This document shows positions 1-64,000 of a DNA stretch of 64,000 bases, one piece after another. Origin of the DNA: Tricholomella constricta (taxonomy: Eukaryota; Basidiomycota; Agaricomycetes; Agaricales; Lyophyllaceae); assembly GCA_013368375.1 (NCBI GenBank), contig JAACJP010000043.1:124001-188000 (forward strand). The letters are read 5' to 3'. Within the stretch, counting starts at the first letter, position 1. The number at the start of each line of letters is the position of its first letter. The notes under the pieces were generated by a model. It was not told where the DNA came from, searched no databases, and worked only from the letters and a program-made list of their open reading frames with translations. The translations under genes were made by a program, and so were the position numbers.

Positions 1-2541
1 GTGGTAAAGAAATTCGTCTTCGTCGTCTGAGAGGAGGGGGTTATGGGGCTGCTCAGTGCGCTCAGCACGAAGGACCATGATGGGGGAGGGATAGTCGTAG
101 TGGACACATTCGGTAGCAAAACCCTGTTGGATATACGGGCGAGTAGAGTCGAAAATACGGAAGTAAGGGCAATGGTACCTGAAGTAATGACGGGTGCCTC
201 GACTGTCGTCAACGGTGTTGAGGTAGAGGCGGAATTCGGGTGTCAAGAAGTCTAAGCAGGTGGAGCGAATACCGTCGTCGATGAGAGTTCGAGCTTCTCG
301 GAAGCTGTTGATGACGGGGTTCACTAGATTAAAAGCTACGGCGTCATCAGTGTGATCGTAGGGCGAAATGAAATGAGTGTCGAAGTATCCGTTGGGTCCC
401 GGCTTTCCGTGAGGTCGGTCTTCCCAGGTGGCAGGACTGTCTTCAGAGGTGTGATGATCGCGGGGGTATCTGGAGTCGTAAGTCGAATACTTGGTGTAGG
501 TCGTTGGCCTTGACAACGGAAGGAGGCGGTCTGCTTGTTCCCTTTGCCAGAGTTCGAGTCGGATGGCTTGGCGTTGAGGGGTCTCGGGGAAGCCTTTCCA
601 GTCGGCTGAGATAACACGGGTGGTTCGAATAATGTTGGCGGCATCGAGGAAGGGAACGGCGAAGTCGGATTTGGAGTCGATAGATTCGGGGTCCAGAGTA
701 GAGAGAGAATTGTCGGTATCTAGCAAGGGGTGGTTATTGACCTCGCCTTCGAAGTCGAACATGAAGTGATGGCGGACTATTGGGGTCTTGTGTTTGGCAC
801 ACCACGCAGGGTGGCCAGGAGGTGGAGTGGATCCACTGACAGGTGCACGAATTGGGGTATCCATTCCGGCTTGGAAGGTGTCGAAGCTTCGAGCGTCGAC
901 GAATCCGTACTCGTCACGGTCTTGGGTTATACGTTGATAGATTAAGTCGATGTTGTACTTGAAGGTGGGGCGGCTACGGGCGAGAACAAGTTCGGAGGAT
1001 GGAACAGGGGATGGAGGGGAGGCTGCGCGGTCCGGAATCATGTTGAGAAGTTCGTTTACTGCATCATCCCAAGTGTCAGCATGCTGAGGGTCATCGAACA
1101 CGTTCAGGTGCTCACCAATGGCATGCCCAAGTGAATCTTGAGGGAGATTGCGAGCTGCAAACCGTGGGGATACATCCATCTCGTCGCTGGAGGAGTCGGG
1201 TGTCATGAGGTCGGGAGTTGAGTCGCTGAGATCGTCCTCTTCGCTAGGCTTCGCGAGGAACGATGCTAGGAACTCTGGAGAGGCATTAGCTTCGTCGAGC
1301 GCATCATAAGGAATCGAGGGGGTAGACTCACGCCTTAGTTGTTCGTCAACTTCGGGGTTCGTCACATTGGGATGGTCTTGGGGATGGCTGGCAGGTGGAG
1401 GGGTCGGCAGAGGAGTAGGTAATGGTACAGTATCGAGTCTGGGAGCAGGGATAGTAAAATGGGAAGGTTCGAGTTCCGGGATCGTAGGTAACGGTGCGAG
1501 CAGAAGGTGTTGGGATGGAGTACGAGGTCGGAAGGGGGGAAGTAGTACAGCTGGATTGATAGTCGTTATCAAAGGCGATAGGTTGTTGGAAGAAGGGATG
1601 GGAGCACTCGTGCCAGTCTCGTTGGCATCCGTCGTGCTCAGAGGGTCAGGGTATCGTAATTTCAGTAGCTCGAGGGCTACGTCTTCGTCGGCAAGCCAAT
1701 CGTCGGTTGCCGATCCCTCAGGTGCAGCTGAACTAATCGTTTCCCGCAGGATAGAGGGAGAAAAGGCTGAAGAGGTAGGATCATTGTCTTGAGTGAAAGA
1801 TTCGGAGTTATTGAGGAATTCAAACGTACGGGGGGAGTCGTCGATGGCATTTGGCAGGCCTTTGGTAGTAGGAGCGATATACGAGGGGTCGGAAGGGTCT
1901 GAAGGGAGCGGCTTGGGATTACGGAGGGGAGGGGAAACGATGTCGGAGGTAATGGAGTCGTCGGCGGGATTAAGCTTACGGCCTGAAGAGAGAGAGTCTG
2001 ATAAGTCAGCTAGCGGTGAGAATGGATTCTGAAGGGACGCACGAATGGGTGGCAGAGGAAGAGGAGACTTTCCGTTGCGTCGACGGCGATCCCTGCGCTT
2101 GGCGCGTTGGGAACGAGCAGTCGAGCCTGCGTCGACGCTGGCTGCAGCAGTCGAAGAGGAAAGTGAAGTCGTACCAACGGTCTTCTTCCTTCCACGTCTC
2201 GTCTTGGTCCAGCCTGGCTCATCCTCACTGCTCTCCATGTCCACATCTTCCTCCTTTTCTATCCCATTACGCGGCGTGTCAGTCGAACGTTCGAAGGGCG
2301 CACTAGCTTGGGTAGTGGCAGTTGGGGCACGATAAACGCGAACGGGCTCGACTTCAGGATAGAGGGAGATGTCGAAGGGACGGAGCGGCCCAGCCGCAAG
2401 AGCGAGTACAGAGGCAGAGGGTTGAGGAGAAGAGGGAGAGGAAGTCCGAATGATGGGGTTGATGGAATCCTGAATGATCGGAAACTCGGCACTCGGTTCC
2501 GGATGATCGGTGCGAGTTCCTTGCGAAATCTGAGAATGCAA
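1..2541 (-). CDS. Long open frame in phase after the Gag-protease stop, partial
   Basis: From the codon after the TAA at 2544-2542 to the window edge (847 codons) the same reading frame contains no stop. The first third is rich in Ser, Pro, Asp and Glu with a basic patch (AKRRDRRRRNGK). The last 250 codons look more like a folded domain, with many Trp, Tyr and Phe (for example RHYFRYHCPYFRIF). I recognise no domain and no polymerase motif. It may be reached by stop readthrough, by its own start (an in-frame ATG gives MESSEDEPG), or be an accessory gene specific to this element. The frame continues past the window, so its full length is unknown. Confidence 0.6.
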   Translation of the reverse strand, partial: MHSQISQGTRTDHPEPSAEFPIIQDSINPIIRTSSPSSPQPSASVLALAAGPLRPFDISLYPEVEPVRVYRAPTATTQASAPFERSTDTPRNGIEKEEDVDMESSEDEPGWTKTRRGRKKTVGTTSLSSSTAAASVDAGSTARSQRAKRRDRRRRNGKSPLPLPPIRASLQNPFSPLADLSDSLSSGRKLNPADDSITSDIVSPPLRNPKPLPSDPSDPSYIAPTTKGLPNAIDDSPRTFEFLNNSESFTQDNDPTSSAFSPSILRETISSAAPEGSATDDWLADEDVALELLKLRYPDPLSTTDANETGTSAPIPSSNNLSPLITTINPAVLLPPFRPRTPSQHLLLAPLPTIPELEPSHFTIPAPRLDTVPLPTPLPTPPPASHPQDHPNVTNPEVDEQLRRESTPSIPYDALDEANASPEFLASFLAKPSEEDDLSDSTPDLMTPDSSSDEMDVSPRFAARNLPQDSLGHAIGEHLNVFDDPQHADTWDDAVNELLNMIPDRAASPPSPVPSSELVLARSRPTFKYNIDLIYQRITQDRDEYGFVDARSFDTFQAGMDTPIRAPVSGSTPPPGHPAWCAKHKTPIVRHHFMFDFEGEVNNHPLLDTDNSLSTLDPESIDSKSDFAVPFLDAANIIRTTRVISADWKGFPETPQRQAIRLELWQREQADRLLPLSRPTTYTKYSTYDSRYPRDHHTSEDSPATWEDRPHGKPGPNGYFDTHFISPYDHTDDAVAFNLVNPVINSFREARTLIDDGIRSTCLDFLTPEFRLYLNTVDDSRGTRHYFRYHCPYFRIFDSTRPYIQQGFATECVHYDYPSPIMVLRAERTEQPHNPLLSDDEDEFLYH

Positions 2542-5500
2542 TTAAATGGGGGAAGGAGTACGAATATCTGTTGGGAAAGTGGAAGGGGTATCGGTGACAA
2601 TAGATAAATCAGGAGTACGTTCAGCGGGAGGGGAAGGAGAGGCATTATACACGAAGTTTGGAGTGGCGATGTCCCGGTCAACAAAAGTCAGGTACACGTT
2701 TCCGGATCGCACGGCAGGGGTTCCTGATCCATTGGGGAACGAGATCATGGACACGTTGAACAGGGCCATGTTCTCAACGAGGCCTCCGTCAAGGGGGCGG
2801 GGATCAATACGGACCGAACGGGGTGCAGCTATGATAACCGAGTGAGTTCCCTCGATACCGTGAGAAATCCTGTCCCATATCATGGACAAGACGTCGAGCT
2901 GGGCCCGTGTCTGCGCGACCGTCATGTTGGGGACAATAGAATTGGCGGGGGGAGGCGGTACCACATCATTGGGAGGAAGTGCAAAGAGATAAAGCGGAGG
3001 AGGTGAGATTGAGGGCATTGAGATAGCTGAGTTAGGTTCTTCTGTTTGTGTATATTGAAATGTGGGGATATTGGTAGAGTTGAGAGCCTCATGTTCAAAC
3101 TTATATACTATTCTTTCCTGTGCAATACAGATTTGGAGAACAATGAACCTATGGAACCGTATGGCAGAAATATCTGAAATCCTAAATTCCTCCATTGTCC
3201 TCTTAATCCAGTCTGATGAGAGACCGTAGACTTGTGTTGACTTCAATACTTTGACGCGTCGCGCGCATGCGCGTACTTGGTGAAGGTCTCTGATCTGCTT
3301 AGCAAGATTTCCTAAACTGGATCCGATCTGTGAGATTGATTCAATGCTGTGCAGTTCATCAATTTTGGGAAACTGATCGAGAGATTTGATGTCATTCTGA
3401 GTCAGTTGTCGGGCTATAGTTGTATTAATTGCTGATGATGGTTCATGATACGGAATGACTTCCTGTGATAGATGTGTGTCAATCAATCTTGAATCAATTT
3501 CCAGGCTGTCAGATTCTAAAGTTTCAAAGTCTTCTGGAAACAAATTGATGAATTGTCGCTCTGTAGAAGTGTCAATAGGCGTGGGAACAATGTCCGAAAT
3601 TTTCGATCCAGAGGGATTGAGACCCGAGTTCTGCACGTATAATCCTGATAATTGCTCCCAAAATTCAGAAGAAAATTCTAAAGCTTCAATAGGGTCTTCA
3701 CAAGCAATGGGGCTTTTTTGAGTGACTATACCTACTGTAAAAGGATTAACTTGAGGAGGCTGCTGTAGATTGAAAGGATAATCCGGTCGTGGCGCACGAT
3801 CTTTCACTAAGAGTTCGAGAGAAATGTTAGAGTTCTTTCGATCCTTGAAGAGGAGATAAGTTCCATCAATTCTTTCATCGATAGAGACCAAATTCTGGCG
3901 CTGCCATGGACGTCCGAGCAATAAATCGAAAGGCATGTCATCTCCGACGTATAAGTTAGCGATAGTTTCGACACTTCCACACCTTAATACAATGTCTGAG
4001 ATATGTCCCTGGAGATTTCCTGCTCCACCATTGGCATCGCTGATGACTACTTTACGTTGAGGATCTATAGGTGTTTCTGCTAAGTCACGGACAAAGTCTC
4101 GGTTAATAACATTTAATTCTGATCCGGTATCAATGATGGCCAAGACTCGCTTATCTTCTAACCGAAGAGGAATACGGATCAAACTGGTAGAGTCCCGTGA
4201 GTTTGCGGCATTTGCGGCACTTGCGGCATCTGCGGCATTTGCGGCAAATGCGGCAACGTGTTCCACTGCCGGCGGCTTGGAATTAAGGTTTTTACGTTTC
4301 ATCAGATCAACCAACTGATCGGAGACTTCCCGAGAAGAAGCAAGGACCTCACCGAGTCGTAACGTAAGGGGTGTGTTCAAGATCTGGGTGACTACTTGTT
4401 TTTCATCAACCTGAGCTGAAATCTGAGATTGCCTAACAGGTGCACGTGTTTTGGATTGTCCTTGTTGTTGACTTGATTGCTGTGGGTTGGTTCGAGGCGG
4501 ATTGGCATCAACCATTACCACATCGTCAGTTGTCCGTTGAACTACACGTGGTTGCCTTACGTCTACAGGGGTTGGTGTGATGTCTTCTAGAGGAATTCGT
4601 GGTTCTTTGAGCGCTTGCGAAGGGCCTACATTCCGTGTTCTAAATCCATCAGCTGGTGGATCACGCTGAGGTTCTTTGCCTTTTCTGATAGGTCGAGTTA
4701 CTTTATCGATTGCGTCTTTACGAGCTCGGGTAATCATGCGTGGCTCTTGTTCGGCAGCAAATACAACTGCCTCGGGTTCTTCATCATCTTCTTGATCTGA
4801 GATATAATAGTCTGAGGAATCCTTAAAAGAATCAGTTACTTCATACGGTTCAACAGTTAGTAGGTGGGATGCAAGTCGAGTACTCAGGTGACGGTCAACT
4901 GCCTGGATAATCGTTTCATTGCCATTACGCTGTACCAAGGATCCATCCTTAAAGGTAATCTTTCCGAAATCATCTCTCTTCAGCTCACCTCTCTGAACGC
5001 GATCCTGAAGCGCTACACAACTTCTCATACCATGGCCTTCTTTTCCACAACCAAAGCATATCAAAGGTCCTCTTGGAGGAAGGTTGTATCCGTTAGGATT
5101 CTGAGACATGTGCGGAGGAGGTTGTCTTTGGAAGTTATTACCAGATGATTGTGCTGGGTAGGGCTCACGGATGGGTGCTCTTTGCTGAGGTGGCTGATTC
5201 ATGAAGGGCTGTCGCATACGGTTGTTGGAGTTATCATGCTGTTGGATGTTTAACCTTGGAGGAGGTAAGCACTGAGTTATCATGTTGTCTATCTTGTAAG
5301 CTCTGTAATAAAGAACACCATACTTGGGATCATCAATAGATAACTCTGCAAGTTGGTCAATTAAGTCATCAACTTCACTCTTCGGAATCTTCTTAGGAGT
5401 TTCTGATATCCTGGCCTTGGGTAACTTCTTGCTTGGCTTCTGTTTCCGTCTGTATTTCTTGATGACTTCTTCTTCTTCTGATTCAGATTCAGTATCAGAT

Positions 5501-6465
5501 GAAGAGTAGTGATATCTCTTATTCTTCTTGCTCTTGGACTTCTTGTATTTCTTCTTGAGGTCTTCGTCTGATTCGGAATCTTCATTTTCATCAGAGCTGT
5601 AATCAGAATCATCAGTCCTTCCTTTCCTTGGTTTAGCTAGATGATAGTCAAAGCGATTGCGCTCAAAGATCCTTTCTACAGCTTCAACTATAGCTGCAAT
5701 TGGAATAGCCTTCTTAAGAGATAAACTGGGGTTAGTAGCAATAACACGTAATTCGATATTCTGTCTGAGGTCTTTATGAATTCCTTCCCAGAAGTAACAG
5801 GCTTGTTCCTCTTCACCAATCATCCCATCCTTGAGAAGTCTTCCACCAATGGTAACAAACTCTCGTTCGTACTTTTTCCATCTGGTGAGAGTTGTGATCT
5901 CCCTTGAGGACCAAGAGTTGACTAGGCGTTTGAGGTTAGAGATGTTGTTCTCACTATCCCGTCTATCTGCATCATAATGCCAAAGCAGTTTCTTCTCGAG
6001 GGCTTTCCAATCCTGATCATGGTAGCTCTGGAGACCTTGGAAGAGCTGTGTAACATTATATGAGCAATAGTCAAGGATACGGTCACATTTCTCTGGGTCT
6101 GGGACATTGTATAGCTTGCAAAGATTGTTGAATCGACTAAGAAATCTTTGTATATCCTTGTAGTTTCCTTTGAAGATTTCCGGGGCATCCTTTGCCCGAG
6201 GTGAAGGCATTTCTGATGGGGTTCGGTTGGAGTGAGACATTGAGGATGATGTTGATGGTAGTACTGATGGTAGTGGAGAAGATGGGGTAGTAGGTGTTAA
6301 CGATGTAGTAGGAGAGTTGCTGGTAGTAGTTGGAGTAGTGCTTAATATTCCTTGAGGTAAAGGTAATATATGAGAGTCTTGCTGAATAGATGTGATACTA
6401 GATTCAGATAATGCTCGACGAGTTGTAGTGTGTAGGGAGGGACTAGATTGACCAGATGAGGGCAT
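2542..6465 (-). CDS. Gag-protease polyprotein of LTR retrotransposon A
   Basis: 1307 codons starting with ATG at 6465. The N-terminal 90 residues are Ser/Thr/Pro rich. A capsid-like Gag domain follows (about residues 95-280, with FKGNYKDIQRFLSRF), then an acidic and Lys-rich linker. A CCHC zinc knuckle (CFGCGKEGHGMRSC) lies near residue 470. A pepsin-like retroviral protease follows with active site LAIIDTGSELN and the partner motif DLLLGRPWQ. The last 400 residues match nothing I know. An Ala-rich stretch just before the protease comes from 9-bp tandem repeats at about 4203-4256. The frame ends at TAA (2544-2542) but stays open beyond it. Gag builds the particle, and the protease would cut the polyprotein. 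Confidence 0.85.
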   Translation of the reverse strand: MPSSGQSSPSLHTTTRRALSESSITSIQQDSHILPLPQGILSTTPTTTSNSPTTSLTPTTPSSPLPSVLPSTSSSMSHSNRTPSEMPSPRAKDAPEIFKGNYKDIQRFLSRFNNLCKLYNVPDPEKCDRILDYCSYNVTQLFQGLQSYHDQDWKALEKKLLWHYDADRRDSENNISNLKRLVNSWSSREITTLTRWKKYEREFVTIGGRLLKDGMIGEEEQACYFWEGIHKDLRQNIELRVIATNPSLSLKKAIPIAAIVEAVERIFERNRFDYHLAKPRKGRTDDSDYSSDENEDSESDEDLKKKYKKSKSKKNKRYHYSSSDTESESEEEEVIKKYRRKQKPSKKLPKARISETPKKIPKSEVDDLIDQLAELSIDDPKYGVLYYRAYKIDNMITQCLPPPRLNIQQHDNSNNRMRQPFMNQPPQQRAPIREPYPAQSSGNNFQRQPPPHMSQNPNGYNLPPRGPLICFGCGKEGHGMRSCVALQDRVQRGELKRDDFGKITFKDGSLVQRNGNETIIQAVDRHLSTRLASHLLTVEPYEVTDSFKDSSDYYISDQEDDEEPEAVVFAAEQEPRMITRARKDAIDKVTRPIRKGKEPQRDPPADGFRTRNVGPSQALKEPRIPLEDITPTPVDVRQPRVVQRTTDDVVMVDANPPRTNPQQSSQQQGQSKTRAPVRQSQISAQVDEKQVVTQILNTPLTLRLGEVLASSREVSDQLVDLMKRKNLNSKPPAVEHVAAFAANAADAASAANAANSRDSTSLIRIPLRLEDKRVLAIIDTGSELNVINRDFVRDLAETPIDPQRKVVISDANGGAGNLQGHISDIVLRCGSVETIANLYVGDDMPFDLLLGRPWQRQNLVSIDERIDGTYLLFKDRKNSNISLELLVKDRAPRPDYPFNLQQPPQVNPFTVGIVTQKSPIACEDPIEALEFSSEFWEQLSGLYVQNSGLNPSGSKISDIVPTPIDTSTERQFINLFPEDFETLESDSLEIDSRLIDTHLSQEVIPYHEPSSAINTTIARQLTQNDIKSLDQFPKIDELHSIESISQIGSSLGNLAKQIRDLHQVRACARRVKVLKSTQVYGLSSDWIKRTMEEFRISDISAIRFHRFIVLQICIAQERIVYKFEHEALNSTNIPTFQYTQTEEPNSAISMPSISPPPLYLFALPPNDVVPPPPANSIVPNMTVAQTRAQLDVLSMIWDRISHGIEGTHSVIIAAPRSVRIDPRPLDGGLVENMALFNVSMISFPNGSGTPAVRSGNVYLTFVDRDIATPNFVYNASPSPPAERTPDLSIVTDTPSTFPTDIRTPSPI

Positions 6466-6507
6466 AAACTAGGTAGCTTCAATGGTAATTAACTAGAGAA
6501 AATTACC

Positions 6508-6524
6508 CCTCGCGGTGGGCTCCA
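6508..6524 (-). other. Primer binding site of element A
   Basis: On the minus strand TGGAGCCCACCGCGAGG starts with the TGG that pairs with the CCA end of a tRNA. It lies 4 nt after a TGACA that fits an LTR 3' end at 6529. The tRNA species was not identified. Confidence 0.6.
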
Positions 6525-6840
6525 ATTATGTCAGTTCACACCAAGCTTTATGAAAAAGTTCAGTGTCCAGGCTCAACCGGAAGCTATTATATGCGACGGG
6601 AAGGTCACCTGGTGTTCGTTGGGGAATCCTTCCAGATATGATTACCTATGAGTGGAATAGTTTATATCTAGTCTAGAGATGGGTAGTTAGTCAATTGTCT
6701 TTGTTGAAGAAATATATCTCAACAATGTTTAAGACAATGAGCAGCTGTGGAGTAGATCGTTAGTGACAGTGATGAGGGTCGTAGATAGTCGTGATAGATG
6801 TCGTAGATAGTCGTGATAGATGTCGTGAGTGTGTCGTTGA

Positions 6841-7065
6841 AGATATTACGTGTATATGATGACTTGATATACGATGACTTGATATATGGTAACTTGATTA
6901 GACTTGACTTAACTTGGCTTGACTGACTTGTGTATATATATTGACTTGAATAACCTTGACTTAACTTGACTTGACTGGCAGAAGTATACGATAACTTGAA
7001 TAGACTTGACGATAACTTGACTGACAGATGTATACGATGACTTGAATGGACTTGACGATGACGAA
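6841..7065. repeat. Degenerate simple repeat rich in GACTTGA / AACTTGA
   Basis: A low-complexity stretch built from many imperfect copies of TTGACTTGA and GATAACTTGA, with TATACGAT inserts, inside the transcribed leader part of the LTR region of element A. A shorter neighbour at 6778-6830 repeats GTCGTAGATAGTCGTGATAGA. No coding function is visible. Confidence 0.6.
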
Positions 7066-7169
7066 GGCTTCCTGATGACAAAAGATAGAATATAGGTCAG
7101 TAATAAATGTAATCAACTAACTGATAGCTGATTAATACGAGAAACAATGATAAAATAAATCTAACAAGG

Positions 7170-7553
7170 TTGCTCACTGTCTCTTACAGTGACGAACAAG
7201 CTTGAGAGATACGGAAGATGATGAACACTAGTCTCAATCACACTCTTCTGGGCACTGCCAGGCTCGAGTAGATATATACTAGACTTGACGAAGAATACCG
7301 AGTTTGCTCACTGTTGTGGACAGTGACGAACAAACTAACTATCAATCTTGCTCACTGTTTCGTACAGTGACGGACAAGATTAACAGACAAGAACGACAGA
7401 CTAGCTCACTTCGCAACTCTTCTGGGCACTGCCAGGCTCGAGCAGGAATTCCACTAGACTGAAACTGACTTCCTGGTTTGCTCACTGTTGGCGACAGTGA
7501 CGAACAAACCAAACTACCAAGTTGCTCACTGTATCTTACAGTGACGAACAACC
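7170..7553 (-). repeat. Five hairpin-forming repeat units in the element A leader
   Basis: Five units, near 7170, 7304, 7348, 7479 and 7522, each have TTGCTCACTGT, five or six variable bases, then ACAGTGACGAACAA or a close variant. The CACTGT/ACAGTG arms are kept while the loop varies. Units are grouped in pairs with a spacing of about 176 bp. The two long spacers share a second block (CTCTTCTGGGCACTGCCAGG at about 7243 and 7418). The units lie downstream of the TATA box, so they would be in the RNA leader. Confidence 0.75.
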
Positions 7554-7697
7554 TTTGGTAGACAGAAACAACAGTGAATCAACTAAGATTACTGCCTTGG
7601 TCAACAATATGACCAATGGGGGGTGAGTGCAGGCTGTATATTGGATGAAACCACTGTTATACCACACCAGACTGGGGGGAATACTCAATTTCCTCTC

Positions 7698-8294
7698 CCT
7701 TATATACATTTTGGCTACCTATGCTTACTAAGCATTGATGCAGTACAATAAGTCATGTAGAGTCATATATTGTAAGTGAAGGAGTCAGAATGAGTCAGGG
7801 TGAGTCAGAATGTGTATTTATAGAAAGTAATGAGTCAGGATGAGTCAGAGCATATTTATAGAAATATAATGAGTCAGATGTTATAAATAAACAGCCTTGA
7901 CTGTAAATGAGTCATCCTGATGCAATCTATGAGTCAGATTACATGTGTAGAGTTAAAAATAGAATGGTAATGAGTCAAGTGTTATAATGACTGTAAATGA
8001 GTCATCTAGATGCAATCCATTAGTCAGATCACATGTAGAGGGTTAATTATAGAACACTTGAGTCAGATTGTCAGAATGGAGTCATATAGACATGAGTCAT
8101 GTTAAGATATGGGTTATATTTAGCACACTTGAGTCAGAATGTCAGATTTGGGTCATGTAGGCAGATGAGTCATGTGGGGGTGTGAGTCATGCTGTCATAT
8201 GAGTCATGCTTACATAAATGTCATGTGGAGCATGTGGACCATCCTGACATATGAGTCATAAAGGTGCAATGAGTCATGAGCTGCATATGAGTCA
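7698..8294 (-). promoter_or_regulatory. TATA box with an upstream array of 18 TGAGTCA motifs
   Basis: The minus strand reads TATATAAGG at 7706-7698, a good TATA box for leftward transcription. Upstream of it, between 7791 and 8294, there are 18 exact copies of TGAGTCA plus many AGTCA remnants. TGAGTCA/TGACTCA is the consensus site of Gcn4/AP-1 type bZIP factors. The exact 7-mer is kept while the spacers differ, which fits selection for factor binding. Confidence 0.7.
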
Positions 8295-8373
8295 TAATGA
8301 CGAAACGAGTCATATGGATCCAATCAGTCAAGTTCAGGAGTTATGACTAAGCTGAGGTCATCTGACTTGTCCT

Positions 8374-8636
8374 TAGGATTACAGAATCATCAGAATGATG
8401 GAGTTAACCATTGCGCCATGTGGGCTGCTTAGTAATCTCTTATGATTATAAAGTTTTGCACCAGGCCGGGATTGAAGCAAGGTCAAAAGTGCCAAAGCAG
8501 TAGGTGCAATTTAACCACTGAGCCATTGGGCTGTTTGTGACAAGCTAGACTTTAAACTGTTTATAAGGCAGGGATTGAACTGGTGTTATAAAATATAAGA
8601 CCTTTCTTTAGAGTGATCAATTCGACTGAGTGGGCT
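8374..8636 (-). repeat. Three tandem tRNA-like (SINE-like) modules
   Basis: On the minus strand three modules of about 60-75 bp each start with AGCCCA or a close form. Two hold good pol III A-box matches, TGGCTCAGTGG (8525-8515) and TGGCGCAATGG (8418-8408), followed by TTAA. Two contain TTCAATCCC, similar to a B box. No module folds into a clean tRNA cloverleaf, so these are probably decayed tRNA-derived sequences. They lie between the TGAGTCA array and the LINE fragment. Confidence 0.4.
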
Positions 8637-8638
8637 TT

Positions 8639-9649
8639 TTATGTCACTTTGTCTGAAACACTTTTCAGGCGTGACAACGCGCCGGCGGGGATTAGGATGT
8701 CGATGTATTTGGTGGCGTGCGTTTTGAGTTCGGCGCCGGTTTGGTCCTCCCGTGTCATTAGGATGAGGTTGGACCGGTGGTTGTAGCGGGCGGAGGCAAC
8801 GCGGATGTGTTTCGAGTCCTCGTAGCTTGCCAGGCGCTCGTTAATGGCTGTGACGGCGGTGCGTTCTGGCAGAAGGTCCTGGGCTAGGGGACCGTTGTGC
8901 GAGATGACGATGAGTCTGGCAGGGTGGTGCGAGTCTAGGGGTGTGCGGGCTTTGGGTGGACGGGGGGGGGCTGTCTTGGTGTTGGACAGGGTGGGAGTGG
9001 GGTTGGCGCTGTTCTGTGGTTTTACAGGCCGGTATGTCGGTCCTGTGGCATGGACCGACTTTGTCCCTTGGAGATCACGGGGGGGGCTCGTGCTGATCTT
9101 GCCGGCGATGGGTGTTAGTTTGCCTTCCAGTTGCTCGTTCAGTTTGTGTACGGCTTTGGTGAGTTCCTCGAGGACGGTCATGTTCGACGCGTCGTTCTGG
9201 GAGGTCTTCGCGGAGTCAGCCTCGCTAACGGTTTGTGGAGTCGTACCTTTCTGTGCATTAAGTTCTGGGAGGAGTTTGAAGGCTGCGGTCCTTGCGAGTT
9301 TCTTGGTTTCCTCGTCCCAGGCGTGGTGGTCTGACAGTTGCGATAGATTTGTGTTGACGGCTAGTAGGAGGTGCCGTATGGCTTGTTCGGCTGGGTGGGT
9401 GTCGGGTGTATCGTCTTCCTCATCCGATGACATTTCCATGTCCGTGTTGTTCAGTTGTATTGGTGATATGTCAACCCTGGGTCGCGCGAACCGGTGGGTG
9501 GGTGTTTGCGGTGTGGATATGGCGTGTTCTTTGCGTTTTCCTATCTTTTTTTGTGGTGTTTGGGCGTGGCGTGCCCTTTCGGTGTATTGGGTAGAGGGGG
9601 GTTCCTTTGGCCTGTGGAATTCAAATGTATTTGCGCTGGGTGCTTGCAT
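8639..9649 (-). pseudogene. LINE ORF1 fragment, cut off at its 3' end
   Basis: About 336 codons from ATG 9649 (the frame is open up to 9697). The N-terminal half is Ser/Thr/Pro rich. A C-terminal segment around GPLAQDLLPERTAV and RVASARYNHRSNLIL resembles the RRM-like region in ORF1 proteins of fungal non-LTR elements. The frame ends abruptly at SVSDKVT before any zinc knuckle, where element A begins. LINE copies usually lose their 5' end, so loss of the 3' part points to disruption by a later insertion. Confidence 0.6.
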
Positions 9650-10582
9650 TTCTGCTAGCGATCTGCCTCCTCCGGTGAGCGTGGGAAAGTAGCTCACGGT
9701 GGTGGTAACGGATCAAGGAGCGTTTTAGTACTTACATCGAAACTTCTCAATAAACACGATGTATGTAGCTAAGGGTTTACGACTTACGAGCATTACATAA
9801 TTAAAATTACAAATTTGCTTCAACAACCCCGCTTCTTTCAAGTTCGAGCATTGCCCAGCGCAGGCTGGTACCCCCCTGGCCCAGCGTCCGGACTCCAGCG
9901 CAAATCTGCCTTTCCTCCCCTCCTCTGCCCCTACATCTAAGTGCTTCTTGATAAGCGAAACGGACGGCCTCCAATTGACTGGTCACCGGTCAGCCGTGAC
10001 TTGATATCGAGTCGTAATTTAATAAGGTAACCGAAACTGGGCATACTACATCACAACTACGGCTTGAGTATCAGCTCCATACTCTTTCCGTGCTTCCCCG
10101 ATTACTTGGCCTCGAAGGTGTTGATTCGAACTCCACCAAGCATGAAAGATAGTTCGGTACTCTATTGGGGTGAGTGATCGAGGTCAAAGTCGAAGTCTTC
10201 ACACACTGACCGTATTCAAAACTATGCTAGGCTGCTCGGATGTTAGAGCATAAATTTCACATCCGAGGCCTTCCAGAGTGTCACGACATGTGCTTGAGGT
10301 GTGAGAATCTATCTCCCTGGCTGCTACATCTTCAAAGAGGAAGAACGGAATCTCCAACCTCAAAACGTCAACGTTCAATTTTGCGAATCTGTCGCCATAT
10401 CACATCAGGCTGTGTGGTTTGCCTCACTTCTTCCGCGGTTCACCTCCCTGAACACGTGTATAAGCTCTGGCAAGCGCCTCGTACATAACCGGAGGCAACC
10501 TTGACTTTCGGTCGACTTCCAGTTCCTCCTCCACGCCTTCCTCGTACAGCTAATCGTCTCCCTCTTGTTCTCTCATAACGCT
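9650..10582. other. Intergenic, nothing recognised
   Basis: Covers the 5' flank of the LINE ORF1 fragment and the upstream region of the next gene. Short frames here have no recognisable domain. A pyrimidine-rich stretch lies at about 10515-10575, just before the next start codon. Confidence 0.5.
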
Positions 10583-12481
10583 ATGGGTGATTCAAATCGA
10601 GATCCTTCATTCATCCGCGGTGGTGACACCGTTAGGCGGTCCATGACCCGTAACTCACACTATAGCCACGCTAGCACTCAGTCATGGGTCCTTTCTACCC
10701 AGCAAAACCCTCCTCCGCCCCCTGAGGAGTCTGAACCCATCCCTTCTCCAATGCGGACCCCACGACCTCTTCCCGACCCACAACTTCAGCCACACCACCA
10801 AACCCAGGTGCTTCGAGCAACCAATGCTGATCCTCCTGACGATGAAGAAGAGTACATGCACATAGACGCCAACGGTCCAGGGATAGATTCTGGCTACCGC
10901 ACGGAGGGGCTTGGCCGAGGAAGAAGTCCTCGGCTAACACCGATGACTCCAAGCTCGATGAGGATTGGGACGTCAGGCGGCGGGAGATCATTTGTGGGAG
11001 GCTTTGTCGATGGTCTGAGAAGGCTTCCGAGGGTAGTCTTGAAATATGGATCCCTCGGGGACAAGAGGAAGTTCGTCAGACAAGGCACTTTTGGGAGTGG
11101 GGGCACTGTAACCAGCGGGACAGGTATGACGACGGGGAATACCCTTCCGCTCTATGTGTCGAATCCACCTACCCCCGTTGCCGGTCCCTCGAATACGCAG
11201 TACGTTGAAGCATCGGAAATGCCTGTCCCGTTCTCCGCCGAAGAGCCTCGATCAGTCATTCTTGGCCCATCTCTCAGTCAACGTCGTCGTAATCCGAGCT
11301 TTCGCATAACCCCCCCATCGGAAGAGGTAACCGCGCAGGAAAGTATTACAGTCCCTCACACTTTCCCTCCAGACCCTCCACAGTTCACGGAAAGCCTCGT
11401 CGAGTCCCCGCGCAATGTCAACACTGTGACGGTCTATCACCTTCCCGGGCAGGAGGACTATCCTGTAGATGAACCGCCTCTTCCTCTACCAACACCGACT
11501 CCGAATCGACGATCAGACAGTCTGCAGCCACAGCCTATCTCGGATCCCATCCCAATCGAAGAACCTCTACAAAGCCCCGTTCATGCTCATCCACCTCCAG
11601 CCCCCGACTATCGCAAGATGACTTTGTCATCTTTGCCGGTTTCTCCCAGGACGGTGGCGACCTCGCTGACTTCGGAGCCATCATTTTCATCTGAGCTCAA
11701 CCCCGTAAGACGTTTTTTCGTCGGCCTGTATCGCCTACCATGGATCGCTCCCGAGCGAGTTACTGTTGACTATCGTCCACGTGGGCATGGCGGACGGAAC
11801 GGAGAAGGCAAGGGTGTTAAGAAACACATGTCCTCGTGGTACAGAGGCATGCCAGGCGCGGTACTTTCTGTCAAGGCCGGCAGTGGCGAGGTCGATTTGC
11901 TTAGCTCCGGTAGTCGTTCGCGACGGGCCAGCACCGGTACCTCAATGACACCTTTAGCGTCCCCTACAAGCACACGCGCGAGGCACCGTTCCTCCGATCA
12001 TCACAGGCATCGGCGCCGTGAGCACCGACACCGATCCAGTGGGGAAAACACGCCCCGCAGCCACGAGCATCGCTCCCACCGCCATCGGAACACCATTTCC
12101 ACAACCGAGATGCGACAGCAGCAGACCGCCAGTCCAATCGTCCCCGCAATGTACCCTTTTCCGTACGCATACCCATACCAGTACCCAACATTCTCGTCCC
12201 CGCCCCCTCAGCGCACGTATTCACAGTCGACACCACGTGGCCCGCGGCCGCACCGCACCCAAACCTATCCACATGGGTATACTCCCTACCAGCCTCCTCA
12301 ACAACCCCCACCTGTCTATGTAATCCACTCGCCGACGCATACAAACGGCTCTGGTGAGGCTGGACAGATGGTGTCTCCTGTATACGTGCAAATGCAACTT
12401 GTGCCTGGAGCCTATATACCGGAGCCGGCGACAGGTGGCTCACCTCCAGCAGGCGAAAGGGCCGAGGCTGGTGATGCATGA
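10583..12481 (+). CDS. Conserved-type hypothetical protein, largely disordered
   Basis: A single-exon frame of 632 codons from ATG 10583. It is rich in Pro, Ser, Arg and His, with a poly-Pro patch near the start, an Arg/His-rich tract around residues 455-500 (RHRRREHRHRSSG), and a Pro/Tyr-rich C-terminus. Two short hydrophobic blocks stand out: RSFVGGFVDGLRRLP near residue 138 and RRFFVGLYRLPWIAPERV near residue 375. They look like two copies of one motif (F-V-G-hydrophobic-x-R-L-P followed by basic and Tyr residues). Codon use and length support a real gene. I do not recognise a function. Confidence 0.7.
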   Translation: MGDSNRDPSFIRGGDTVRRSMTRNSHYSHASTQSWVLSTQQNPPPPPEESEPIPSPMRTPRPLPDPQLQPHHQTQVLRATNADPPDDEEEYMHIDANGPGIDSGYRTEGLGRGRSPRLTPMTPSSMRIGTSGGGRSFVGGFVDGLRRLPRVVLKYGSLGDKRKFVRQGTFGSGGTVTSGTGMTTGNTLPLYVSNPPTPVAGPSNTQYVEASEMPVPFSAEEPRSVILGPSLSQRRRNPSFRITPPSEEVTAQESITVPHTFPPDPPQFTESLVESPRNVNTVTVYHLPGQEDYPVDEPPLPLPTPTPNRRSDSLQPQPISDPIPIEEPLQSPVHAHPPPAPDYRKMTLSSLPVSPRTVATSLTSEPSFSSELNPVRRFFVGLYRLPWIAPERVTVDYRPRGHGGRNGEGKGVKKHMSSWYRGMPGAVLSVKAGSGEVDLLSSGSRSRRASTGTSMTPLASPTSTRARHRSSDHHRHRRREHRHRSSGENTPRSHEHRSHRHRNTISTTEMRQQQTASPIVPAMYPFPYAYPYQYPTFSSPPPQRTYSQSTPRGPRPHRTQTYPHGYTPYQPPQQPPPVYVIHSPTHTNGSGEAGQMVSPVYVQMQLVPGAYIPEPATGGSPPAGERAEAGDA

Positions 12482-13204
12482 TTGCATTCTGGACAATTCA
12501 TTCTATCTTTCCCGTAGCATCTCGTATATATATTTTAGACTCGCAGAATCATGTCATTTTCTCCTTTGCGTCCATTTTTGCTTGCTTTGTATGAATCCAT
12601 CTCACATAGTTGAGCTGATCCCGCGCGACACGACACTCTTGACGATGTCGAAAGCAAATTCGTTCCTTCCTTTACGATGGCCTGTAAGCTCAGCGGTAGG
12701 CCACGGTTTACTCGATTGAACAGAATATAGATCTAAAGAGGGGGCTGTTCTTGATTTTCGACGAAACAGACTAATGATATCTGTACTTGCCTTGAAGACA
12801 GAAACGCAAGCGCAGGGAACGCCAGCTTCGTGCCCACGACGCGCACGACAGTTTATCCAATTGGCATCCTCAACGCCCGTTTCCTAGGAGCTCGCAGGCG
12901 AGCTCGTCGACTGGATGCAGGCTGTAACAGCCATATGGCGTCCTTACTTGTCCGGAGTCACCGTAGCTTAATAAGATAGATGTGCGGGCGATGTGCTGAA
13001 AAGAGCCTGTCGAAAATACTTACGTCCTTCACATCAGGGCGGAATAACGTCAACCACAGCCCTATTGTTCGACCTTGTCGAATCTCAAAATGTAGAAAAT
13101 AAAAATATATTCGAAACCTAAACCCGATGAGAATTGGAAGTTGGTGAGCGGAAGGGGACAACTCACTATATCAAACCAGTGAACTCATTTGTTTGACTGA
13201 CCAA
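12482..13204. other. Intergenic, nothing recognised
   Basis: 3' flank of the rightward gene and 3' flank of the leftward carbonic anhydrase. The part at about 13030-13200 has a diverged relative at about 31960-32100, next to a second carbonic anhydrase fragment. Confidence 0.5.
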
Positions 13205-14085
13205 CTATCTAGGCAGCTCCTTAGCCGCCAATTTTATTAAATTGGTCTGGCCAGGCGCATTCTGCGGATACCGCGCGTTGAATTTGAGCAGGCTTTTAAA
13301 GGCGAGGAACGTAGGCACATTGATGGGCAGCGGGCGCTTTGCAACAAGCCAAGTAAGGCCGGATGTGCACGGTGGGGCTGTAAGGGACCCCACATAATTG
13401 TAGAAGGGTGTGGTGTGGAAGAAACGCTCGATTGGTTTGAAGTCAAGTGGTCCTGTCTCCGTCACGCTGCCTGCCCTGTATATTTTTTTGAGGCTCTTGG
13501 TCAGAACTGTCAACAAGTCCGTCGTAGACCCGTCCATCGTCAGCTCGAACAAAGCGCCAAGCGCGAGCGACGAGTTATCTGTCAATAAGTCGTTAGAAGA
13601 GGTCTTCAAAACAGTATGTGGCATATCACCAGCTGCCTTGTGAACAAAATGTACTTCCATGGGGAAGTACTCCGACTCGATGAGATGCTCCGACGGAGTG
13701 TGGAAGTGGAACTGCTCCAATTTGTACTCCTTGCCCTCATAAGTCGTAGTTCCCCAAGGAAGACCTCCACTGTCGTCCCCAGATTCTCAAACTCTGCCTC
13801 CTTGACGTACCCAATCTTGACAGTCGGTGGACTCGGAGATAAATTGATAGAGCTGTCGAGATTGATGGGTGACTGCACATCTGAAGTCGAGCACGCCCCG
13901 TATTGAGAGTTAAGCCCCGCCCAGCCGAGCGGGCCAGTGGGACCTGCGTAGGTGTAATTGTTCACTGGATGAATGTCATGGTCATTATCATGACCACCAT
14001 GGCGCGGTTCGAGGATAAAACCAGCGTAAGTCGTCTGAGCAGCAAAAATGGTAAGAACAATTTGGAGAAACATTCCGCGGTGCAT
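13205..14085 (-). pseudogene. Alpha-carbonic anhydrase with a one-base frameshift
   Basis: Two overlapping minus-strand frames together give a secreted alpha-carbonic anhydrase of about 293 residues. The first (ATG 14085) has a signal peptide (MHRGMFLQIVLTIFAAQ) and the domain start GPLGWAGL..QSPINL. The second holds the zinc ligands in QFHFHTPSEH and EVHFVHK and the active-site loop GSLTAPPCTSGL. The switch occurs at the CCCC run at 13752-13755 (GGGG on the coding strand), where one base seems to be missing. No intron with usable borders explains it. The enzyme would convert CO2 to bicarbonate outside the cell. All zinc ligands are kept, so this is either a recent null allele or a homopolymer sequencing error. 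Confidence 0.75.
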
Positions 14086-15664
14086 TTAGGGCGAGGTCGA
14101 CGGGACATTTTACGGAGGCCATCTTTTTATAGAATCGGGGATCTTCTCAAGTCTTACAGTATCCGACATTAGGAAATTTGCACATAGTGGTTGCGGGTTG
14201 AAAATAAATCCGACTTCCGCACCGGAACCTTCGCCACATGAGCCGGGAACGCCGCGTCCTTTTCTCATTGTCCCCTTCATGACTCTTTCTCTGGACGCGA
14301 CGCGACCACTACTTCATTGGAAGAATCTCCTCAACTCTTCGGCCGTTATGATTATGAAGGGCATTCGTAGTGCCGCAACACTCGCCAGCGACTTGGACTC
14401 ATCGCACACCGTCCTGGTCTATCTCTCGGCTCGGAAATCCTAACTGTCTCATGACACTGATACTCTCAAAATCTTATCTCACAAACCCCAGAACATCGCC
14501 ATTGCAGACCTGTCTTCCTTGCCAACAACGCAGCTCTGGGTATTTTTCAGCAGCGCTCTGTTTGAAGCGCATATACTGCCGACTCCTAGCTCTCAGCTCC
14601 CAAAAGATATCCCAGCTACATCCTTTCGTATCATCGCAATTGGTACGGCAACTGGAGCTTATTTCTGGACGACCAAAAATATACCACGATCAATCTCAAT
14701 CAAGTCCATCTCAAACTGATACTTGTTTCTCCTCCTTGTTCGTGGACTGCACCTAGGCCTATCCTTCAATCCACCTACTTTCCTTCTACCGGAGGCAGCC
14801 CAAGATACCGCCGACATGCCAGTATTTTTAGAAAAAAATTCAGTGGGTTTACTCTTCTGGGTCTCTGCGACTCATGGATGGATGGATGGCTGGCAGACAT
14901 TCTCCGCCAACATCTCTCCCGTCTTATTCTCAATCCGCGCACTGGCAGGCACATATATACGTCACTGGCCCTCTGAGTAGTGGCAGACATTCTCCGCCAA
15001 CATCTCTCCGGTCTTATTCTCAATCCGCGCACCGGCAGGCACATATATACGTCACTGGGCCTCTGAGATGGCTATATGCGGCATCTTGTATGCACACCAC
15101 CACTCTGCTTTACGTTACAATGTCCTCCTGTTATACCGGAAGGCGCATATAGGCGCCTTAGACACCTTGAAGCTGTGTGTATGTGCTACTTACTACATTG
15201 AGTGATGACAACGAGGACGACAACGGAGGAGAGGAAGATCCGCGCCCACCCACCGTCCACACCGGCGCTGCTCGGGCTCATGACCCCGACCATGGGTCTC
15301 CGAGAACGACATAGCGTGCAGCGTATTCCTTATTTCTGCTTCAACCTCATATTTATGTCGGTGTCTCCGCCAATTTGCTTTCCCTTGCACATAGAGTGCG
15401 GATGTCATCGTGTATGTGCTTGAAAGTGGATATAGTTCATGATCGATCCTTGACTTGGTAGATCGTAGACGCGGCGATTATATGATTCAGGTCAAACAAC
15501 GAATCAAAAGAATACTAGGGATAACTAGAGGTCCTTGACTATTATAAGTAGCAATTGTGAGCATGCCCGAGGTAAAAAGACAAACGAAGAAAGAAAATCT
15601 GGGCAAGAGGAGGGAGCACCAGTATACATAGTACCATATCATAAAGTAGCACAAGAAGTCGTGC
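14086..15664. other. Intergenic with a 90-bp tandem duplication
   Basis: No convincing gene. Several rightward frames between 14198 and 14980 overlap in different phases (for example NIAIADLSSLPTTQLWVFFS), which may be remains of a gene, but I recognise no domain. GGAT repeats occur at 14873-14888, just before the duplication. Confidence 0.4.
14891..15068. repeat. Tandem duplication, 90-bp unit, two copies
   Basis: Copies at 14891-14980 and 14981-15068 both start TGGCAGACATTCTCCGCCAA and run through TCACTGG to CCTCTGAG. They differ at only a few positions, so the duplication is fairly recent. Confidence 0.85.
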
Positions 15665-16792
15665 CTATGTGTTGGCAGTGCCGTAAAGCACATCCAACCT
15701 CTCCGCAAGCCCACGCCCAAGCCCCTCGCGCTCCCACTCACCACCCACGTCGTCGACGGCTGCCGGATGACCAGGACCCATCAGCCCCAGTGCGATACTG
15801 TCGCGCTTCGCCTTTGGTGAACCCGACTGCGAGCCGGTGTTCGCAGCCGTCGGCCCAAACGCATCATGTGGTCCCATCGCAAAGCCGCGGAGACTGGTGC
15901 CTGCGCTGCCGGGGTGGGACGCAGCAACGGAGACACCGGTGATGTGTGGTGGAGGCTCTGATGTGGACGCGGCGGTTGTGAGAGAGGAGAGGGGGAGGGT
16001 AGACGTGGGGGTGGACGTGAGGAGGTCGGCGTAGGAGATGAACGAAAGGCGTTTGGATGCAGCATTGGGCGCGCTGAGAGGTGAGTGGGGTTGTGATGGG
16101 ATATGCGTGCTTGCGGGCGAGGATGAGAGGGCAGGGAGGGAAGAAGGCGCTGCTGGAGGCGGTGTGGCGGGTATCTCGTCTTGCGCAGACTCGGAAGGCT
16201 GCCCCATGTCGGACCCGTCGGCGACGGAGAAGTATGCGGATGTCGGGGTAACAATCGCCGGTGGGGACTGTGTTGTCTGGATAGGTGGGCACCGCACTGT
16301 CGGAGGTGAGGCCATAAGCCCCTGCTGTTGCTGTTGCGGAATGCTTAAAAGGAGACTGTTGCGGCCATGTGCCGTCAGGCTGCCAATGGTGGGGCTTGGA
16401 CTGCGACTCCTAAAGCTGCCAATGGGACTTGCAAAACCACTTCCAGCAAATGGGGCGGGGGATACAATGGCAATGTCATTTGTGTTCTGGATTGAAGCTA
16501 GAATGGCGGCAGCAGAATCGAGGACTGAGGGAACAGAGTGCTCGATCTGCTCTGTTGCTTTAGATCTTGGAATGCGGTGAGCATTGGTGGAGTGGTGCTG
16601 AGGAGAGGGCGGTGAAAGAGGCTCTATGTCGCGTTCAAAGATGGCGCTCGAAGAAGAGTGCACAGATGTTGGGGAAGACGGTATAGACGTCGGTGAGCGG
16701 GCTGGCGAGTGCGGGCGCAGAAGCTGAGACATGCGCGGAGATGCCAGCGTTGTATTCGATGTCATGTGGCGAAGGTCTGTAGCTGCCGACAT
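15665..16792 (-). CDS. Conserved-type Ser/Pro-rich hypothetical protein
   Basis: 375 codons from ATG 16792; the frame is open to 16903 without an earlier ATG, so an upstream exon is possible. The protein is mostly low-complexity Ser, Pro, Thr and Ala with a poly-Gln patch. Two short islands look conserved: KRLSFISYADLLTSTP around residue 265 and GGEWEREGLGRGLAERLD at the C-terminus. I believe similar islands occur in unnamed Agaricomycete proteins, but that is from memory. Function unknown; the disorder would fit a signalling or scaffold protein. Confidence 0.65.
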   Translation of the reverse strand: MSAATDLRHMTSNTTLASPRMSQLLRPHSPARSPTSIPSSPTSVHSSSSAIFERDIEPLSPPSPQHHSTNAHRIPRSKATEQIEHSVPSVLDSAAAILASIQNTNDIAIVSPAPFAGSGFASPIGSFRSRSPSPTIGSLTAHGRNSLLLSIPQQQQQGLMASPPTVRCPPIQTTQSPPAIVTPTSAYFSVADGSDMGQPSESAQDEIPATPPPAAPSSLPALSSSPASTHIPSQPHSPLSAPNAASKRLSFISYADLLTSTPTSTLPLSSLTTAASTSEPPPHITGVSVAASHPGSAGTSLRGFAMGPHDAFGPTAANTGSQSGSPKAKRDSIALGLMGPGHPAAVDDVGGEWEREGLGRGLAERLDVLYGTANT

Positions 16793-18835
16793 GGTAGTAG
16801 GACGGTGATCGTGGTGGTGGTCGTAGGTCAAGTTGTTCCAATTTCCCGTCGTCAAAGTCCGTTTCAACAACGATTTGGTGGCTGTGCTTCCCACGTGAGA
16901 CAACTGATGCGACTATGTAAGCAACTACTTCGCCCGTTTTGCACTTTTCATCCCAGCCTCCACCCTAGGTTTTGCCAGGTTTCCCCTTCATTTCTGCGCT
17001 TCATCATCCTTCGCACCGGGTTCACGCAATTCAGCGCAATTTGTCGCCTTTGTACCCTCGATCCACCGAGTTGCTCACGCTGCATCGTTGTTTGATGATC
17101 ATTGGCCGCTTGCATGATCCATCCATCCCTCAGTCTCCACGGATCTTTGCGATTGTCTGGCCTGGACGATTGGTCCTACACCAAAAGAAGATTTCACGCC
17201 TGAGAATGCGCATTTATGGACCCTTGTGGCAACTGCCAGCAGATCAGCAGACCTCCGATGCCTTGTGACGTCACACTATCTTTCCCCTTTCATATTGGAG
17301 TCTACACCGGTATCTTTGGGCCTGGAGGCCTCTATTCCATCGCTTTCAAGCCTTTTAAGCTTCATTTCCAAGCAACACCTTTGTGGATCTAGAACACGAC
17401 GTTTCCGATACCCACGATGCCCAAGAGCTCCGGTGCCAAATCTCGAGCCCTGATTGCATTGTCCACGCATCAAGGAAGCTTCTCCGGGCCTTTGTGTTTC
17501 CATTCTGTGCCTTAAAAGGTCCGTTCCACTCGAGATTAGGTCTGACCCGGTGCACACACGCAGCGCTTTCTTGCCGAACGGAGAAATCTTACTCAGGGTC
17601 AAGTTATAGATGTGCTTGCCCAAGTACTTCAACTCATTCCCCATCATTGAGAACTTTCTAGCTGCATACCTCGATTCCATCAACACCAACTTTACCGTTG
17701 GAGTCGTCCTCAATGTCAAACATTTTGACATGATGCGCATCTACGGGAAAGATGTGATCAGCCGTTGGTGACGATGACGGCTGCTCCAAGTGGATCCTCA
17801 CGAAGTCAGAGCATGGGTACCGAGAGTACTCGGAAGAGTGTTTTTTAGTCTAGTCATCAGTCACTGAGGATGAGTACCATTTGATGACGAGCAGCGCCAA
17901 TTGAGGTATTATGACGTCTCGCTTTTTACCTCCTTGCTCACCGCAGTTTACCTAAATGCCCTTCCACTCTGTGTCCTGACTGGTGTACTGGCTTTTTTCC
18001 CCGGATTTTGCGCGCATATATCGACCTTTCAGCAACTCCGAAAACAACTATCTACAGGCAGACTGATGTCATGCGCTCTGAGAACTGGATGAAGCAAGGC
18101 TCCAGTGATGCTCAAGGTGTCTTCTCCCAGTTGACCCGATACCGTCTGTTACAAGGTCGTAACCAGACCGTCTCGAAATCCACGCTCTGCCCCTACTGTC
18201 GATGCTCTTGGCTTATGCTGTCTCACAAACTACGTGCATACACCCAGCTCTATGGGCATGCTTTCTGCGGAAAGGAGAATTAACTCTGGTTTGGCTAGAT
18301 AGAACGATCAAATGTATGGCTTTACCGTATATGTCGGCCTTGGCAGAGGGAACATGCACGCCCTCAAAACGCTGTTGGAGCTGGGTGTGGTAGAGATCTG
18401 CGGAGCGCGGACAACGCTAACGGCCACACGCGAATGTACTGAGACCCTTTAGGGCCTTGAGGACAAATTATCTGTTGAGGAGCTCGCCCCCGAGTATCTG
18501 GAAAAGTGCGTTATCGGTGCCTACGATATCCGATAATTTGGAGAATACATCGCGAAACGTGAGTAGGGATGTATATGCGATTCCGATGGGGGAGGCTTGG
18601 ATCTTGAAGCGCATGTGGTTACGTGCATTGCTTTAATATCTTCTCTGATATCTCTTCCGACGTCTTAGCGTCGAAGGACATAATGGAACAAGAGCCCTGG
18701 CGTCAAGGAGCTATTGGCGTTCCAACCTGTACGAGATATCGACATTCTTTTCGTTTGCACCTTTCATATACAGACACTCGACTATAAGAAACTACTTACA
18801 AAACGAAGATACATAATCTACATCCGCTAAAGCTT
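16793..18835. other. Intergenic, possible gene relics
   Basis: About 2 kb without a clean gene. Broken rightward frames look coding-like, for example a segment ending INTNFTVGVVLNVKHFD near 17640-17740 and LEDKLSVEELAPEYLEKC near 18455-18510. Stops and frame changes separate them and I recognise no family, so they may be a decayed gene. Confidence 0.35.
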
Positions 18836-19969
18836 TTAAGCCCCATTGTTGGAAAGAAATTTCGAAATTATGTCATAAACCTCCTCCAGATGGTTCTCCA
18901 ACGGAAAGTGCCCGCCGTCTACAAAATGAATTTCAGCTTTAGGAAGCACAGTTTTGAATGCGTCCGCTCCGGTAGGAAGGAAAAAAGGATCGTTTTTGCC
19001 CCAGACAGCCAGAAGAGGAGGCTGGTGGGTGCGAAAGTATTCATGGAACTTCGGATACAGGGCTATATTTGTTTGATCTGAGGGCCATTAGCTGAGCGAG
19101 TCGAAGTTATCGAAAATACTTGACCTACAGTCAAAAGATAACTTGAGTTGGATGTCAGCATTCCCGGGACGATCGAGAAGGGCCTGATCAAGATGATACG
19201 TCTCGGGAGGGACTGCATCTGGATGGGCCTCCCCATGAAGGTACTAGGGCAATGGGGAATATAGAATTTCAAGCGTCTGAATCAAGCCTGGGGTGATTTA
19301 TACATACCTGGAACCTTGTAGCCTCCATCTTGGTCAAAGCTTGGATTGGGGCCAAGTTTTCAGGCGATGGATCATCCCAGTACTTGCGAAGCCCATCCCA
19401 AAACGGACTCAACCCAGCTTCGAAGGCGTTCCCGTTCTGGGATATAATGGCCGTGATGGCATCCGGGCGGGCGAGTGCAAGTCTTTTCAAACATTAGAAG
19501 AGATGGATGATTTGCCAGTGAGATGCAAACCTGAAGCCGACAGGTGCGCCGTAGTCAAAGACGTAAATCGCAAATGTATCAAGGTTCAGGATCCGTGTAA
19601 AGGAGGTTATCGTCCCCGCCAGACTGTCAAAGTTGTACTCATAGTTCAATTGCGCGGGAACACCTGTCAAGACGGCATCGTTTCCTATGGTCTGTTCGGA
19701 TAGCTCAGGGTAATTACTGACCTGTGAATCCGAATCCAGGGAGATCTGGGGCCTAAGATGGATGAGCTGAGCGTTGAGAACGGCAACTTGCAATCTAATG
19801 CCCTCACAATTACGTGGTGGGTGGTCGCGAGCTTTGGGATAAGGTTCCGGAATTGAAATGATGACGATGGAAAACCGTGAAGTAGGAGTATAGTTGGGGA
19901 TTTAACTTCTCCGTCCTCGCGGTAAAAGACACTGACACCGTCGACGTTGACCTTCTTGAGAACTACCAT
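18836..19969 (-). CDS. Alpha/beta hydrolase, epoxide hydrolase / haloalkane dehalogenase type
   Basis: Six exons by splice consensus: 19969-19808, 19752-19722, 19663-19531, 19482-19308, 19243-19129 and 19077-18836, giving 285 residues in one frame. Introns are 48-64 nt. The oxyanion motif HGFP is near residue 34. The nucleophile elbow is VFDYGAPVG, with Asp in the nucleophile position as in epoxide hydrolases and dehalogenases, not Ser. The acid is in WGKNDPFF and the catalytic His in DGGHFPLENH near the C-terminus. All active-site parts are present, so the gene looks functional. The substrate cannot be told from sequence. No signal peptide is seen, so it is probably cytosolic. Confidence 0.85.
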
Positions 19970-20987
19970 ACTTTATATTCGTGAAGTAAAATTCTGGAAC
20001 GGTGGGAACGAGAATTGAGGGGAATGGAGGTCGAAAACACGGTAATCCTCTCGCTGCTGACTGCTTGGTAAGAGTACTCATCATGAGACATCAGCTGTGA
20101 CGCAATGCGGGCATAACCGGTATACTTACTGCCTTGACAATGCCCAGATGTTGTGAAGAACTGTGGTCAACGCGTGCAGCAACTGAGCGATGAGTCAAAC
20201 TAGGCAAGGAGACACGCGGATAGTTGGAACGTTGCGTGGCGCACACTAGTTGCAGATGCTATTTTGGGTAATCGACCAGCTCTTTACAGGTCCTCGCCCC
20301 GTCCGAACGCCAAACTATCGTTAGAGTCACATATAACCCTTTGGATCTTCGTCATCAGCGGCGCTGGAGGACGAAGAGAGAATAATGCTTACCATGGAGC
20401 ATGGACTCCGAGCCGTTGCTTACATTGGGTGGTTTCGCGTTGATGCTGCCATCCCAGGATGGCTGATCTATCACGAGGCATTAATCCTGAGAGTAGACTC
20501 GCAGGAAGTCCCACCGTAATCAATTGTTCTCGGCAAGTTGAAGTGGTACCACAGCTATCGTTCCACGTGGGGATGGTCCGTGCGTGCCCGCCGAGGAGCC
20601 AGTATATAGACCTCGCACATTGCTCATCCTCACCACTCTGGCCTCTGGCGATCGTAGTATCTGTTCTCCATAATTGTCCTATTATAGAGGCGCCGCTTCT
20701 GTTCATGGTTATCGGGGTTTTTTTTACAGCCGATCTCTGCGCTCTGCTCGCAACGCATGGCGCACGATGACCTTGCCTTTGTACATGAGCGTTGTCGGAG
20801 CGTCTGCCCTCTTTTTCTGTGTTGCTGTTGAATAATTTAAGGCATATCAGTTGATGTTGGGGGGTAGCAGATGTATGGCCACGGAATGGCTTTCACCGTT
20901 TCCTTTGAACCGTCTCTTATAAAGAGTTTAACTGTATGGAAACCAATGAAACGTATGGATTGTGGTTCAGACACGAAACTCGTGAGT
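19970..20987. other. Intergenic, nothing recognised
   Basis: Shared upstream region of the hydrolase and 3' flank of the F-box gene. Frames of about 100 codons around 20389-20770 exist on both strands but show no domain. Confidence 0.45.
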
Positions 20988-22463
20988 TTATACATCTGTC
21001 AAGCGACGGTCTTCTTCCTGTTGGACTACATTTTCAGTGTTGTCAACAACTATTCCATCTTCGTCATCATTTAGGGTGAGACAACGCAACGCAATGAAAA
21101 TATCTTCGAACCGCTGCGTGTAGCCAGACTTCTTGCGTAGGTGATTTGTAATGTCAACGAGGAGTTGATTCCACCGGGGGTGGGTGTTTGAATAGAGCAT
21201 CTTTAGCGTCCACTCAGCGCCCTGGGGGTTGGTCGGGTCTGGGATCCACAAGTCGTGTAGCCGAATCCATTTCATGTTGTTCGAATCTAATGTGAAGAAG
21301 TATTAGCAGCCGGCGCATCATAGAACGACTTGAGTAATAGACTTACGGGGAAGGATGCACTCGACCAATGACGGACATGCCGCCCCCCATTCCATGACCG
21401 TCGCGAAGTCTTCATCTAGATTGCAACTCAGGTTGCTCATCTTCCATGTATCGACGCAATAAAGGTGGAGGTGACGGAGCATCGAAAACCTGGATAGAAG
21501 GCCCCTGACAGTGGTCAAGTACGCCTAGCGCGGAAGACAAGGTCCTGATCAGTATCGCAACATACAGATATGCATTACGCCCTGACGATGCTCACCTCGC
21601 TCGGGCGCGAATCTACAACCAGGAGATTTGTGATGATGAGGACGTAAATATTGGGGAGCCATATCGAAATGAGATCGAGTAGGTCCAAATTCCATCCACG
21701 CCTTCGACAACTGACCAAATTGATGGTGTCGCCGCTGGAGCGCTCGAGTGATCTGATAGCATCCTGAGGTGTGCCGTCATTCGCCTCCCAGAAAATAAAA
21801 GCGGCACGAAGAGATGCATCAGGTACGAGGGCGGACACACATTCACTGTTTCCTATGAAGTATTGGAGTTTCGGAAGCACGACTTGAGGGAGAATACTTC
21901 CTATCGACAAGGGCCTGAGAGCCTCGTTGGGTGCAATTTGCAGGTAAATTATCATCGGGTGGCGATTTAGGAATAAAATTAGGGAGTCTGTGAGAGCGAG
22001 CTGGCATTCGAAGTGCCGCAAAGACGGGAAGAAGGCGTGATTAAGGACTTGAATGTAGGTCGGGTCGAAAACCATCAGTTTGAGTTCTTGAAGATGCGGC
22101 AGTTGCATGAGGGCCGCCCGGACGTTGGAGTAGAATGAAGTAAAGTAGTGGATGCCAGGTGGGGCGAAGGGACTTTCTCAACCATCAGCATAGAGGAAAA
22201 TCAAGAGGCTTGTGTACGCACGTATAGTATATGGAAAAATTCCTAACGGCCATGGCGGCTTTCTTATTTTGGGCCAAGGTACGGCAACACGCCACAACTG
22301 ACGAAGGGGTATCCAGATAAATTACACGATAGAGAGATGCAAGTGTCAAGGAGTGGAAAAGTTTCGAGACAAGACAGAGAGCCAGCTGGGTATTGGGATC
22401 GACGACATCAGCAATTTCTTCTAGGAGCTCTAAAGGAAGGCTGCAGATGGGGGGTTGAGCCAT
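20988..22463 (-). CDS. F-box protein with LRR-like C-terminus
   Basis: Four exons by splice consensus: 22463-22222, 22172-21596, 21524-21347 and 21286-20988, giving 431 residues. The start was chosen at ATG 22463 because the F-box begins eight residues later (SLPLELLEEIADVV...LCLVSKLFHSLTLASLYR), the usual layout in Agaricomycete F-box proteins; the frame is open further upstream. The middle part has irregular Leu-rich segments (LPHLQELKLMVF, FPSLRHFECQLA, LPKLQYFIGN). These proteins usually act as substrate adaptors of SCF ubiquitin ligases. The family is large and variable in mushrooms, so the target cannot be predicted. Confidence 0.8.
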
Positions 22464-23694
22464 GGTCGGCGCTCGTGGGCCTCTTGCAGCATGAAGACGG
22501 ACGAGGAATTTTAGATGAGCTGCTGAGATAGTGGAGGATATATTGACAGATCCCACAGGTGAGCTTCTCGCAACGCGGAAAACACGAGTTCGAAGTGATG
22601 CAATTATAGTGCCAGGACCCAGACGAGGTTCCCGGAAGATAAGATACCCCTTAGGATATAGGTGGCTGAAAGACGGAGAAACGACTGTGGGGAGCTTTGG
22701 GAAGCTGTGAGGGAGACTTGCTCGAGAACGACCTGCTATTAGCTTGTTGAGGTTCGTCACGCACTTGGTCACAACACCGTTCTGGATTACGCGATGACAC
22801 CGGGCGTCCCTAAACAAGCTAACTCTTTTTGTTTAGTCTTTTGAAGCCATACTGAGATTTGGTCCACCAGAGAATCAAAGATCTATGGCCATAAAGAGAA
22901 AAACGGTGTCGTCAAATTTTTGAGTGGACTTCTTTTATGTGTGGTGACCGGGTCAGCAGGCAATCAGCAGGCCAAGTTGTGAAGCGGTACTTCCCACCGT
23001 GGCCGACAGCTTTGCCTCTTAACAAAGACGCTTTCGTTCACGTAACCTTTCTACAGCGAACATCCAGCTTGTCCTCGATGCCTGCTGCTCGTCAGCCTCA
23101 GGGCTACTTTTTACTGATTCTTTGGATCAATACCTGGTATTAGTTCAAGATCTATGTCTTCACCGCCTTTTGACAGGCGCAATCTAATCTCTCTCCCGCA
23201 ATACTTGGGCTTTTGTTGAGTTCGAGTTCAGGGCGATGCTTTGCCTCCCGATCCTGGAACAGTCCTTTTGAAAAAAAAACCCCGTCATGTACGTCAATAA
23301 AGCCTGCAATTAGGAGTATTTGGACGGACTTATACCATGATACAAATGCACAGCAGGGCACATCCAGAGCGCCAGCATTGAAGCTTGCAATTTCAAGCAC
23401 ACGGACGAACTTGTACCGTGGTACGATGATGCACGACACCAGATATCCCCGATATTACGCGTTGAGTCAAACTTGAATGTGACCAGGCTAGGCTCAGTCC
23501 TCTTGCCTCCAGCCGGCTTACGTAACCGTAGGCCTTGACGCGTCCACGGCACGACTCCCAGTTCATATATAACACGATCCCTGGCAGCCCCATCCACGCA
23601 TCGCATGCAACTCCTCAGCTTCTCATCCATCTTCGTCTCTCTCAGCATCCTCCTAATATCCTATTTTTCCTTCTCCTTCTCTCGGAACAGCACC
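22464..23694. other. Intergenic, nothing recognised
   Basis: Upstream regions of two divergent genes. Two diverged copies of a 40-bp block (GGACGGACTTATACCATGAT near 23322 and CGGACGAACTTGTACCGTGG near 23402) are visible. An upstream ATG at 23605 is in frame with the SDR gene and would add a hydrophobic 30-residue leader. Confidence 0.45.
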
Positions 23695-24709
23695 ATGCCC
23701 ACACTCACCGCCGTCCGTGCCGCCAACGCCGCATTCAACCGGTCCTACACCCCCGTCGCCATTATCGTGGGGGGGACATCTGGGATTGGGCAAGGGATCG
23801 CAGAGGCGTTCGCTCGGCACACTAAAGGAAACGCCCATATCGTCATCGTAGGCCGTAACCGCGCCGCTGCCGACGCTATCATCGCTCAGCTCCCCAAACC
23901 CGCTCCGGAGAGCAGCACCACCACCACCGCGCAATACAAATACACACATGAGTTCGTGCAGTGCGACGTGACGCTCATGAAGAACGTCGAGTCCGTGACG
24001 CAGGCGCTTCTCGCGCAGATACCAAAGATCAATTTCCTGGTCATGAGCCCTGGGTTCTTGTCCATGAAGGGGCACGACGAGACGGTGGAGGGCATCGATA
24101 GGAAACTTGCGGTGCATTACTACGCGCGGTGGAAGTTTGTGGAGGGGTTGCTTCCTGCGTTGAGGAGCGCGAAGGAGGCGGGGGAGGATGCGAAGGTGTT
24201 GTCGGTGCTTGCTGCTGGGAAGGGCGCGGATATCGACCTTGAGGATCTAGGCTTGAAGAAGAGGTATTCTGTTGCTAATGCGGGCCTGACGACGCCGACA
24301 TATAATGATCTCATGCTGCAGGTCAGTAGGGCGTCATCTTCTGGGTCACTCGTTTTACTGATGAGCCCTTTCCTATGAACAGGAATTTGCGGAGAAAAAC
24401 CCAGCTTTGACATTCGTACACTCGTATCCGGGGGTTGTCAGGACTGGCTTGGCCTCAAAATCAGAAACGGGGTTCATCAGAGCGGGGTCGTCTCTCATCA
24501 CGGCGCTTGTGTACCCCTTTTCGACATCGTATCAGGATTGTGGGGAGTATATGCTGCATGGCCTCCTGAACAGCAAACAGGGCTTCTCCCGGGTCGGCTC
24601 GCTAGGCGAGGATATTGGGATGAAGCGGTATTTTGGATCTGTAGAAGCGAGGAAGAAGTTGTGGGACCATACCGTCGAAGCCACCAAGGTGTCGTCTTTG
24701 AACTCTTGA
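23695..24709 (+). CDS. Short-chain dehydrogenase/reductase
   Basis: Two exons, 23695-24321 and 24383-24709, with one 61-nt intron, giving 317 residues. The Rossmann cofactor motif is GGTSGIGQG near residue 22, and the catalytic Tyr and Lys are in YARWK (YxxxK). The ATG at 23695 has a good context (CACC before ATG) and starts MPTLTAVRAAN, which suits the family. The in-frame ATG at 23605 would add a signal-anchor-like segment (SIFVSLSILLISYFSF), so a membrane-anchored form is possible. Expected to reduce or oxidise a small carbonyl or alcohol with NAD(P)H; the substrate is unknown. C-terminal landmarks FVHSYPGVVRT and DCGEYMLHGLL are intact. Confidence 0.85.
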
Positions 24710-25385
24710 TTCTTTGTGTCCTTACATCAAATAAAAAAACACTTCATAAATAAGCCTATCGACCTACATATGAGACGTACCGGTCACAGTGTACCATTAT
24801 AGATTCCGCTGTCTGGTCATTGCTCGATGCGTGCTTGCCGTCCTCGGTGACTCCGGATCTCTGATCTCTGATTTTTTCATGCGCATGTCGGGTGGAGGCA
24901 TCTGCGCGATGGTAGAAAGTTAGGAGAACGTAGAGAGCAATCGGCGGCCGGGGATGATCTTGCGGAAGGAGGTGTGATCCTACCGTATCACGGCCCGGGC
25001 TCGAAAACACAACGGAAGACTTCCTATTGCGGACAAGCAGTCGAAACTTAAATATATGCGCTGGCCACTATATAAAGCGCTTGAGATTTCACTCTGGATT
25101 AAATGTCCCTCTTCTCTCTCCTTATTGCATCGCGTTACCTTGAGTTGATCATAGCCCGCGCGAGAGGCCCTGATCGTGTACGCGTGACGTCATCTCAAGC
25201 TATTGCAAATAGACGCGGGGCGATTGGTTGAGCATCGGCGCCTAACCCCACGTTTTGTGCCTGAGGACAGCGGCAAGAGGTGCCTGACCAGCGTTCACAC
25301 GCTGACACCGTTACGCCCAACTCCAGCCCGAGGAATGTTCTTGCCCCACTCGTCGTGAGCAGCCAAATCCATATTTCTCTCTACA
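24710..25385. other. Intergenic, nothing recognised
   Basis: 3' flank of the SDR gene and promoter region of the transcription factor gene. A TATATAAAG lies at about 25070, roughly 315 bp before the start codon. Confidence 0.5.
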
Positions 25386-28300
25386 ATGCCTCCTGATCCC
25401 ACACGCGCGTCCTCCACCCGCCGAACGCAACGCAAGATTACTGAAGAGGAGCTCAAAGACATCGAGCTCAAACGCATCAGAGGTCCGTATGTGCTTGCCG
25501 TTACACTGTCGCCTATTCTGTCTTACACTTTCATCTTAGGCGAACTCTCCTGCGCCGAATGTCGACGTCTCAAGCTGCGCTGTGACAAAAAGGTTCCGTG
25601 CGGTTCGTGTTGTAGAAGAGGATGCGAGAGCATATGCCCATGTGGTACGATCTCTGCGCCTGTGCAATGTATTGATTAATTCACTCCTGTTGTAGGCATT
25701 TTGTCAGCAGGTCAAGGCACTCGGTACGTGCTCTCATCCGCATATCCCTTTGGCTCTTGGGCTTCTCTTTAGCTCCTCTCATCTTATATCGCAGATTCAT
25801 ACTGGCCGACACCGAACACCTTCACAAGAAGATCGCGGACATGAGCTATCGCATACGGCAACTGGAAGACGCCCTCGCCATTCTACAAGCTACGGTCTCC
25901 GACCAGCGACACCCCCTGCTACAAGACGAACTTCTCAAAGTCAAGTTTGGCCCAGAAGCAACCGAAAGCCGCCTGCCGTCTTCGTCACCATCGTTGGGTG
26001 CAGAGCAGGTGGTAGACCAGTCCATCGACGCACTAGGCACCCTCACCCTCGACGACTCGGGCGAGGTAAAGTACTTTGGCAGGTCTGCCGGCTCCGAGGT
26101 ACGTCATGTCTTCGATCTATCCGTTCTCCAGCTAATATTTCTCTCCAAGACCCTCATGATGGTAAAGACCACTTCGTATATTTATTCGAGCGTCCCAGTG
26201 ACCAAATAACAGGCCGGCGACGACTGGGACGACTCGAGCGACGACGACGAGGGGGCCTCCCCGGCGTCCATGAGCCCCGAGCTCGCGAACCTCTTCCCCT
26301 TCTCCAAGGGCTCCAACACCAAAACGCTCGCCCTCCTCGAATCGCACCTCCCCCCACACGAACGCGCTTGCGCCCTCGCCGAGTCGTACCTCAACCACGG
26401 CGCGAGCTTCTTCCGCCCCATCAAGCGTGACGAGCTCTTTGACGTGTTCATGCCGGGAATATACAAAGCCGCTTCTAGCGGAATGTCGAAGAACGCGCCG
26501 CATGCGCTGGCAACACTGTACTTTCTGTTTGCGCTGGGGGCTCTGCTGGATCTGGGGTTGCCGCCATTCAGCGCAGAGGCGGAACATTATTACGAGCTGG
26601 GCCGCGCGACGCTGGCGCTGAGGGTCGTGTTTGACTCGCCGCAGGTGGACACGGTGCAGGCGTTGGGATTAATGGCGACATACCACTGTCTGGCGGGCAA
26701 GAAGTACACGAGGGACAGCGCAGTGAGTCCATCTTTGTAGCAATCTGCGGCCCTCTCTCATTACTTCTGCAGTGGTGCGTGATGAGCTTTGCTGCAAAGT
26801 TGGCTCAAGGGGTATGTTCTTCGTCTGGCCGCATCACACCATGTGCTGATTCTCTGTTCAGCTCGGTCTTCGTAAGCCTGCCCTGCTCGCAGCCCCATCA
26901 CTACTTACCCACTTTCGGCAGATCGAGACAGCGCAAGGTGGAACATGGATGCGACAACGGTCCAGAAACGCAGGACGCTCTTCTGGGAGGTGTTCACTGC
27001 GGATGTGTCCCACGTGCGTCCCCTCTTTCCCCGCACTCCCTGGCGACCCTTAACCTCTCCTGCAGAGCCTCGCACTCGGCCGCCCGCCCGCCATGCACCT
27101 CTCGTACGTCGACTGCGAGTTCCCCATCGACGAGGAAGCGACGCTCAGCGATACCGGAGAGATCCAGAACGGATGTATGTGCTGCATTCCATCTCTATGT
27201 GCTCCTGCTGACGACGACAATCCACTTGCAGTCTGGAGAATGAAATACACATTTGGGCGAGACATGTTCCTTGCCGTGGCCGACACGACGCTCGTTGCCA
27301 AGTCACCCAGTTACACCACTGTGCTCGATCTCGACCGGAAAGTGCGCGAGGTGTCGTTCCCGACCTCGTTCAAGCCTTACGTCTCGCTCGAGGATGGGGA
27401 AGAGGCGTATTACTCGAGCTCGCTCAGCCTGCAAGGGTTCTATGCCAGTCAGCACCGCACCGTCAGTCAGTATCATCCCCCCCTTCTGTACCCGCTGAAT
27501 CTAACTCTCATTTCTAGCGATGATTTACCTTCACCGCAGTTTCTTTGCGCAGGCGATGCTGGACCACCCCTCGAACCCGCTCCTGAGCGCCTTCGCCCCG
27601 TCCTTCCTGACCGCGTACCGCTGCGCATCGATCATCATCAAGGCGTCCGCGCACCAGTTTGACCGCTGTGCGGAGATGGCGATGCGTGCGTGGTTCTTGA
27701 TGTACCATACATTCTCTGCAGCTGTGCGTGCCTTTTCGGTTCTTCACTTCCTCTCTCTCTGGTTTTGGCTCATCGCATCGTCTGCACCTCAGATCATTGT
27801 AGGAACAGTCGTCACCCGCTCCCCGAACTCGAACGTCGCGCCCAGCGCCCTGCAGGATCTGACTCGCGCCGTAGAGCTGTTCGAGCGCACTGCGCAGCAG
27901 TCACAGCGTGCCAAGGTTGCCCTGGTACGTGCATCATCAATAGTACTCATACCCATCGCTCCCCCCAAAAAAAAAGAAAAGAAAAAACACAATTAACGAA
28001 GAGTGATTGATCATCCCAACAGGGCGTTCTCCAGAAACTCAAGGAAAAAGCCATCCGTGCATATACCCAATCCGCATCCGCCACGTCTCCGAGCATTCCC
28101 ATCGAGCCGTCCGGTTCCTTGAGCCCCACGAATCTGTCCCCCTTTTCGTCTGAACACCGAAATCAAGCCCAAGCTCAAGCCCAGGACGACGGAGACGACG
28201 AGCTCGCCATTTTCGGCGGCCAGACGCGTGTTTTGTCACGGAAGTCGCGTGGTAGTAGACGCTCCGGCACGGTGTCGTTGTCTATGTCTAATAATACGGA

Positions 28301-29357
28301 CTCGCCCTCGCCACACGGCAACGGCATTCCGGGCTCGCCGGCTATTATGGGCGACGCGAGCCGCCAGTCGCTCGCTGCGATATCGTTGTCGTTGTCCGCT
28401 GCTGATGTGCATCCTGCGCTTGTCGAGTATCTGGGGGCGGCGGCGTTCCGTGATCGTGGCCGTGGGACGAACAATAATGTGGACGACGATATGTGCGGTG
28501 GGGACTCCTCTCTCTCGTCGTCGAGTCTTGCTGCGCATCGCCCGGCTGAGATTTATGCGGCGCTACAACCACAGCAGCAGCATCAGCCAGGCAAGGAGAT
28601 GGGTAACGGCGACTTGCTTTCGAGGGGCTTTGGGGGGCATAGCGCGGGTCAGGCGCTGCAAAACCACGCTGTCACAATAGCCCCACCACCATCATCCACC
28701 TCATCCACATTTATCTCATCCTCATCCTCATCCTCATCCTCATCCGCTTCCCTAATTGCTGCCAATTCCTATTTGTCATACCTCCAGTCTGCGGCTCATA
28801 CTCAGACTCATACTCAGGTGCAGGCGCAGCAGGAATGGCGCGAGCTCTCACCGGATCCGAACGGGCTTCCGAAGCCGGACACTTCGTTCAATTGGATCCC
28901 GCCTTCCTCCTCCCTCCAGCAGCAGCAGCAGCGGGACCTCGTCGTGGATACCCCGATGACTGTGACTGGGATGCATATCGACGCGCATTCTGGGGCGCCA
29001 GCGTCGTCGTTGTCGTCATATGACCCTGCCGACCTAGACCGTATGCTTAATTTTGGTGACACTGGCCGTGGATACCATTTAGAGCCTGCAGGTCCAGGAA
29101 ACGAGGAGGACGACAATGCGGCGATGGCGATGGCGACTGACCCTAGTACTAGTAGTGCGGGGGGAGCACGCCTTGAGCTCGGCCTGATGGAGGGATCGGA
29201 CATCGACTCGGGGTGGTTATCGTTCATGCAGGATTGTGGCATCATTGATGCGAGTTTGACGCCTCCTCTTACTTTACAGCAGCCGCTGTCTCGTTCTGAG
29301 AGTACTGCTGACGCGGAGGCGGAGACGGAGGCGGAAGCGGAGATGGGTTCTGGGTAG
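25386..29357 (+). CDS. Zn2Cys6 fungal transcription factor
   Basis: Fourteen exons by splice consensus and frame: 25386-25482, 25540-25644, 25696-25723, 25795-26098, 26150-26161, 26213-26722, 26773-26811, 26862-26871, 26922-27013, 27066-27174, 27232-27465, 27518-27723, 27793-27924 and 28023-29357, giving about 1070 residues. The DNA-binding cluster has six Cys in C-x2-C-x6-C-x5-C-x2-C-x8-C spacing (CAECRRLKLRC...CGSC...C). A coiled-coil segment follows (LHKKIADMSYRIRQLEDAL). The middle is a Fungal_trans domain (GLHRDSARWNMD, RRTLFWEVF, ALGRPPAM). The C-terminal 440 residues are Ser/Gln/Asp rich and probably activating. Two exons are only 10 and 12 nt. It should act in the nucleus as a pathway-specific regulator; its targets are unknown. 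Confidence 0.85.
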
Positions 29358-29683
29358 CTGGCTTTTCTGCTTTTTGGAAGTGCTTTATTTTTTTTGGCTG
29401 TCTATGGTTGTATTATGTTTCATTTATCTTTGTCCCATTCGGTGTGTGGGTGTATCGCTTCTTTCCCTTCTTATTATATCTACCTGTATACTATACTCAC
29501 TCGCTTCGAGGTATGTACAGCCTGGTGCATTTCTTGAGATTGAATCGGACTAATTGGACTAGTTAGATACTTTACGACAACGCAATCGCCACGAAGTTGA
29601 AAAATGGAATGGAGAATCGTTCGTTGTGGACGACCGAATAAAAGAAAAAGAAAAAGAAAACTACAGGGGTATCATCAACGACT

Positions 29684-31720
29684 CTAAAGAGAAGAAGTAT
29701 ACTGAAACGACAGATGTGCCCTCGATGTTGTACCCCCACTTTCCAGCATATGCAAGGCCTGCTGGACGGCTCCATCAAGCGTGGTCGACCAGGCTGTGGA
29801 AATAGTGGTGGGCATGAACATCACACTGTGATCTCTCTCAAGGCAAAGTCAAGGTCATGCACGTACACCACTCCCAGTTGTGCTTGATAGCATCACCAAG
29901 TTTCGGGAGCCATTCCGGGTCGTCGTCGTTGTCACCCAATGACTCGGAGACACCGGGAAGCTGCAGCCCGAAAAGCCGACCATTGATAAGTGATCGTTCA
30001 GCGACTTCCATCGCTATTGGACGGCGTATCTGATCATAGATAGATAGGGCGTTTGGCACGGTTTCGAGCGTGGTGAGGCGATGCCCGAGAAGCGTGGCTA
30101 GGATGAAGGCGTCCTTTCAATTCAAAACCGTAAACCGTCGTTCCGGAAGTGAGGTGTGTGCGTTCTAGTACCATGCAGTACTAGAACTTACCTCGATGGC
30201 TTGGCCTGCTCCTGACGCTTGTTGCGGAGACATTGCATGTGCCTTGTTTTGGAACTCAGTGGATATATGTGACTTCGCTTAAAAAAGTTGAAACGCACCG
30301 CGTCACCTAGAAGGGCCACGTTTCCGAACGTCCATGACTTGAGGGGTCTTGAGGTGTGGATCGCCCACCGCGATGGCTTGTCAACACACTGTCGAAAAGT
30401 TTAATGTCCCTGCATACCGAGGGTCAGGCATATAGCTAGAGTGGGTACCTGGAGGATCGCCTGCAGTTCAGGCTCCCAATGGGCGTGTGTTTCGAGCAAG
30501 TGGTCTTTCTCGACGTTCATAACCCACGGACCATCGAACGTTGTTCCAGCAAGCTCTTCATTCGCGTGGTACGCACCGACGTTGATGAGCTTACCAGAAG
30601 ATATGGGATACACAACCACGTTCTGATCGACAGCCCACGATCAAAATGTGGAGCAGGCCGTTCCGAGAACATCGCATCCAGACGTACCACATGCTGGCCC
30701 ATATACTACCACAGAGATAAATTGAAGTCAGTTTGATATTTGAATTGAGATTGAGATGGGGCAAGACTCGGCATAATGTACCATCGTAGGAATGGAGTTC
30801 GGCTCCGGGACCCGTATCTTCTTCTCAGGATGGGCGTCCCTATACGCCTGAAGACGCTCCGTGCGGGCGAGAGCCCGGTAAGCCACGATCCCCGTCCATA
30901 CGGGCTCGATACTATTCAGCAGATGCGCTGCTTCATCGAATCTGCCTGCAGCGGCGGCGTGTTCCGCTTTATGATTCAACATGGAGCGACGGACAGTCGA
31001 TTTTAAACCGTCGGCACCGATGAGGATATTGCAGGTAGCCGTGGACCCGTCTTCGAACCGTAGGCTGATGTTGCCTGGCTTTTCTTCGGTATAGGATTGG
31101 AGGCGGCGGGAGAAGACTGTGTTGTAGCGGAGAGGCAGGTGGTCCATCAAGACTTGAAGAAAATCCGGTCTGTGGTATCGAAGGAAGCTTCCTGAGGAGA
31201 ACCGTCAGTCGTCAGTTACATTGGGAGGAGGTGAAGAAGTGTACCTTGGGTCTGCAGCTTATAGAAATCATGTCCCTCTCTTTGATCGCTCTTTCGGAAT
31301 ATGAAGGTATCCGCTTGAAAATTTGAATGATGAGTACAACGTAGTAATGTTGAAGGCGAGAGCAGGACACATACATAGGTCATAACTTGGCTCTGACGCC
31401 GTTACGCGCGTGAGATCTTCACCGAGTCCTAGATGCTCCAATACTTTCCAGACGCGAGGCCATACTCCAATCCCTGCACCAACTTCTGAGAATCTGGTCG
31501 CTGCCTCATAGATATCGACGTCAATTTCCGGATATTTGGAAAGTGCAACTGCGCTGTGATCAGCTAGTTACTAAGCAAATCAGAGAGGGTGTGTCGTTAC
31601 CAGCCAACGCAAGGCCTCCAATACCACCACCACTAAGAAATGTATCAATATCAGAGAGCGCAGGAACGTAAAATCAGAACTGGCGCACCATATAGCAACG
31701 CGGAATTTATTTCCTGACAT
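29684..31720 (-). CDS. FAD-dependent monooxygenase, salicylate hydroxylase-like
   Basis: At least 11 exons from ATG 31720. The FAD-binding N-terminus (CGGGIGGLALA) is formed across intron 1 (31688-31633). Later landmarks are EVGAGIGVWPRVWKVLE, the NADPH-loop region CNILIGADGLKSTVRR, and the second FAD motif NVALLGDAAHAMSPQQASGAGQAIEDA. One exon (30705-30688) is only 18 nt. The last intron is uncertain: a donor near 29868 and acceptor at 29826 give a C-terminus ending at TAG 29686-29684, while reading through ends at 29838. The enzyme should hydroxylate an aromatic acid or similar ring with NAD(P)H and O2. Key motifs are intact. Confidence 0.8.
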
Positions 31721-31959
31721 AGTGCAAGGTGGGGTAAATTCTGTCAGGAAGGCGTTTTAAACATACCATGGCCGCCTAGATCGGGGTTCTTACTGTAAGA
31801 TCAGTGACGTGCATGAGAATCAAAGATGAGCCAATTCACTGGCATGAATAAAAGCGTCCCTGGCATCAGCCCCGAGTGTCCTTGCGGAGGCAGGGTTGAA
31901 TGGAAATTGTGCGGGGCAAGTGCAGCAGTGACGTTAGTCAGTTCGGGGTAGAATGAGAC
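31721..31959. other. Short intergenic stretch, nothing recognised
   Basis: Lies between the monooxygenase start and the carbonic anhydrase relic. No domain is seen in the short frames. Confidence 0.4.
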
Positions 31960-32310
31960 CTTTCCAGCCCTTGTCGCACGACTTTGTCGTAAGCGTGCTT
32001 GAAATGTAAAAAGTAGTAAAACGTTCAAAATCAAAAACCCGACTGAGAATTGGGTATTGAAAGCTGGCGCCTGGTATTAGAAGGAGACAACTTACTGATT
32101 TGCATTTATATACCTTGAGTGGCAGCTCCTCGGCCTCAGTCCGACCATATTCATGTGGCCAGGCGCATTCTGCGTACCGGGCGTTCTTATGAATGTGAGG
32201 CCTTCAAAGATAGTATGCGGCACGGACCAGCTGTCTTTTGAACAAAAACGAATCATGATGTTCCGATGGCGAAGTACTGCGGTTCCGAAATGATCGTCTC
32301 TGTAGGATAA
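31960..32310 (-). pseudogene. Carbonic anhydrase 3' fragment, decayed
   Basis: The stretch resembles the 3' part and 3' flank of the carbonic anhydrase at 13205-14085. Shared blocks include GGCCAGGCGCATTCTGCG (32157 against 13249), the GGCAGCTCCT block near the stop, and a block around GTATG.GGCA...CCAGCTG.CTT.TGAACAAAA (32210 against 13615). Most of the middle is missing and frames are broken. Similarity continues into the downstream flank (AAACCCGA.TGAGAATTGG), so genomic DNA was copied, not an mRNA. Confidence 0.7.
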
Positions 32311-33154
32311 ATTCTGCACTCAGATAGCACTCACAGGAGTCGATGCTCAATGGAGAGTGCACAGTAGTATCATCTCAATCTGATTTGTTTCGATCGTAGT
32401 GGATTCAATCATTGTTTAACCGGTGATTGTGTCAGCCAAGTGCCAGCTCCGACCTCGACCTGCCACCGTGACACTGACCTATTTTTCTTCCATTGCCCGT
32501 GCTCCAATTTCTTCGGCAATTTTATGCTCATATTAAGTCCTCATACCACTTCAACATAGCCTCTTTTTTGCATGAGAGAAAAAACAATGCGCAACGTGAG
32601 CTTGGTCGAGCAAGCATATGAGATAGTACGAACTCGCATGACGTCTAGACCTGACTGTCACTCACAGTCTTTGCCAGGATCCCAATGCGCTCGTCATACT
32701 TACCGAACCGAATTATACTCGCAAGCCATCTGGTAACTCACGCTCAGAGTCCAACTCTGGACTAGTGGTCAATCCCCCCATATTTTCATCATCTTGTCAA
32801 CCTATACTAAGAATTTACGTGGCAGGAAGTCGATGAGTCCATGTGTAACTTGCTCAACAGCCGCTGGCTCAATCCTGATCTCGTGGACCATGTCTTGGGC
32901 GATGTCGTTTCTGTCCCTTTAGCCGCTCGCATCATGCTGTCCTTTCTATGCTGTGGAGTCCTCACTGTCGAGTTGAACGGCGAAAAGCTAATTCGTGACC
33001 AGTGGCCCAGAGCGTGTAACCATGCGGCCTCATGCGCAAGCCTTTCTTCGACAACTGATTCAATTCCTGAGAACACGGATACGTCTGGACATGGGCAAAA
33101 CAACTGGGCACGGGTACAGGGCGTAACGCCGAGAATTTCTTCAGTGCTGTTGGA
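32311..33154. other. Intergenic, possibly 5' exons of the kinase gene
   Basis: No clear gene. The frame of the downstream kinase is open from about 33075, and a frame at 32841-33182 in another phase could be a remnant or an upstream exon. I could not fix a splice join. Confidence 0.35.
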
Positions 33155-35754
33155 ATGGCGGCTTATCTTGCTGCTGGCGTAACCGATCAAGAACACTTAT
33201 CAGGCCGTACACCTACCGTCCGATTCACCACTCTCTCACGTCGTCGAGTTCCTCTACCACTTCATTCTCCCAAAGCCCAAGCCTTCCAGCCAGATTTCAT
33301 TGCTTTGCCTTCCTCCGCCTTTGTATCCGACCGTGACCAAACACGTCTGAACGAATATCAAGAGAAGCCCTCCGCTCTGGGCTTTATCGAAACGCACTTT
33401 CCCGGCCTTTTCGAGCCATACTCTCGTCTTTTATCAGCCGCTATAGCACCCACAAATAGTCAGCCTTCTGGAAGTGATGCCGCCCAACCTCGGAGCACAC
33501 AGCTAAACGACGCGCAGCCTGGCCCTCAGTTGCTGTCAGAGTTAGAGGAGCTATCGACACAGCTAGAAATGAATCAGCTCCCAGCCCCCCCTGGGTGGGT
33601 CTCAAATGCCGTGGAGAAGCATCGTGAATCTCGCTTCCTGGACATGTCGCGTGTTTGCTTCCCCAATGTCCTGTTACCTGGGGAGGGCGAACGGACGCGA
33701 ATGAAGGTGGCTATGATACGATGTTCTGCTCAAATGTACCAGCAGCGATGTACACAACCGTGGCTGCGGTTCTCCCTGGGTCTGATGGCGACGAAGGACG
33801 AGTTGGGTCTCCTGCGTGTTGACGCGACAGGAATGGAGGATTGCGTCTTCAGGAAGGATACTGGGCGTGGTGTAATCGAGGGCATTCGGCTATTGCTCGG
33901 AATCATGTTGGCGACGGATCAGGAACTCGGTCACCACCCAGCCTTTTCATTGCGGGACGCGGAGGCGCCGTCGGTACCAGAACTAGATGCGACGACCGGC
34001 GACAAACGCCCAGCACCTACAACGAATTCAGATAATCAGCCAGATTTGAAGAGAGCGCGGACCGCGGGTATCAGTTCTTCGACGCGAGATCCTCTACCGC
34101 CAGCAAAATACCGATTTAGAGAGGTAAACTTTGTTACCTTGGAGAACAGCAAGCGCCATCTTCCCGAGTCTCCAGTGTCGACAGAGACTCATACTCGATA
34201 TTACATCAAGTACCTCCTCGAAGGCCGAGCCTCCCTGGTCGGACGGTGCGCGCGGGTCTGGTGTGCATACCGGGAGGTGTCCGGGTCGGAAAGGGAGTCG
34301 CTGGCCTCTGTCCACAAGATCAATCCTGATATCCCCATCCTTATCGGTCCATACGCTCTGAAGCTTTACTGTGCAGATATCCACACTGAAACCTATACGC
34401 AAGACATTCTGAGGGTAGCGCAGAAGGCACAGGATGAAGGGATAATTCAACATGTACTCTTGCCGACCGAGTGCGTCATTTGTTTCTCTTTCTCCATGTG
34501 CAACTACACATTTACATTTATTTGTAGTGTCTGGTACTTGGGTAAAATTTCGGAGGTCGTGCGCAACTCGAAAAGCATTGGGATAAAACCAGAAAATACG
34601 GGTTGTGATATCAAAGATCGTGAGGAAATCATTACAATTACGGCGTTCAAACGCACCTTGGACCAATTTGAGACGGGGTATGAGTTCTACGGCGCTATCA
34701 TCGGCGTCTTGAAAGGTGAGTGGTCCGAATACTATTCTGCTCTATCTCCCTCTCTGAAGAGCTTGCAGCAATTGGTGAATTGCAGGACGCAGGTTTGATC
34801 CATCGTGACATTAGCATGGGAAACATCATTTTGAGTGACGAGAAATATGCCAATCCCGACAAGAGCGAACACGTCAACGTAGACTTTGGTAATGGTAAAC
34901 TGGTTGAGGCTGCACTTGTCCGTCGCCAGTCCGCCCCCATGCCGTCGGCTGGTGGCCTCCATGACCTTGACTTGGCAACCTTCATTCCAAAGAGTGTACC
35001 ACCTACAAAAGAACATTGGGTGACAGATGGGGGCTACGTGAGGCTGGTAAGTTTCGATTGGCGAAATTTATGGGTTCCGCTCTCACAGCTGTCTTCAATA
35101 GAAATTGCCCAAGAAATCACCAGAAGAAGAAAAGAATCCACAGTTGGATATTTGTACTGTAAATTTACAGTGTCTGTCTCGATGATGCGATTCCCTTACT
35201 GACTTGGCCCAGGGCACGACACCGTTTTTGTCCATCCCGATTCTCAATGGGAAACAACACTCAGTCTACGATGATGTGAGCTTTATTATTCAACACTATC
35301 CTGCGACATTCACTGACTGCCATTCTTCCAGCTGCAGAGCACATTCTTCGTTCTCTATCTCTCAATGTTTACCTATGACACCCCGACTCCAAACTGCTAC
35401 CCGGAAGCGCCACAGAAAATTTCCCTAGATTGGCCGGCAGAGGTGCAAGGCTGGGCAGATGATCGTGTACCTATGAAGGGTCTAGGGATTCGAAAAGATG
35501 GCTTTTTCCAATATGGGGATAAGTGGTTAACAGTTTTGGCTTGCAAGGGCCTCAAGTTCTGGAGGGGCTCTCTGGAGCCAGGGCTCCTGCTATGCCACTA
35601 CTACGCCTTGATGGAATTCCGACAGGCCCTATTGACCAAGTTTCCAGCACCAGCCGATTATGCGGTCTTCAAAAATGGTAGGATCAAACCTCGTGAAGTA
35701 GCTGCGGCTTTGGAAAAAATTGTAGAGATATACAAGGATGAAGGTCTCTCCTAG
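33155..35754 (+). CDS. FunK1-type fungal protein kinase
   Basis: Six exons by splice consensus: 33155-34470, 34528-34715, 34760-35046, 35102-35158, 35213-35275 and 35332-35754, giving 777 residues in one frame. The kinase signature is GLIHRDISMGNIILSD (HRD loop with Asn), followed by a DFG-equivalent in GGLHDLDLATF. A poorly conserved N-terminal region carries IRCSAQMYQQRC and GRGVIEGIRLLLG, in the position usual for FunK1 proteins. The C-terminus is complete (EKIVEIYKDEGLS). FunK1 kinases are expanded in mushrooms; their roles are little known and some are linked to multicellular development. The true start may lie further upstream. Confidence 0.75.
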
Positions 35755-35861
35755 GATTCATGCATGACAGTCACGCTACATTATGATATCTGCTTGCTCT
35801 AACTCTGAAGTACATCCAATTCATCATTTCAATGAGCAAAAGTCTCATGGTTCCCTTTTGA

Positions 35862-36789
35862 CTACGCCTGAGTGTGCACTGTCAGTCGTTTATATTCCGC
35901 AGAAAAGGACATCTTGCCTACCTTGACAAATATGTGCATAGTTGATTCTGGAGCAACCTGAACATGTATATCTCTGACTCCCATGTGGTAATACCCAAAC
36001 TCGATGCACCGGCCCTTGATAAAATCGTGCTCCACAAAATGTCAGTAATCTAATTCGTTTGCCAGCTTCAAAAGTTCGCCAAGGTGGTATTTGTGACTCC
36101 ACCACTCGTTTTTAGTCAAACCAAGGAGTAGAACATGGTCTGTCCCCTGTACCTTCGCGGAAGAGGACAAGAACTCAGTCAAGAGTCCCGGCAAAGATTC
36201 GTTCCATAACGCCCACGGAAAGTTGAACCAGATAATGCGCGTTGGAACGTCCATTCTATGCCTTCTCAACTCGTCGTGGATATCCTCGGCGTTGATCCGA
36301 AGAACGAGCCTCTCAATGACGGCTTCATCATCTAGCTCTTTATTTTTTTAAAGTTCTGCATAAGCTTTCCCTTCGAATAGACCTTGTTCACAAGTCGCCG
36401 ATGATGCTGGGGCTCAATAATGATACTCACGACTTCTGAGAGAACGGCACCGGCGCGAGGTCTGCGTAATGTGAAGCCCAGATACCATGAAGCGAGCCCC
36501 GCATGGCCGCGAGGGCACACGTCGTCGACATGTTACTGCTCTCTCCAACAAGCAATACCGGTTGTTTCTCTTTAACCAGGATGCGTTCCAGGAAAGCTGA
36601 TGGGGTTTCGGTTCCATCGTATAGTCTACTCGCGTTGAGAATCGGAGCTATTCCAAGACAACCTTGAGCCAGCTGAACACAAGGCCGAGAAAAGGGCCTC
36701 TTACCTTGGCTGGGCTCATGCCCCCCGATAGACAGAGACCGAAAGTCTAACAGGACGTCGGGGTCATCGTCAGTGCTTATCGTAGTCAT
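35862..36789 (-). pseudogene. BMT5-like (DUF2431) Rossmann-fold protein with an internal TGA
   Basis: ATG at 36789. The motif VLLVGESSNMSTTCALAAMRG resembles the SAM-binding loop of BMT5-type rRNA uridine methyltransferases, and RIIWFNFPWALW resembles the family's FNFPH segment. One intron near 36345-36470 joins the parts, but its donor is uncertain: the strongest GTGAGT donor does not keep the frame, while a GTGCCG donor upstream does. The frame meets TGA at 36044-36042 and then stays open for 59 codons with a plausible domain end (HFVEHDFIKGRCIEFG) to TAG at 35864-35862. Either the protein is shortened or the gene is decaying. The Gly-rich loop is less canonical than in BMT5, so the activity is doubtful. 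Confidence 0.5.
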
Positions 36790-37230
36790 CTCGAGAGCAT
36801 GAAATAGGTGTCTATGGGTGAGCTGTAGACATCAGTAAGGTTATGGCCATGTCTCGGCGACCTGCAGGCATGCACGTCGTATCCCGGAAAGAGCCCAAAC
36901 CAAAATTAGGTTTTGGCGCCGTTTGGAGGCTGATCGACATAAAAAGGGATGTGGGTGGACGGAGAAGAATATTGTGTGGTTCTTGAGCGTCAACAGGATT
37001 ATAAGTAGCATGGGAAGCCCCATCTTTGCTCGCTGAAGGTTTGGCGGAATATCTTTCCTCCGAAATCTACAGAAAAGGATGAGCGAATAAAAATAAGAGC
37101 CAGGCCCACCTTACGTGCGCTGGGCCACGCGTGTTGTACTGGAATAAGAATGAATACATATGAAGCGCCCATTCCTCATCCGAATGCAATCGAAGCTTAT
37201 CTGAGCCATGCACAGTGTCAGGTGGGAAGA
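36790..37230. other. Intergenic, nothing recognised
   Basis: Upstream region of the BMT5-like gene. Only short frames without domains. Confidence 0.45.
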
Positions 37231-38247
37231 AGTTGAAGAAAGAAATTTGTCATCGATGACCTGAGTGAGCATGAACTTTCTCAAAAAACGATGAATGCAC
37301 CTCGAGAAGCCGAAATCGAGATGTCAGCAGTTTAATTCATATCTATAAACGAAAAAAAAATGTGAACTAGAAAATTTGTAGAATTACAGACAAGACGTTA
37401 CAAGTACTTGGGCTTCGTTTCTCTAGCGCTTAAACGTTCCATGTACAGCGTATATCGAGAGGTCAGGGCGTCCTTAGGTTGGTCTTGGGTTGGGTTTTCC
37501 ATCATGGACCGAGCTCCAAAAACGCATGAGCATGCAGCGTAAGGGTTTCGACGAGCCCGTCGGAACAGAATGGTCGACGTGATGGCAAGAGAGGTGTATG
37601 TATACTCGTCTGATAGTCAAGTTTCTGTATGTAACTTGAACCTGAGAACAAAACCGAACATGAACTAGAAAACGAACCTGCGTCGCGTGAAGTCCCTTTC
37701 TTCCAGGCACAAATCACTGTTGCTGAAGAAAAGAATTTGTCATCGATGGCCTGAGTGAGCATGAACTTTCTCAAAAAACAACGAATGCACCCCGAGAATC
37801 CAAAAACGAAATGTCAGCAATTTAATTCAGTGTAGGATATCTATAAACGAAAAAAAAACGTGAACTAGAAAATTTGTAGAATTACAGACAAGATGTTACA
37901 AGTACTTGAGCTTCGTTTCTCTAGCGCTTAACCGTTCCATGCACAGCGTATATCGCGAGATCAGTGCATCCTTGGGTTGGCCTTGGGTTGGGTTTTCCAT
38001 CATGGATCATGGACCGAGCTCCAAAAACGCATGGGCATGCAGCGTAAGGGTCTCGACGAGCCCGTCGGAACAGAATGGTCGACGTGATGGCAAGAGGGGT
38101 GTATGTATACTTGTCTGATAGTCAAGTTTCTGTTTGTAAGCTGAACATGAGGAAAAACCAAACACTAACTAAAAAAACGAACCATTGTAAATGCCAGTGC
38201 GTTGCGTGAAGTCCCTTTCTTCCAGGCACAAATCACTGTTGCTGCCC
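37231..38247. repeat. Tandem duplication, about 490-bp unit, 3' flank of the membrane protein gene
   Basis: Copy 1 (about 37231-37720) and copy 2 (about 37721-38247) run parallel with an offset of 490 bp, for example GAATTTGTCATCGATG and CGAACGAGCCCGTCGGAACA-like blocks in both. Each copy ends with CTTCCAGGCACAAATCACTG, which contains the stop codon region of the gene at 38233. Copies differ by scattered substitutions and small indels, so the event is not very recent. Confidence 0.8.
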
Positions 38248-38565
38248 TTGCCGCATCCTCTCGTCCTTTGCCAGGTTCTCAAGGAACATTATCACGCCTC
38301 CAATCCCCGTCATGATGAATCCTACGCCAGTTTGAAAGTAGGTGATGTAAAAGCCGAACATCGCGATCCATTTGAAGATTTTGTAGGACCACAGGCTAAT
38401 TGGAACGATGGCTTTGTATCCGACGAAGGCCAGGATGAGTCCAGACACCAGGTAGCGTGCGCCTCTGTGGAGATAGCTGACGATCAAGAGGAATGCGAAT
38501 ATGCATGATTGGTGGAGAGCAGAGAATTGGCTGATGAAAGGGAGGTTCAGAACTGGCAGTTCCAT
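38233..38565 (-). CDS. Small membrane protein, three predicted TM segments
   Basis: 110 codons from ATG 38565, starting MELPVLNLPFISQF. Hydrophobic segments are at about residues 20-31 (CIFAFLLIVSYL), 38-55 (YLVSGLILAFVGYKAI) and 66-95 (IAMFGFYITYFQTGVGFI), followed by a charged tail ending in a Gln run. The frame is open to 38961, and another in-frame Met would add a short basic leader. I do not recognise the family. The stop codon lies in the duplicated flank described separately. Confidence 0.6.
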   Translation of the reverse strand: MELPVLNLPFISQFSALHQSCIFAFLLIVSYLHRGARYLVSGLILAFVGYKAIVPISLWSYKIFKWIAMFGFYITYFQTGVGFIMTGIGGVIMFLENLAKDERMRQGQQQ

Positions 38566-39022
38566 TTTTGTGGTGGTGGTTGCGGAATGCCCACGGGGTC
38601 TCGAGCGGCCCGGCGGCATCGCCACCGGCCCTCCGATCATACCTCGAGGTCTCCCTATAACGAAAGCATAGAAAGTGGAGGAAAGTACTCGGATTTGACT
38701 GTACGACTTCAAGACGGGGTTGCATAGATCAGTGCACAATTTAATCGACATGCTGACGCCTTCTCTACAACCTGGATACATAGTTGTTGATCGAGGCTGC
38801 AGGCCACACTGGCACGAACATTGTGAATCTTTAGGGCAACACGTACAGGGACGAACTCGAATGCCTTGGTCCACAATGCGCATCTGTGACGTGACTTTGG
38901 TTCGAAGTCCTGGAATTGACAATTTAGATTTGAATATCATACGTCTTCTCGTGACAACCACGTCCAGTGTATCATATACGGCCGACTCATCAAACTACGG
39001 TCACCCCATCCGCCGTTCAAAG
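38566..39022. other. Intergenic, nothing recognised
   Basis: Upstream region of the small membrane protein gene and 3' flank of the kinase relic. The leftward frame of the membrane protein stays open across most of it. Confidence 0.4.
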
Positions 39023-40440
39023 TTATCGCCCCCTCTCATAGATTCGAAGTGTGGAAAGAAGTGCACTGTCGATGACACTGTAAGTAATAAGCTGTTTCGT
39101 TGGCTCCTCTCGGGAGTCGTTCGCCCCTTCGACCGCTATGACATCGTGGAGCGATTCATGATTCTGACTTCTGGTCCGCAATGGACACATGCGGAGGAGG
39201 TGCCTCAGAGGATCAGTCAATGTGGCCTCCAAGGCAGGCAATGGGCTATTGAGTTGAATACGTGCGTTTCGAATTTGCCGTAGCTTGACATTGCCAAATA
39301 TACCCTCGTACTCAGATTTGAGATTCTTGTTTTCAGGGTCACGGAGCACCTCTCGCCAATATAGGAAGTACAAGTATGAATGATTGGTGAACAGAACGGA
39401 CGACCGGCTTTTCCTCCAAGACGCCATTGAGGACTTCGAGGGCGAGGAATTGGGCAGTTCCCTAGTTTGCGAAGTCAGCGACGGAGCTGTGGCAATGGTC
39501 TCCGCTTGTGGTAAGCAGGCCATTTCGAGGTCTGCGATAAATCTTTCATAGCCAGGTTCGGGATCACGATTGGTGCCAGTTGAAGCCTAAAAGTAAATGT
39601 TTCATGGGCTGATATCACGGTGTGTCGCGAAACTGACGATGTCCTAAGATGATCGATGAAACCATGAGCTGTTAATGTCTCAGCGGGAAAGTAAAGGGCT
39701 ACTGTTGTGATAGCTGCACGAAGCCCATTCACAAGTTCCGGGACATCGTTGTACTCCCATAACAGCTTCCCGAATTTATCGGTAGTGCCCGATGGGTGGC
39801 GTTAAGATTACCCCTTTCGATTCCCAATATGTCAGCGACGAGGTCAGTACCAAGAGGGTAATTCTCTCCTCGCGTGTCCGCATTGCAACGTCACCGCCTG
39901 GAGAAGGTTAGCGATAACATGTACACCTGGACCAACAATGTCGTATGTTTGCTTCGCCTGTCCTCTCTGCATTGCGCCACATCCCCTTCAGGATGATGAC
40001 GGGGCGCTTGTCAGTGTACCTCCACACTGAGGTACCCCGATTTACTAAAGGCAGCGAAGCCTATATAGGTAAACCCTCGGTCGTATCGAGCAATAAAAGG
40101 TATGACCAGTTGCAAGTTCCCCCAAGGGTCCATACCGAGATCGTAGTGCGTGGCATCGCAAGTCAAGCGGAGGACAACACGAATAAGCATCTCAAGGCCC
40201 CCAGTTGTCGAGATGTCGTATTTCTGAGAGAAATATACATTGCTGCAGGTGAACAACGCAGCATGGAAAGAGTCGCCGAAGAAGCCTCAAGAAGGCAGCG
40301 CCGATGACATAGATCTGCAACGGTCGTGTAGCGAACTGAGTGCTAGCATAGTCTGCCATCTGGGCAGCCAAAAGGTAGTCCTAACCGACGACTTATTTCG
40401 AGCTCCGTTGTTGTTTGGCGGCAACGCCAAACAACACCAG
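39023..40440 (-). pseudogene. FunK1-type kinase relic
   Basis: Broken leftward frames in at least three phases recall a FunK1 kinase in the right order. A segment with TTGGLEMLIRVVLRLTCD lies near 40030-40256. The helix before the catalytic loop reads VPELVNGLRAAITTVAL near 39690-39760, but no HRD loop follows it. A remnant of the later conserved helix reads GTAQFLALEVLNGVLEE near 39405-39455 in one frame and continues as SYLYFLYWREVLRD in the next. Stops and frame changes make it inactive. It is not a simple copy of the intact kinase at 33155. Confidence 0.5.
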
Positions 40441-40532
40441 CTTCGATGATCGAAAATCATGTACTAGTGACCTGGGGCAAACCTGGGGAATACCTTTGCC
40501 GAATCCTCTAATCTCTCAGAGAAGCACGGGAG

Positions 40533-40865
40533 ATGTCGGACCACATTGTCCCACAACACTCGACACTCGTCTGGCTGGCCCGCGAGCTCGCTTTCACAGT
40601 CTCGGTGTCCTTCATAGTCATCACCACAATCCTTTGGATATTCTTCAACCACGATGGCCCGGTAGCAGCCATAGCACACCGACATGTGCTAGGACACGTG
40701 GTGGTCTGCTCCATCGTCATACTCGCGATTCTGGCATTCTGTACATGGCTCCTCCGGCTCATCTGCCCCTCCTGGATGACATCACGCTCGCATGCGGAGC
40801 ACGAAAAGGCATTGGAGTCGGGGCTGGGGGGGTCGTGTATAGGAACTGCTGAGGGAAAGCTATGA
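40533..40865 (+). CDS. Small hypothetical protein with two TM segments
   Basis: 110 codons from ATG 40533. Two hydrophobic helices (about residues 21-40, FTVSVSFIVITTILWIFF; and 54-76, VVVCSIVILAILAFCTWLL) are separated by a His-rich loop. No family is recognised and there is no independent support for expression, so this may be a chance frame. Confidence 0.35.
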   Translation: MSDHIVPQHSTLVWLARELAFTVSVSFIVITTILWIFFNHDGPVAAIAHRHVLGHVVVCSIVILAILAFCTWLLRLICPSWMTSRSHAEHEKALESGLGGSCIGTAEGKL

Positions 40866-41858
40866 CAAGAACTCCGAGTGGACAGGAGATCCGACACCGC
40901 ACATCGTCGATGGGGTCGACCGACATCGGCTATGGAGCCTGATGTCAGAGAGAGCACCGGAGAATCACGATACGGGAAGTTCAGTCATCATAATGAGCCA
41001 CCGTAACCGTCCCGATCGCACAAGGCCCAATTCTAGTTCCGAGGGAGATGCGAAGTCGTAAAGAGTGCGCAAGGCTAGGCGAGACCCATGGCCCTGACTA
41101 AATACAGGTCTTTGGTCCATAGCTAAGTATAGATGGAAGGGCGTCGCAATTAAATGACCTGTATGACCCAGGTTGTCGAGTCGGAGGGTGGAAGGTGTGT
41201 ATGTATGAATGTTCAAACGTTCAACGTTCGGAGGCAGAATGTTTTTCTGAAAGTTCTTGTCACAGCTCCGGCAAAATCTGATTCTGAATCTGAGCGATTA
41301 TCTGAGCTTTGGGTAATGGAAAACCTTTCGCCATTACCAGAGCTGGTAAAAAAAAAGCATACGACTCTGAGGGATCCAAGTCTTCCGAATTCCTTGCTTT
41401 CCTGGGTTTCTCGGTGTTGCAGAACGGATCGTTCCTGGGTGTCATGCCTGGAACCTAATCTCCAATCTAAAATTCATGCCAACCATGGGAGCCAGAGGCG
41501 CAGTTATTTTATGGTGGACCTCATGGTCTACGACGTTCGCGGCTTGCTTCGTACTGTCATCTAGTACCTGTCTGTGCCGTTTCTTCTCACACGCATCTGG
41601 CAACCTGTCTGCCTCAATCTTCCCCGTGGGCGTGGTTCACTCCATTCCCATTTCAAAAGTGCCAGAATCAGCAGCCGAGGCCTGCCGTCTCCACTTGCCG
41701 CCAGACGATTGGTATGCGGATTCTTGTTTAAAATTAGCTTATTGGACGCAACACATGGTTCGAAAATCAGCGGGTCTTCGATGTGATTCTATAAGAATCC
41801 GGGCCCTGTACTTTCCGTAGCCCAGTCACTTGGACCCACCGTGCATAGCACTATCAAC
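40866..41858. other. Intergenic, promoter region of the transporter
   Basis: Several frames of 60-136 codons overlap on both strands without any domain. Nothing else is recognised. Confidence 0.45.
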
Positions 41859-44379
41859 ATGGCGAGCCAACCCAACGACCCCAGCCCGTTCACTCAGGAC
41901 GAGAAGAAGTTGAGTATCGACAAGCATGATTCGGAGGAAAATATCGAAGGTTCGGTCGTGCTAGACGGCATCCACGATGGGCTAGTGTCCCCCACGGAAG
42001 AGGAGCGAGCAACTTTGAGAAGGGTAGCTGATACGATTCCGTGGAATGCTTATCGTGAGTCTCCAGGCCTTTTGTCGAGGTCGAAACTGATAGTTCGTTC
42101 TAGTTATCGCCATAGTCGAGCTGGCCGAACGTTTCTCTGTACGTGATTTTATTTCCACTCCGCAGATTCCAACTGACGTCCTTTCGAAGTTCTACGGCTC
42201 CTCAGTCGTCTTTGTAAGCGATAATATTCTCTGTACAGCCAAGGTTCTTCTTACCAGGGCTACCGTCGTGTTAGACCAATTTCATCCAGCAAAAGCTTCC
42301 ACCCGGCTCTCACACGGGTGCAGGCTTTGCCAAGGGGCAGTCAGGCGCTCTCGGACTCGGTCAACGTGCATCCACCGGTCTGACAACATTCTACCAATTT
42401 TGGTGTGTACCTTCTCTGATAAGTGTCACGACAGCAAATTGACTTCATTTGATAGGTGTTACGTCACACCTCTCTTCGGAGCGTGGATCGCTGATACCTA
42501 CCTTGGTCGGTTCAACACAATCTGCATCGCCGTCGGTGTCGCGCTTCTCGGCCATATTATTCTCATTATTCCTGCTCTCCCCGGCGTGATTGAGCACAGC
42601 AGCGCCGTTGGAGCCTTTGCCGTGGCGCTGATTGTCATGGGATTAGGTACGCCAAATAAGACATGTACAGTGACAGCATGTCTAAAAATATCACGCCACA
42701 CCCAGGCACGGGATTGTTCAAGGCCAACATTTCTCCTTTGATCGCTGAGCAGTACAAGCGCACCCGCCCCTTCGTGATCACGAGGAAGAGTGGTGAGAGG
42801 GTTATCGTTGATCCCGCATTGACAATCTCCAGGGTGTATATGGTAAACTCTCTGTTCTAATAATACAACTAGCCATCGTCTGACTTGAATCAAAGTATTT
42901 TTACCTTTTTATCAATATCGGTGCATTGGTCGGCCAGATCGGTATGACTTACTCGGAGAAGGTGCGTATCCCTCCAGAAATCCATTGCGTTTTTTTACCT
43001 TTACTTTTCCCATCAGTACGTCGGTTTCTGGCTCGCCTATACCCTTCCGACGATTGTCTTCCTCTTATGCCCAATCGTTCTCCTCATCGGACGAAAACGT
43101 TACGTGCGTTCGCCTCCAACGGGTTCGATTCTCCCGACTGCCTTGCGCCTGTGGAAATTCGCTGCCAAGGGCCGATGGAGCATAAACCCAGTCAGGACCT
43201 ACAGGCAAATGACAGCGGACGACTTTTGGGAAAACGCCAAGCCAAGCAAGCAGGGCGACAACAAGCCCAAGTGGATGACTTTTGACGATCAGTGGGTTGA
43301 TGAAGTGAATCGCGGATTGAAAGCGTGCGGCGTGTTCTGCTTTTATCCGATTTATTGTATGCGCTTTTGTGTTTCACCTTCAGCGGAAAGGCTAATTTGT
43401 GACTGCAGGGCTCACCTACAACCAGTTGAACAATAATCTGACGTCTCAGGCCGCCACTATGTCGACGCACGGTCTGCCCAACGATGTGCTGTCGAACCTT
43501 GACCCTTTTGCCCTCATCATTTTCATACCCATTTGCGATCAATTTGTATGTATCAGACTCTCTATCAATACCTCGCGAGGGGTCTCACACATAAATCATA
43601 GATCTATCCTGGCCTCCGCCGAGTTGGAATCAACTTTAGCGCCCTCAAGAAAATCACGGGTGGATTTGTTACCGGCGCTGGAGCCATGATCTGGGCTGCA
43701 GGTAGATTTACTTTCCCTAGTCTTTGACAATTTACTAATGAGCCTCGAATTAGTGCTGCAGCACTATATTTATAAAGTACGGCGCTCCGCATCGTATATG
43801 GTATATTGATCGACATTGTTGCTTAGACCAACCCCTGTCACTACTCTGCTGCGACGTGCAAAGATGCAGAGGGGAACGCAGTGGTCTCGCCTCTCAATGT
43901 CTGGATACAAACCGGCTCGTCAGTCCCTCTGTGCTCAATTCTCTTTACTTCGACACTAATGCTACTCATCCGATGCATAGTTACGTCCTCATCGCCTTCA
44001 GTGAGATTTTCGCGTCCATTACGGGGCTGGAATACGCCTTTACAAAGGCGCCGATCAACATGCGATCGCTCGTAATGGCCGTGTTCCTCTTCACCTCGGC
44101 CATCTCCTCCGCCCTCGGCGAGGCGTTCGTCTGTGAGCCCCATCGCCTCATTTCTTAGCATGCGTAATACGGTTCTGACATTATCGGCGTCCAGCACTTT
44201 CTTCTGACCCGCTGCTGATTTGGAATTACGGTGTCATGGCTTGTCTAGCCTGCGTCACGGGCACGGTATTCTGGTTCTTCGTGCGGAAATTGGACGCACA
44301 GGAAGATAAGCTCAATAAGTTGAACGAGGGTCGTGGTGCGCACGGGGCGGCGGCTGATGCTGACATGAAGAACCTCTAA
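41859..44379 (+). CDS. PTR2-type proton-coupled peptide transporter
   Basis: About 11 exons from ATG 41859 to TAA 44377-44379. Early exons by splice consensus: 41859-42054, 42104-42138, 42190-42213 (24 nt), 42275-42402, 42456-42646, 42706-42842, 42896-42961, then 43017 onward. The N-terminus is acidic and cytosolic. The first helix region reads LIAIVELAERFS, close to the ExxER(F/Y) motif that couples protons in this family. Other landmarks are YVTPLFGAWIADTYLGR, GTGLFKANISPLIAEQY and the conserved FYPIYWLTYNQLNNNL. About 12 membrane helices are expected. It should import di- and tripeptides at the plasma membrane. The gene looks intact; a retroelement stack starts about 80 bp after its stop codon. 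Confidence 0.85.
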
Positions 44380-44569
44380 GGATTGACAGCATGACTGGAA
44401 CCTTGTATATACTGTCTCACGCGCTGTACTAAAGCTGATGTTATGATATTAACGTGCAATGAAAAACTACCCTGCGCTGTTCGCCTTCATCGCCACATCA
44501 GGCCGATTCCGTTCGGCCTTTGGCGACCTCACCCTACCACCCTGAGACAACCTCGAAGACCGTGCATAA

Positions 44570-44579
44570 GACCACAAAG
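44570..44579. repeat. Target site duplication of the inner LINE, left copy
   Basis: GACCACAAAG is repeated at 63439-63448, right after the poly(A) tail of the inner LINE. A chance 10-bp match at that exact place is unlikely. Confidence 0.8.
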
Positions 44580-44686
44580 GATCTAGTATTTAGTATGTAT
44601 TTGGTCGACTACGTTACGTAAGTAACTCAGGTGTGAAACCTCGTCGACTCGTCGAGAAGGGGCAGGACGATGGAAAGGGAGGGGAA

Positions 44687-45478
44687 TTAAGTATCGGAAG
44701 TAATAATGGAGAATTTTTGAGATTTAGTGAGCAAAGAAATGTAGGACAGGTGAGGGGGGAGAGTGATCAAGGGTTTCCGGTTACGATTGTCGGAGGAAGA
44801 CGGGTGAGAGATTGAGGACGCACGTTTGGCAATACCCCAGATTCGGCCAGCTAGACGGATAAGGGTCGTGTGCCATGTTGCCGCAATACGGAGTCGCAAG
44901 CGTTCGACCTTAAAGGAGGGAAGGGATGTGAGGTTTAAATCACGCGTGATATCATCGATGTCGGGTAGAACACCGTAGTAATACATGGTGTAGCCCGTGG
45001 GCCAACTCTGTGAGTCGTGCGAGATAGTACACGCATGCTCAAGAGTGCAAGATTGGTAAGGGGCGGGGACACCGAAGACATCAAGGAGCGTGGAGGTAGC
45101 CGAGACGATGGTTCTGTTCGCGTCATCGCGTAAGGTTGAGAAGCGAGGACAGCGAACGAAGATGTGGCGAGCATCTTCGAGTGTTTGACATCCAAACCTA
45201 CAGTAAGGCTGTTCGCTTGATCGTAGGCGGGCGGATAGGCGGGACGCTGTGTCGAGCTGGTGTGCACGGAGGTAGAGCTGGACGACGGCCGAGAAGGATG
45301 AGGAGGCTCGGGTGTAAGGGAAATCCGGAGGGGCCCTATGATCGTACAGTAAGGAGGAGTAATGGTTCAGGGAAGGAGAATGAAGATAAGACGAGGTAGC
45401 TAAGGCATTTTGTATGTAGCGGGTGAGATCGGTGTCAATCCACCCATCGGCGGTGGTGAAGGCGGAGAAGGCATCCAT
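44687..45478 (-). pseudogene. Antisense fragment of another LINE ORF2 C-terminus
   Basis: A leftward frame of 264 codons from ATG 45478 (open to 45541). It contains a C-x3-C-x7-H-x4-C zinc motif (YCRFGCQTLEDARHIFVRC), typical of the tail of LINE reverse transcriptases. It is not a copy of the host LINE's own tail (CQHCPDDEETLRHFLYQC). No poly(T) marks its left end, and it lies inside the target duplication of the larger LINE, so it seems to be part of that LINE's 5' region. Confidence 0.6.
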
Positions 45479-45702
45479 ATGGAAGGTGGGTTGGGCGGCA
45501 GGGGGGGTGGGCAGAATAGATCTCTCTTGGACCTGGACCACGTGGCACCCCTACCAGGACCCCGGAAAAAACCCGCTCATACGGCAGCGTCTACGACGCC
45601 CGCAGCTACGAGCACTCTGCTTAATCATATTAATACTACCTATACCACTATCTAAGGCCATCCGAGAGAGTTAAACACATTTCCCTGCCCAAAAGAGTGC
45701 AA

Positions 45703-47493
45703 ATGGCAACTGCACAACCGGCCCACAAGCCAACAGCTAACACGCGCCCGAAAACCACGGCGTCAAACACGAAGGTTACTGCAAAGCAGCCGCCGCTCAG
45801 CATTTCGAAAAAGCCCAACATCGATAACGGAAAGAAAGGCACACTACGCAAGGCACAGTGGGGAGACCCATCAGAGGAAGAGGACGGCGAAACGGATGAC
45901 GAAGAGTCGATATTTGACGCTCAGCTAAGTGAACGTCACCTCCGCTCCTTGGGGCTGATTCGCTCGAAGGAAGAACCGTCGGCCATGACCCTGTCAAGGA
46001 CGTTAGGCGTCATAGCGAATTATGAAGGCATAGTCGAGAATCCGTCGACCAGAAACATCGTCCTAGCATGCTCCTACCTCGTGGCCAACCTGGGCCCCAA
46101 CGACATCGCAGAAGCTGTATCCGAAGCCATAGCCAAACAAATGGAGAATATCCACGAAGAAATCAAGCTCACCTTTCAAACCGCGAGGGAAGAACTACGA
46201 GAGGACCTCGTCGAAGCCGCAACGAAGATCAGTGAACAAACTCTACAAGCCAACAACGCGATACAGGAAACAGCAAAATCGATGGAGAAGACAGCTACAT
46301 CCTACAGGGACGTCCTCGCCAGCAACCCCCCAGCCAGCAACATCCCATTCACCTCCAACGGGAACATCGACCCAAGGACACGCGCCAGGGAGGCCATCCG
46401 GATGCGTCAGGTTCTGGTGGACGTCGACGAAGCTAACGACAAGGCAGACCTCAAAAGCGCGAGCGTATCCCAGCTAGTCGACAAAGCCAACACAGCGATC
46501 AAGACGGTAGACCCCAAGACCAAGTTCGAAGTATGCGCAGTGAAACGACTCAACAACGGCGGGATTCTATTCGAGGCCAACAACGATGCCGCCGCGCGAT
46601 GGATTAACAAGAACGCTGAAGCCTTCGCGAACGCCCTCAGCCAAGGGGCAATTCTACAACGTCGTACATTCAACATGATAGCCAGGTTCGTCTCGGTGGA
46701 CTTCGACCCGACCTCCGGCATCCAGCTCTTCGCGCTCCAAGAGAAGAACAACATCCCGCAAGACTCCATCGCCACGATCAAATGGATCAAACTGATCGAA
46801 CATAGATCCCCAACGCAGCGAACAGCCCACCTGGCCATCAAGCTATACGATCAAACGGTCGCGAACGATCTGGCTGTACGGGGTCTTTTCATACTGGGCG
46901 AACGGATTGGGGTCGAGAAAGACAAGAAGGAACCGGTTCGCTGCTACAAATGTCAAGGCTGGGATCACCTGGCCGCGACCTGCGTCAAGAGTCGAAACTT
47001 CTGCGGCCGATGCGGAGACACAACACACATGACCAGAGACTGCACGAGCCAGGACTTATACTGCACGCCCTGCGGTCGCCAGGGACACGTCAGTGGAGAC
47101 AGGCGCCAATGCCCGGCCTATCGAGCGAAAAGAGATGAGTTAAATGCGCGCATGCCTGAAAACTCAATGCCCTATTTCCCCACAGACGAGCCGTGGACGC
47201 ATTCCACCGCACAGCGAGCATCCCAGGCCCGGAATATGACCTACAATCCACAGATCACCGTGCAAGCACCCCAGAGCCAACGACAACGCAAGAACACGGG
47301 ACGTCAACCGCCGGTGAGCAGGGAGACAAGCCTTGCACCACCTTCGACATACCAGGGAAGATCGCTATCACCAAACCCCCCGGAGACCAACAAGAACCAA
47401 CCAGCCACTGGCCCGAACGCCGTGCAGAGGGCCTCTAGGGAACCGTCGGTAGCACCATACTACAGAGGAAGCCTGCCGCCGGATTCAAGATGA
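45703..47493 (+). CDS. LINE ORF1 (Gag-like nucleic-acid binding protein)
   Basis: 596 codons from ATG 45703. An acidic N-terminus (DPSEEEDGETDDEES) is followed by a helical, probably coiled-coil region (about residues 140-210). An RRM-like region follows around residues 270-405. Three CCHC knuckles come next (CYKCQGWDHLAATC, CGRCGDTTHMTRDC, and CTPCGRQGHVSGDRRQC), then a Pro/Gln/Ser-rich tail. ORF1 protein coats LINE RNA and helps target-primed reverse transcription. The frame is intact. Its stop overlaps the ORF2 start in an ATGA, which suggests that ORF2 is made by termination and re-initiation. Confidence 0.85.
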   Translation: MATAQPAHKPTANTRPKTTASNTKVTAKQPPLSISKKPNIDNGKKGTLRKAQWGDPSEEEDGETDDEESIFDAQLSERHLRSLGLIRSKEEPSAMTLSRTLGVIANYEGIVENPSTRNIVLACSYLVANLGPNDIAEAVSEAIAKQMENIHEEIKLTFQTAREELREDLVEAATKISEQTLQANNAIQETAKSMEKTATSYRDVLASNPPASNIPFTSNGNIDPRTRAREAIRMRQVLVDVDEANDKADLKSASVSQLVDKANTAIKTVDPKTKFEVCAVKRLNNGGILFEANNDAAARWINKNAEAFANALSQGAILQRRTFNMIARFVSVDFDPTSGIQLFALQEKNNIPQDSIATIKWIKLIEHRSPTQRTAHLAIKLYDQTVANDLAVRGLFILGERIGVEKDKKEPVRCYKCQGWDHLAATCVKSRNFCGRCGDTTHMTRDCTSQDLYCTPCGRQGHVSGDRRQCPAYRAKRDELNARMPENSMPYFPTDEPWTHSTAQRASQARNMTYNPQITVQAPQSQRQRKNTGRQPPVSRETSLAPPSTYQGRSLSPNPPETNKNQPATGPNAVQRASREPSVAPYYRGSLPPDSR

Positions 47494-48299
47494 TGGAACA
47501 AGACCCGACCACGAAACGACTGAGAATCCTTCAGCAAAACATGGCGAAATCCCGAACGGCGCAATACAATCTACTTAACTCAAACACTTTACAGAAAGAA
47601 TGGGACATCATAATCCTACAAGAACCTCACATCGACACGAATGGAAAGACGCGGGCGTCCCAAGCGTGGCGAGTAATATATCCGACGTCTCACCTTACTG
47701 ACGAGGATGTCACAACTAGATCCGTAATGCTGGTCAACGCGATGCTAGATACTAATACCTGGGAACAAATCTCTATGCCGGGGAACAACGATATCACGGC
47801 GATTCAGATCCGTGGTGAATTTGGACGCTTTTCCCTTTTCAACATCTACAATGACTGCACCCACTCCCGAAACCTCAACGCGCTCAAAGACTTTGTCGAC
47901 GCCAACCGCCGTAAGATCTGCGACCGAGAGGACGACTTCATGATGTGGGCTGGCGACTTCAACAGGCACGACCCCCTATGGGACGAAGCGAGGAATCACC
48001 ACCTCTTTACGGCTCAAGCGACGAGGGAAGCTCAGATCCTAATCGATATGCTGGCAGAGTTCAACATGGTTATGATCCTACCCCGCGGCATGCCAACCCT
48101 TCAAGCCAGACGAACGAAAAACTGGACCAGGCCGGATAACGTCTTCTGCAGCTCCAACCTGGAAGATCTCCACACCCGTTGCGAAACAATACCCTCCCTG
48201 CAAGGCCCATGCACGGACCACCTGCCGATAGTTACAATAATCGACATCCCACTGACGAAGAAACAAGCCGAACCCACGCGAAACTACAGGATGGCCGAC
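47490..48299 (+). CDS. LINE ORF2, part 1: AP endonuclease domain
   Basis: 270 codons before LTR element B cuts the frame. Endonuclease landmarks are complete: Asn in RILQQNMAKS, Glu in ILQEPHID, the Asp-x-Asn motif in WAGDFNRHDPLW, and the terminal Asp-His in CTDHLPIV. The start ATG (47490) overlaps the ORF1 stop. The domain nicks target DNA to prime reverse transcription. After the LTR junction the frame runs a few codons into the LTR and stops. Confidence 0.85.
48295..48299. repeat. Target site duplication of element B, left copy (CCGAC)
   Basis: CCGAC lies directly before the 5' LTR and is repeated at 59732-59736 directly after the 3' LTR. Confidence 0.9.
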
Positions 48300-48520
48300 T
48301 GTAAGGACGCACACTATCTTATCTAATCTTGGTTATCTAATCGTATCTTATCGAGACGATTACGCTATTGTTTGGCAACACCTTCTGGTGTTGCCTATTT
48401 AATTCATTACATTAATTAAGTATAAACAACCTTGTACACCTATACGTAGCAATCGACAGACTTGTCAAGCTTACGTCTAGTGTGAACAACAAGGTCCCCA
48501 AATTCTGTAACCCCGTTACA
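48300..48520 (+). repeat. 5' LTR of element B
   Basis: 221 bp from TGTAAGGACGC to CCCCGTTACA. Base-by-base reading finds no difference from the 3' LTR. It holds a perfect 9-bp hairpin (arms 48374-48382 and 48387-48395). A GTATAAAC near 48421 could serve as TATA element. Confidence 0.95.
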
Positions 48521-48944
48521 TTTTTTTAAGCTACCTTGCTTTCTATTGCTGCGTACCCACGACGTTACGCAGACCCACATTCCATTTAGAACACCCATCA
48601 TCAAAAAGAACCAACGAGACCGAGACCCGATGACAACAACTCCCACATCCGGAAAGAGCTGAACTCCGGTCCTCGAGGATGCGCTCACAGCGCATCCTCC
48701 ATCACAACTTCCACTGCAACCAGTGGAAGTTGGATCAGTCGCTGGTGGACAAAGTTCACCAGCGCAGAATACACTAGGAGTAGAATCGGAGGAACTTTGG
48801 CCAATAGCAAGCACCAATGTGCCTGGGAGCTTGGCCGACGAATTGGCCAGGTCACATCGACCTGGCCCCACGGCGGGAAGCAGATGGCCAGACAGCCGTC
48901 TGTCAAATAGAGCGTTCGGGGCGTCCACCCTGAGCATAATCAAG
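48521..48944 (+). other. Leader of element B with strong hairpins and a short upstream ORF
   Basis: Two perfect hairpins follow each other: arms 48675-48685/48689-48699 (11 bp, loop 3) and 48705-48716/48721-48732 (12 bp, loop 4). An ATG at 48630 opens a 10-codon ORF closed by TGA at 48660-48662, in the same frame as gag. No TGG-type tRNA primer site follows the LTR directly; the sequence there is T-rich. Confidence 0.7.
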
Positions 48945-51710
48945 ATGGAGTCGGACGAAGACGACTTGTCCGACCCCGAGGCTAATGAAGAAGAGGCCAG
49001 CGAAAGGGAACTGCTTGCGCTTCAAGTGAAGCAATTCTGGGACACCACCGATGTGGTTAGCGAGCATCGGCGAAGGCGACTGGAGGAACGAGCGGATAGG
49101 CTCGTTCTGCGATCTACCGGAGCACAATCCGTTGGAGAAATGGTCGCACAAGCATATGCCGACCGATACTTGGAAGCGCTGTCCGTAGTAGTTACGGAAT
49201 ACAGGAAGAAGTACCCTAAGGGAACTTCGAATTCAGCAGTCAGCTCGATCGCTGGGACGCCTGTACCTAAGAAAGCCTCGTTAAACAAAGGGAAAGGTCG
49301 TTGGGATGACCTCTTCACTCCTCAAGCAGTGGCTGCCGGATCGAACCAGCCTCTTGATGAGGCTGCCATGGCAGTATCGGCGCTGCATCAAGCGCGACAG
49401 TTAGGAGAATCTGACGACGATTATCGTCGTCGGTCTGCGGCAGCGAAGCGCGAGAGAATGACTCGTGAAGAGCATCTTGCGCAACCACAGGGATCCAAAT
49501 GGGCCCCTGTTAGTGAGTCTACGTTAGACCCACCCACGGAACGTAAGTATACAACCACGCAAGCAGCTGGCGACGAAAGCGCGCCAGCTATTCAAGTACC
49601 TATGGATGCGAAGGATGGCCGTGTTCCATTAGCGAAAGATTGGAACAACCGAGTCGCATATCAGCGTTTGAGAAACGCTGATTTATCACGGAGCAAGTTC
49701 ACGAATTATGATGATCAAGGAGTCGTCTTCGAAGGACATATGCCCGTAGATGAGATGGCGAGGCAATGGGCCTCGCAAACTCAAGGTTCGGATGGTGGAC
49801 TGGGAAATGGGGCCGTCGGAAAACATAATACGACGGCGACGGCTAACGGCCGTCAAGACATGCGGGTTCGTATAAGTGAACCCACTTCACACGCTCAGCC
49901 TCGATTTCAAAGTCGAGGCTACTCAATGCCTGACCCGATTCGCAGGAGTCAATCAATTGCGGACGGAATATATGCTGCTGGAGAGCAGCATAAAACTAAG
50001 ATGCACGAACGGTTGCATCAACTGATACACGAGCGACTGGCTGTACGCCTATCGCTCCCTGATGGTATGAAATCTCGCCGTGCGGACGCAAAGTCCGTAG
50101 GAACTTATAGTGGAAGCGCCAAGTTTGGCGAATTGGAAGAATGGCTAGCCAGCCTTGTCGTGATGCTAGCCGTGAGCCAGTTTGGAGGAGCAGAACGCGA
50201 CCAAGAGCGCGTTCTGATAACATCTGAGTTCCTTGATGGTGAAGCTCGGAAATGGTACAATCGCCATGTTATCCATGTGAACCGCGAAAAGCAGTCCTGG
50301 ACGTTTGAAGACGTCATACTAGGGCTGTACGATCGGTTCGTGCTGCCTTCAACCATGCAGGATGCTCGTAACGACTTTAACGCCGTTACCTATTCGGCGA
50401 GCAAAGGCATACAAGGTCTGTATGACGACCTTGTGGATCATGCTATGAACATGGCAGCAAGAACGGATGATTGGACGTTCCTGGAGAAATTTCTCAAAAC
50501 ACTTCCGCGCGATATGCGGAAGGCATTATTCGATGACGGGCTATCACCCGAAATCAATACAGCCCAAGAGTTCCTAGCGGTGGGCCTAGCACTTCAAGCC
50601 ACCCAGAAAACGGCTGATTACTTTGAGCGGACCATAACCGCTCAGCGAAGTCAACCGAGCCAAATGCGGAAACCAGATGGGGGGCGAGTAAACGCTCCAC
50701 ACAATACTTTCAACAGGCCTCGACGGGTGTATGGCGCAGTAAATGAAAAGCCATATGTCAAGCCAGCGTATCAGGATCAACCTGGACGTGGAGAGCAAAA
50801 GCCCCACGTCGAAAAACCAGCGATGAAGACAGGAGATCGTCCGCGTTACGATCAACCTAAAAACCACGATCATCACAACCATCCTCCGGGGGAAGTGTGC
50901 TTTAATTGTGGAAAACTAGGGCATTTTGCAAAAGATTGCAAACAGCCCAAGAAACAGCGAGCGTTCCTAAGGGCCGCACGTACAGCGGCACCTGACGCGG
51001 CAAGTGAGGCGGACGATGAAGACACGTCTCCTGAGGACCCGGACGGACGAGACAATGGACGCCCTGATACAGAGGCGGACAATGAAGACGAAGGCGATGA
51101 GTTCGTAGACATGGAGGTCTACGAAAATGAATACTATGCTCGGGACGATGAGACCGAGCGTATGTTTGCAATGACAGAAGTAATTGCGTCAGAAGAACGC
51201 AATGATAAACCACCAGTTCGCAAAGTTAAAGTGCGGACGGGGAGGGACAAAATTGCTCGTCCCGTAGTTCCGATAAAGGACAAGGAGTGCCTTGTCACCT
51301 ACATTAACGTAGGTGGACATGAGGCTTGGACCCTTTGGGATTCCGGGAGTACAACTACCGGACTTACGCCGTCATTCGCTCAAGTGGCCGATATTCGAGT
51401 ATTTCCGCTGGAGGATCCATTAATCCTCCAGCTCGGGACTAAAGGAAGTAGGGCCACAGTAAACTTTGGTACGACGGTGGAAGCCGCTCTGCCAGGGTTT
51501 AAAGGCAAGGTTTACATGGACCTTGCTAACTTTGATCGATACGACGTGATTATAGGCACGCCGTTTATGCGCGCAAATAACGTCGTGCTGGACTTTAACC
51601 GTGACGAAGTGGTCGTCAATGGAGTCGCTATACCAGCGACTAAGGTAAAAATGGAGGATACCGATGGCCGAGCTAGACGCCATCGGTCATTGGAGAAACG
51701 AAGAGAATGA
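48945..51710 (+). CDS. Gag-protease of element B
   Basis: 921 codons from ATG 48945 (MESDEDDLSDPE). The same frame is open upstream to 48663 but without an ATG. A retrotransposon Gag domain lies around residues 385-570 (GEARKWYNRHVIHV, LYDRFVLPSTMQDARNDF). A CCHC knuckle (CFNCGKLGHFAKDC) is near residue 655, then an acidic stretch. The protease has LWDSGSTTTGL (DSG in place of the more common DTG) and the partner motif DVIIGTPFM. The frame ends at TGA 51708-51710 followed by CTA. Translation beyond the stop gives Gag-Pol. The whole gene is dense with hairpin-forming repeats. Confidence 0.9.
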   Translation: MESDEDDLSDPEANEEEASERELLALQVKQFWDTTDVVSEHRRRRLEERADRLVLRSTGAQSVGEMVAQAYADRYLEALSVVVTEYRKKYPKGTSNSAVSSIAGTPVPKKASLNKGKGRWDDLFTPQAVAAGSNQPLDEAAMAVSALHQARQLGESDDDYRRRSAAAKRERMTREEHLAQPQGSKWAPVSESTLDPPTERKYTTTQAAGDESAPAIQVPMDAKDGRVPLAKDWNNRVAYQRLRNADLSRSKFTNYDDQGVVFEGHMPVDEMARQWASQTQGSDGGLGNGAVGKHNTTATANGRQDMRVRISEPTSHAQPRFQSRGYSMPDPIRRSQSIADGIYAAGEQHKTKMHERLHQLIHERLAVRLSLPDGMKSRRADAKSVGTYSGSAKFGELEEWLASLVVMLAVSQFGGAERDQERVLITSEFLDGEARKWYNRHVIHVNREKQSWTFEDVILGLYDRFVLPSTMQDARNDFNAVTYSASKGIQGLYDDLVDHAMNMAARTDDWTFLEKFLKTLPRDMRKALFDDGLSPEINTAQEFLAVGLALQATQKTADYFERTITAQRSQPSQMRKPDGGRVNAPHNTFNRPRRVYGAVNEKPYVKPAYQDQPGRGEQKPHVEKPAMKTGDRPRYDQPKNHDHHNHPPGEVCFNCGKLGHFAKDCKQPKKQRAFLRAARTAAPDAASEADDEDTSPEDPDGRDNGRPDTEADNEDEGDEFVDMEVYENEYYARDDETERMFAMTEVIASEERNDKPPVRKVKVRTGRDKIARPVVPIKDKECLVTYINVGGHEAWTLWDSGSTTTGLTPSFAQVADIRVFPLEDPLILQLGTKGSRATVNFGTTVEAALPGFKGKVYMDLANFDRYDVIIGTPFMRANNVVLDFNRDEVVVNGVAIPATKVKMEDTDGRARRHRSLEKRRE

Positions 51711-51713
51711 CTA
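51708..51713 (+). promoter_or_regulatory. UGA-CUA stop-codon readthrough context between Gag-PR and Pol
   Basis: The stop reads TGA CTA and the frame then stays open into pol. UGA followed by CUA is a well-documented strong readthrough context in viral and cellular genes. A perfect 8-bp hairpin lies just upstream (arms 51661-51668/51679-51686) and a 7-bp one downstream (51753-51759/51769-51775). Confidence 0.65.
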
Positions 51714-54700
51714 AAAGTAACAGTAGAAGATGACGATGATCCTGATAATGAGGGTAGGCCGATAAACAGCCTACCGAAGGATCATCCAGCACTTTTATTA
51801 TCCGAGGAAGAGTTTCAAGAAACTCTTAAGGAGGGGGATAAGCCACCTCCGAAGAAGAGAAAACTCCAACGACGACAGCAGAAGGCACAAAACGAGCCTT
51901 CGAACGAACGAGCACAGGTTGACGAGCCATGCGAAGAACATCAGCGCAATAATGAAGCGCGTAAGACGAGCGGGGCCGACAAGGATACGGAATCAGAGCC
52001 GTATACGAATACGAGTAATCGATCATTTTGGGATAGACCAAATCCACATCCACAATATGAGTGGATGTTCGACCCACGGATGCCGCAAGAATGGAACGCA
52101 GTAATAGCGTCAATGCGGGCTCACGAAGGAAGAAATGTAGGCACGCGAGGACAAGCGTACCGAAATCCACGGCCTGAGGAAGTATCGGAGCCAACGGAAA
52201 TGAATTTTCCGGTGAATATACAACGGGCTAAACGGCCGTTGTATCGGTTACCAGTGAAGGATGAGAGTGACTTTGCTCTCGTAAAACTACGAGCTAGGTT
52301 TGATGTTAAACCTAGCAATAAAGACACAGCGCACATTCGCGCTGCAAGAATGGTGAACGGAAAAGGTGAGGCACCCAATGGAGGCCTTACCGCGGAAGAT
52401 TATCCACGACTTCGCCAGCAATGGCATGACGAATTCGAAGATATGGTGGGTGGTACGAAACAACAGCTACCACCCTGGCGGGAAGTCAATCACGAGATTA
52501 CTCTCGTCGATGATGAGAAACAGTACCAGTACCACGCGCCTGTAAGGGGCTGCACCGTGCGCCCACTCCTATTATCGCTTAGTCTCTCGTTCTCTGTCAT
52601 CGGCCCCCATGGCCCCCGCCTTAGACATACTTGCTGACCGCCATACTGTTCTTACGCCCCTTTCGTAGCCATTACTCCCACACCGACACCACTACTTAGA
52701 TTCCTATCAGTCAGCTGGACAATTGTTACTCATCAGTAGTCAGCGCCTTTACATACCGCCTTAGTCACCGGCTCGGCGATGTAGTATATAAGCCTGGGTT
52801 GGAGATAGAATATCTCCAACCTGAACAATAACAGTATCTTCGGGTTTATACATTGATCGACTCTTAGCTTGCTCTCTCGTCGCCCTCCTCACGTTTCGCA
52901 CTGTTGATTGCTCACTTGACTGCATTCAGGACCCTCTTGGCTCGCGCCGGCTTGTAGCTCGTCGCTCGCCTTCGCCCATCCGGACGTCCTCTAACAGCGC
53001 CGAGGTGCCCAATGTCCCTTCGCGAGGAATTCTACGCGAAGGTCAATCGGTATACGGATTCTAAATGGTGGGAGCCTCGTTCGGTGAAGCAAGCAGCGCC
53101 GCTGCTATGTATCCCGAAAAAAGACGGCTCCCTGAGAACACCCTTGGACGCACGCCAGCGTAACGATAACACGATCAAGGACGTGACGCCCTTGCCAGAC
53201 CAGGAAGTTATTCGCGAAGATGTCGCTAGGGGAAAAATACGGTCCAAAATTGACTTAACGGATGCGTATGAACAAGTACGCATCCTTGAAAAAGATGTAC
53301 ATAAAACCGCCTTCGCAACGATAGCGGGAACATACATCAGTAACATCATGCAAATCGGGGACTGTAATGCTCCCGCGACATTTCAACGATTAATGACGTC
53401 CATCTTTCGGGACGTCATTGGGAAGTTCATGCATGTATACTTGGACGATATATTCATATTCTCGAACTCTATTGAGGAACATGAAGACCACTTGCGAGTT
53501 GTGTTCGAACGATTACGCGAACAATCACTCTACCTTAAATGGAAGAAATGCGAATTGTATTCGGATCGCGTTGATTGCCTTGGTCATATTATTGACGACC
53601 AAGGAATTCACCCTGACGCCGACAAACTGGCACGGATCCGTGACTGGAGGATACCACGGAATTACAACGATATCCAACGATTCGTTGGACTTGTTAACTA
53701 TCTGGGACAATTTCTCCCAGATATATCTGCATACACTGGTCCACTAATGGCGATGACCGAGAATGGGTCGCCATTTTATTGGAGACCAATTCATCAGCGA
53801 TGCTTTGAAATGATAAAGCATATATGCTGCACAACGCCAATTATTCGGCCGATTCAACCGAAGACAGGCGAACCAATTTGGATTATCTGTGACGCCTCCA
53901 AGTCAGGCGTCGGTGCGATGTATGGACAAGGACCTACATGGATCCAAGCCCAGCCGGCTGGATTCATGTCCAAAAAATTCACTAATGCACAGCAGAATTA
54001 TGCTGTGCATGAACTCGAGACCTTAGCTATTCTCGAAGCGTTACTTAAGTGGGAGGATAAACTTGTGGGCTATAAAATCCACATCATTACCGACCATAAA
54101 GCCCTCGAATTCTTTAAGACCCAGGTGAATTTATCACCTAGGCAGCGTCGATGGATGGAATACATGTCGCGATTTAACTTCGACATAACCTATGTGAAAG
54201 GCGAACTGAACAAAGTCGCCGACTGTCTATCGCGATACTTCGAGAGCGATAACCATCAAGATCGTTACGACGTCCACGACTTCGTAGCTGCTGATGCTAG
54301 AATCGATCCTACTGGTGAAGATCTACCAGTACCACGATACCATGAAATCGTGGAAAAAGTAGTTGAGATTCGAGCGATGAAAGACGTAGAACTACGTCGA
54401 AGCAAGCGTCTTCAAGAACGCCAGGAGGATCGAGATGTCGAGGCTCAGATAATGGAGGCTGCGGCACCAAGTACCGCATCCGGAACATCGTCACACCCTC
54501 AGAAAATCATGAGTCCAACCGAACGGGAACGTACGGTCGGAGATATTGTCCTCGGGAGGGACACAGTTTCTCCTCCCCCAGACAAAACGGATGAAAAGAT
54601 CCGTCACGACGTTATCCTTGGATACCCAAAGGATAAACTTTTTTCAGTTATTCTCGCTAACCCCATGGACTTTCGTACGTTCACCACGAAAGACAATCTC

Positions 54701-56071
54701 ATTTGGACCACGAACGCTATAAATGATAGCGTTCTATGTATACCGCGAGAACCCGAGCTCATCACCACAATTATTGAGCAAGCCCATAAAACTATGGGCC
54801 ATTTCGGTGCCGAACGGACTACTGAATATATCCGACGATGGTATTGGTGGCCATCACTAGCCACGACCGTGCGTACGTTTTGTAAGACGTGCGAGTACTG
54901 CCAGCAGATCAAGACGTCGAATCAAAAACTGTCAGGGAAACTACACTCCCTGCCAGTACCAACTAAGCCTTGGGATTCTATCGGAATGGACTTTATCGGT
55001 CCATTTCCAGAATCAAAGGGATATAATTACCTATGGGTAGTAATTTGTCGTATGACGAGTATGGTGCATATGATACCCATACATACGACGATGACAGCAG
55101 CCCAATTATCATGGGTATACTTACGGGAGATCGTCAGGCTACATGGCCTGCCAAGCTCGATCGTAAGCGATCGAGACTCTAAGTTTACTTCACGCTGGTG
55201 GCGCGAACTACATAAGTTATTAGGAGCTAAGCTCCTAATGTCGACATCTTTCCATCCTCAGACGGATGGACAAACGGAGCGAGCCAATCGTAGTATTGGC
55301 CAGATATTTCGTGCCGTTGTGAGGCATGACCAAAAGGATTGGGTAGATTGTATACCCATGGCTGAGTTCGCGATAAATGCGAGCGTATCGGCTACTACCA
55401 AGTTCGCTCCATTTGAGCTGAACAGTGGATACATGCCGTCCATGTTGAAAGAGATACGCTCAGACAGCGTAATACCGAAGGGAATTCGAGAGTATGCGGA
55501 ACGCGCATTGCAGAATATAGCGGAGGCGCATGACGCTATAATCGAAGCGCGCGTATTTCAAACGCGCGAGGCAAACAGGCGCCGATCCGCTGGTCCAGAA
55601 ATAAAGGGGGGAGACTTGGTGTATTTATCCACCAAGAACTTGAACCTCCCCAAGGGACGCGCCCGTAAATTGTGCCCGAAATTCGTCGGGCCCTACAAAG
55701 TGCTGAAGGCCATGCCAGACACGTCGAACTACACGTTGGAATTACCTACGGCACTCATGGAGCGCCGGATACATCCAACATTTCATATATCGATGTTGCG
55801 CCCATACTACGCAACGAATGATACAATGTTCCCTAATAGAACTCATCCGGAGCCCTACGATTTTGGGGCGCCGGATAATCACGAATGGTTTGTAGAAGAC
55901 ATTTTGGGCCATAGATGGACCCAAAATAATACTGTGGAATATCAGGTTAGGTGGAGTCTGGGAGACACCACCTGGGAACCGCACACCAATTGTAACAAGT
56001 TAGCGGCACTGGATCGCTACTTGGGACTACAAGGGGTGAAGAGCGCGTCGAGATTACCGCGACGAACCTAG
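51711..56071 (+). CDS. Pol of element B: RT, RNase H, integrase, chromodomain (split by a solo LTR)
   Basis: Two pieces, 51711-52540 and 53002-56071, join in frame when the solo LTR and one copy of its target duplication are removed. Reverse transcriptase: LPPWREVNHEITLVDD leads in, DLTDAYEQVRI follows, and the active site is HVYLDDIFIFS. RNase H: Asp in IICDASKSG, Glu in VHELETLAI, Asp in IITDHKALEFF. Integrase: HKTMGHFG with CKTCEYC (HHCC zinc site), catalytic Asp in GMDFIGPFP and SDRDSKF and Glu in QTERANRS, then a GPY/F module (KFVGPYKV). A chromodomain ends the protein (WFVEDILGHRW...TTWEPHTN), which marks a chromovirus and would steer integration to marked chromatin. With the insert this copy cannot make full Pol. 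Confidence 0.9.
52536..52540. repeat. Target site duplication of the solo LTR (GCGCC)
   Basis: GCGCC flanks the solo LTR at 52536-52540 and 52997-53001. Confidence 0.85.
52541..52996 (+). mobile_element. Solo LTR, 456 bp, inside pol of element B
   Basis: It starts TGTAAGGGGC and ends TCTAACA, is flanked by GCGCC, and has a TATATAAG at about 52794, as an LTR promoter would. It has no long frame of its own and is not similar to the 221-bp LTRs apart from the first bases. Unlike its surroundings it lacks frequent perfect hairpins. The orientation is inferred from the TATA box. Confidence 0.85.
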
Positions 56072-56199
56072 AATGTGGCGCGGTCATGTGACCACGGCGA
56101 TCAGGAAAATTACATAACCATCAAAAGTTATGACAGAAGGTTAAATATGTTTGGCGCTAGACGCGCAACCGATTTTCAACCCTCTCAACACAAACCAAC
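56072..56199 (+). other. Spacer between pol and ORF3 of element B
   Basis: 128 bp without a frame in phase with pol. I see no clear splice acceptor or promoter that would explain how ORF3 is expressed. Confidence 0.5.
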
Positions 56200-59154
56200 A
56201 TGTACCCCAGCCAAGTACCAACCTCCAGCAACGACGCGATTCGGGGCGGCGACAGCCGCACCGACCAGCAAAATTTGAACCCGGGGCCGAGTTCAAGTGG
56301 GGAGGGAGCGCAGGGGCGCGCGGAAAATGCGCCCCTGCCCCCAACTTACATGGGCTCGCAGCCCCAATTATATCAATATCCTCCGGTTGGCCATATGAGC
56401 CAACCGCCCCATCAGGGGCAACAAACATTTCCGACGGTTGGCCATATGAGCCAACCGCACCACCAAGGGCAACAACCACCTATGGGTGGTTTTTACCCGC
56501 CAGGGCTGGCATTCCAACAGATGCCATCAATGGCGGGTTTCATGGGGTACCCGCAACCGACGTGGTACCCCCAAATGCCCATGCAGCCTGTACCGCACAA
56601 TACGCGGTACAACGAATCGGAGAAGATGGAGGTAGACGACCAAAGTCGTCTGCAAGCAAATGTCCCGCCGGCGCAAGTGGTGCGCGGCGAACCGGTGCGG
56701 CAACATGTTGCACCGAATGCAGACGACAAAGCGTCGTCGGCGTCGAGTTCGCGGAGGATGGCAGACGATCGTAGAGTATCGCCTGCGTCAAGTTCGAGGA
56801 GACCATTCGCAGACGATGGTCTCCTGTCTTCTCTCTTGGATCGATTGGAAGACGCGGGTATTCACCGCGAATTTTGTGATTTCTTGGACGATGGAATGGC
56901 GCAGCTGGTTATAACCCAGCTGCTTGATGCATACGATGGAGTTTGCGCGGATTTGAGACGCGTGAAAGCGAGAGAAGCGGCCATGGCTGAGCAATTCAGC
57001 CTGGCAAGAAAACGGCCGGCAGTAGCATCGCCGGATCGCGGGGAGGGACCATCGTCCCGACCCATAAAAAGGCAGCAAATGGAGGTGCGTCGAGAAGAAC
57101 GCACCTCATACGAGCCGCGACGACAAGAGAGGAGCGAGCCCAGGCGTCCGGAACGACGCCTGGAACAGGAGAATCGGCGGTACAACCGCCACCCCGACCA
57201 GGAAGTGTGGCGTGACGAACGCCCACTTGATTATGGTTCTCAACGGGAAGAGCGCCGAGAGGATCAAGGGACGCGCGAAGTGCGCCCCTTACCTGCTCGA
57301 GAAATCGAGCGCACGGCGTCGACATCGTCGACGTCAGCGGAAGCAAAGCCGCAAAACCTATCCGGAGCGTTACCGCCCCCGGGAGAAAGCCGGGTGCGGA
57401 ACCCAGAACGAGGTTCTCAGAAGAAGGAACCTGTTGGCAAATATACTTTGCCAGCGCCAGCCCCTGCACCACCTAGTACGATGGTGCAGCCCCCAACGCC
57501 GCCCTCCAAAGGCAAACAGAAGGCATCGGATCCATATGCCGAGGCTATGGATGAATCGGACTGGGGTGAGTCGTCTGACGACGACAAGCCTGTCAGCAAG
57601 AAGAAGGCTGCCGGGCAAAAGCAGCATCGCGAGAATATGGCTCGCAAAGCTGAGAAGGAGATGCCGGGGCGGATCCCTGACGAGCTCGGGGTGGTCTTCA
57701 TCAACGACCGCCACGAGAGGGACAACCGCTTTTGGGATATGCTAGTGCGGACGATATATGTATCGTCCGCCCAGAATCGTGCCTACGCACTAGGCACCGC
57801 AGCGCGAGTGTCCGAAAGCGAGTTGGGGACGGGACACAATTCTCGTCCCCCATCGGGACGGCTATATGCCGTCGCACCACGCGGGTTCCCAATGAACCCT
57901 CGTGAAGTTGATCAGTTGTATGCACTGATCAACGATCGGCGCCCCGGCGTGACGGATGAAGAGCGGGCAGAGGCCTTTATGCTCTTTAGGGAGTTCCGGC
58001 GAGTCTCCCTTTCGGTAGCGCCCCATTTGCGCGACCGATCCATGGCTCGAGCAGCCATGGATGAATTTAGAAGCGTCAACCGACCGTTCGATACACGGTC
58101 ACCCATTTGGCAGGCCGCGCCAATTAGGCGGCCTGGGAGGGCATTCGAATATAGGCCGGACAAGCCTACACGAGGCGCTGGCCTGCCTCAGCCAGGCCCC
58201 GACCATGCCCTCGATGTCGAGCACTGGTGCCGACATATGATTCACCATGGGCGTATTGGTTCAAAGAACCAATACGGAGGAATCGTCATGGACTACCGGT
58301 TCCGCGTACATAGGCGCGGAACTTGGGGATACTTGTTGGCGAATGTACTAGCGCCAACTACCCACAGCATGCGGTCATGGTTCATGCGACTTTTCGCGAC
58401 CATTACTGCGCGGCCATACCTCTACGCAGAGGCTGTGGCTGCCTATAACGAGGCCAACCCAGATCGGCCTTTCACACCGATCGAAGGCCCTGAGGTTACC
58501 ATACCTCGCATCCAAGTGATCCCTCCGGAGGTGCGGATCACTGAACAAGGTGTCTTGCAACACCTTATCAACATTGGTATTCCAGTAAGCTGGATACACC
58601 ATAGCTACACTTATGGTCTACATTATTTGGACCATAACTACTCTAACTCAGGTCCCTATAAGGACCTGTTCCGCAATGTTGACGACGATCGAGTTCGTCG
58701 TCTAGATGAAATGGGTGTTCCGCCCGCCATCCCTGAGTGGGATGGGTGGTACCATCCCACCACCGACGACATCACGCGCATCCAAACACTGATGCACGTG
58801 GAATTCCAGACCGAATCACTAGACTGTCTAGTGAGTTCGGAATGGATGTTTGTGGGTGAAGACCCACACTTCCGAGGACTCCGTGTTCGGGTGGGGGAAT
58901 ATCTCCCCCCAGGCCTGCATCACCCCGCTTCATCGGGATCGACGTCCATCAACGTCGAAATGGCGGACCCGGCGGCAGCTATACCTGCCCCCGCGACACC
59001 CTCCACAGTCGTGGCAGCTCCAACTGGAGCTACCGAAACCCAAGTGGACCCCGTGTCGGCCCTTACAGGGCCTTTATCACTGGCGGTGATTACCACCAGC
59101 CAGGGTCTGGTGGACAACAACACCACCGACCCCGACACAGTGATGGAGTCATAG
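56200..59154 (+). CDS. ORF3 of element B, unrecognised protein in the env position
   Basis: 984 codons from ATG 56200, uninterrupted. The N-terminal 160 residues are Pro/Gln/Tyr/Met rich with a repeated VGHMSQP. A helical segment follows (LLSSLLDRLEDAGIHREFC, residues 210-265). A strongly basic, Arg/Glu-rich low-complexity region covers about 285-370, then a Pro/Lys linker. The C-terminal half (about 490-900) looks folded, with conserved-looking blocks such as NDRHERDNRFWDMLVR, DVEHWCRHMIHH and FRVHRRGTWGYLLAN. There is no signal peptide or membrane helix, so it is not an envelope protein. I recognise no domain. The intact frame in a young element suggests a function. Its coding sequence has the same dense hairpins as gag and pol. 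Confidence 0.8.
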   Translation: MYPSQVPTSSNDAIRGGDSRTDQQNLNPGPSSSGEGAQGRAENAPLPPTYMGSQPQLYQYPPVGHMSQPPHQGQQTFPTVGHMSQPHHQGQQPPMGGFYPPGLAFQQMPSMAGFMGYPQPTWYPQMPMQPVPHNTRYNESEKMEVDDQSRLQANVPPAQVVRGEPVRQHVAPNADDKASSASSSRRMADDRRVSPASSSRRPFADDGLLSSLLDRLEDAGIHREFCDFLDDGMAQLVITQLLDAYDGVCADLRRVKAREAAMAEQFSLARKRPAVASPDRGEGPSSRPIKRQQMEVRREERTSYEPRRQERSEPRRPERRLEQENRRYNRHPDQEVWRDERPLDYGSQREERREDQGTREVRPLPAREIERTASTSSTSAEAKPQNLSGALPPPGESRVRNPERGSQKKEPVGKYTLPAPAPAPPSTMVQPPTPPSKGKQKASDPYAEAMDESDWGESSDDDKPVSKKKAAGQKQHRENMARKAEKEMPGRIPDELGVVFINDRHERDNRFWDMLVRTIYVSSAQNRAYALGTAARVSESELGTGHNSRPPSGRLYAVAPRGFPMNPREVDQLYALINDRRPGVTDEERAEAFMLFREFRRVSLSVAPHLRDRSMARAAMDEFRSVNRPFDTRSPIWQAAPIRRPGRAFEYRPDKPTRGAGLPQPGPDHALDVEHWCRHMIHHGRIGSKNQYGGIVMDYRFRVHRRGTWGYLLANVLAPTTHSMRSWFMRLFATITARPYLYAEAVAAYNEANPDRPFTPIEGPEVTIPRIQVIPPEVRITEQGVLQHLINIGIPVSWIHHSYTYGLHYLDHNYSNSGPYKDLFRNVDDDRVRRLDEMGVPPAIPEWDGWYHPTTDDITRIQTLMHVEFQTESLDCLVSSEWMFVGEDPHFRGLRVRVGEYLPPGLHHPASSGSTSINVEMADPAAAIPAPATPSTVVAAPTGATETQVDPVSALTGPLSLAVITTSQGLVDNNTTDPDTVMES

Positions 59155-59510
59155 GTCGGGGAGACAACTTAATCCCCCCGTCAACGAACCGACCTCGACA
59201 CGTAGGGCGTACCGCCGGGCCGACCGCCATTGTCAGGTGCAGACCACCTGACTCCCGAGGAGCAATCCGCAGGTTGCGTATTAACGCAACATTGGATGTC
59301 CTCACCACCATTCTTTGCCGCACGGCACTTTGAGGCCGTGCAGTGGCGCTAATGCATCCACTACTCGTTAAGTCACGAATACGTATTATACCTACGTATT
59401 CTTGCATTATTTGATAGGTCTAGGTCGCCGGGACCTAGACCCTCCTTTTACTTTCTTTTTCTGCCCAACTCCCTGGTGAAGATCGCTACACGCGATCTTA
59501 AAGGGGGGTA
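59155..59510 (+). other. 3' untranslated region and polypurine tract of element B
   Basis: It contains perfect hairpins with stems of 7-10 bp near 59318, 59375 and 59415, and one with arms 59479-59486/59492-59499 directly before the polypurine tract (AAAGGGGGG, 59500-59508). The tract lies 2 nt before the 3' LTR and would prime plus-strand DNA synthesis. Confidence 0.8.
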
Positions 59511-59731
59511 TGTAAGGACGCACACTATCTTATCTAATCTTGGTTATCTAATCGTATCTTATCGAGACGATTACGCTATTGTTTGGCAACACCTTCTGGT
59601 GTTGCCTATTTAATTCATTACATTAATTAAGTATAAACAACCTTGTACACCTATACGTAGCAATCGACAGACTTGTCAAGCTTACGTCTAGTGTGAACAA
59701 CAAGGTCCCCAAATTCTGTAACCCCGTTACA
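59511..59731 (+). repeat. 3' LTR of element B
   Basis: 221 bp, read as identical to the 5' LTR; followed by the CCGAC target duplication at 59732-59736. Confidence 0.95.
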
Positions 59732-59736
59732 CCGAC

Positions 59737-62700
59737 TGAGTCAAGTTCAACAAGGCACTCGAGAACAAAATCACCGCGCGAGGCTTCCCGGACCCGGTAC
59801 CCATTACTAACAACGACGAATTTCAGCACCAGGTCTCTATGTTGACAGAAGCGATCCAAGAAACGATTCAAGAGGTCATACCAATGACGAAGATCACCCC
59901 ACATACGCGGAGATGGTGGAGTCGGGAACTCGAGTCGATGCGAAAGCGCGTTAACAAGCTGAGTGCAATTGCCCACAACTTCAGAGGAATAGATGACCAC
60001 CCTAGCTCGGTCGACCTCGACGAAGCGAAGAAGCTCTACGCTGCAGAAATCCTGAAGGCCAAATCCGCCCATTGGAAGGAATTCCTGGAGTCGGCAATGG
60101 AACGAGAACTGTGGATCGCGAACCGTTACATGACTGATCCTACAGGCGACGGCGGCAAAACACGCATACCGACCCTAAAGTATAAGGGAACTGACGACAG
60201 GCCGGCCGAGGCAGTGACCAACGAAGAAAAGAGCCAACTCTTCGCCAAGACGCTCTTCCCACCGCCACCCGAGAACACCTCTGTACCGGTCGACTATGAA
60301 TACCCGGACCCACTCCCCACCAGCGGACAGATAACGAAGGAGCAGCTCCGTCGAAACCTAGCGAAGCTCAGCCCTTACAAGGCATGCGGGACCGACGAGA
60401 TACCGAACATCGTCCTGAAACAGGCCTACCCATTGATCGAGGACTACTTACTGCACATATACAGAGCGGCAGTCAACCTCGGGATATACCACCCTGGCTG
60501 GAAAGAGGTAATAACGGTCATACTCCGCAAGCCGGGAAAACCGGCATACGACGTGGCGAAGGCCTACCGACCAATAGCCCTGTTGAACACCATGGCGAAA
60601 CTGCTCACCGCTATAGTCGCCGAGGACCTGACCCACATCATGGAGAAGAATGGACTTCTGCCCAGCACACAATTCGGAGGGCGACCGGGACGAATGACGA
60701 CCGACTCTCTACACATTATGACCAACTGGGTGAAACACGAATGGCGACAAGGACGCGTGGTGTCGGCCCTACTACTCGACATTGAAGGCGCCTTCCCCAA
60801 TGCAGTATTGGACCAGCTCATTCACAACATGCGGAAACGACGGGTGCCGAAGGAATACGTGGATCTAACGAAACAGCTTCTAACAGGCAGGCGAACCAAG
60901 CTTAAATTCGACGACTACACGTCCCCCTGGGTGGACGTCGTAAACGGCATCGGTCAAGGGGATCCGATCTCTATGATTGTATACCTATTCTACAACGCTG
61001 ACCTGCTAGATATCCCTAAGGGCCGGCGACAGCTTGCTCTAGGCTTTGTTGATGACGGTGCTTTCCTGGCCTCGGGCGACAACTTCGAGGAAACCAATAG
61101 AATCCTCCGCAAAATAATGAACAAGCGTAAGGGAGCCTACGACTGGTCCGAACGACACAACTCCAAATTCGAAACCAGCAAATTCGAGTTACTCCACCTC
61201 ACGCAACGACGGGACCCGGACCCCAACAGAGCTGGCAAAACGAAGAGAATGGCCCGGCCACCGATAATCCTGAGAGGGACGACGATCGAACCATCTCCCG
61301 TGGCAAGATTCCTGGGCGTGATGGTAGACGACGAGCTGAGATGGAAAGCGCATGCGAAGTATGCGGCCGGCAAGGGCACGAAGTATACCCTTATGTTCCG
61401 CAGGCTCACGAGGCCGTCGACGGGGCTTAAACAAGACTTCATGGAACGCCTCTTCATGGCGGTAGCGGTCCCGAAATTCGCCTACGCCGCCGATGTGTGG
61501 TATACGCCCATCCACCGGAAACCGAACCACGAACGCGACACGGGTTCGGTGGGCGCGGCCCGTCAGCTCGCGAAATCACAGAGAATGGCACTACTCGCCA
61601 TCACAGGAGCGATGCGATCGGCACCCACGGATGCTCTGGAATTACATGCTAACCTACCCCCCATAGACCTTCTCATGGACAAGATCTGCCACCGCTCGGC
61701 GATGCGGATAGCGACACTACCGAGCGCACACCCCCTTCACAAGAGGATCCGGCATTGCGTAAGGTACAATGTTAAGTGCCACCGCTCACCTTTACACAAT
61801 CTAGCGAAGCTTTACCACATCAAACCCGATGACATGGAAACCATCGACCCAGTACGGCAGCTACCAACGTACCAACGACCCTTCCAGACGCACATCGCTG
61901 ACACCAGGGAAGCCTCCCTGGAGGACGACCGCAACAACGAAGCGCAGATACGAATCTACACGGACGGCTCAGGCTACAAGGGACACGCGGGAGCGGCGGC
62001 AATCCTGATCAAGGAGGACGAACCCCCATTAACACTTCAATACTACCTGGGCCCCTTATCCCGTAACACGACCTTCGAAGCCGAAGCGGTCGGGGTATCA
62101 CTCGGTTTGCAGCTACTAACAGAAGCCACCTTACCTAGGGTAACGACTCTGACGCTGGACAACCAGGGTGTCATACAATCTACTGCGATATACCGACAGC
62201 GACAGAGTCACTATCACTTCGACGCAATACACGAACAAGCGAGAAGGATCCAGCGGCGGGAACGAGCAAGGCCTACTTACAACCTACAGATTACGTGGAT
62301 ATCCGGACATTCGGGAGCGGATGGTAATGAGCTAGTCGACAAGGCGGCCAAAGAGGCGGCACAGGGGACAACCAGCGAATGGAGACGACTCCCCAAGTAC
62401 ATCCGCGAACTCGGAGGGAGACTACCAGCCAGTGTATCGGCCCTCAAACAACAACACAACGCGGCCCTCAAGCGACGATGGGGCGAACGATGGCAGAAGT
62501 CCCCTCGCTACACCAAATACGAGGCCTTCAAGGAAGGCCTCCCTTTTAACAACTTTCGCAGGGCGACAGAGGGTCTCACGAGGCGGCAGTACAGTCTGAT
62601 AGTACAACTTCGAACTGGGCATGCCCCCCTCAACAAACACCTGTACAGGCTCACGGTCGTCGACAGCCCCAAATGCCAGCACTGCCCGGACGACGAGGAA

Positions 62701-62979
62701 ACGTTACGACATTTCCTGTACCAATGCAGCAACTACCGCCATGCCCGGACCGACATGACTGCGAAGCTCGGAAGAGACGCCTACGCCGCCGACACTCTCT
62801 ACGGCACGAAGAAAGGCATCAAGGCCCTATTACAATACATAGCGGACACAGAACGCCTGAAGGACACATTCGGTGATGTTACCCCCTACAATCTCAGTGA
62901 CGACGATGAGGATGACCCCGCACAGACAGACCTTGACCCATTCGGTGACGCAGCGAATGAAGACAGCGAGGACGAATGA
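59737..62979 (+). pseudogene. LINE ORF2, part 2: reverse transcriptase, RNase H, zinc motif
   Basis: Continuation of the frame that starts at 47490. The first codon after the target duplication is TGA (59737-59739), where the preceding residues (RMAD) suggest an original Trp. The rest is open for 1079 codons. The reverse transcriptase has ALLLDIEGAFPNA and the active site GFVDDGAFLA. RNase H has IYTDGSGYKGHAGAAA, Glu in FEAEAVGVSLG, Asp in LTLDNQGV and Asp in GNELVDKAAKEAA. A terminal zinc motif reads CQHCPDDEETLRHFLYQC, and the C-terminus is acidic. Catalytic residues are all kept, so only the TGA and the LTR insertion disable it. Confidence 0.85.
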
Positions 62980-63438
62980 ATCTCAAACACACCTCAAAGC
63001 TCGACCGACGAGAAGGCACAAAAGGACAGGTATAAGGGGAGGAAGGGGTCCCGGAATGGGGGTCATTTGACCCGCCAGGGAATTACTTACTAACTTCTCT
63101 CCTGTTAGCTACCGTTTCGGCGGTCCGCCCTCTCGTGAACGTCCCCCTCGGGGGCCGAGCACATTGCCAGCCGACCCACGCTACACAAACTCACGAATGG
63201 GACTAGAAACGGTACACCTCACAAGTCAGAGGGAGGTGTCTAAAACAGAGCCACCGGGCTCTGGGCAGTCGGGGGGCGTCGAGGATGGCCCGTCGACTTG
63301 CGCATTCACTACCTCAGCGGGTGCAGGATTAGGGGGCAAAGGGGCTCCTTATTATGTACATAGCATTGTAAGGACCGACATGAGCTTCCGCTCAGCGGTC
63401 AATAAACAGGGATTTTAAAAAAAAAAAAAAAAAAAAAA
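62980..63438 (+). other. 3' UTR and poly(A) tail of the inner LINE
   Basis: 437 bp without a clear gene, then AATAAACAGGGATTTT and a run of 22 A at 63417-63438. The run is followed directly by the target duplication GACCACAAAG. Confidence 0.8.
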
Positions 63439-63448
63439 GACCACAAAG

Positions 63449-63791
63449 ACCATACCGGACGCTGCCTTACTGAATCCTCTTCCATTACGCTTACGTTACC
63501 ACTAACACAGACGAGCCCCTTACACGCGGAGGCAACACATAGCGCGATCACCGACTATCATTTACTATACTTACTTACTTATACTCCACTAACATCGGCC
63601 TTGTAGCCACTATTACCTGCGCATTGAGCGCTTCGAGGGAGCCCTGGCTCCCTCCAAGTGATTGCATCGACTTACACATACGGGAGACACGGACTCGACG
63701 GTTACCTAGTGAGATGTTCCCTTACATATGGTCCGCCACACCGGGGAATAACAAGATTTTTTTTAAAAAAAAAAAAACAAAAAAAGAAAGC
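63449..63791 (+). other. 3' UTR and A-rich tail of the old LINE
   Basis: Non-coding, ending GAATAACAAGATTTTTTTT and an A-rich tail (63765-63790) that resembles the end of the inner LINE. The target duplication GCAATGAA follows at 63792-63799. Confidence 0.6.
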
Positions 63792-63799
63792 GCAATGAA

Positions 63800-64000
63800 T
63801 AAAGTGGTGCGGGCCGGTGTCACGTATTTGTGCAACGCGCGTGGACCACGTGGTGGGTACATCCTGTTTGAGAACCTGGTCGAGTCTAGTCTCAGGCGAG
63901 GTGGCTGTTGTTGGACTCTTACCACGGCGTTTCTGGCCCTCGGGCACATTTCACCATACTTTGACCCACTCAGTAGAGCGAGATGCGCCAAACCAACGTC
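63800..64000. other. Right flank, nothing recognised
   Basis: Unique-looking sequence to the right of the retroelement stack. Before the insertions it would have lain about 80 bp downstream of the transporter stop codon. Confidence 0.5.

Follow-up and report, generated by a model that had tools for sequence, protein, structure and literature searches.

Plus-strand RNA viruses with genome-scale ordered structure (GORS) fold more strongly than their shuffled sequences along the whole genome, mostly into local stem-loops, and keep this folding while the individual pairings are poorly conserved between relatives (PMC7642675). The values reported there, about 15% for SARS-CoV-2 and 23.4% at the top, come from a method that differs from the present one (PMC7642675). 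In the mitochondria of Nematomorpha, perfect inverted repeats of up to 284 bp occupy the coding sequence of organelle genes at dynamic positions (PMC6649704). Yeast Ty3, an LTR retrotransposon, has a structured genomic RNA in which SHAPE places a well-folded core in about 20% of the RNA (PMC11381356). Our literature search, which covered titles and abstract openings and for the most part papers outside subscription journals, found no retrotransposon reported to be folded into hairpins over its whole length.

The locus described here lies in a window of 64,000 nucleotides from the fungus Tricholomella constricta. Element B (48300-59731) is a young LTR retrotransposon of the Ty3 type; yeast Ty3 belongs to the same broad class, but the predicted structure of element B extends over its whole length. 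It belongs to family A, one of seven related families that we read in this genome (A, A2, B, C, C36, D and E); family B is a separate relative. The element works in a GORS-like way without being a plus-strand RNA virus, and comparing its pol with viral contigs yielded no relative. Relatives at the protein level occur in Lyophyllum atratum. Unlike the folds of GORS viruses, its fold consists largely of perfect Watson-Crick stems and is nearly as strong on one strand as on the other, as in A2, C, C36 and D. In contrast to the nematomorph palindromes, the arms measure 7-12 bp, the carrier is a mobile element and maintenance between lineages is visible.

All features described below, controls included, lie on the + strand. 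Its class is evident from identical 221-bp LTRs (48300..48520 and 59511..59731; an exact repeat with TG...CA ends), a 5-bp target duplication, CCGAC, and a polypurine tract read from the sequence at 59500..59510, adjoining the 3' LTR. A Pfam scan found gag with a CCHC motif and pol in the order RT, RNase H, integrase; a protease domain was absent from the hits. The 5' LTR contains a 9-bp hairpin (48374-48395). It is followed by a leader (48521..48944) that starts T-rich, where a self-complement scan gave no match of at least 8 bp and the usual tRNA primer binding site was not recognised by eye. Gag (48945..51710), 921 aa long, includes a zinc knuckle of the CCHC type. The 5' part of the pol reading region occupies 51711..52540; there a solo LTR from another element has inserted (52541..52996; target duplication GCGCC) and cuts pol at its 5' side. 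The region continues as an ORF of 1019 aa (52997..56071) with RVT_1, RNase H, Integrase_H2C2, rve and SH3_Tf2-1 domains; in many other copies the pol frame is 1299 aa. ORF3 (56200..59154; 984 aa) matched nothing in Pfam at E 0.001, and its predicted structure, with a mean pLDDT of 37, was set aside. It is found in families A, A2 and B, with an only weakly similar counterpart in D. A 3' untranslated stretch (59155..59499) leads to the polypurine tract. The host LINE, with its 5' part at 45697..48299 and its 3' part at 59732..62979, and the solo LTR served as controls.

We counted stems as perfect Watson-Crick arms with loops of 2-12 nt. Including the solo LTR, 48300-59731 holds 107 stems with arms of 7 bp or more, 59 of which reach 8 bp or more; 30 dinucleotide shuffles average 5.8 (maximum 11) and 1.4 (maximum 5). 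Leaving out the solo LTR gives 106 (38+68) and 58 (21+37), against about 5 and 1. The loops of stems of at least 8 bp run from 1 to 14 nt, with a steep fall beyond. Every ORF lies above all 60 of its codon-preserving shuffles, the comparison proposed by the sequence-only reading that first listed the hairpins: 25 stems of at least 7 bp against 1.9 (maximum 5) in gag, with the frame starting at 48945, 24 against 2.3 (maximum 8) in pol and 36 against 2.5 (maximum 6) in ORF3; the pol part upstream of the solo LTR adds 6. Per kilobase, such stems number 8.8 in the 5' LTR, 11.9 in the leader (counted over 48526-48944), 9.0 in gag, 7.2 in the gag-pol gap, 7.8 in pol, 0 in the 128-nt pol-ORF3 gap, 12.2 in ORF3 and, at the top, 17.1 in the 3' UTR (59155-59505).

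The controls behave differently. The LINE is at chance, with no stem in 45703-47493 and 2 in 59737-62979 (shuffles 1.3), and the solo LTR has a single stem of 11 bp (52797-52807/52811-52821). Among 30 other Ty3 loci, 29 have 0-2 stems, and the 120-nt MFE excess ranges from -5 to +14% (mean 3%); since these loci group into only 4 sequence clusters, and 27 share a single cluster, they amount to about four independent controls. All 13 arm pairs of the sequence-only reading are exact, and the excess that it claimed is real and stronger than it stated, its figure of about 30 stems with 8 bp or more being too low. Its statement that the hairpins leave the frames unbroken holds for gag, pol and ORF3 apart from the cut at the 5' side of pol, and its hairpin-free controls are so for the LINE and nearly so for the solo LTR.

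In gag, pol and ORF3 the MFE excess over codon-preserving shuffles is 21-30%. Families A, A2, C, C36 and D are packed with hairpins (stems with arms of 7 bp or more, observed and shuffled: A2, 54 and 3.0; C, 40 and 3.7; D, 37 and 3.75), family B combines strong folding with a small number of perfect stems (18 and 5.3), and E is near background (5 and 2.2). Fold strength on the plus strand in 350-nt windows is 25-27% in A, 24% in A2, 20% in family B, 22% in C and D, 4% in E and 1% in the LINE. Family E is not wholly flat, as its pol reaches 6.8% on the plus strand (z -3.2, codon-preserving shuffles). The RNA phages MS2 and Qbeta, which have no DNA stage, reach 29% and 31% by the same measure, and their minus strands are also folded (24% and 30%). 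However, they contain fewer perfect stems, 2.0 and 3.6 of at least 7 bp per kilobase compared to 9-10 in A. Predicted pairs spanning at most 30 nt make up 69% in the pol-ORF3 part of A, 54% in both phages and 48% in the LINE.

While their density stays, hairpin positions largely turn over between families. Overlap of pol hairpin arms was 26 against 30 after shifting for A-C, 33 against 27 for A2-C and 27 against 25 for A2-D. Turnover is incomplete, however: A and D overlap by 74 against 28, above all 500 shifts. Hairpin axes in common within pol number 1 for A-C, 3 for A-D and 7 for C-D. The hairpin in the RT core (53260..53285) has a counterpart at this position in C91, which belongs to the C clade, the two differing by a paired T-A to C-G exchange, and at 58816..58834 A and A2 each carry a hairpin, differing in sequence and register. 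Any single hairpin seems dispensable, its position and pairing drifting while the total folding is kept. As in GORS viruses, the MFE excess over both kinds of shuffle runs along the genome, the stem-loops are short-range and sequential, and pairings are poorly conserved between relatives, except in the A-D arm overlap. Of the roles offered by the sequence-only reading, the best match is an ordered RNA structure across the genome, of the kind that some RNA viruses have, because the fold is whole-length with a large MFE excess, its strength resembles that of MS2 and Qbeta, and its positions largely shift. Judged by predicted folding, the ordered structure of this Ty3-type clade is genome-scale: each long part of the element, coding and noncoding alike, shows a bias toward short local fold-back, and in five of the seven families (all but B and E) the predicted fold consists largely of perfect Watson-Crick hairpins.

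The two strands are almost equally folded in the five hairpin-packed families. Plus/minus z-scores are -2.38/-2.25 for the gag part of A, -2.46/-2.31 for its pol-ORF3 part, -2.27/-2.21 for A2, -2.25/-2.25 for C, -2.36/-2.14 for D and -2.06/-2.16 for C36, with -0.39/-0.29 for E. In A gag the plus strand folds slightly better (p = 0.004), and in 350-nt windows of A and A2 it leads by 2-4 points. Family B, which is nearer to A than either C or D, has a clear plus-strand bias (-1.84/-1.20, p = 5e-6). Across all positions, changes breaking a pair to G-T numbered 56 against 82 expected, and to A-C 48 against 69; the third-position counts were 46 against 63 and 28 against 46 (33 against 40 and 19 against 31 in stems of at least 7 bp). 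Stems with one mismatch carried G-T rather than A-C in 10 versus 4 cases in C, 6 versus 2 in D and 23 versus 19 in five families pooled; in A the mismatch was G-T once, A-C five times and something else 13 times. When wobbles were allowed in C stems, G-T occurred 32 times (6.5 shuffled) and A-C 30 times (9.5 shuffled). Pairing is mainly Watson-Crick, and there are signs that G-T is mildly tolerated, somewhat more than A-C at third positions, in one-mismatch stems of C and D and where wobbles are allowed. A-to-I editing as the maker of pairs was rejected, as repair of A-C mismatches was not in excess (17 against 18 expected).

We compared changes between lineages with those private to inserted copies. 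Polarised changes in the C clade broke pairs 135 times against 211 expected and made them 69 times against 51 (46 against 28 at third positions). Far-loop controls have ratios of 0.84 and 0.94; the break ratio of 0.64 compares with the 0.84, and a single far-loop control (100-110 nt, third positions) gave 10 against 23.7. In pol, the A branch made 9 pairs against 3.3 and broke 4 against 12.5. No constraint appeared in A2 pol (makes 5 against 3.4, breaks 14 against 15.0) or in family B (10 against 7.5 and 14 against 14.4). Private variants of ORF3 copies broke pairs as often as expected (62 against 62.1), while the 42 variants common to at least two copies did so 6 times against 11.9, with no excess of makes (2 against 1.8). 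Shared variants and between-lineage changes avoid breaking pairs, modestly, and the signal is partly common to the controls. Under-represented breaks and over-represented makes between lineages, together with hairpin-neutral private mutations, indicate that the bias acts in the replicating lineage; folding seems to be kept while elements copy and lost once they have settled in the genome. Third-position divergence is lower in arms than outside them (14/132 versus 148/834 in pol, 35/197 versus 202/703 in ORF3). We dropped the reading of this slowness as purifying selection, since picking stems that are perfect in one copy itself lowers the expected change, and relied on the polarised tests with far-loop controls instead.

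Several other explanations can be weighed against these results. That base composition, codon usage or chance makes the hairpins found no supporting point; dinucleotide and codon-preserving shuffles, the LINE and 29 of the 30 other Ty3 loci contradict it, and we count it as refuted. Selection could act on plus-strand RNA structure alone, for stability, translation or pausing in reverse transcription, leaving the near-perfect pairing of the other strand incidental. The plus bias of family B, the slight plus excess in A and A2 and the signs that G-T is tolerated, seen at third positions and in families C and D, suit this explanation. Nevertheless, the z-scores of A2, C, D and C36 are symmetric, G-T and A-C breaks are equally avoided over all positions, and one-mismatch stems in A are seldom G-T, making it quite improbable in our view. 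A copying error is an unlikely source: on meeting an imperfect inverted repeat, the element's reverse transcriptase would switch to the nascent strand that it is making and turn the repeat into a perfect one, so that hairpins accumulate without function. Such switching has been suggested for the nematomorph palindromes (PMC6649704) and proposed as an origin of RNA stems (PMC8794818), and it accords with the perfect Watson-Crick stems, their small loops and turnover, their confinement to one clade and their neutrality after insertion. Its signatures, an arm rewritten by one cluster of changes and inverted loops, were not found outside one C/D stem with all 5 changes on one arm. Changes in altered stems fall on both arms (sum of squared differences 37 against 93 expected for A/A2 and 66 against 104 for C/D), a spread to which coding constraint may contribute, and stem-making changes in the C clade divide 34:36 between arms. 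Changed loops match directly rather than inverted (156 against 52 letters in 25 A/A2 loops, 85 against 30 in 19 C/D loops). Private stem gains are at chance (A, 7 against 5.8; A2, 3 against 4.8), and among 33 private-change clusters in the copies of ORF3, 2 extend a stem to 6 bp, none extends one to 7 bp, and in 13 a stem becomes shorter. Stem-altering changes being mostly single and on both arms, template switching, also raised by the sequence-only reading, finds little support.

The hairpins might also be dispersed packaging or compaction signals, bound in number by Gag or the ORF3 protein to condense the 11-kb genomic RNA. Their distribution over the whole length, the CCHC Gag, the presence of ORF3 in the families named above and the A content of loops compared with the rest (35-37% against 26-28% in A, A2 and D; weakly, 29% against 26% in C and 30% against 27% in B) are in keeping with this. 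Yet inspection by eye saw no common loop motif, the strands are nearly symmetric, and yeast Ty3 can do without nt 429-4979 if its proteins are provided in trans, although packaging there is also reported to depend on UTR or POL sequences (PMC4974528). We consider such signals very unlikely as the cause.

The best reading, to which we give a probability of about 0.55, is genome-scale ordered structure held by weak selection in the replicating lineage. This selection would act mostly at synonymous sites, on copies passing through RNA and cDNA. Near-equal folding of both strands suggests, less surely, that the complementary strand, as antisense RNA or cDNA, must also fold. The most likely use would be that local hairpins keep both strands from pairing well, whether with one another or with other copies, which would leave less long double-stranded RNA for silencing by host Dicer, RdRP and Argonaute; matches to Piwi, RdRP and Dicer are present in the host genome. 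Compaction for packaging would be the main alternative use. A more specific version is tentative and, we think, rather unlikely: both strands of the whole element would be selected to self-fold so that sense and antisense (or cDNA) could not pair, a structural escape from homology-dependent silencing with a two-strand form in A, C and D and a plus-biased form in B.

The causes of whole-length folding in RNA genomes have been studied mainly in viruses. Here a single genome holds numerous copies of a mobile element along with sister families that are folded to different degrees, and it shows neutral decay after insertion, so that gain, loss and maintenance of folding can be counted. This element family therefore provides a route to study why some RNA genomes fold so strongly.

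The retrotransposon at 48300-59731 is a Ty3-type element with 221-bp LTRs identical to each other, a 5-bp target duplication and a polypurine tract. We did not see the usual tRNA primer binding site after the 5' LTR (48521-48560), a stretch that opens with seven T. The element's gag carries a zinc knuckle and its pol RT, RNase H and integrase domains; a third reading frame, ORF3 (56200-59154, 984 aa), has no Pfam match. Among the best 7986 candidates of ~5.8 billion proteins, ORF3 has three relatives, all from Lyophyllum (63, 43 and 42% identity); the annotation of one, P0003, makes it part of a tannase-like protein. The host is therefore probably an agaric near this genus. All 40 genomic copies scored, of 155 candidates, match the element at 97-100%. 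We call this family A. Its relatives in the same genome are A2, B, C and D (pol amino acid identity 96% for A2, 75% for B, 59% for C and D; C-D 88%) and E (47-48%, integrase region), with the C-like members C91 (91% nucleotide identity to C) and C36 (85%). ORF3 identity to A in the alignment is 84% for A2, 31% for B and 21% for D.

The sequence-only reading described this element as packed with perfect hairpins, and all 13 arm pairs that it listed are exact. Defining a stem by perfect Watson-Crick pairing and a loop of 2-12 nt, we counted 106 stems of 7 bp or longer, 58 of them 8 bp or longer, in the element minus the solo LTR inserted in pol (52541-52996), compared to summed values of ~5.4 and ~1.2 from 30 dinucleotide shuffles per part. 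The excess runs through the coding regions, as claimed: against 60 codon-preserving shuffles per reading frame, gag has 25 stems (shuffle maximum 5), pol 24 (maximum 8) and ORF3 36 (maximum 6). The number of stems declines geometrically with length, up to 12 bp, the loops of stems of at least 8 bp span 1-14 nt, and A makes up 35.5% of hairpin loops versus 28.4% of the element outside hairpins. The proposed built-in control survives in part, with the surrounding LINE at chance but the solo LTR carrying one 11-bp stem.

In ORF3, 56384-56406 and 56435-56457 hold an identical 8-bp hairpin with an identical loop at 51 bp spacing, as would result from a short tandem duplication that included the hairpin. 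Outside the element, isolated perfect hairpins lie at 40409-40436 (12 bp) and 30162-30187 (10 bp). Between 7174 and 7544, five hairpins (7174, 7308, 7352, 7482 and 7526) share the 7-bp arms TCACTGT/ACAGTGA around differing loops of 3-5 nt, and tandem repeats flank the stretch.

Several related families carry the same feature. Counts of stems of 7 bp or longer, each versus the average of 20 dinucleotide shuffles, are 54 versus 3.0 in A2 (6.7 kb), 40 versus 3.7 in C (7 kb), 37 versus 3.75 in D (7 kb), 18 versus 5.3 in B (9.6 kb; only 4 in pol) and 5 versus 2.2 in E (5 kb; shuffle maximum 4); for C36 the count is 30 in 6.6 kb, and for C91 it is 22 in 5.2 kb. Among 30 other Ty3 loci, representing about four families, one has 5 stems and the remaining 29 have between 0 and 2. 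The trait is therefore a mark of the clade, not a property of the host genome.

Folding energies agree. Relative to codon-preserving shuffles, the plus-strand excess in 120-nt windows is 21% in gag, 30% in pol and 26% in ORF3; in pol of B, C, D and E it is 21, 29, 28 and 7%, in ORF3 of B 19%, and in the LINE -3 and -7%. In 350-nt windows, A reaches 25-27%, A2 24%, B 20%, C and D 22%, E 4% and the LINE 1%, with the RNA phages MS2 (29%) and Qbeta (31%) as yardsticks. Values given in PMC7642675, by a method different from ours, include ~15% for SARS-CoV-2 and a record of 23.4% for vertebrate RNA viruses. Thus, the hairpin feature is real, clade-wide and spans the whole element.

Individual hairpins turn over. 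With pol aligned by codon, arm overlap is at the level obtained after shifting in A-C (26 versus 30 positions), A2-C (33 versus 27) and A2-D (27 versus 25); A-D overlap (74 versus 28) exceeds 500 of 500 shifts. Shared hairpin axes in pol number 1 for A-C, 3 for A-D, 7 for C-D (of 20 and 19) and 16 for A-A2 (of 24 and 23). At 58816, both A and A2 form a hairpin, differing in sequence and register. Comparing A ORF3 stems with an A2 copy (L055) at columns stable within families, we found that both partners had changed in 7 pairs that still pair and in 2 that do not, against 41 with a change on one side; compensation thus occurs but does not dominate.

Changes polarised across C, C91, C36 and D bear on how stems persist (stems of at least 6 bp, random expectation). 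Breaks fall short (135 versus 211 expected; 91 versus 141 at third codon positions) and makes exceed expectation (69 versus 51; 46 versus 28). Because control pairs with loops of 20-230 nt give ratios of 0.84 for breaks and 0.94 for makes, part of the break deficit is method bias. In pol, makes and breaks are 9 (3.3 expected) and 4 (12.5) on the A branch, 5 (3.4) and 14 (15.0) on A2, and 10 (7.5) and 14 (14.4) on B. Among ORF3 variants of 12 A and 9 A2 copies, the 199 private to one copy break stems at the random level (62 versus 62.1), while the 42 found in at least two copies do so about half as often as expected (6 versus 11.9); makes are not in excess in either class (8 versus 9.5; 2 versus 1.8). 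Among private changes (copies L039, L044-L062), C-to-T and G-to-A substitutions predominate, with 107 of 165 in A and 66 of 97 in A2, as expected from decay following insertion, as after cytosine methylation. These modest but concordant counts indicate that upkeep of hairpins is limited to the replicating phase of the element.

Such upkeep could come from copying itself. Template switching would rewrite one arm, often inverting the loop, and one C/D stem does have all 5 changes confined to one arm. However, where the other copy lacks two or more pairs of a stem (26 A/A2 and 27 C/D stems), both arms carry the changes, in a split more even than binomial to which coding constraint may contribute, and changed loops match directly rather than inverted. 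Stem-making changes also divide evenly between arms (34:36 for the C clade and 8:6 for pol of A and A2), and of 33 private-change clusters, 13 shorten a stem and 2 extend one to 6 bp. Weak selection, rather than a copying bias, is the likelier source of maintenance.

If selection acted on plus-strand RNA, G-T pairs should be tolerated over A-C. At third positions they are, somewhat (breaks to G-T 46 of 63 expected, to A-C 28 of 46), and stems that allow wobble somewhat favor G-T in A, A2, B, C, C36 and D, but over all positions the two hardly differ (56 of 82; 48 of 69). Folding shows no measurable difference between strands in A2, C, D, C36 and A pol-ORF3. Plus-strand bias is slight in A gag (p = 0.004) and strong in B (p = 5e-6), so the test is able to see it. 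Family B (L040), unlike its relatives, combines a strong fold and clear plus-strand bias with few perfect stems; here the trait takes a second form.

In RNA phages, both strands occur as single-stranded RNA, and both fold. Both strands of the element may be required to fold, a less secure reading than weak selection itself. We propose that the benefit is reduced exposure to silencing. The host has matches to Piwi (16 matched stretches), RdRP (18) and Dicer (3), which goes only as far as making such a benefit possible.
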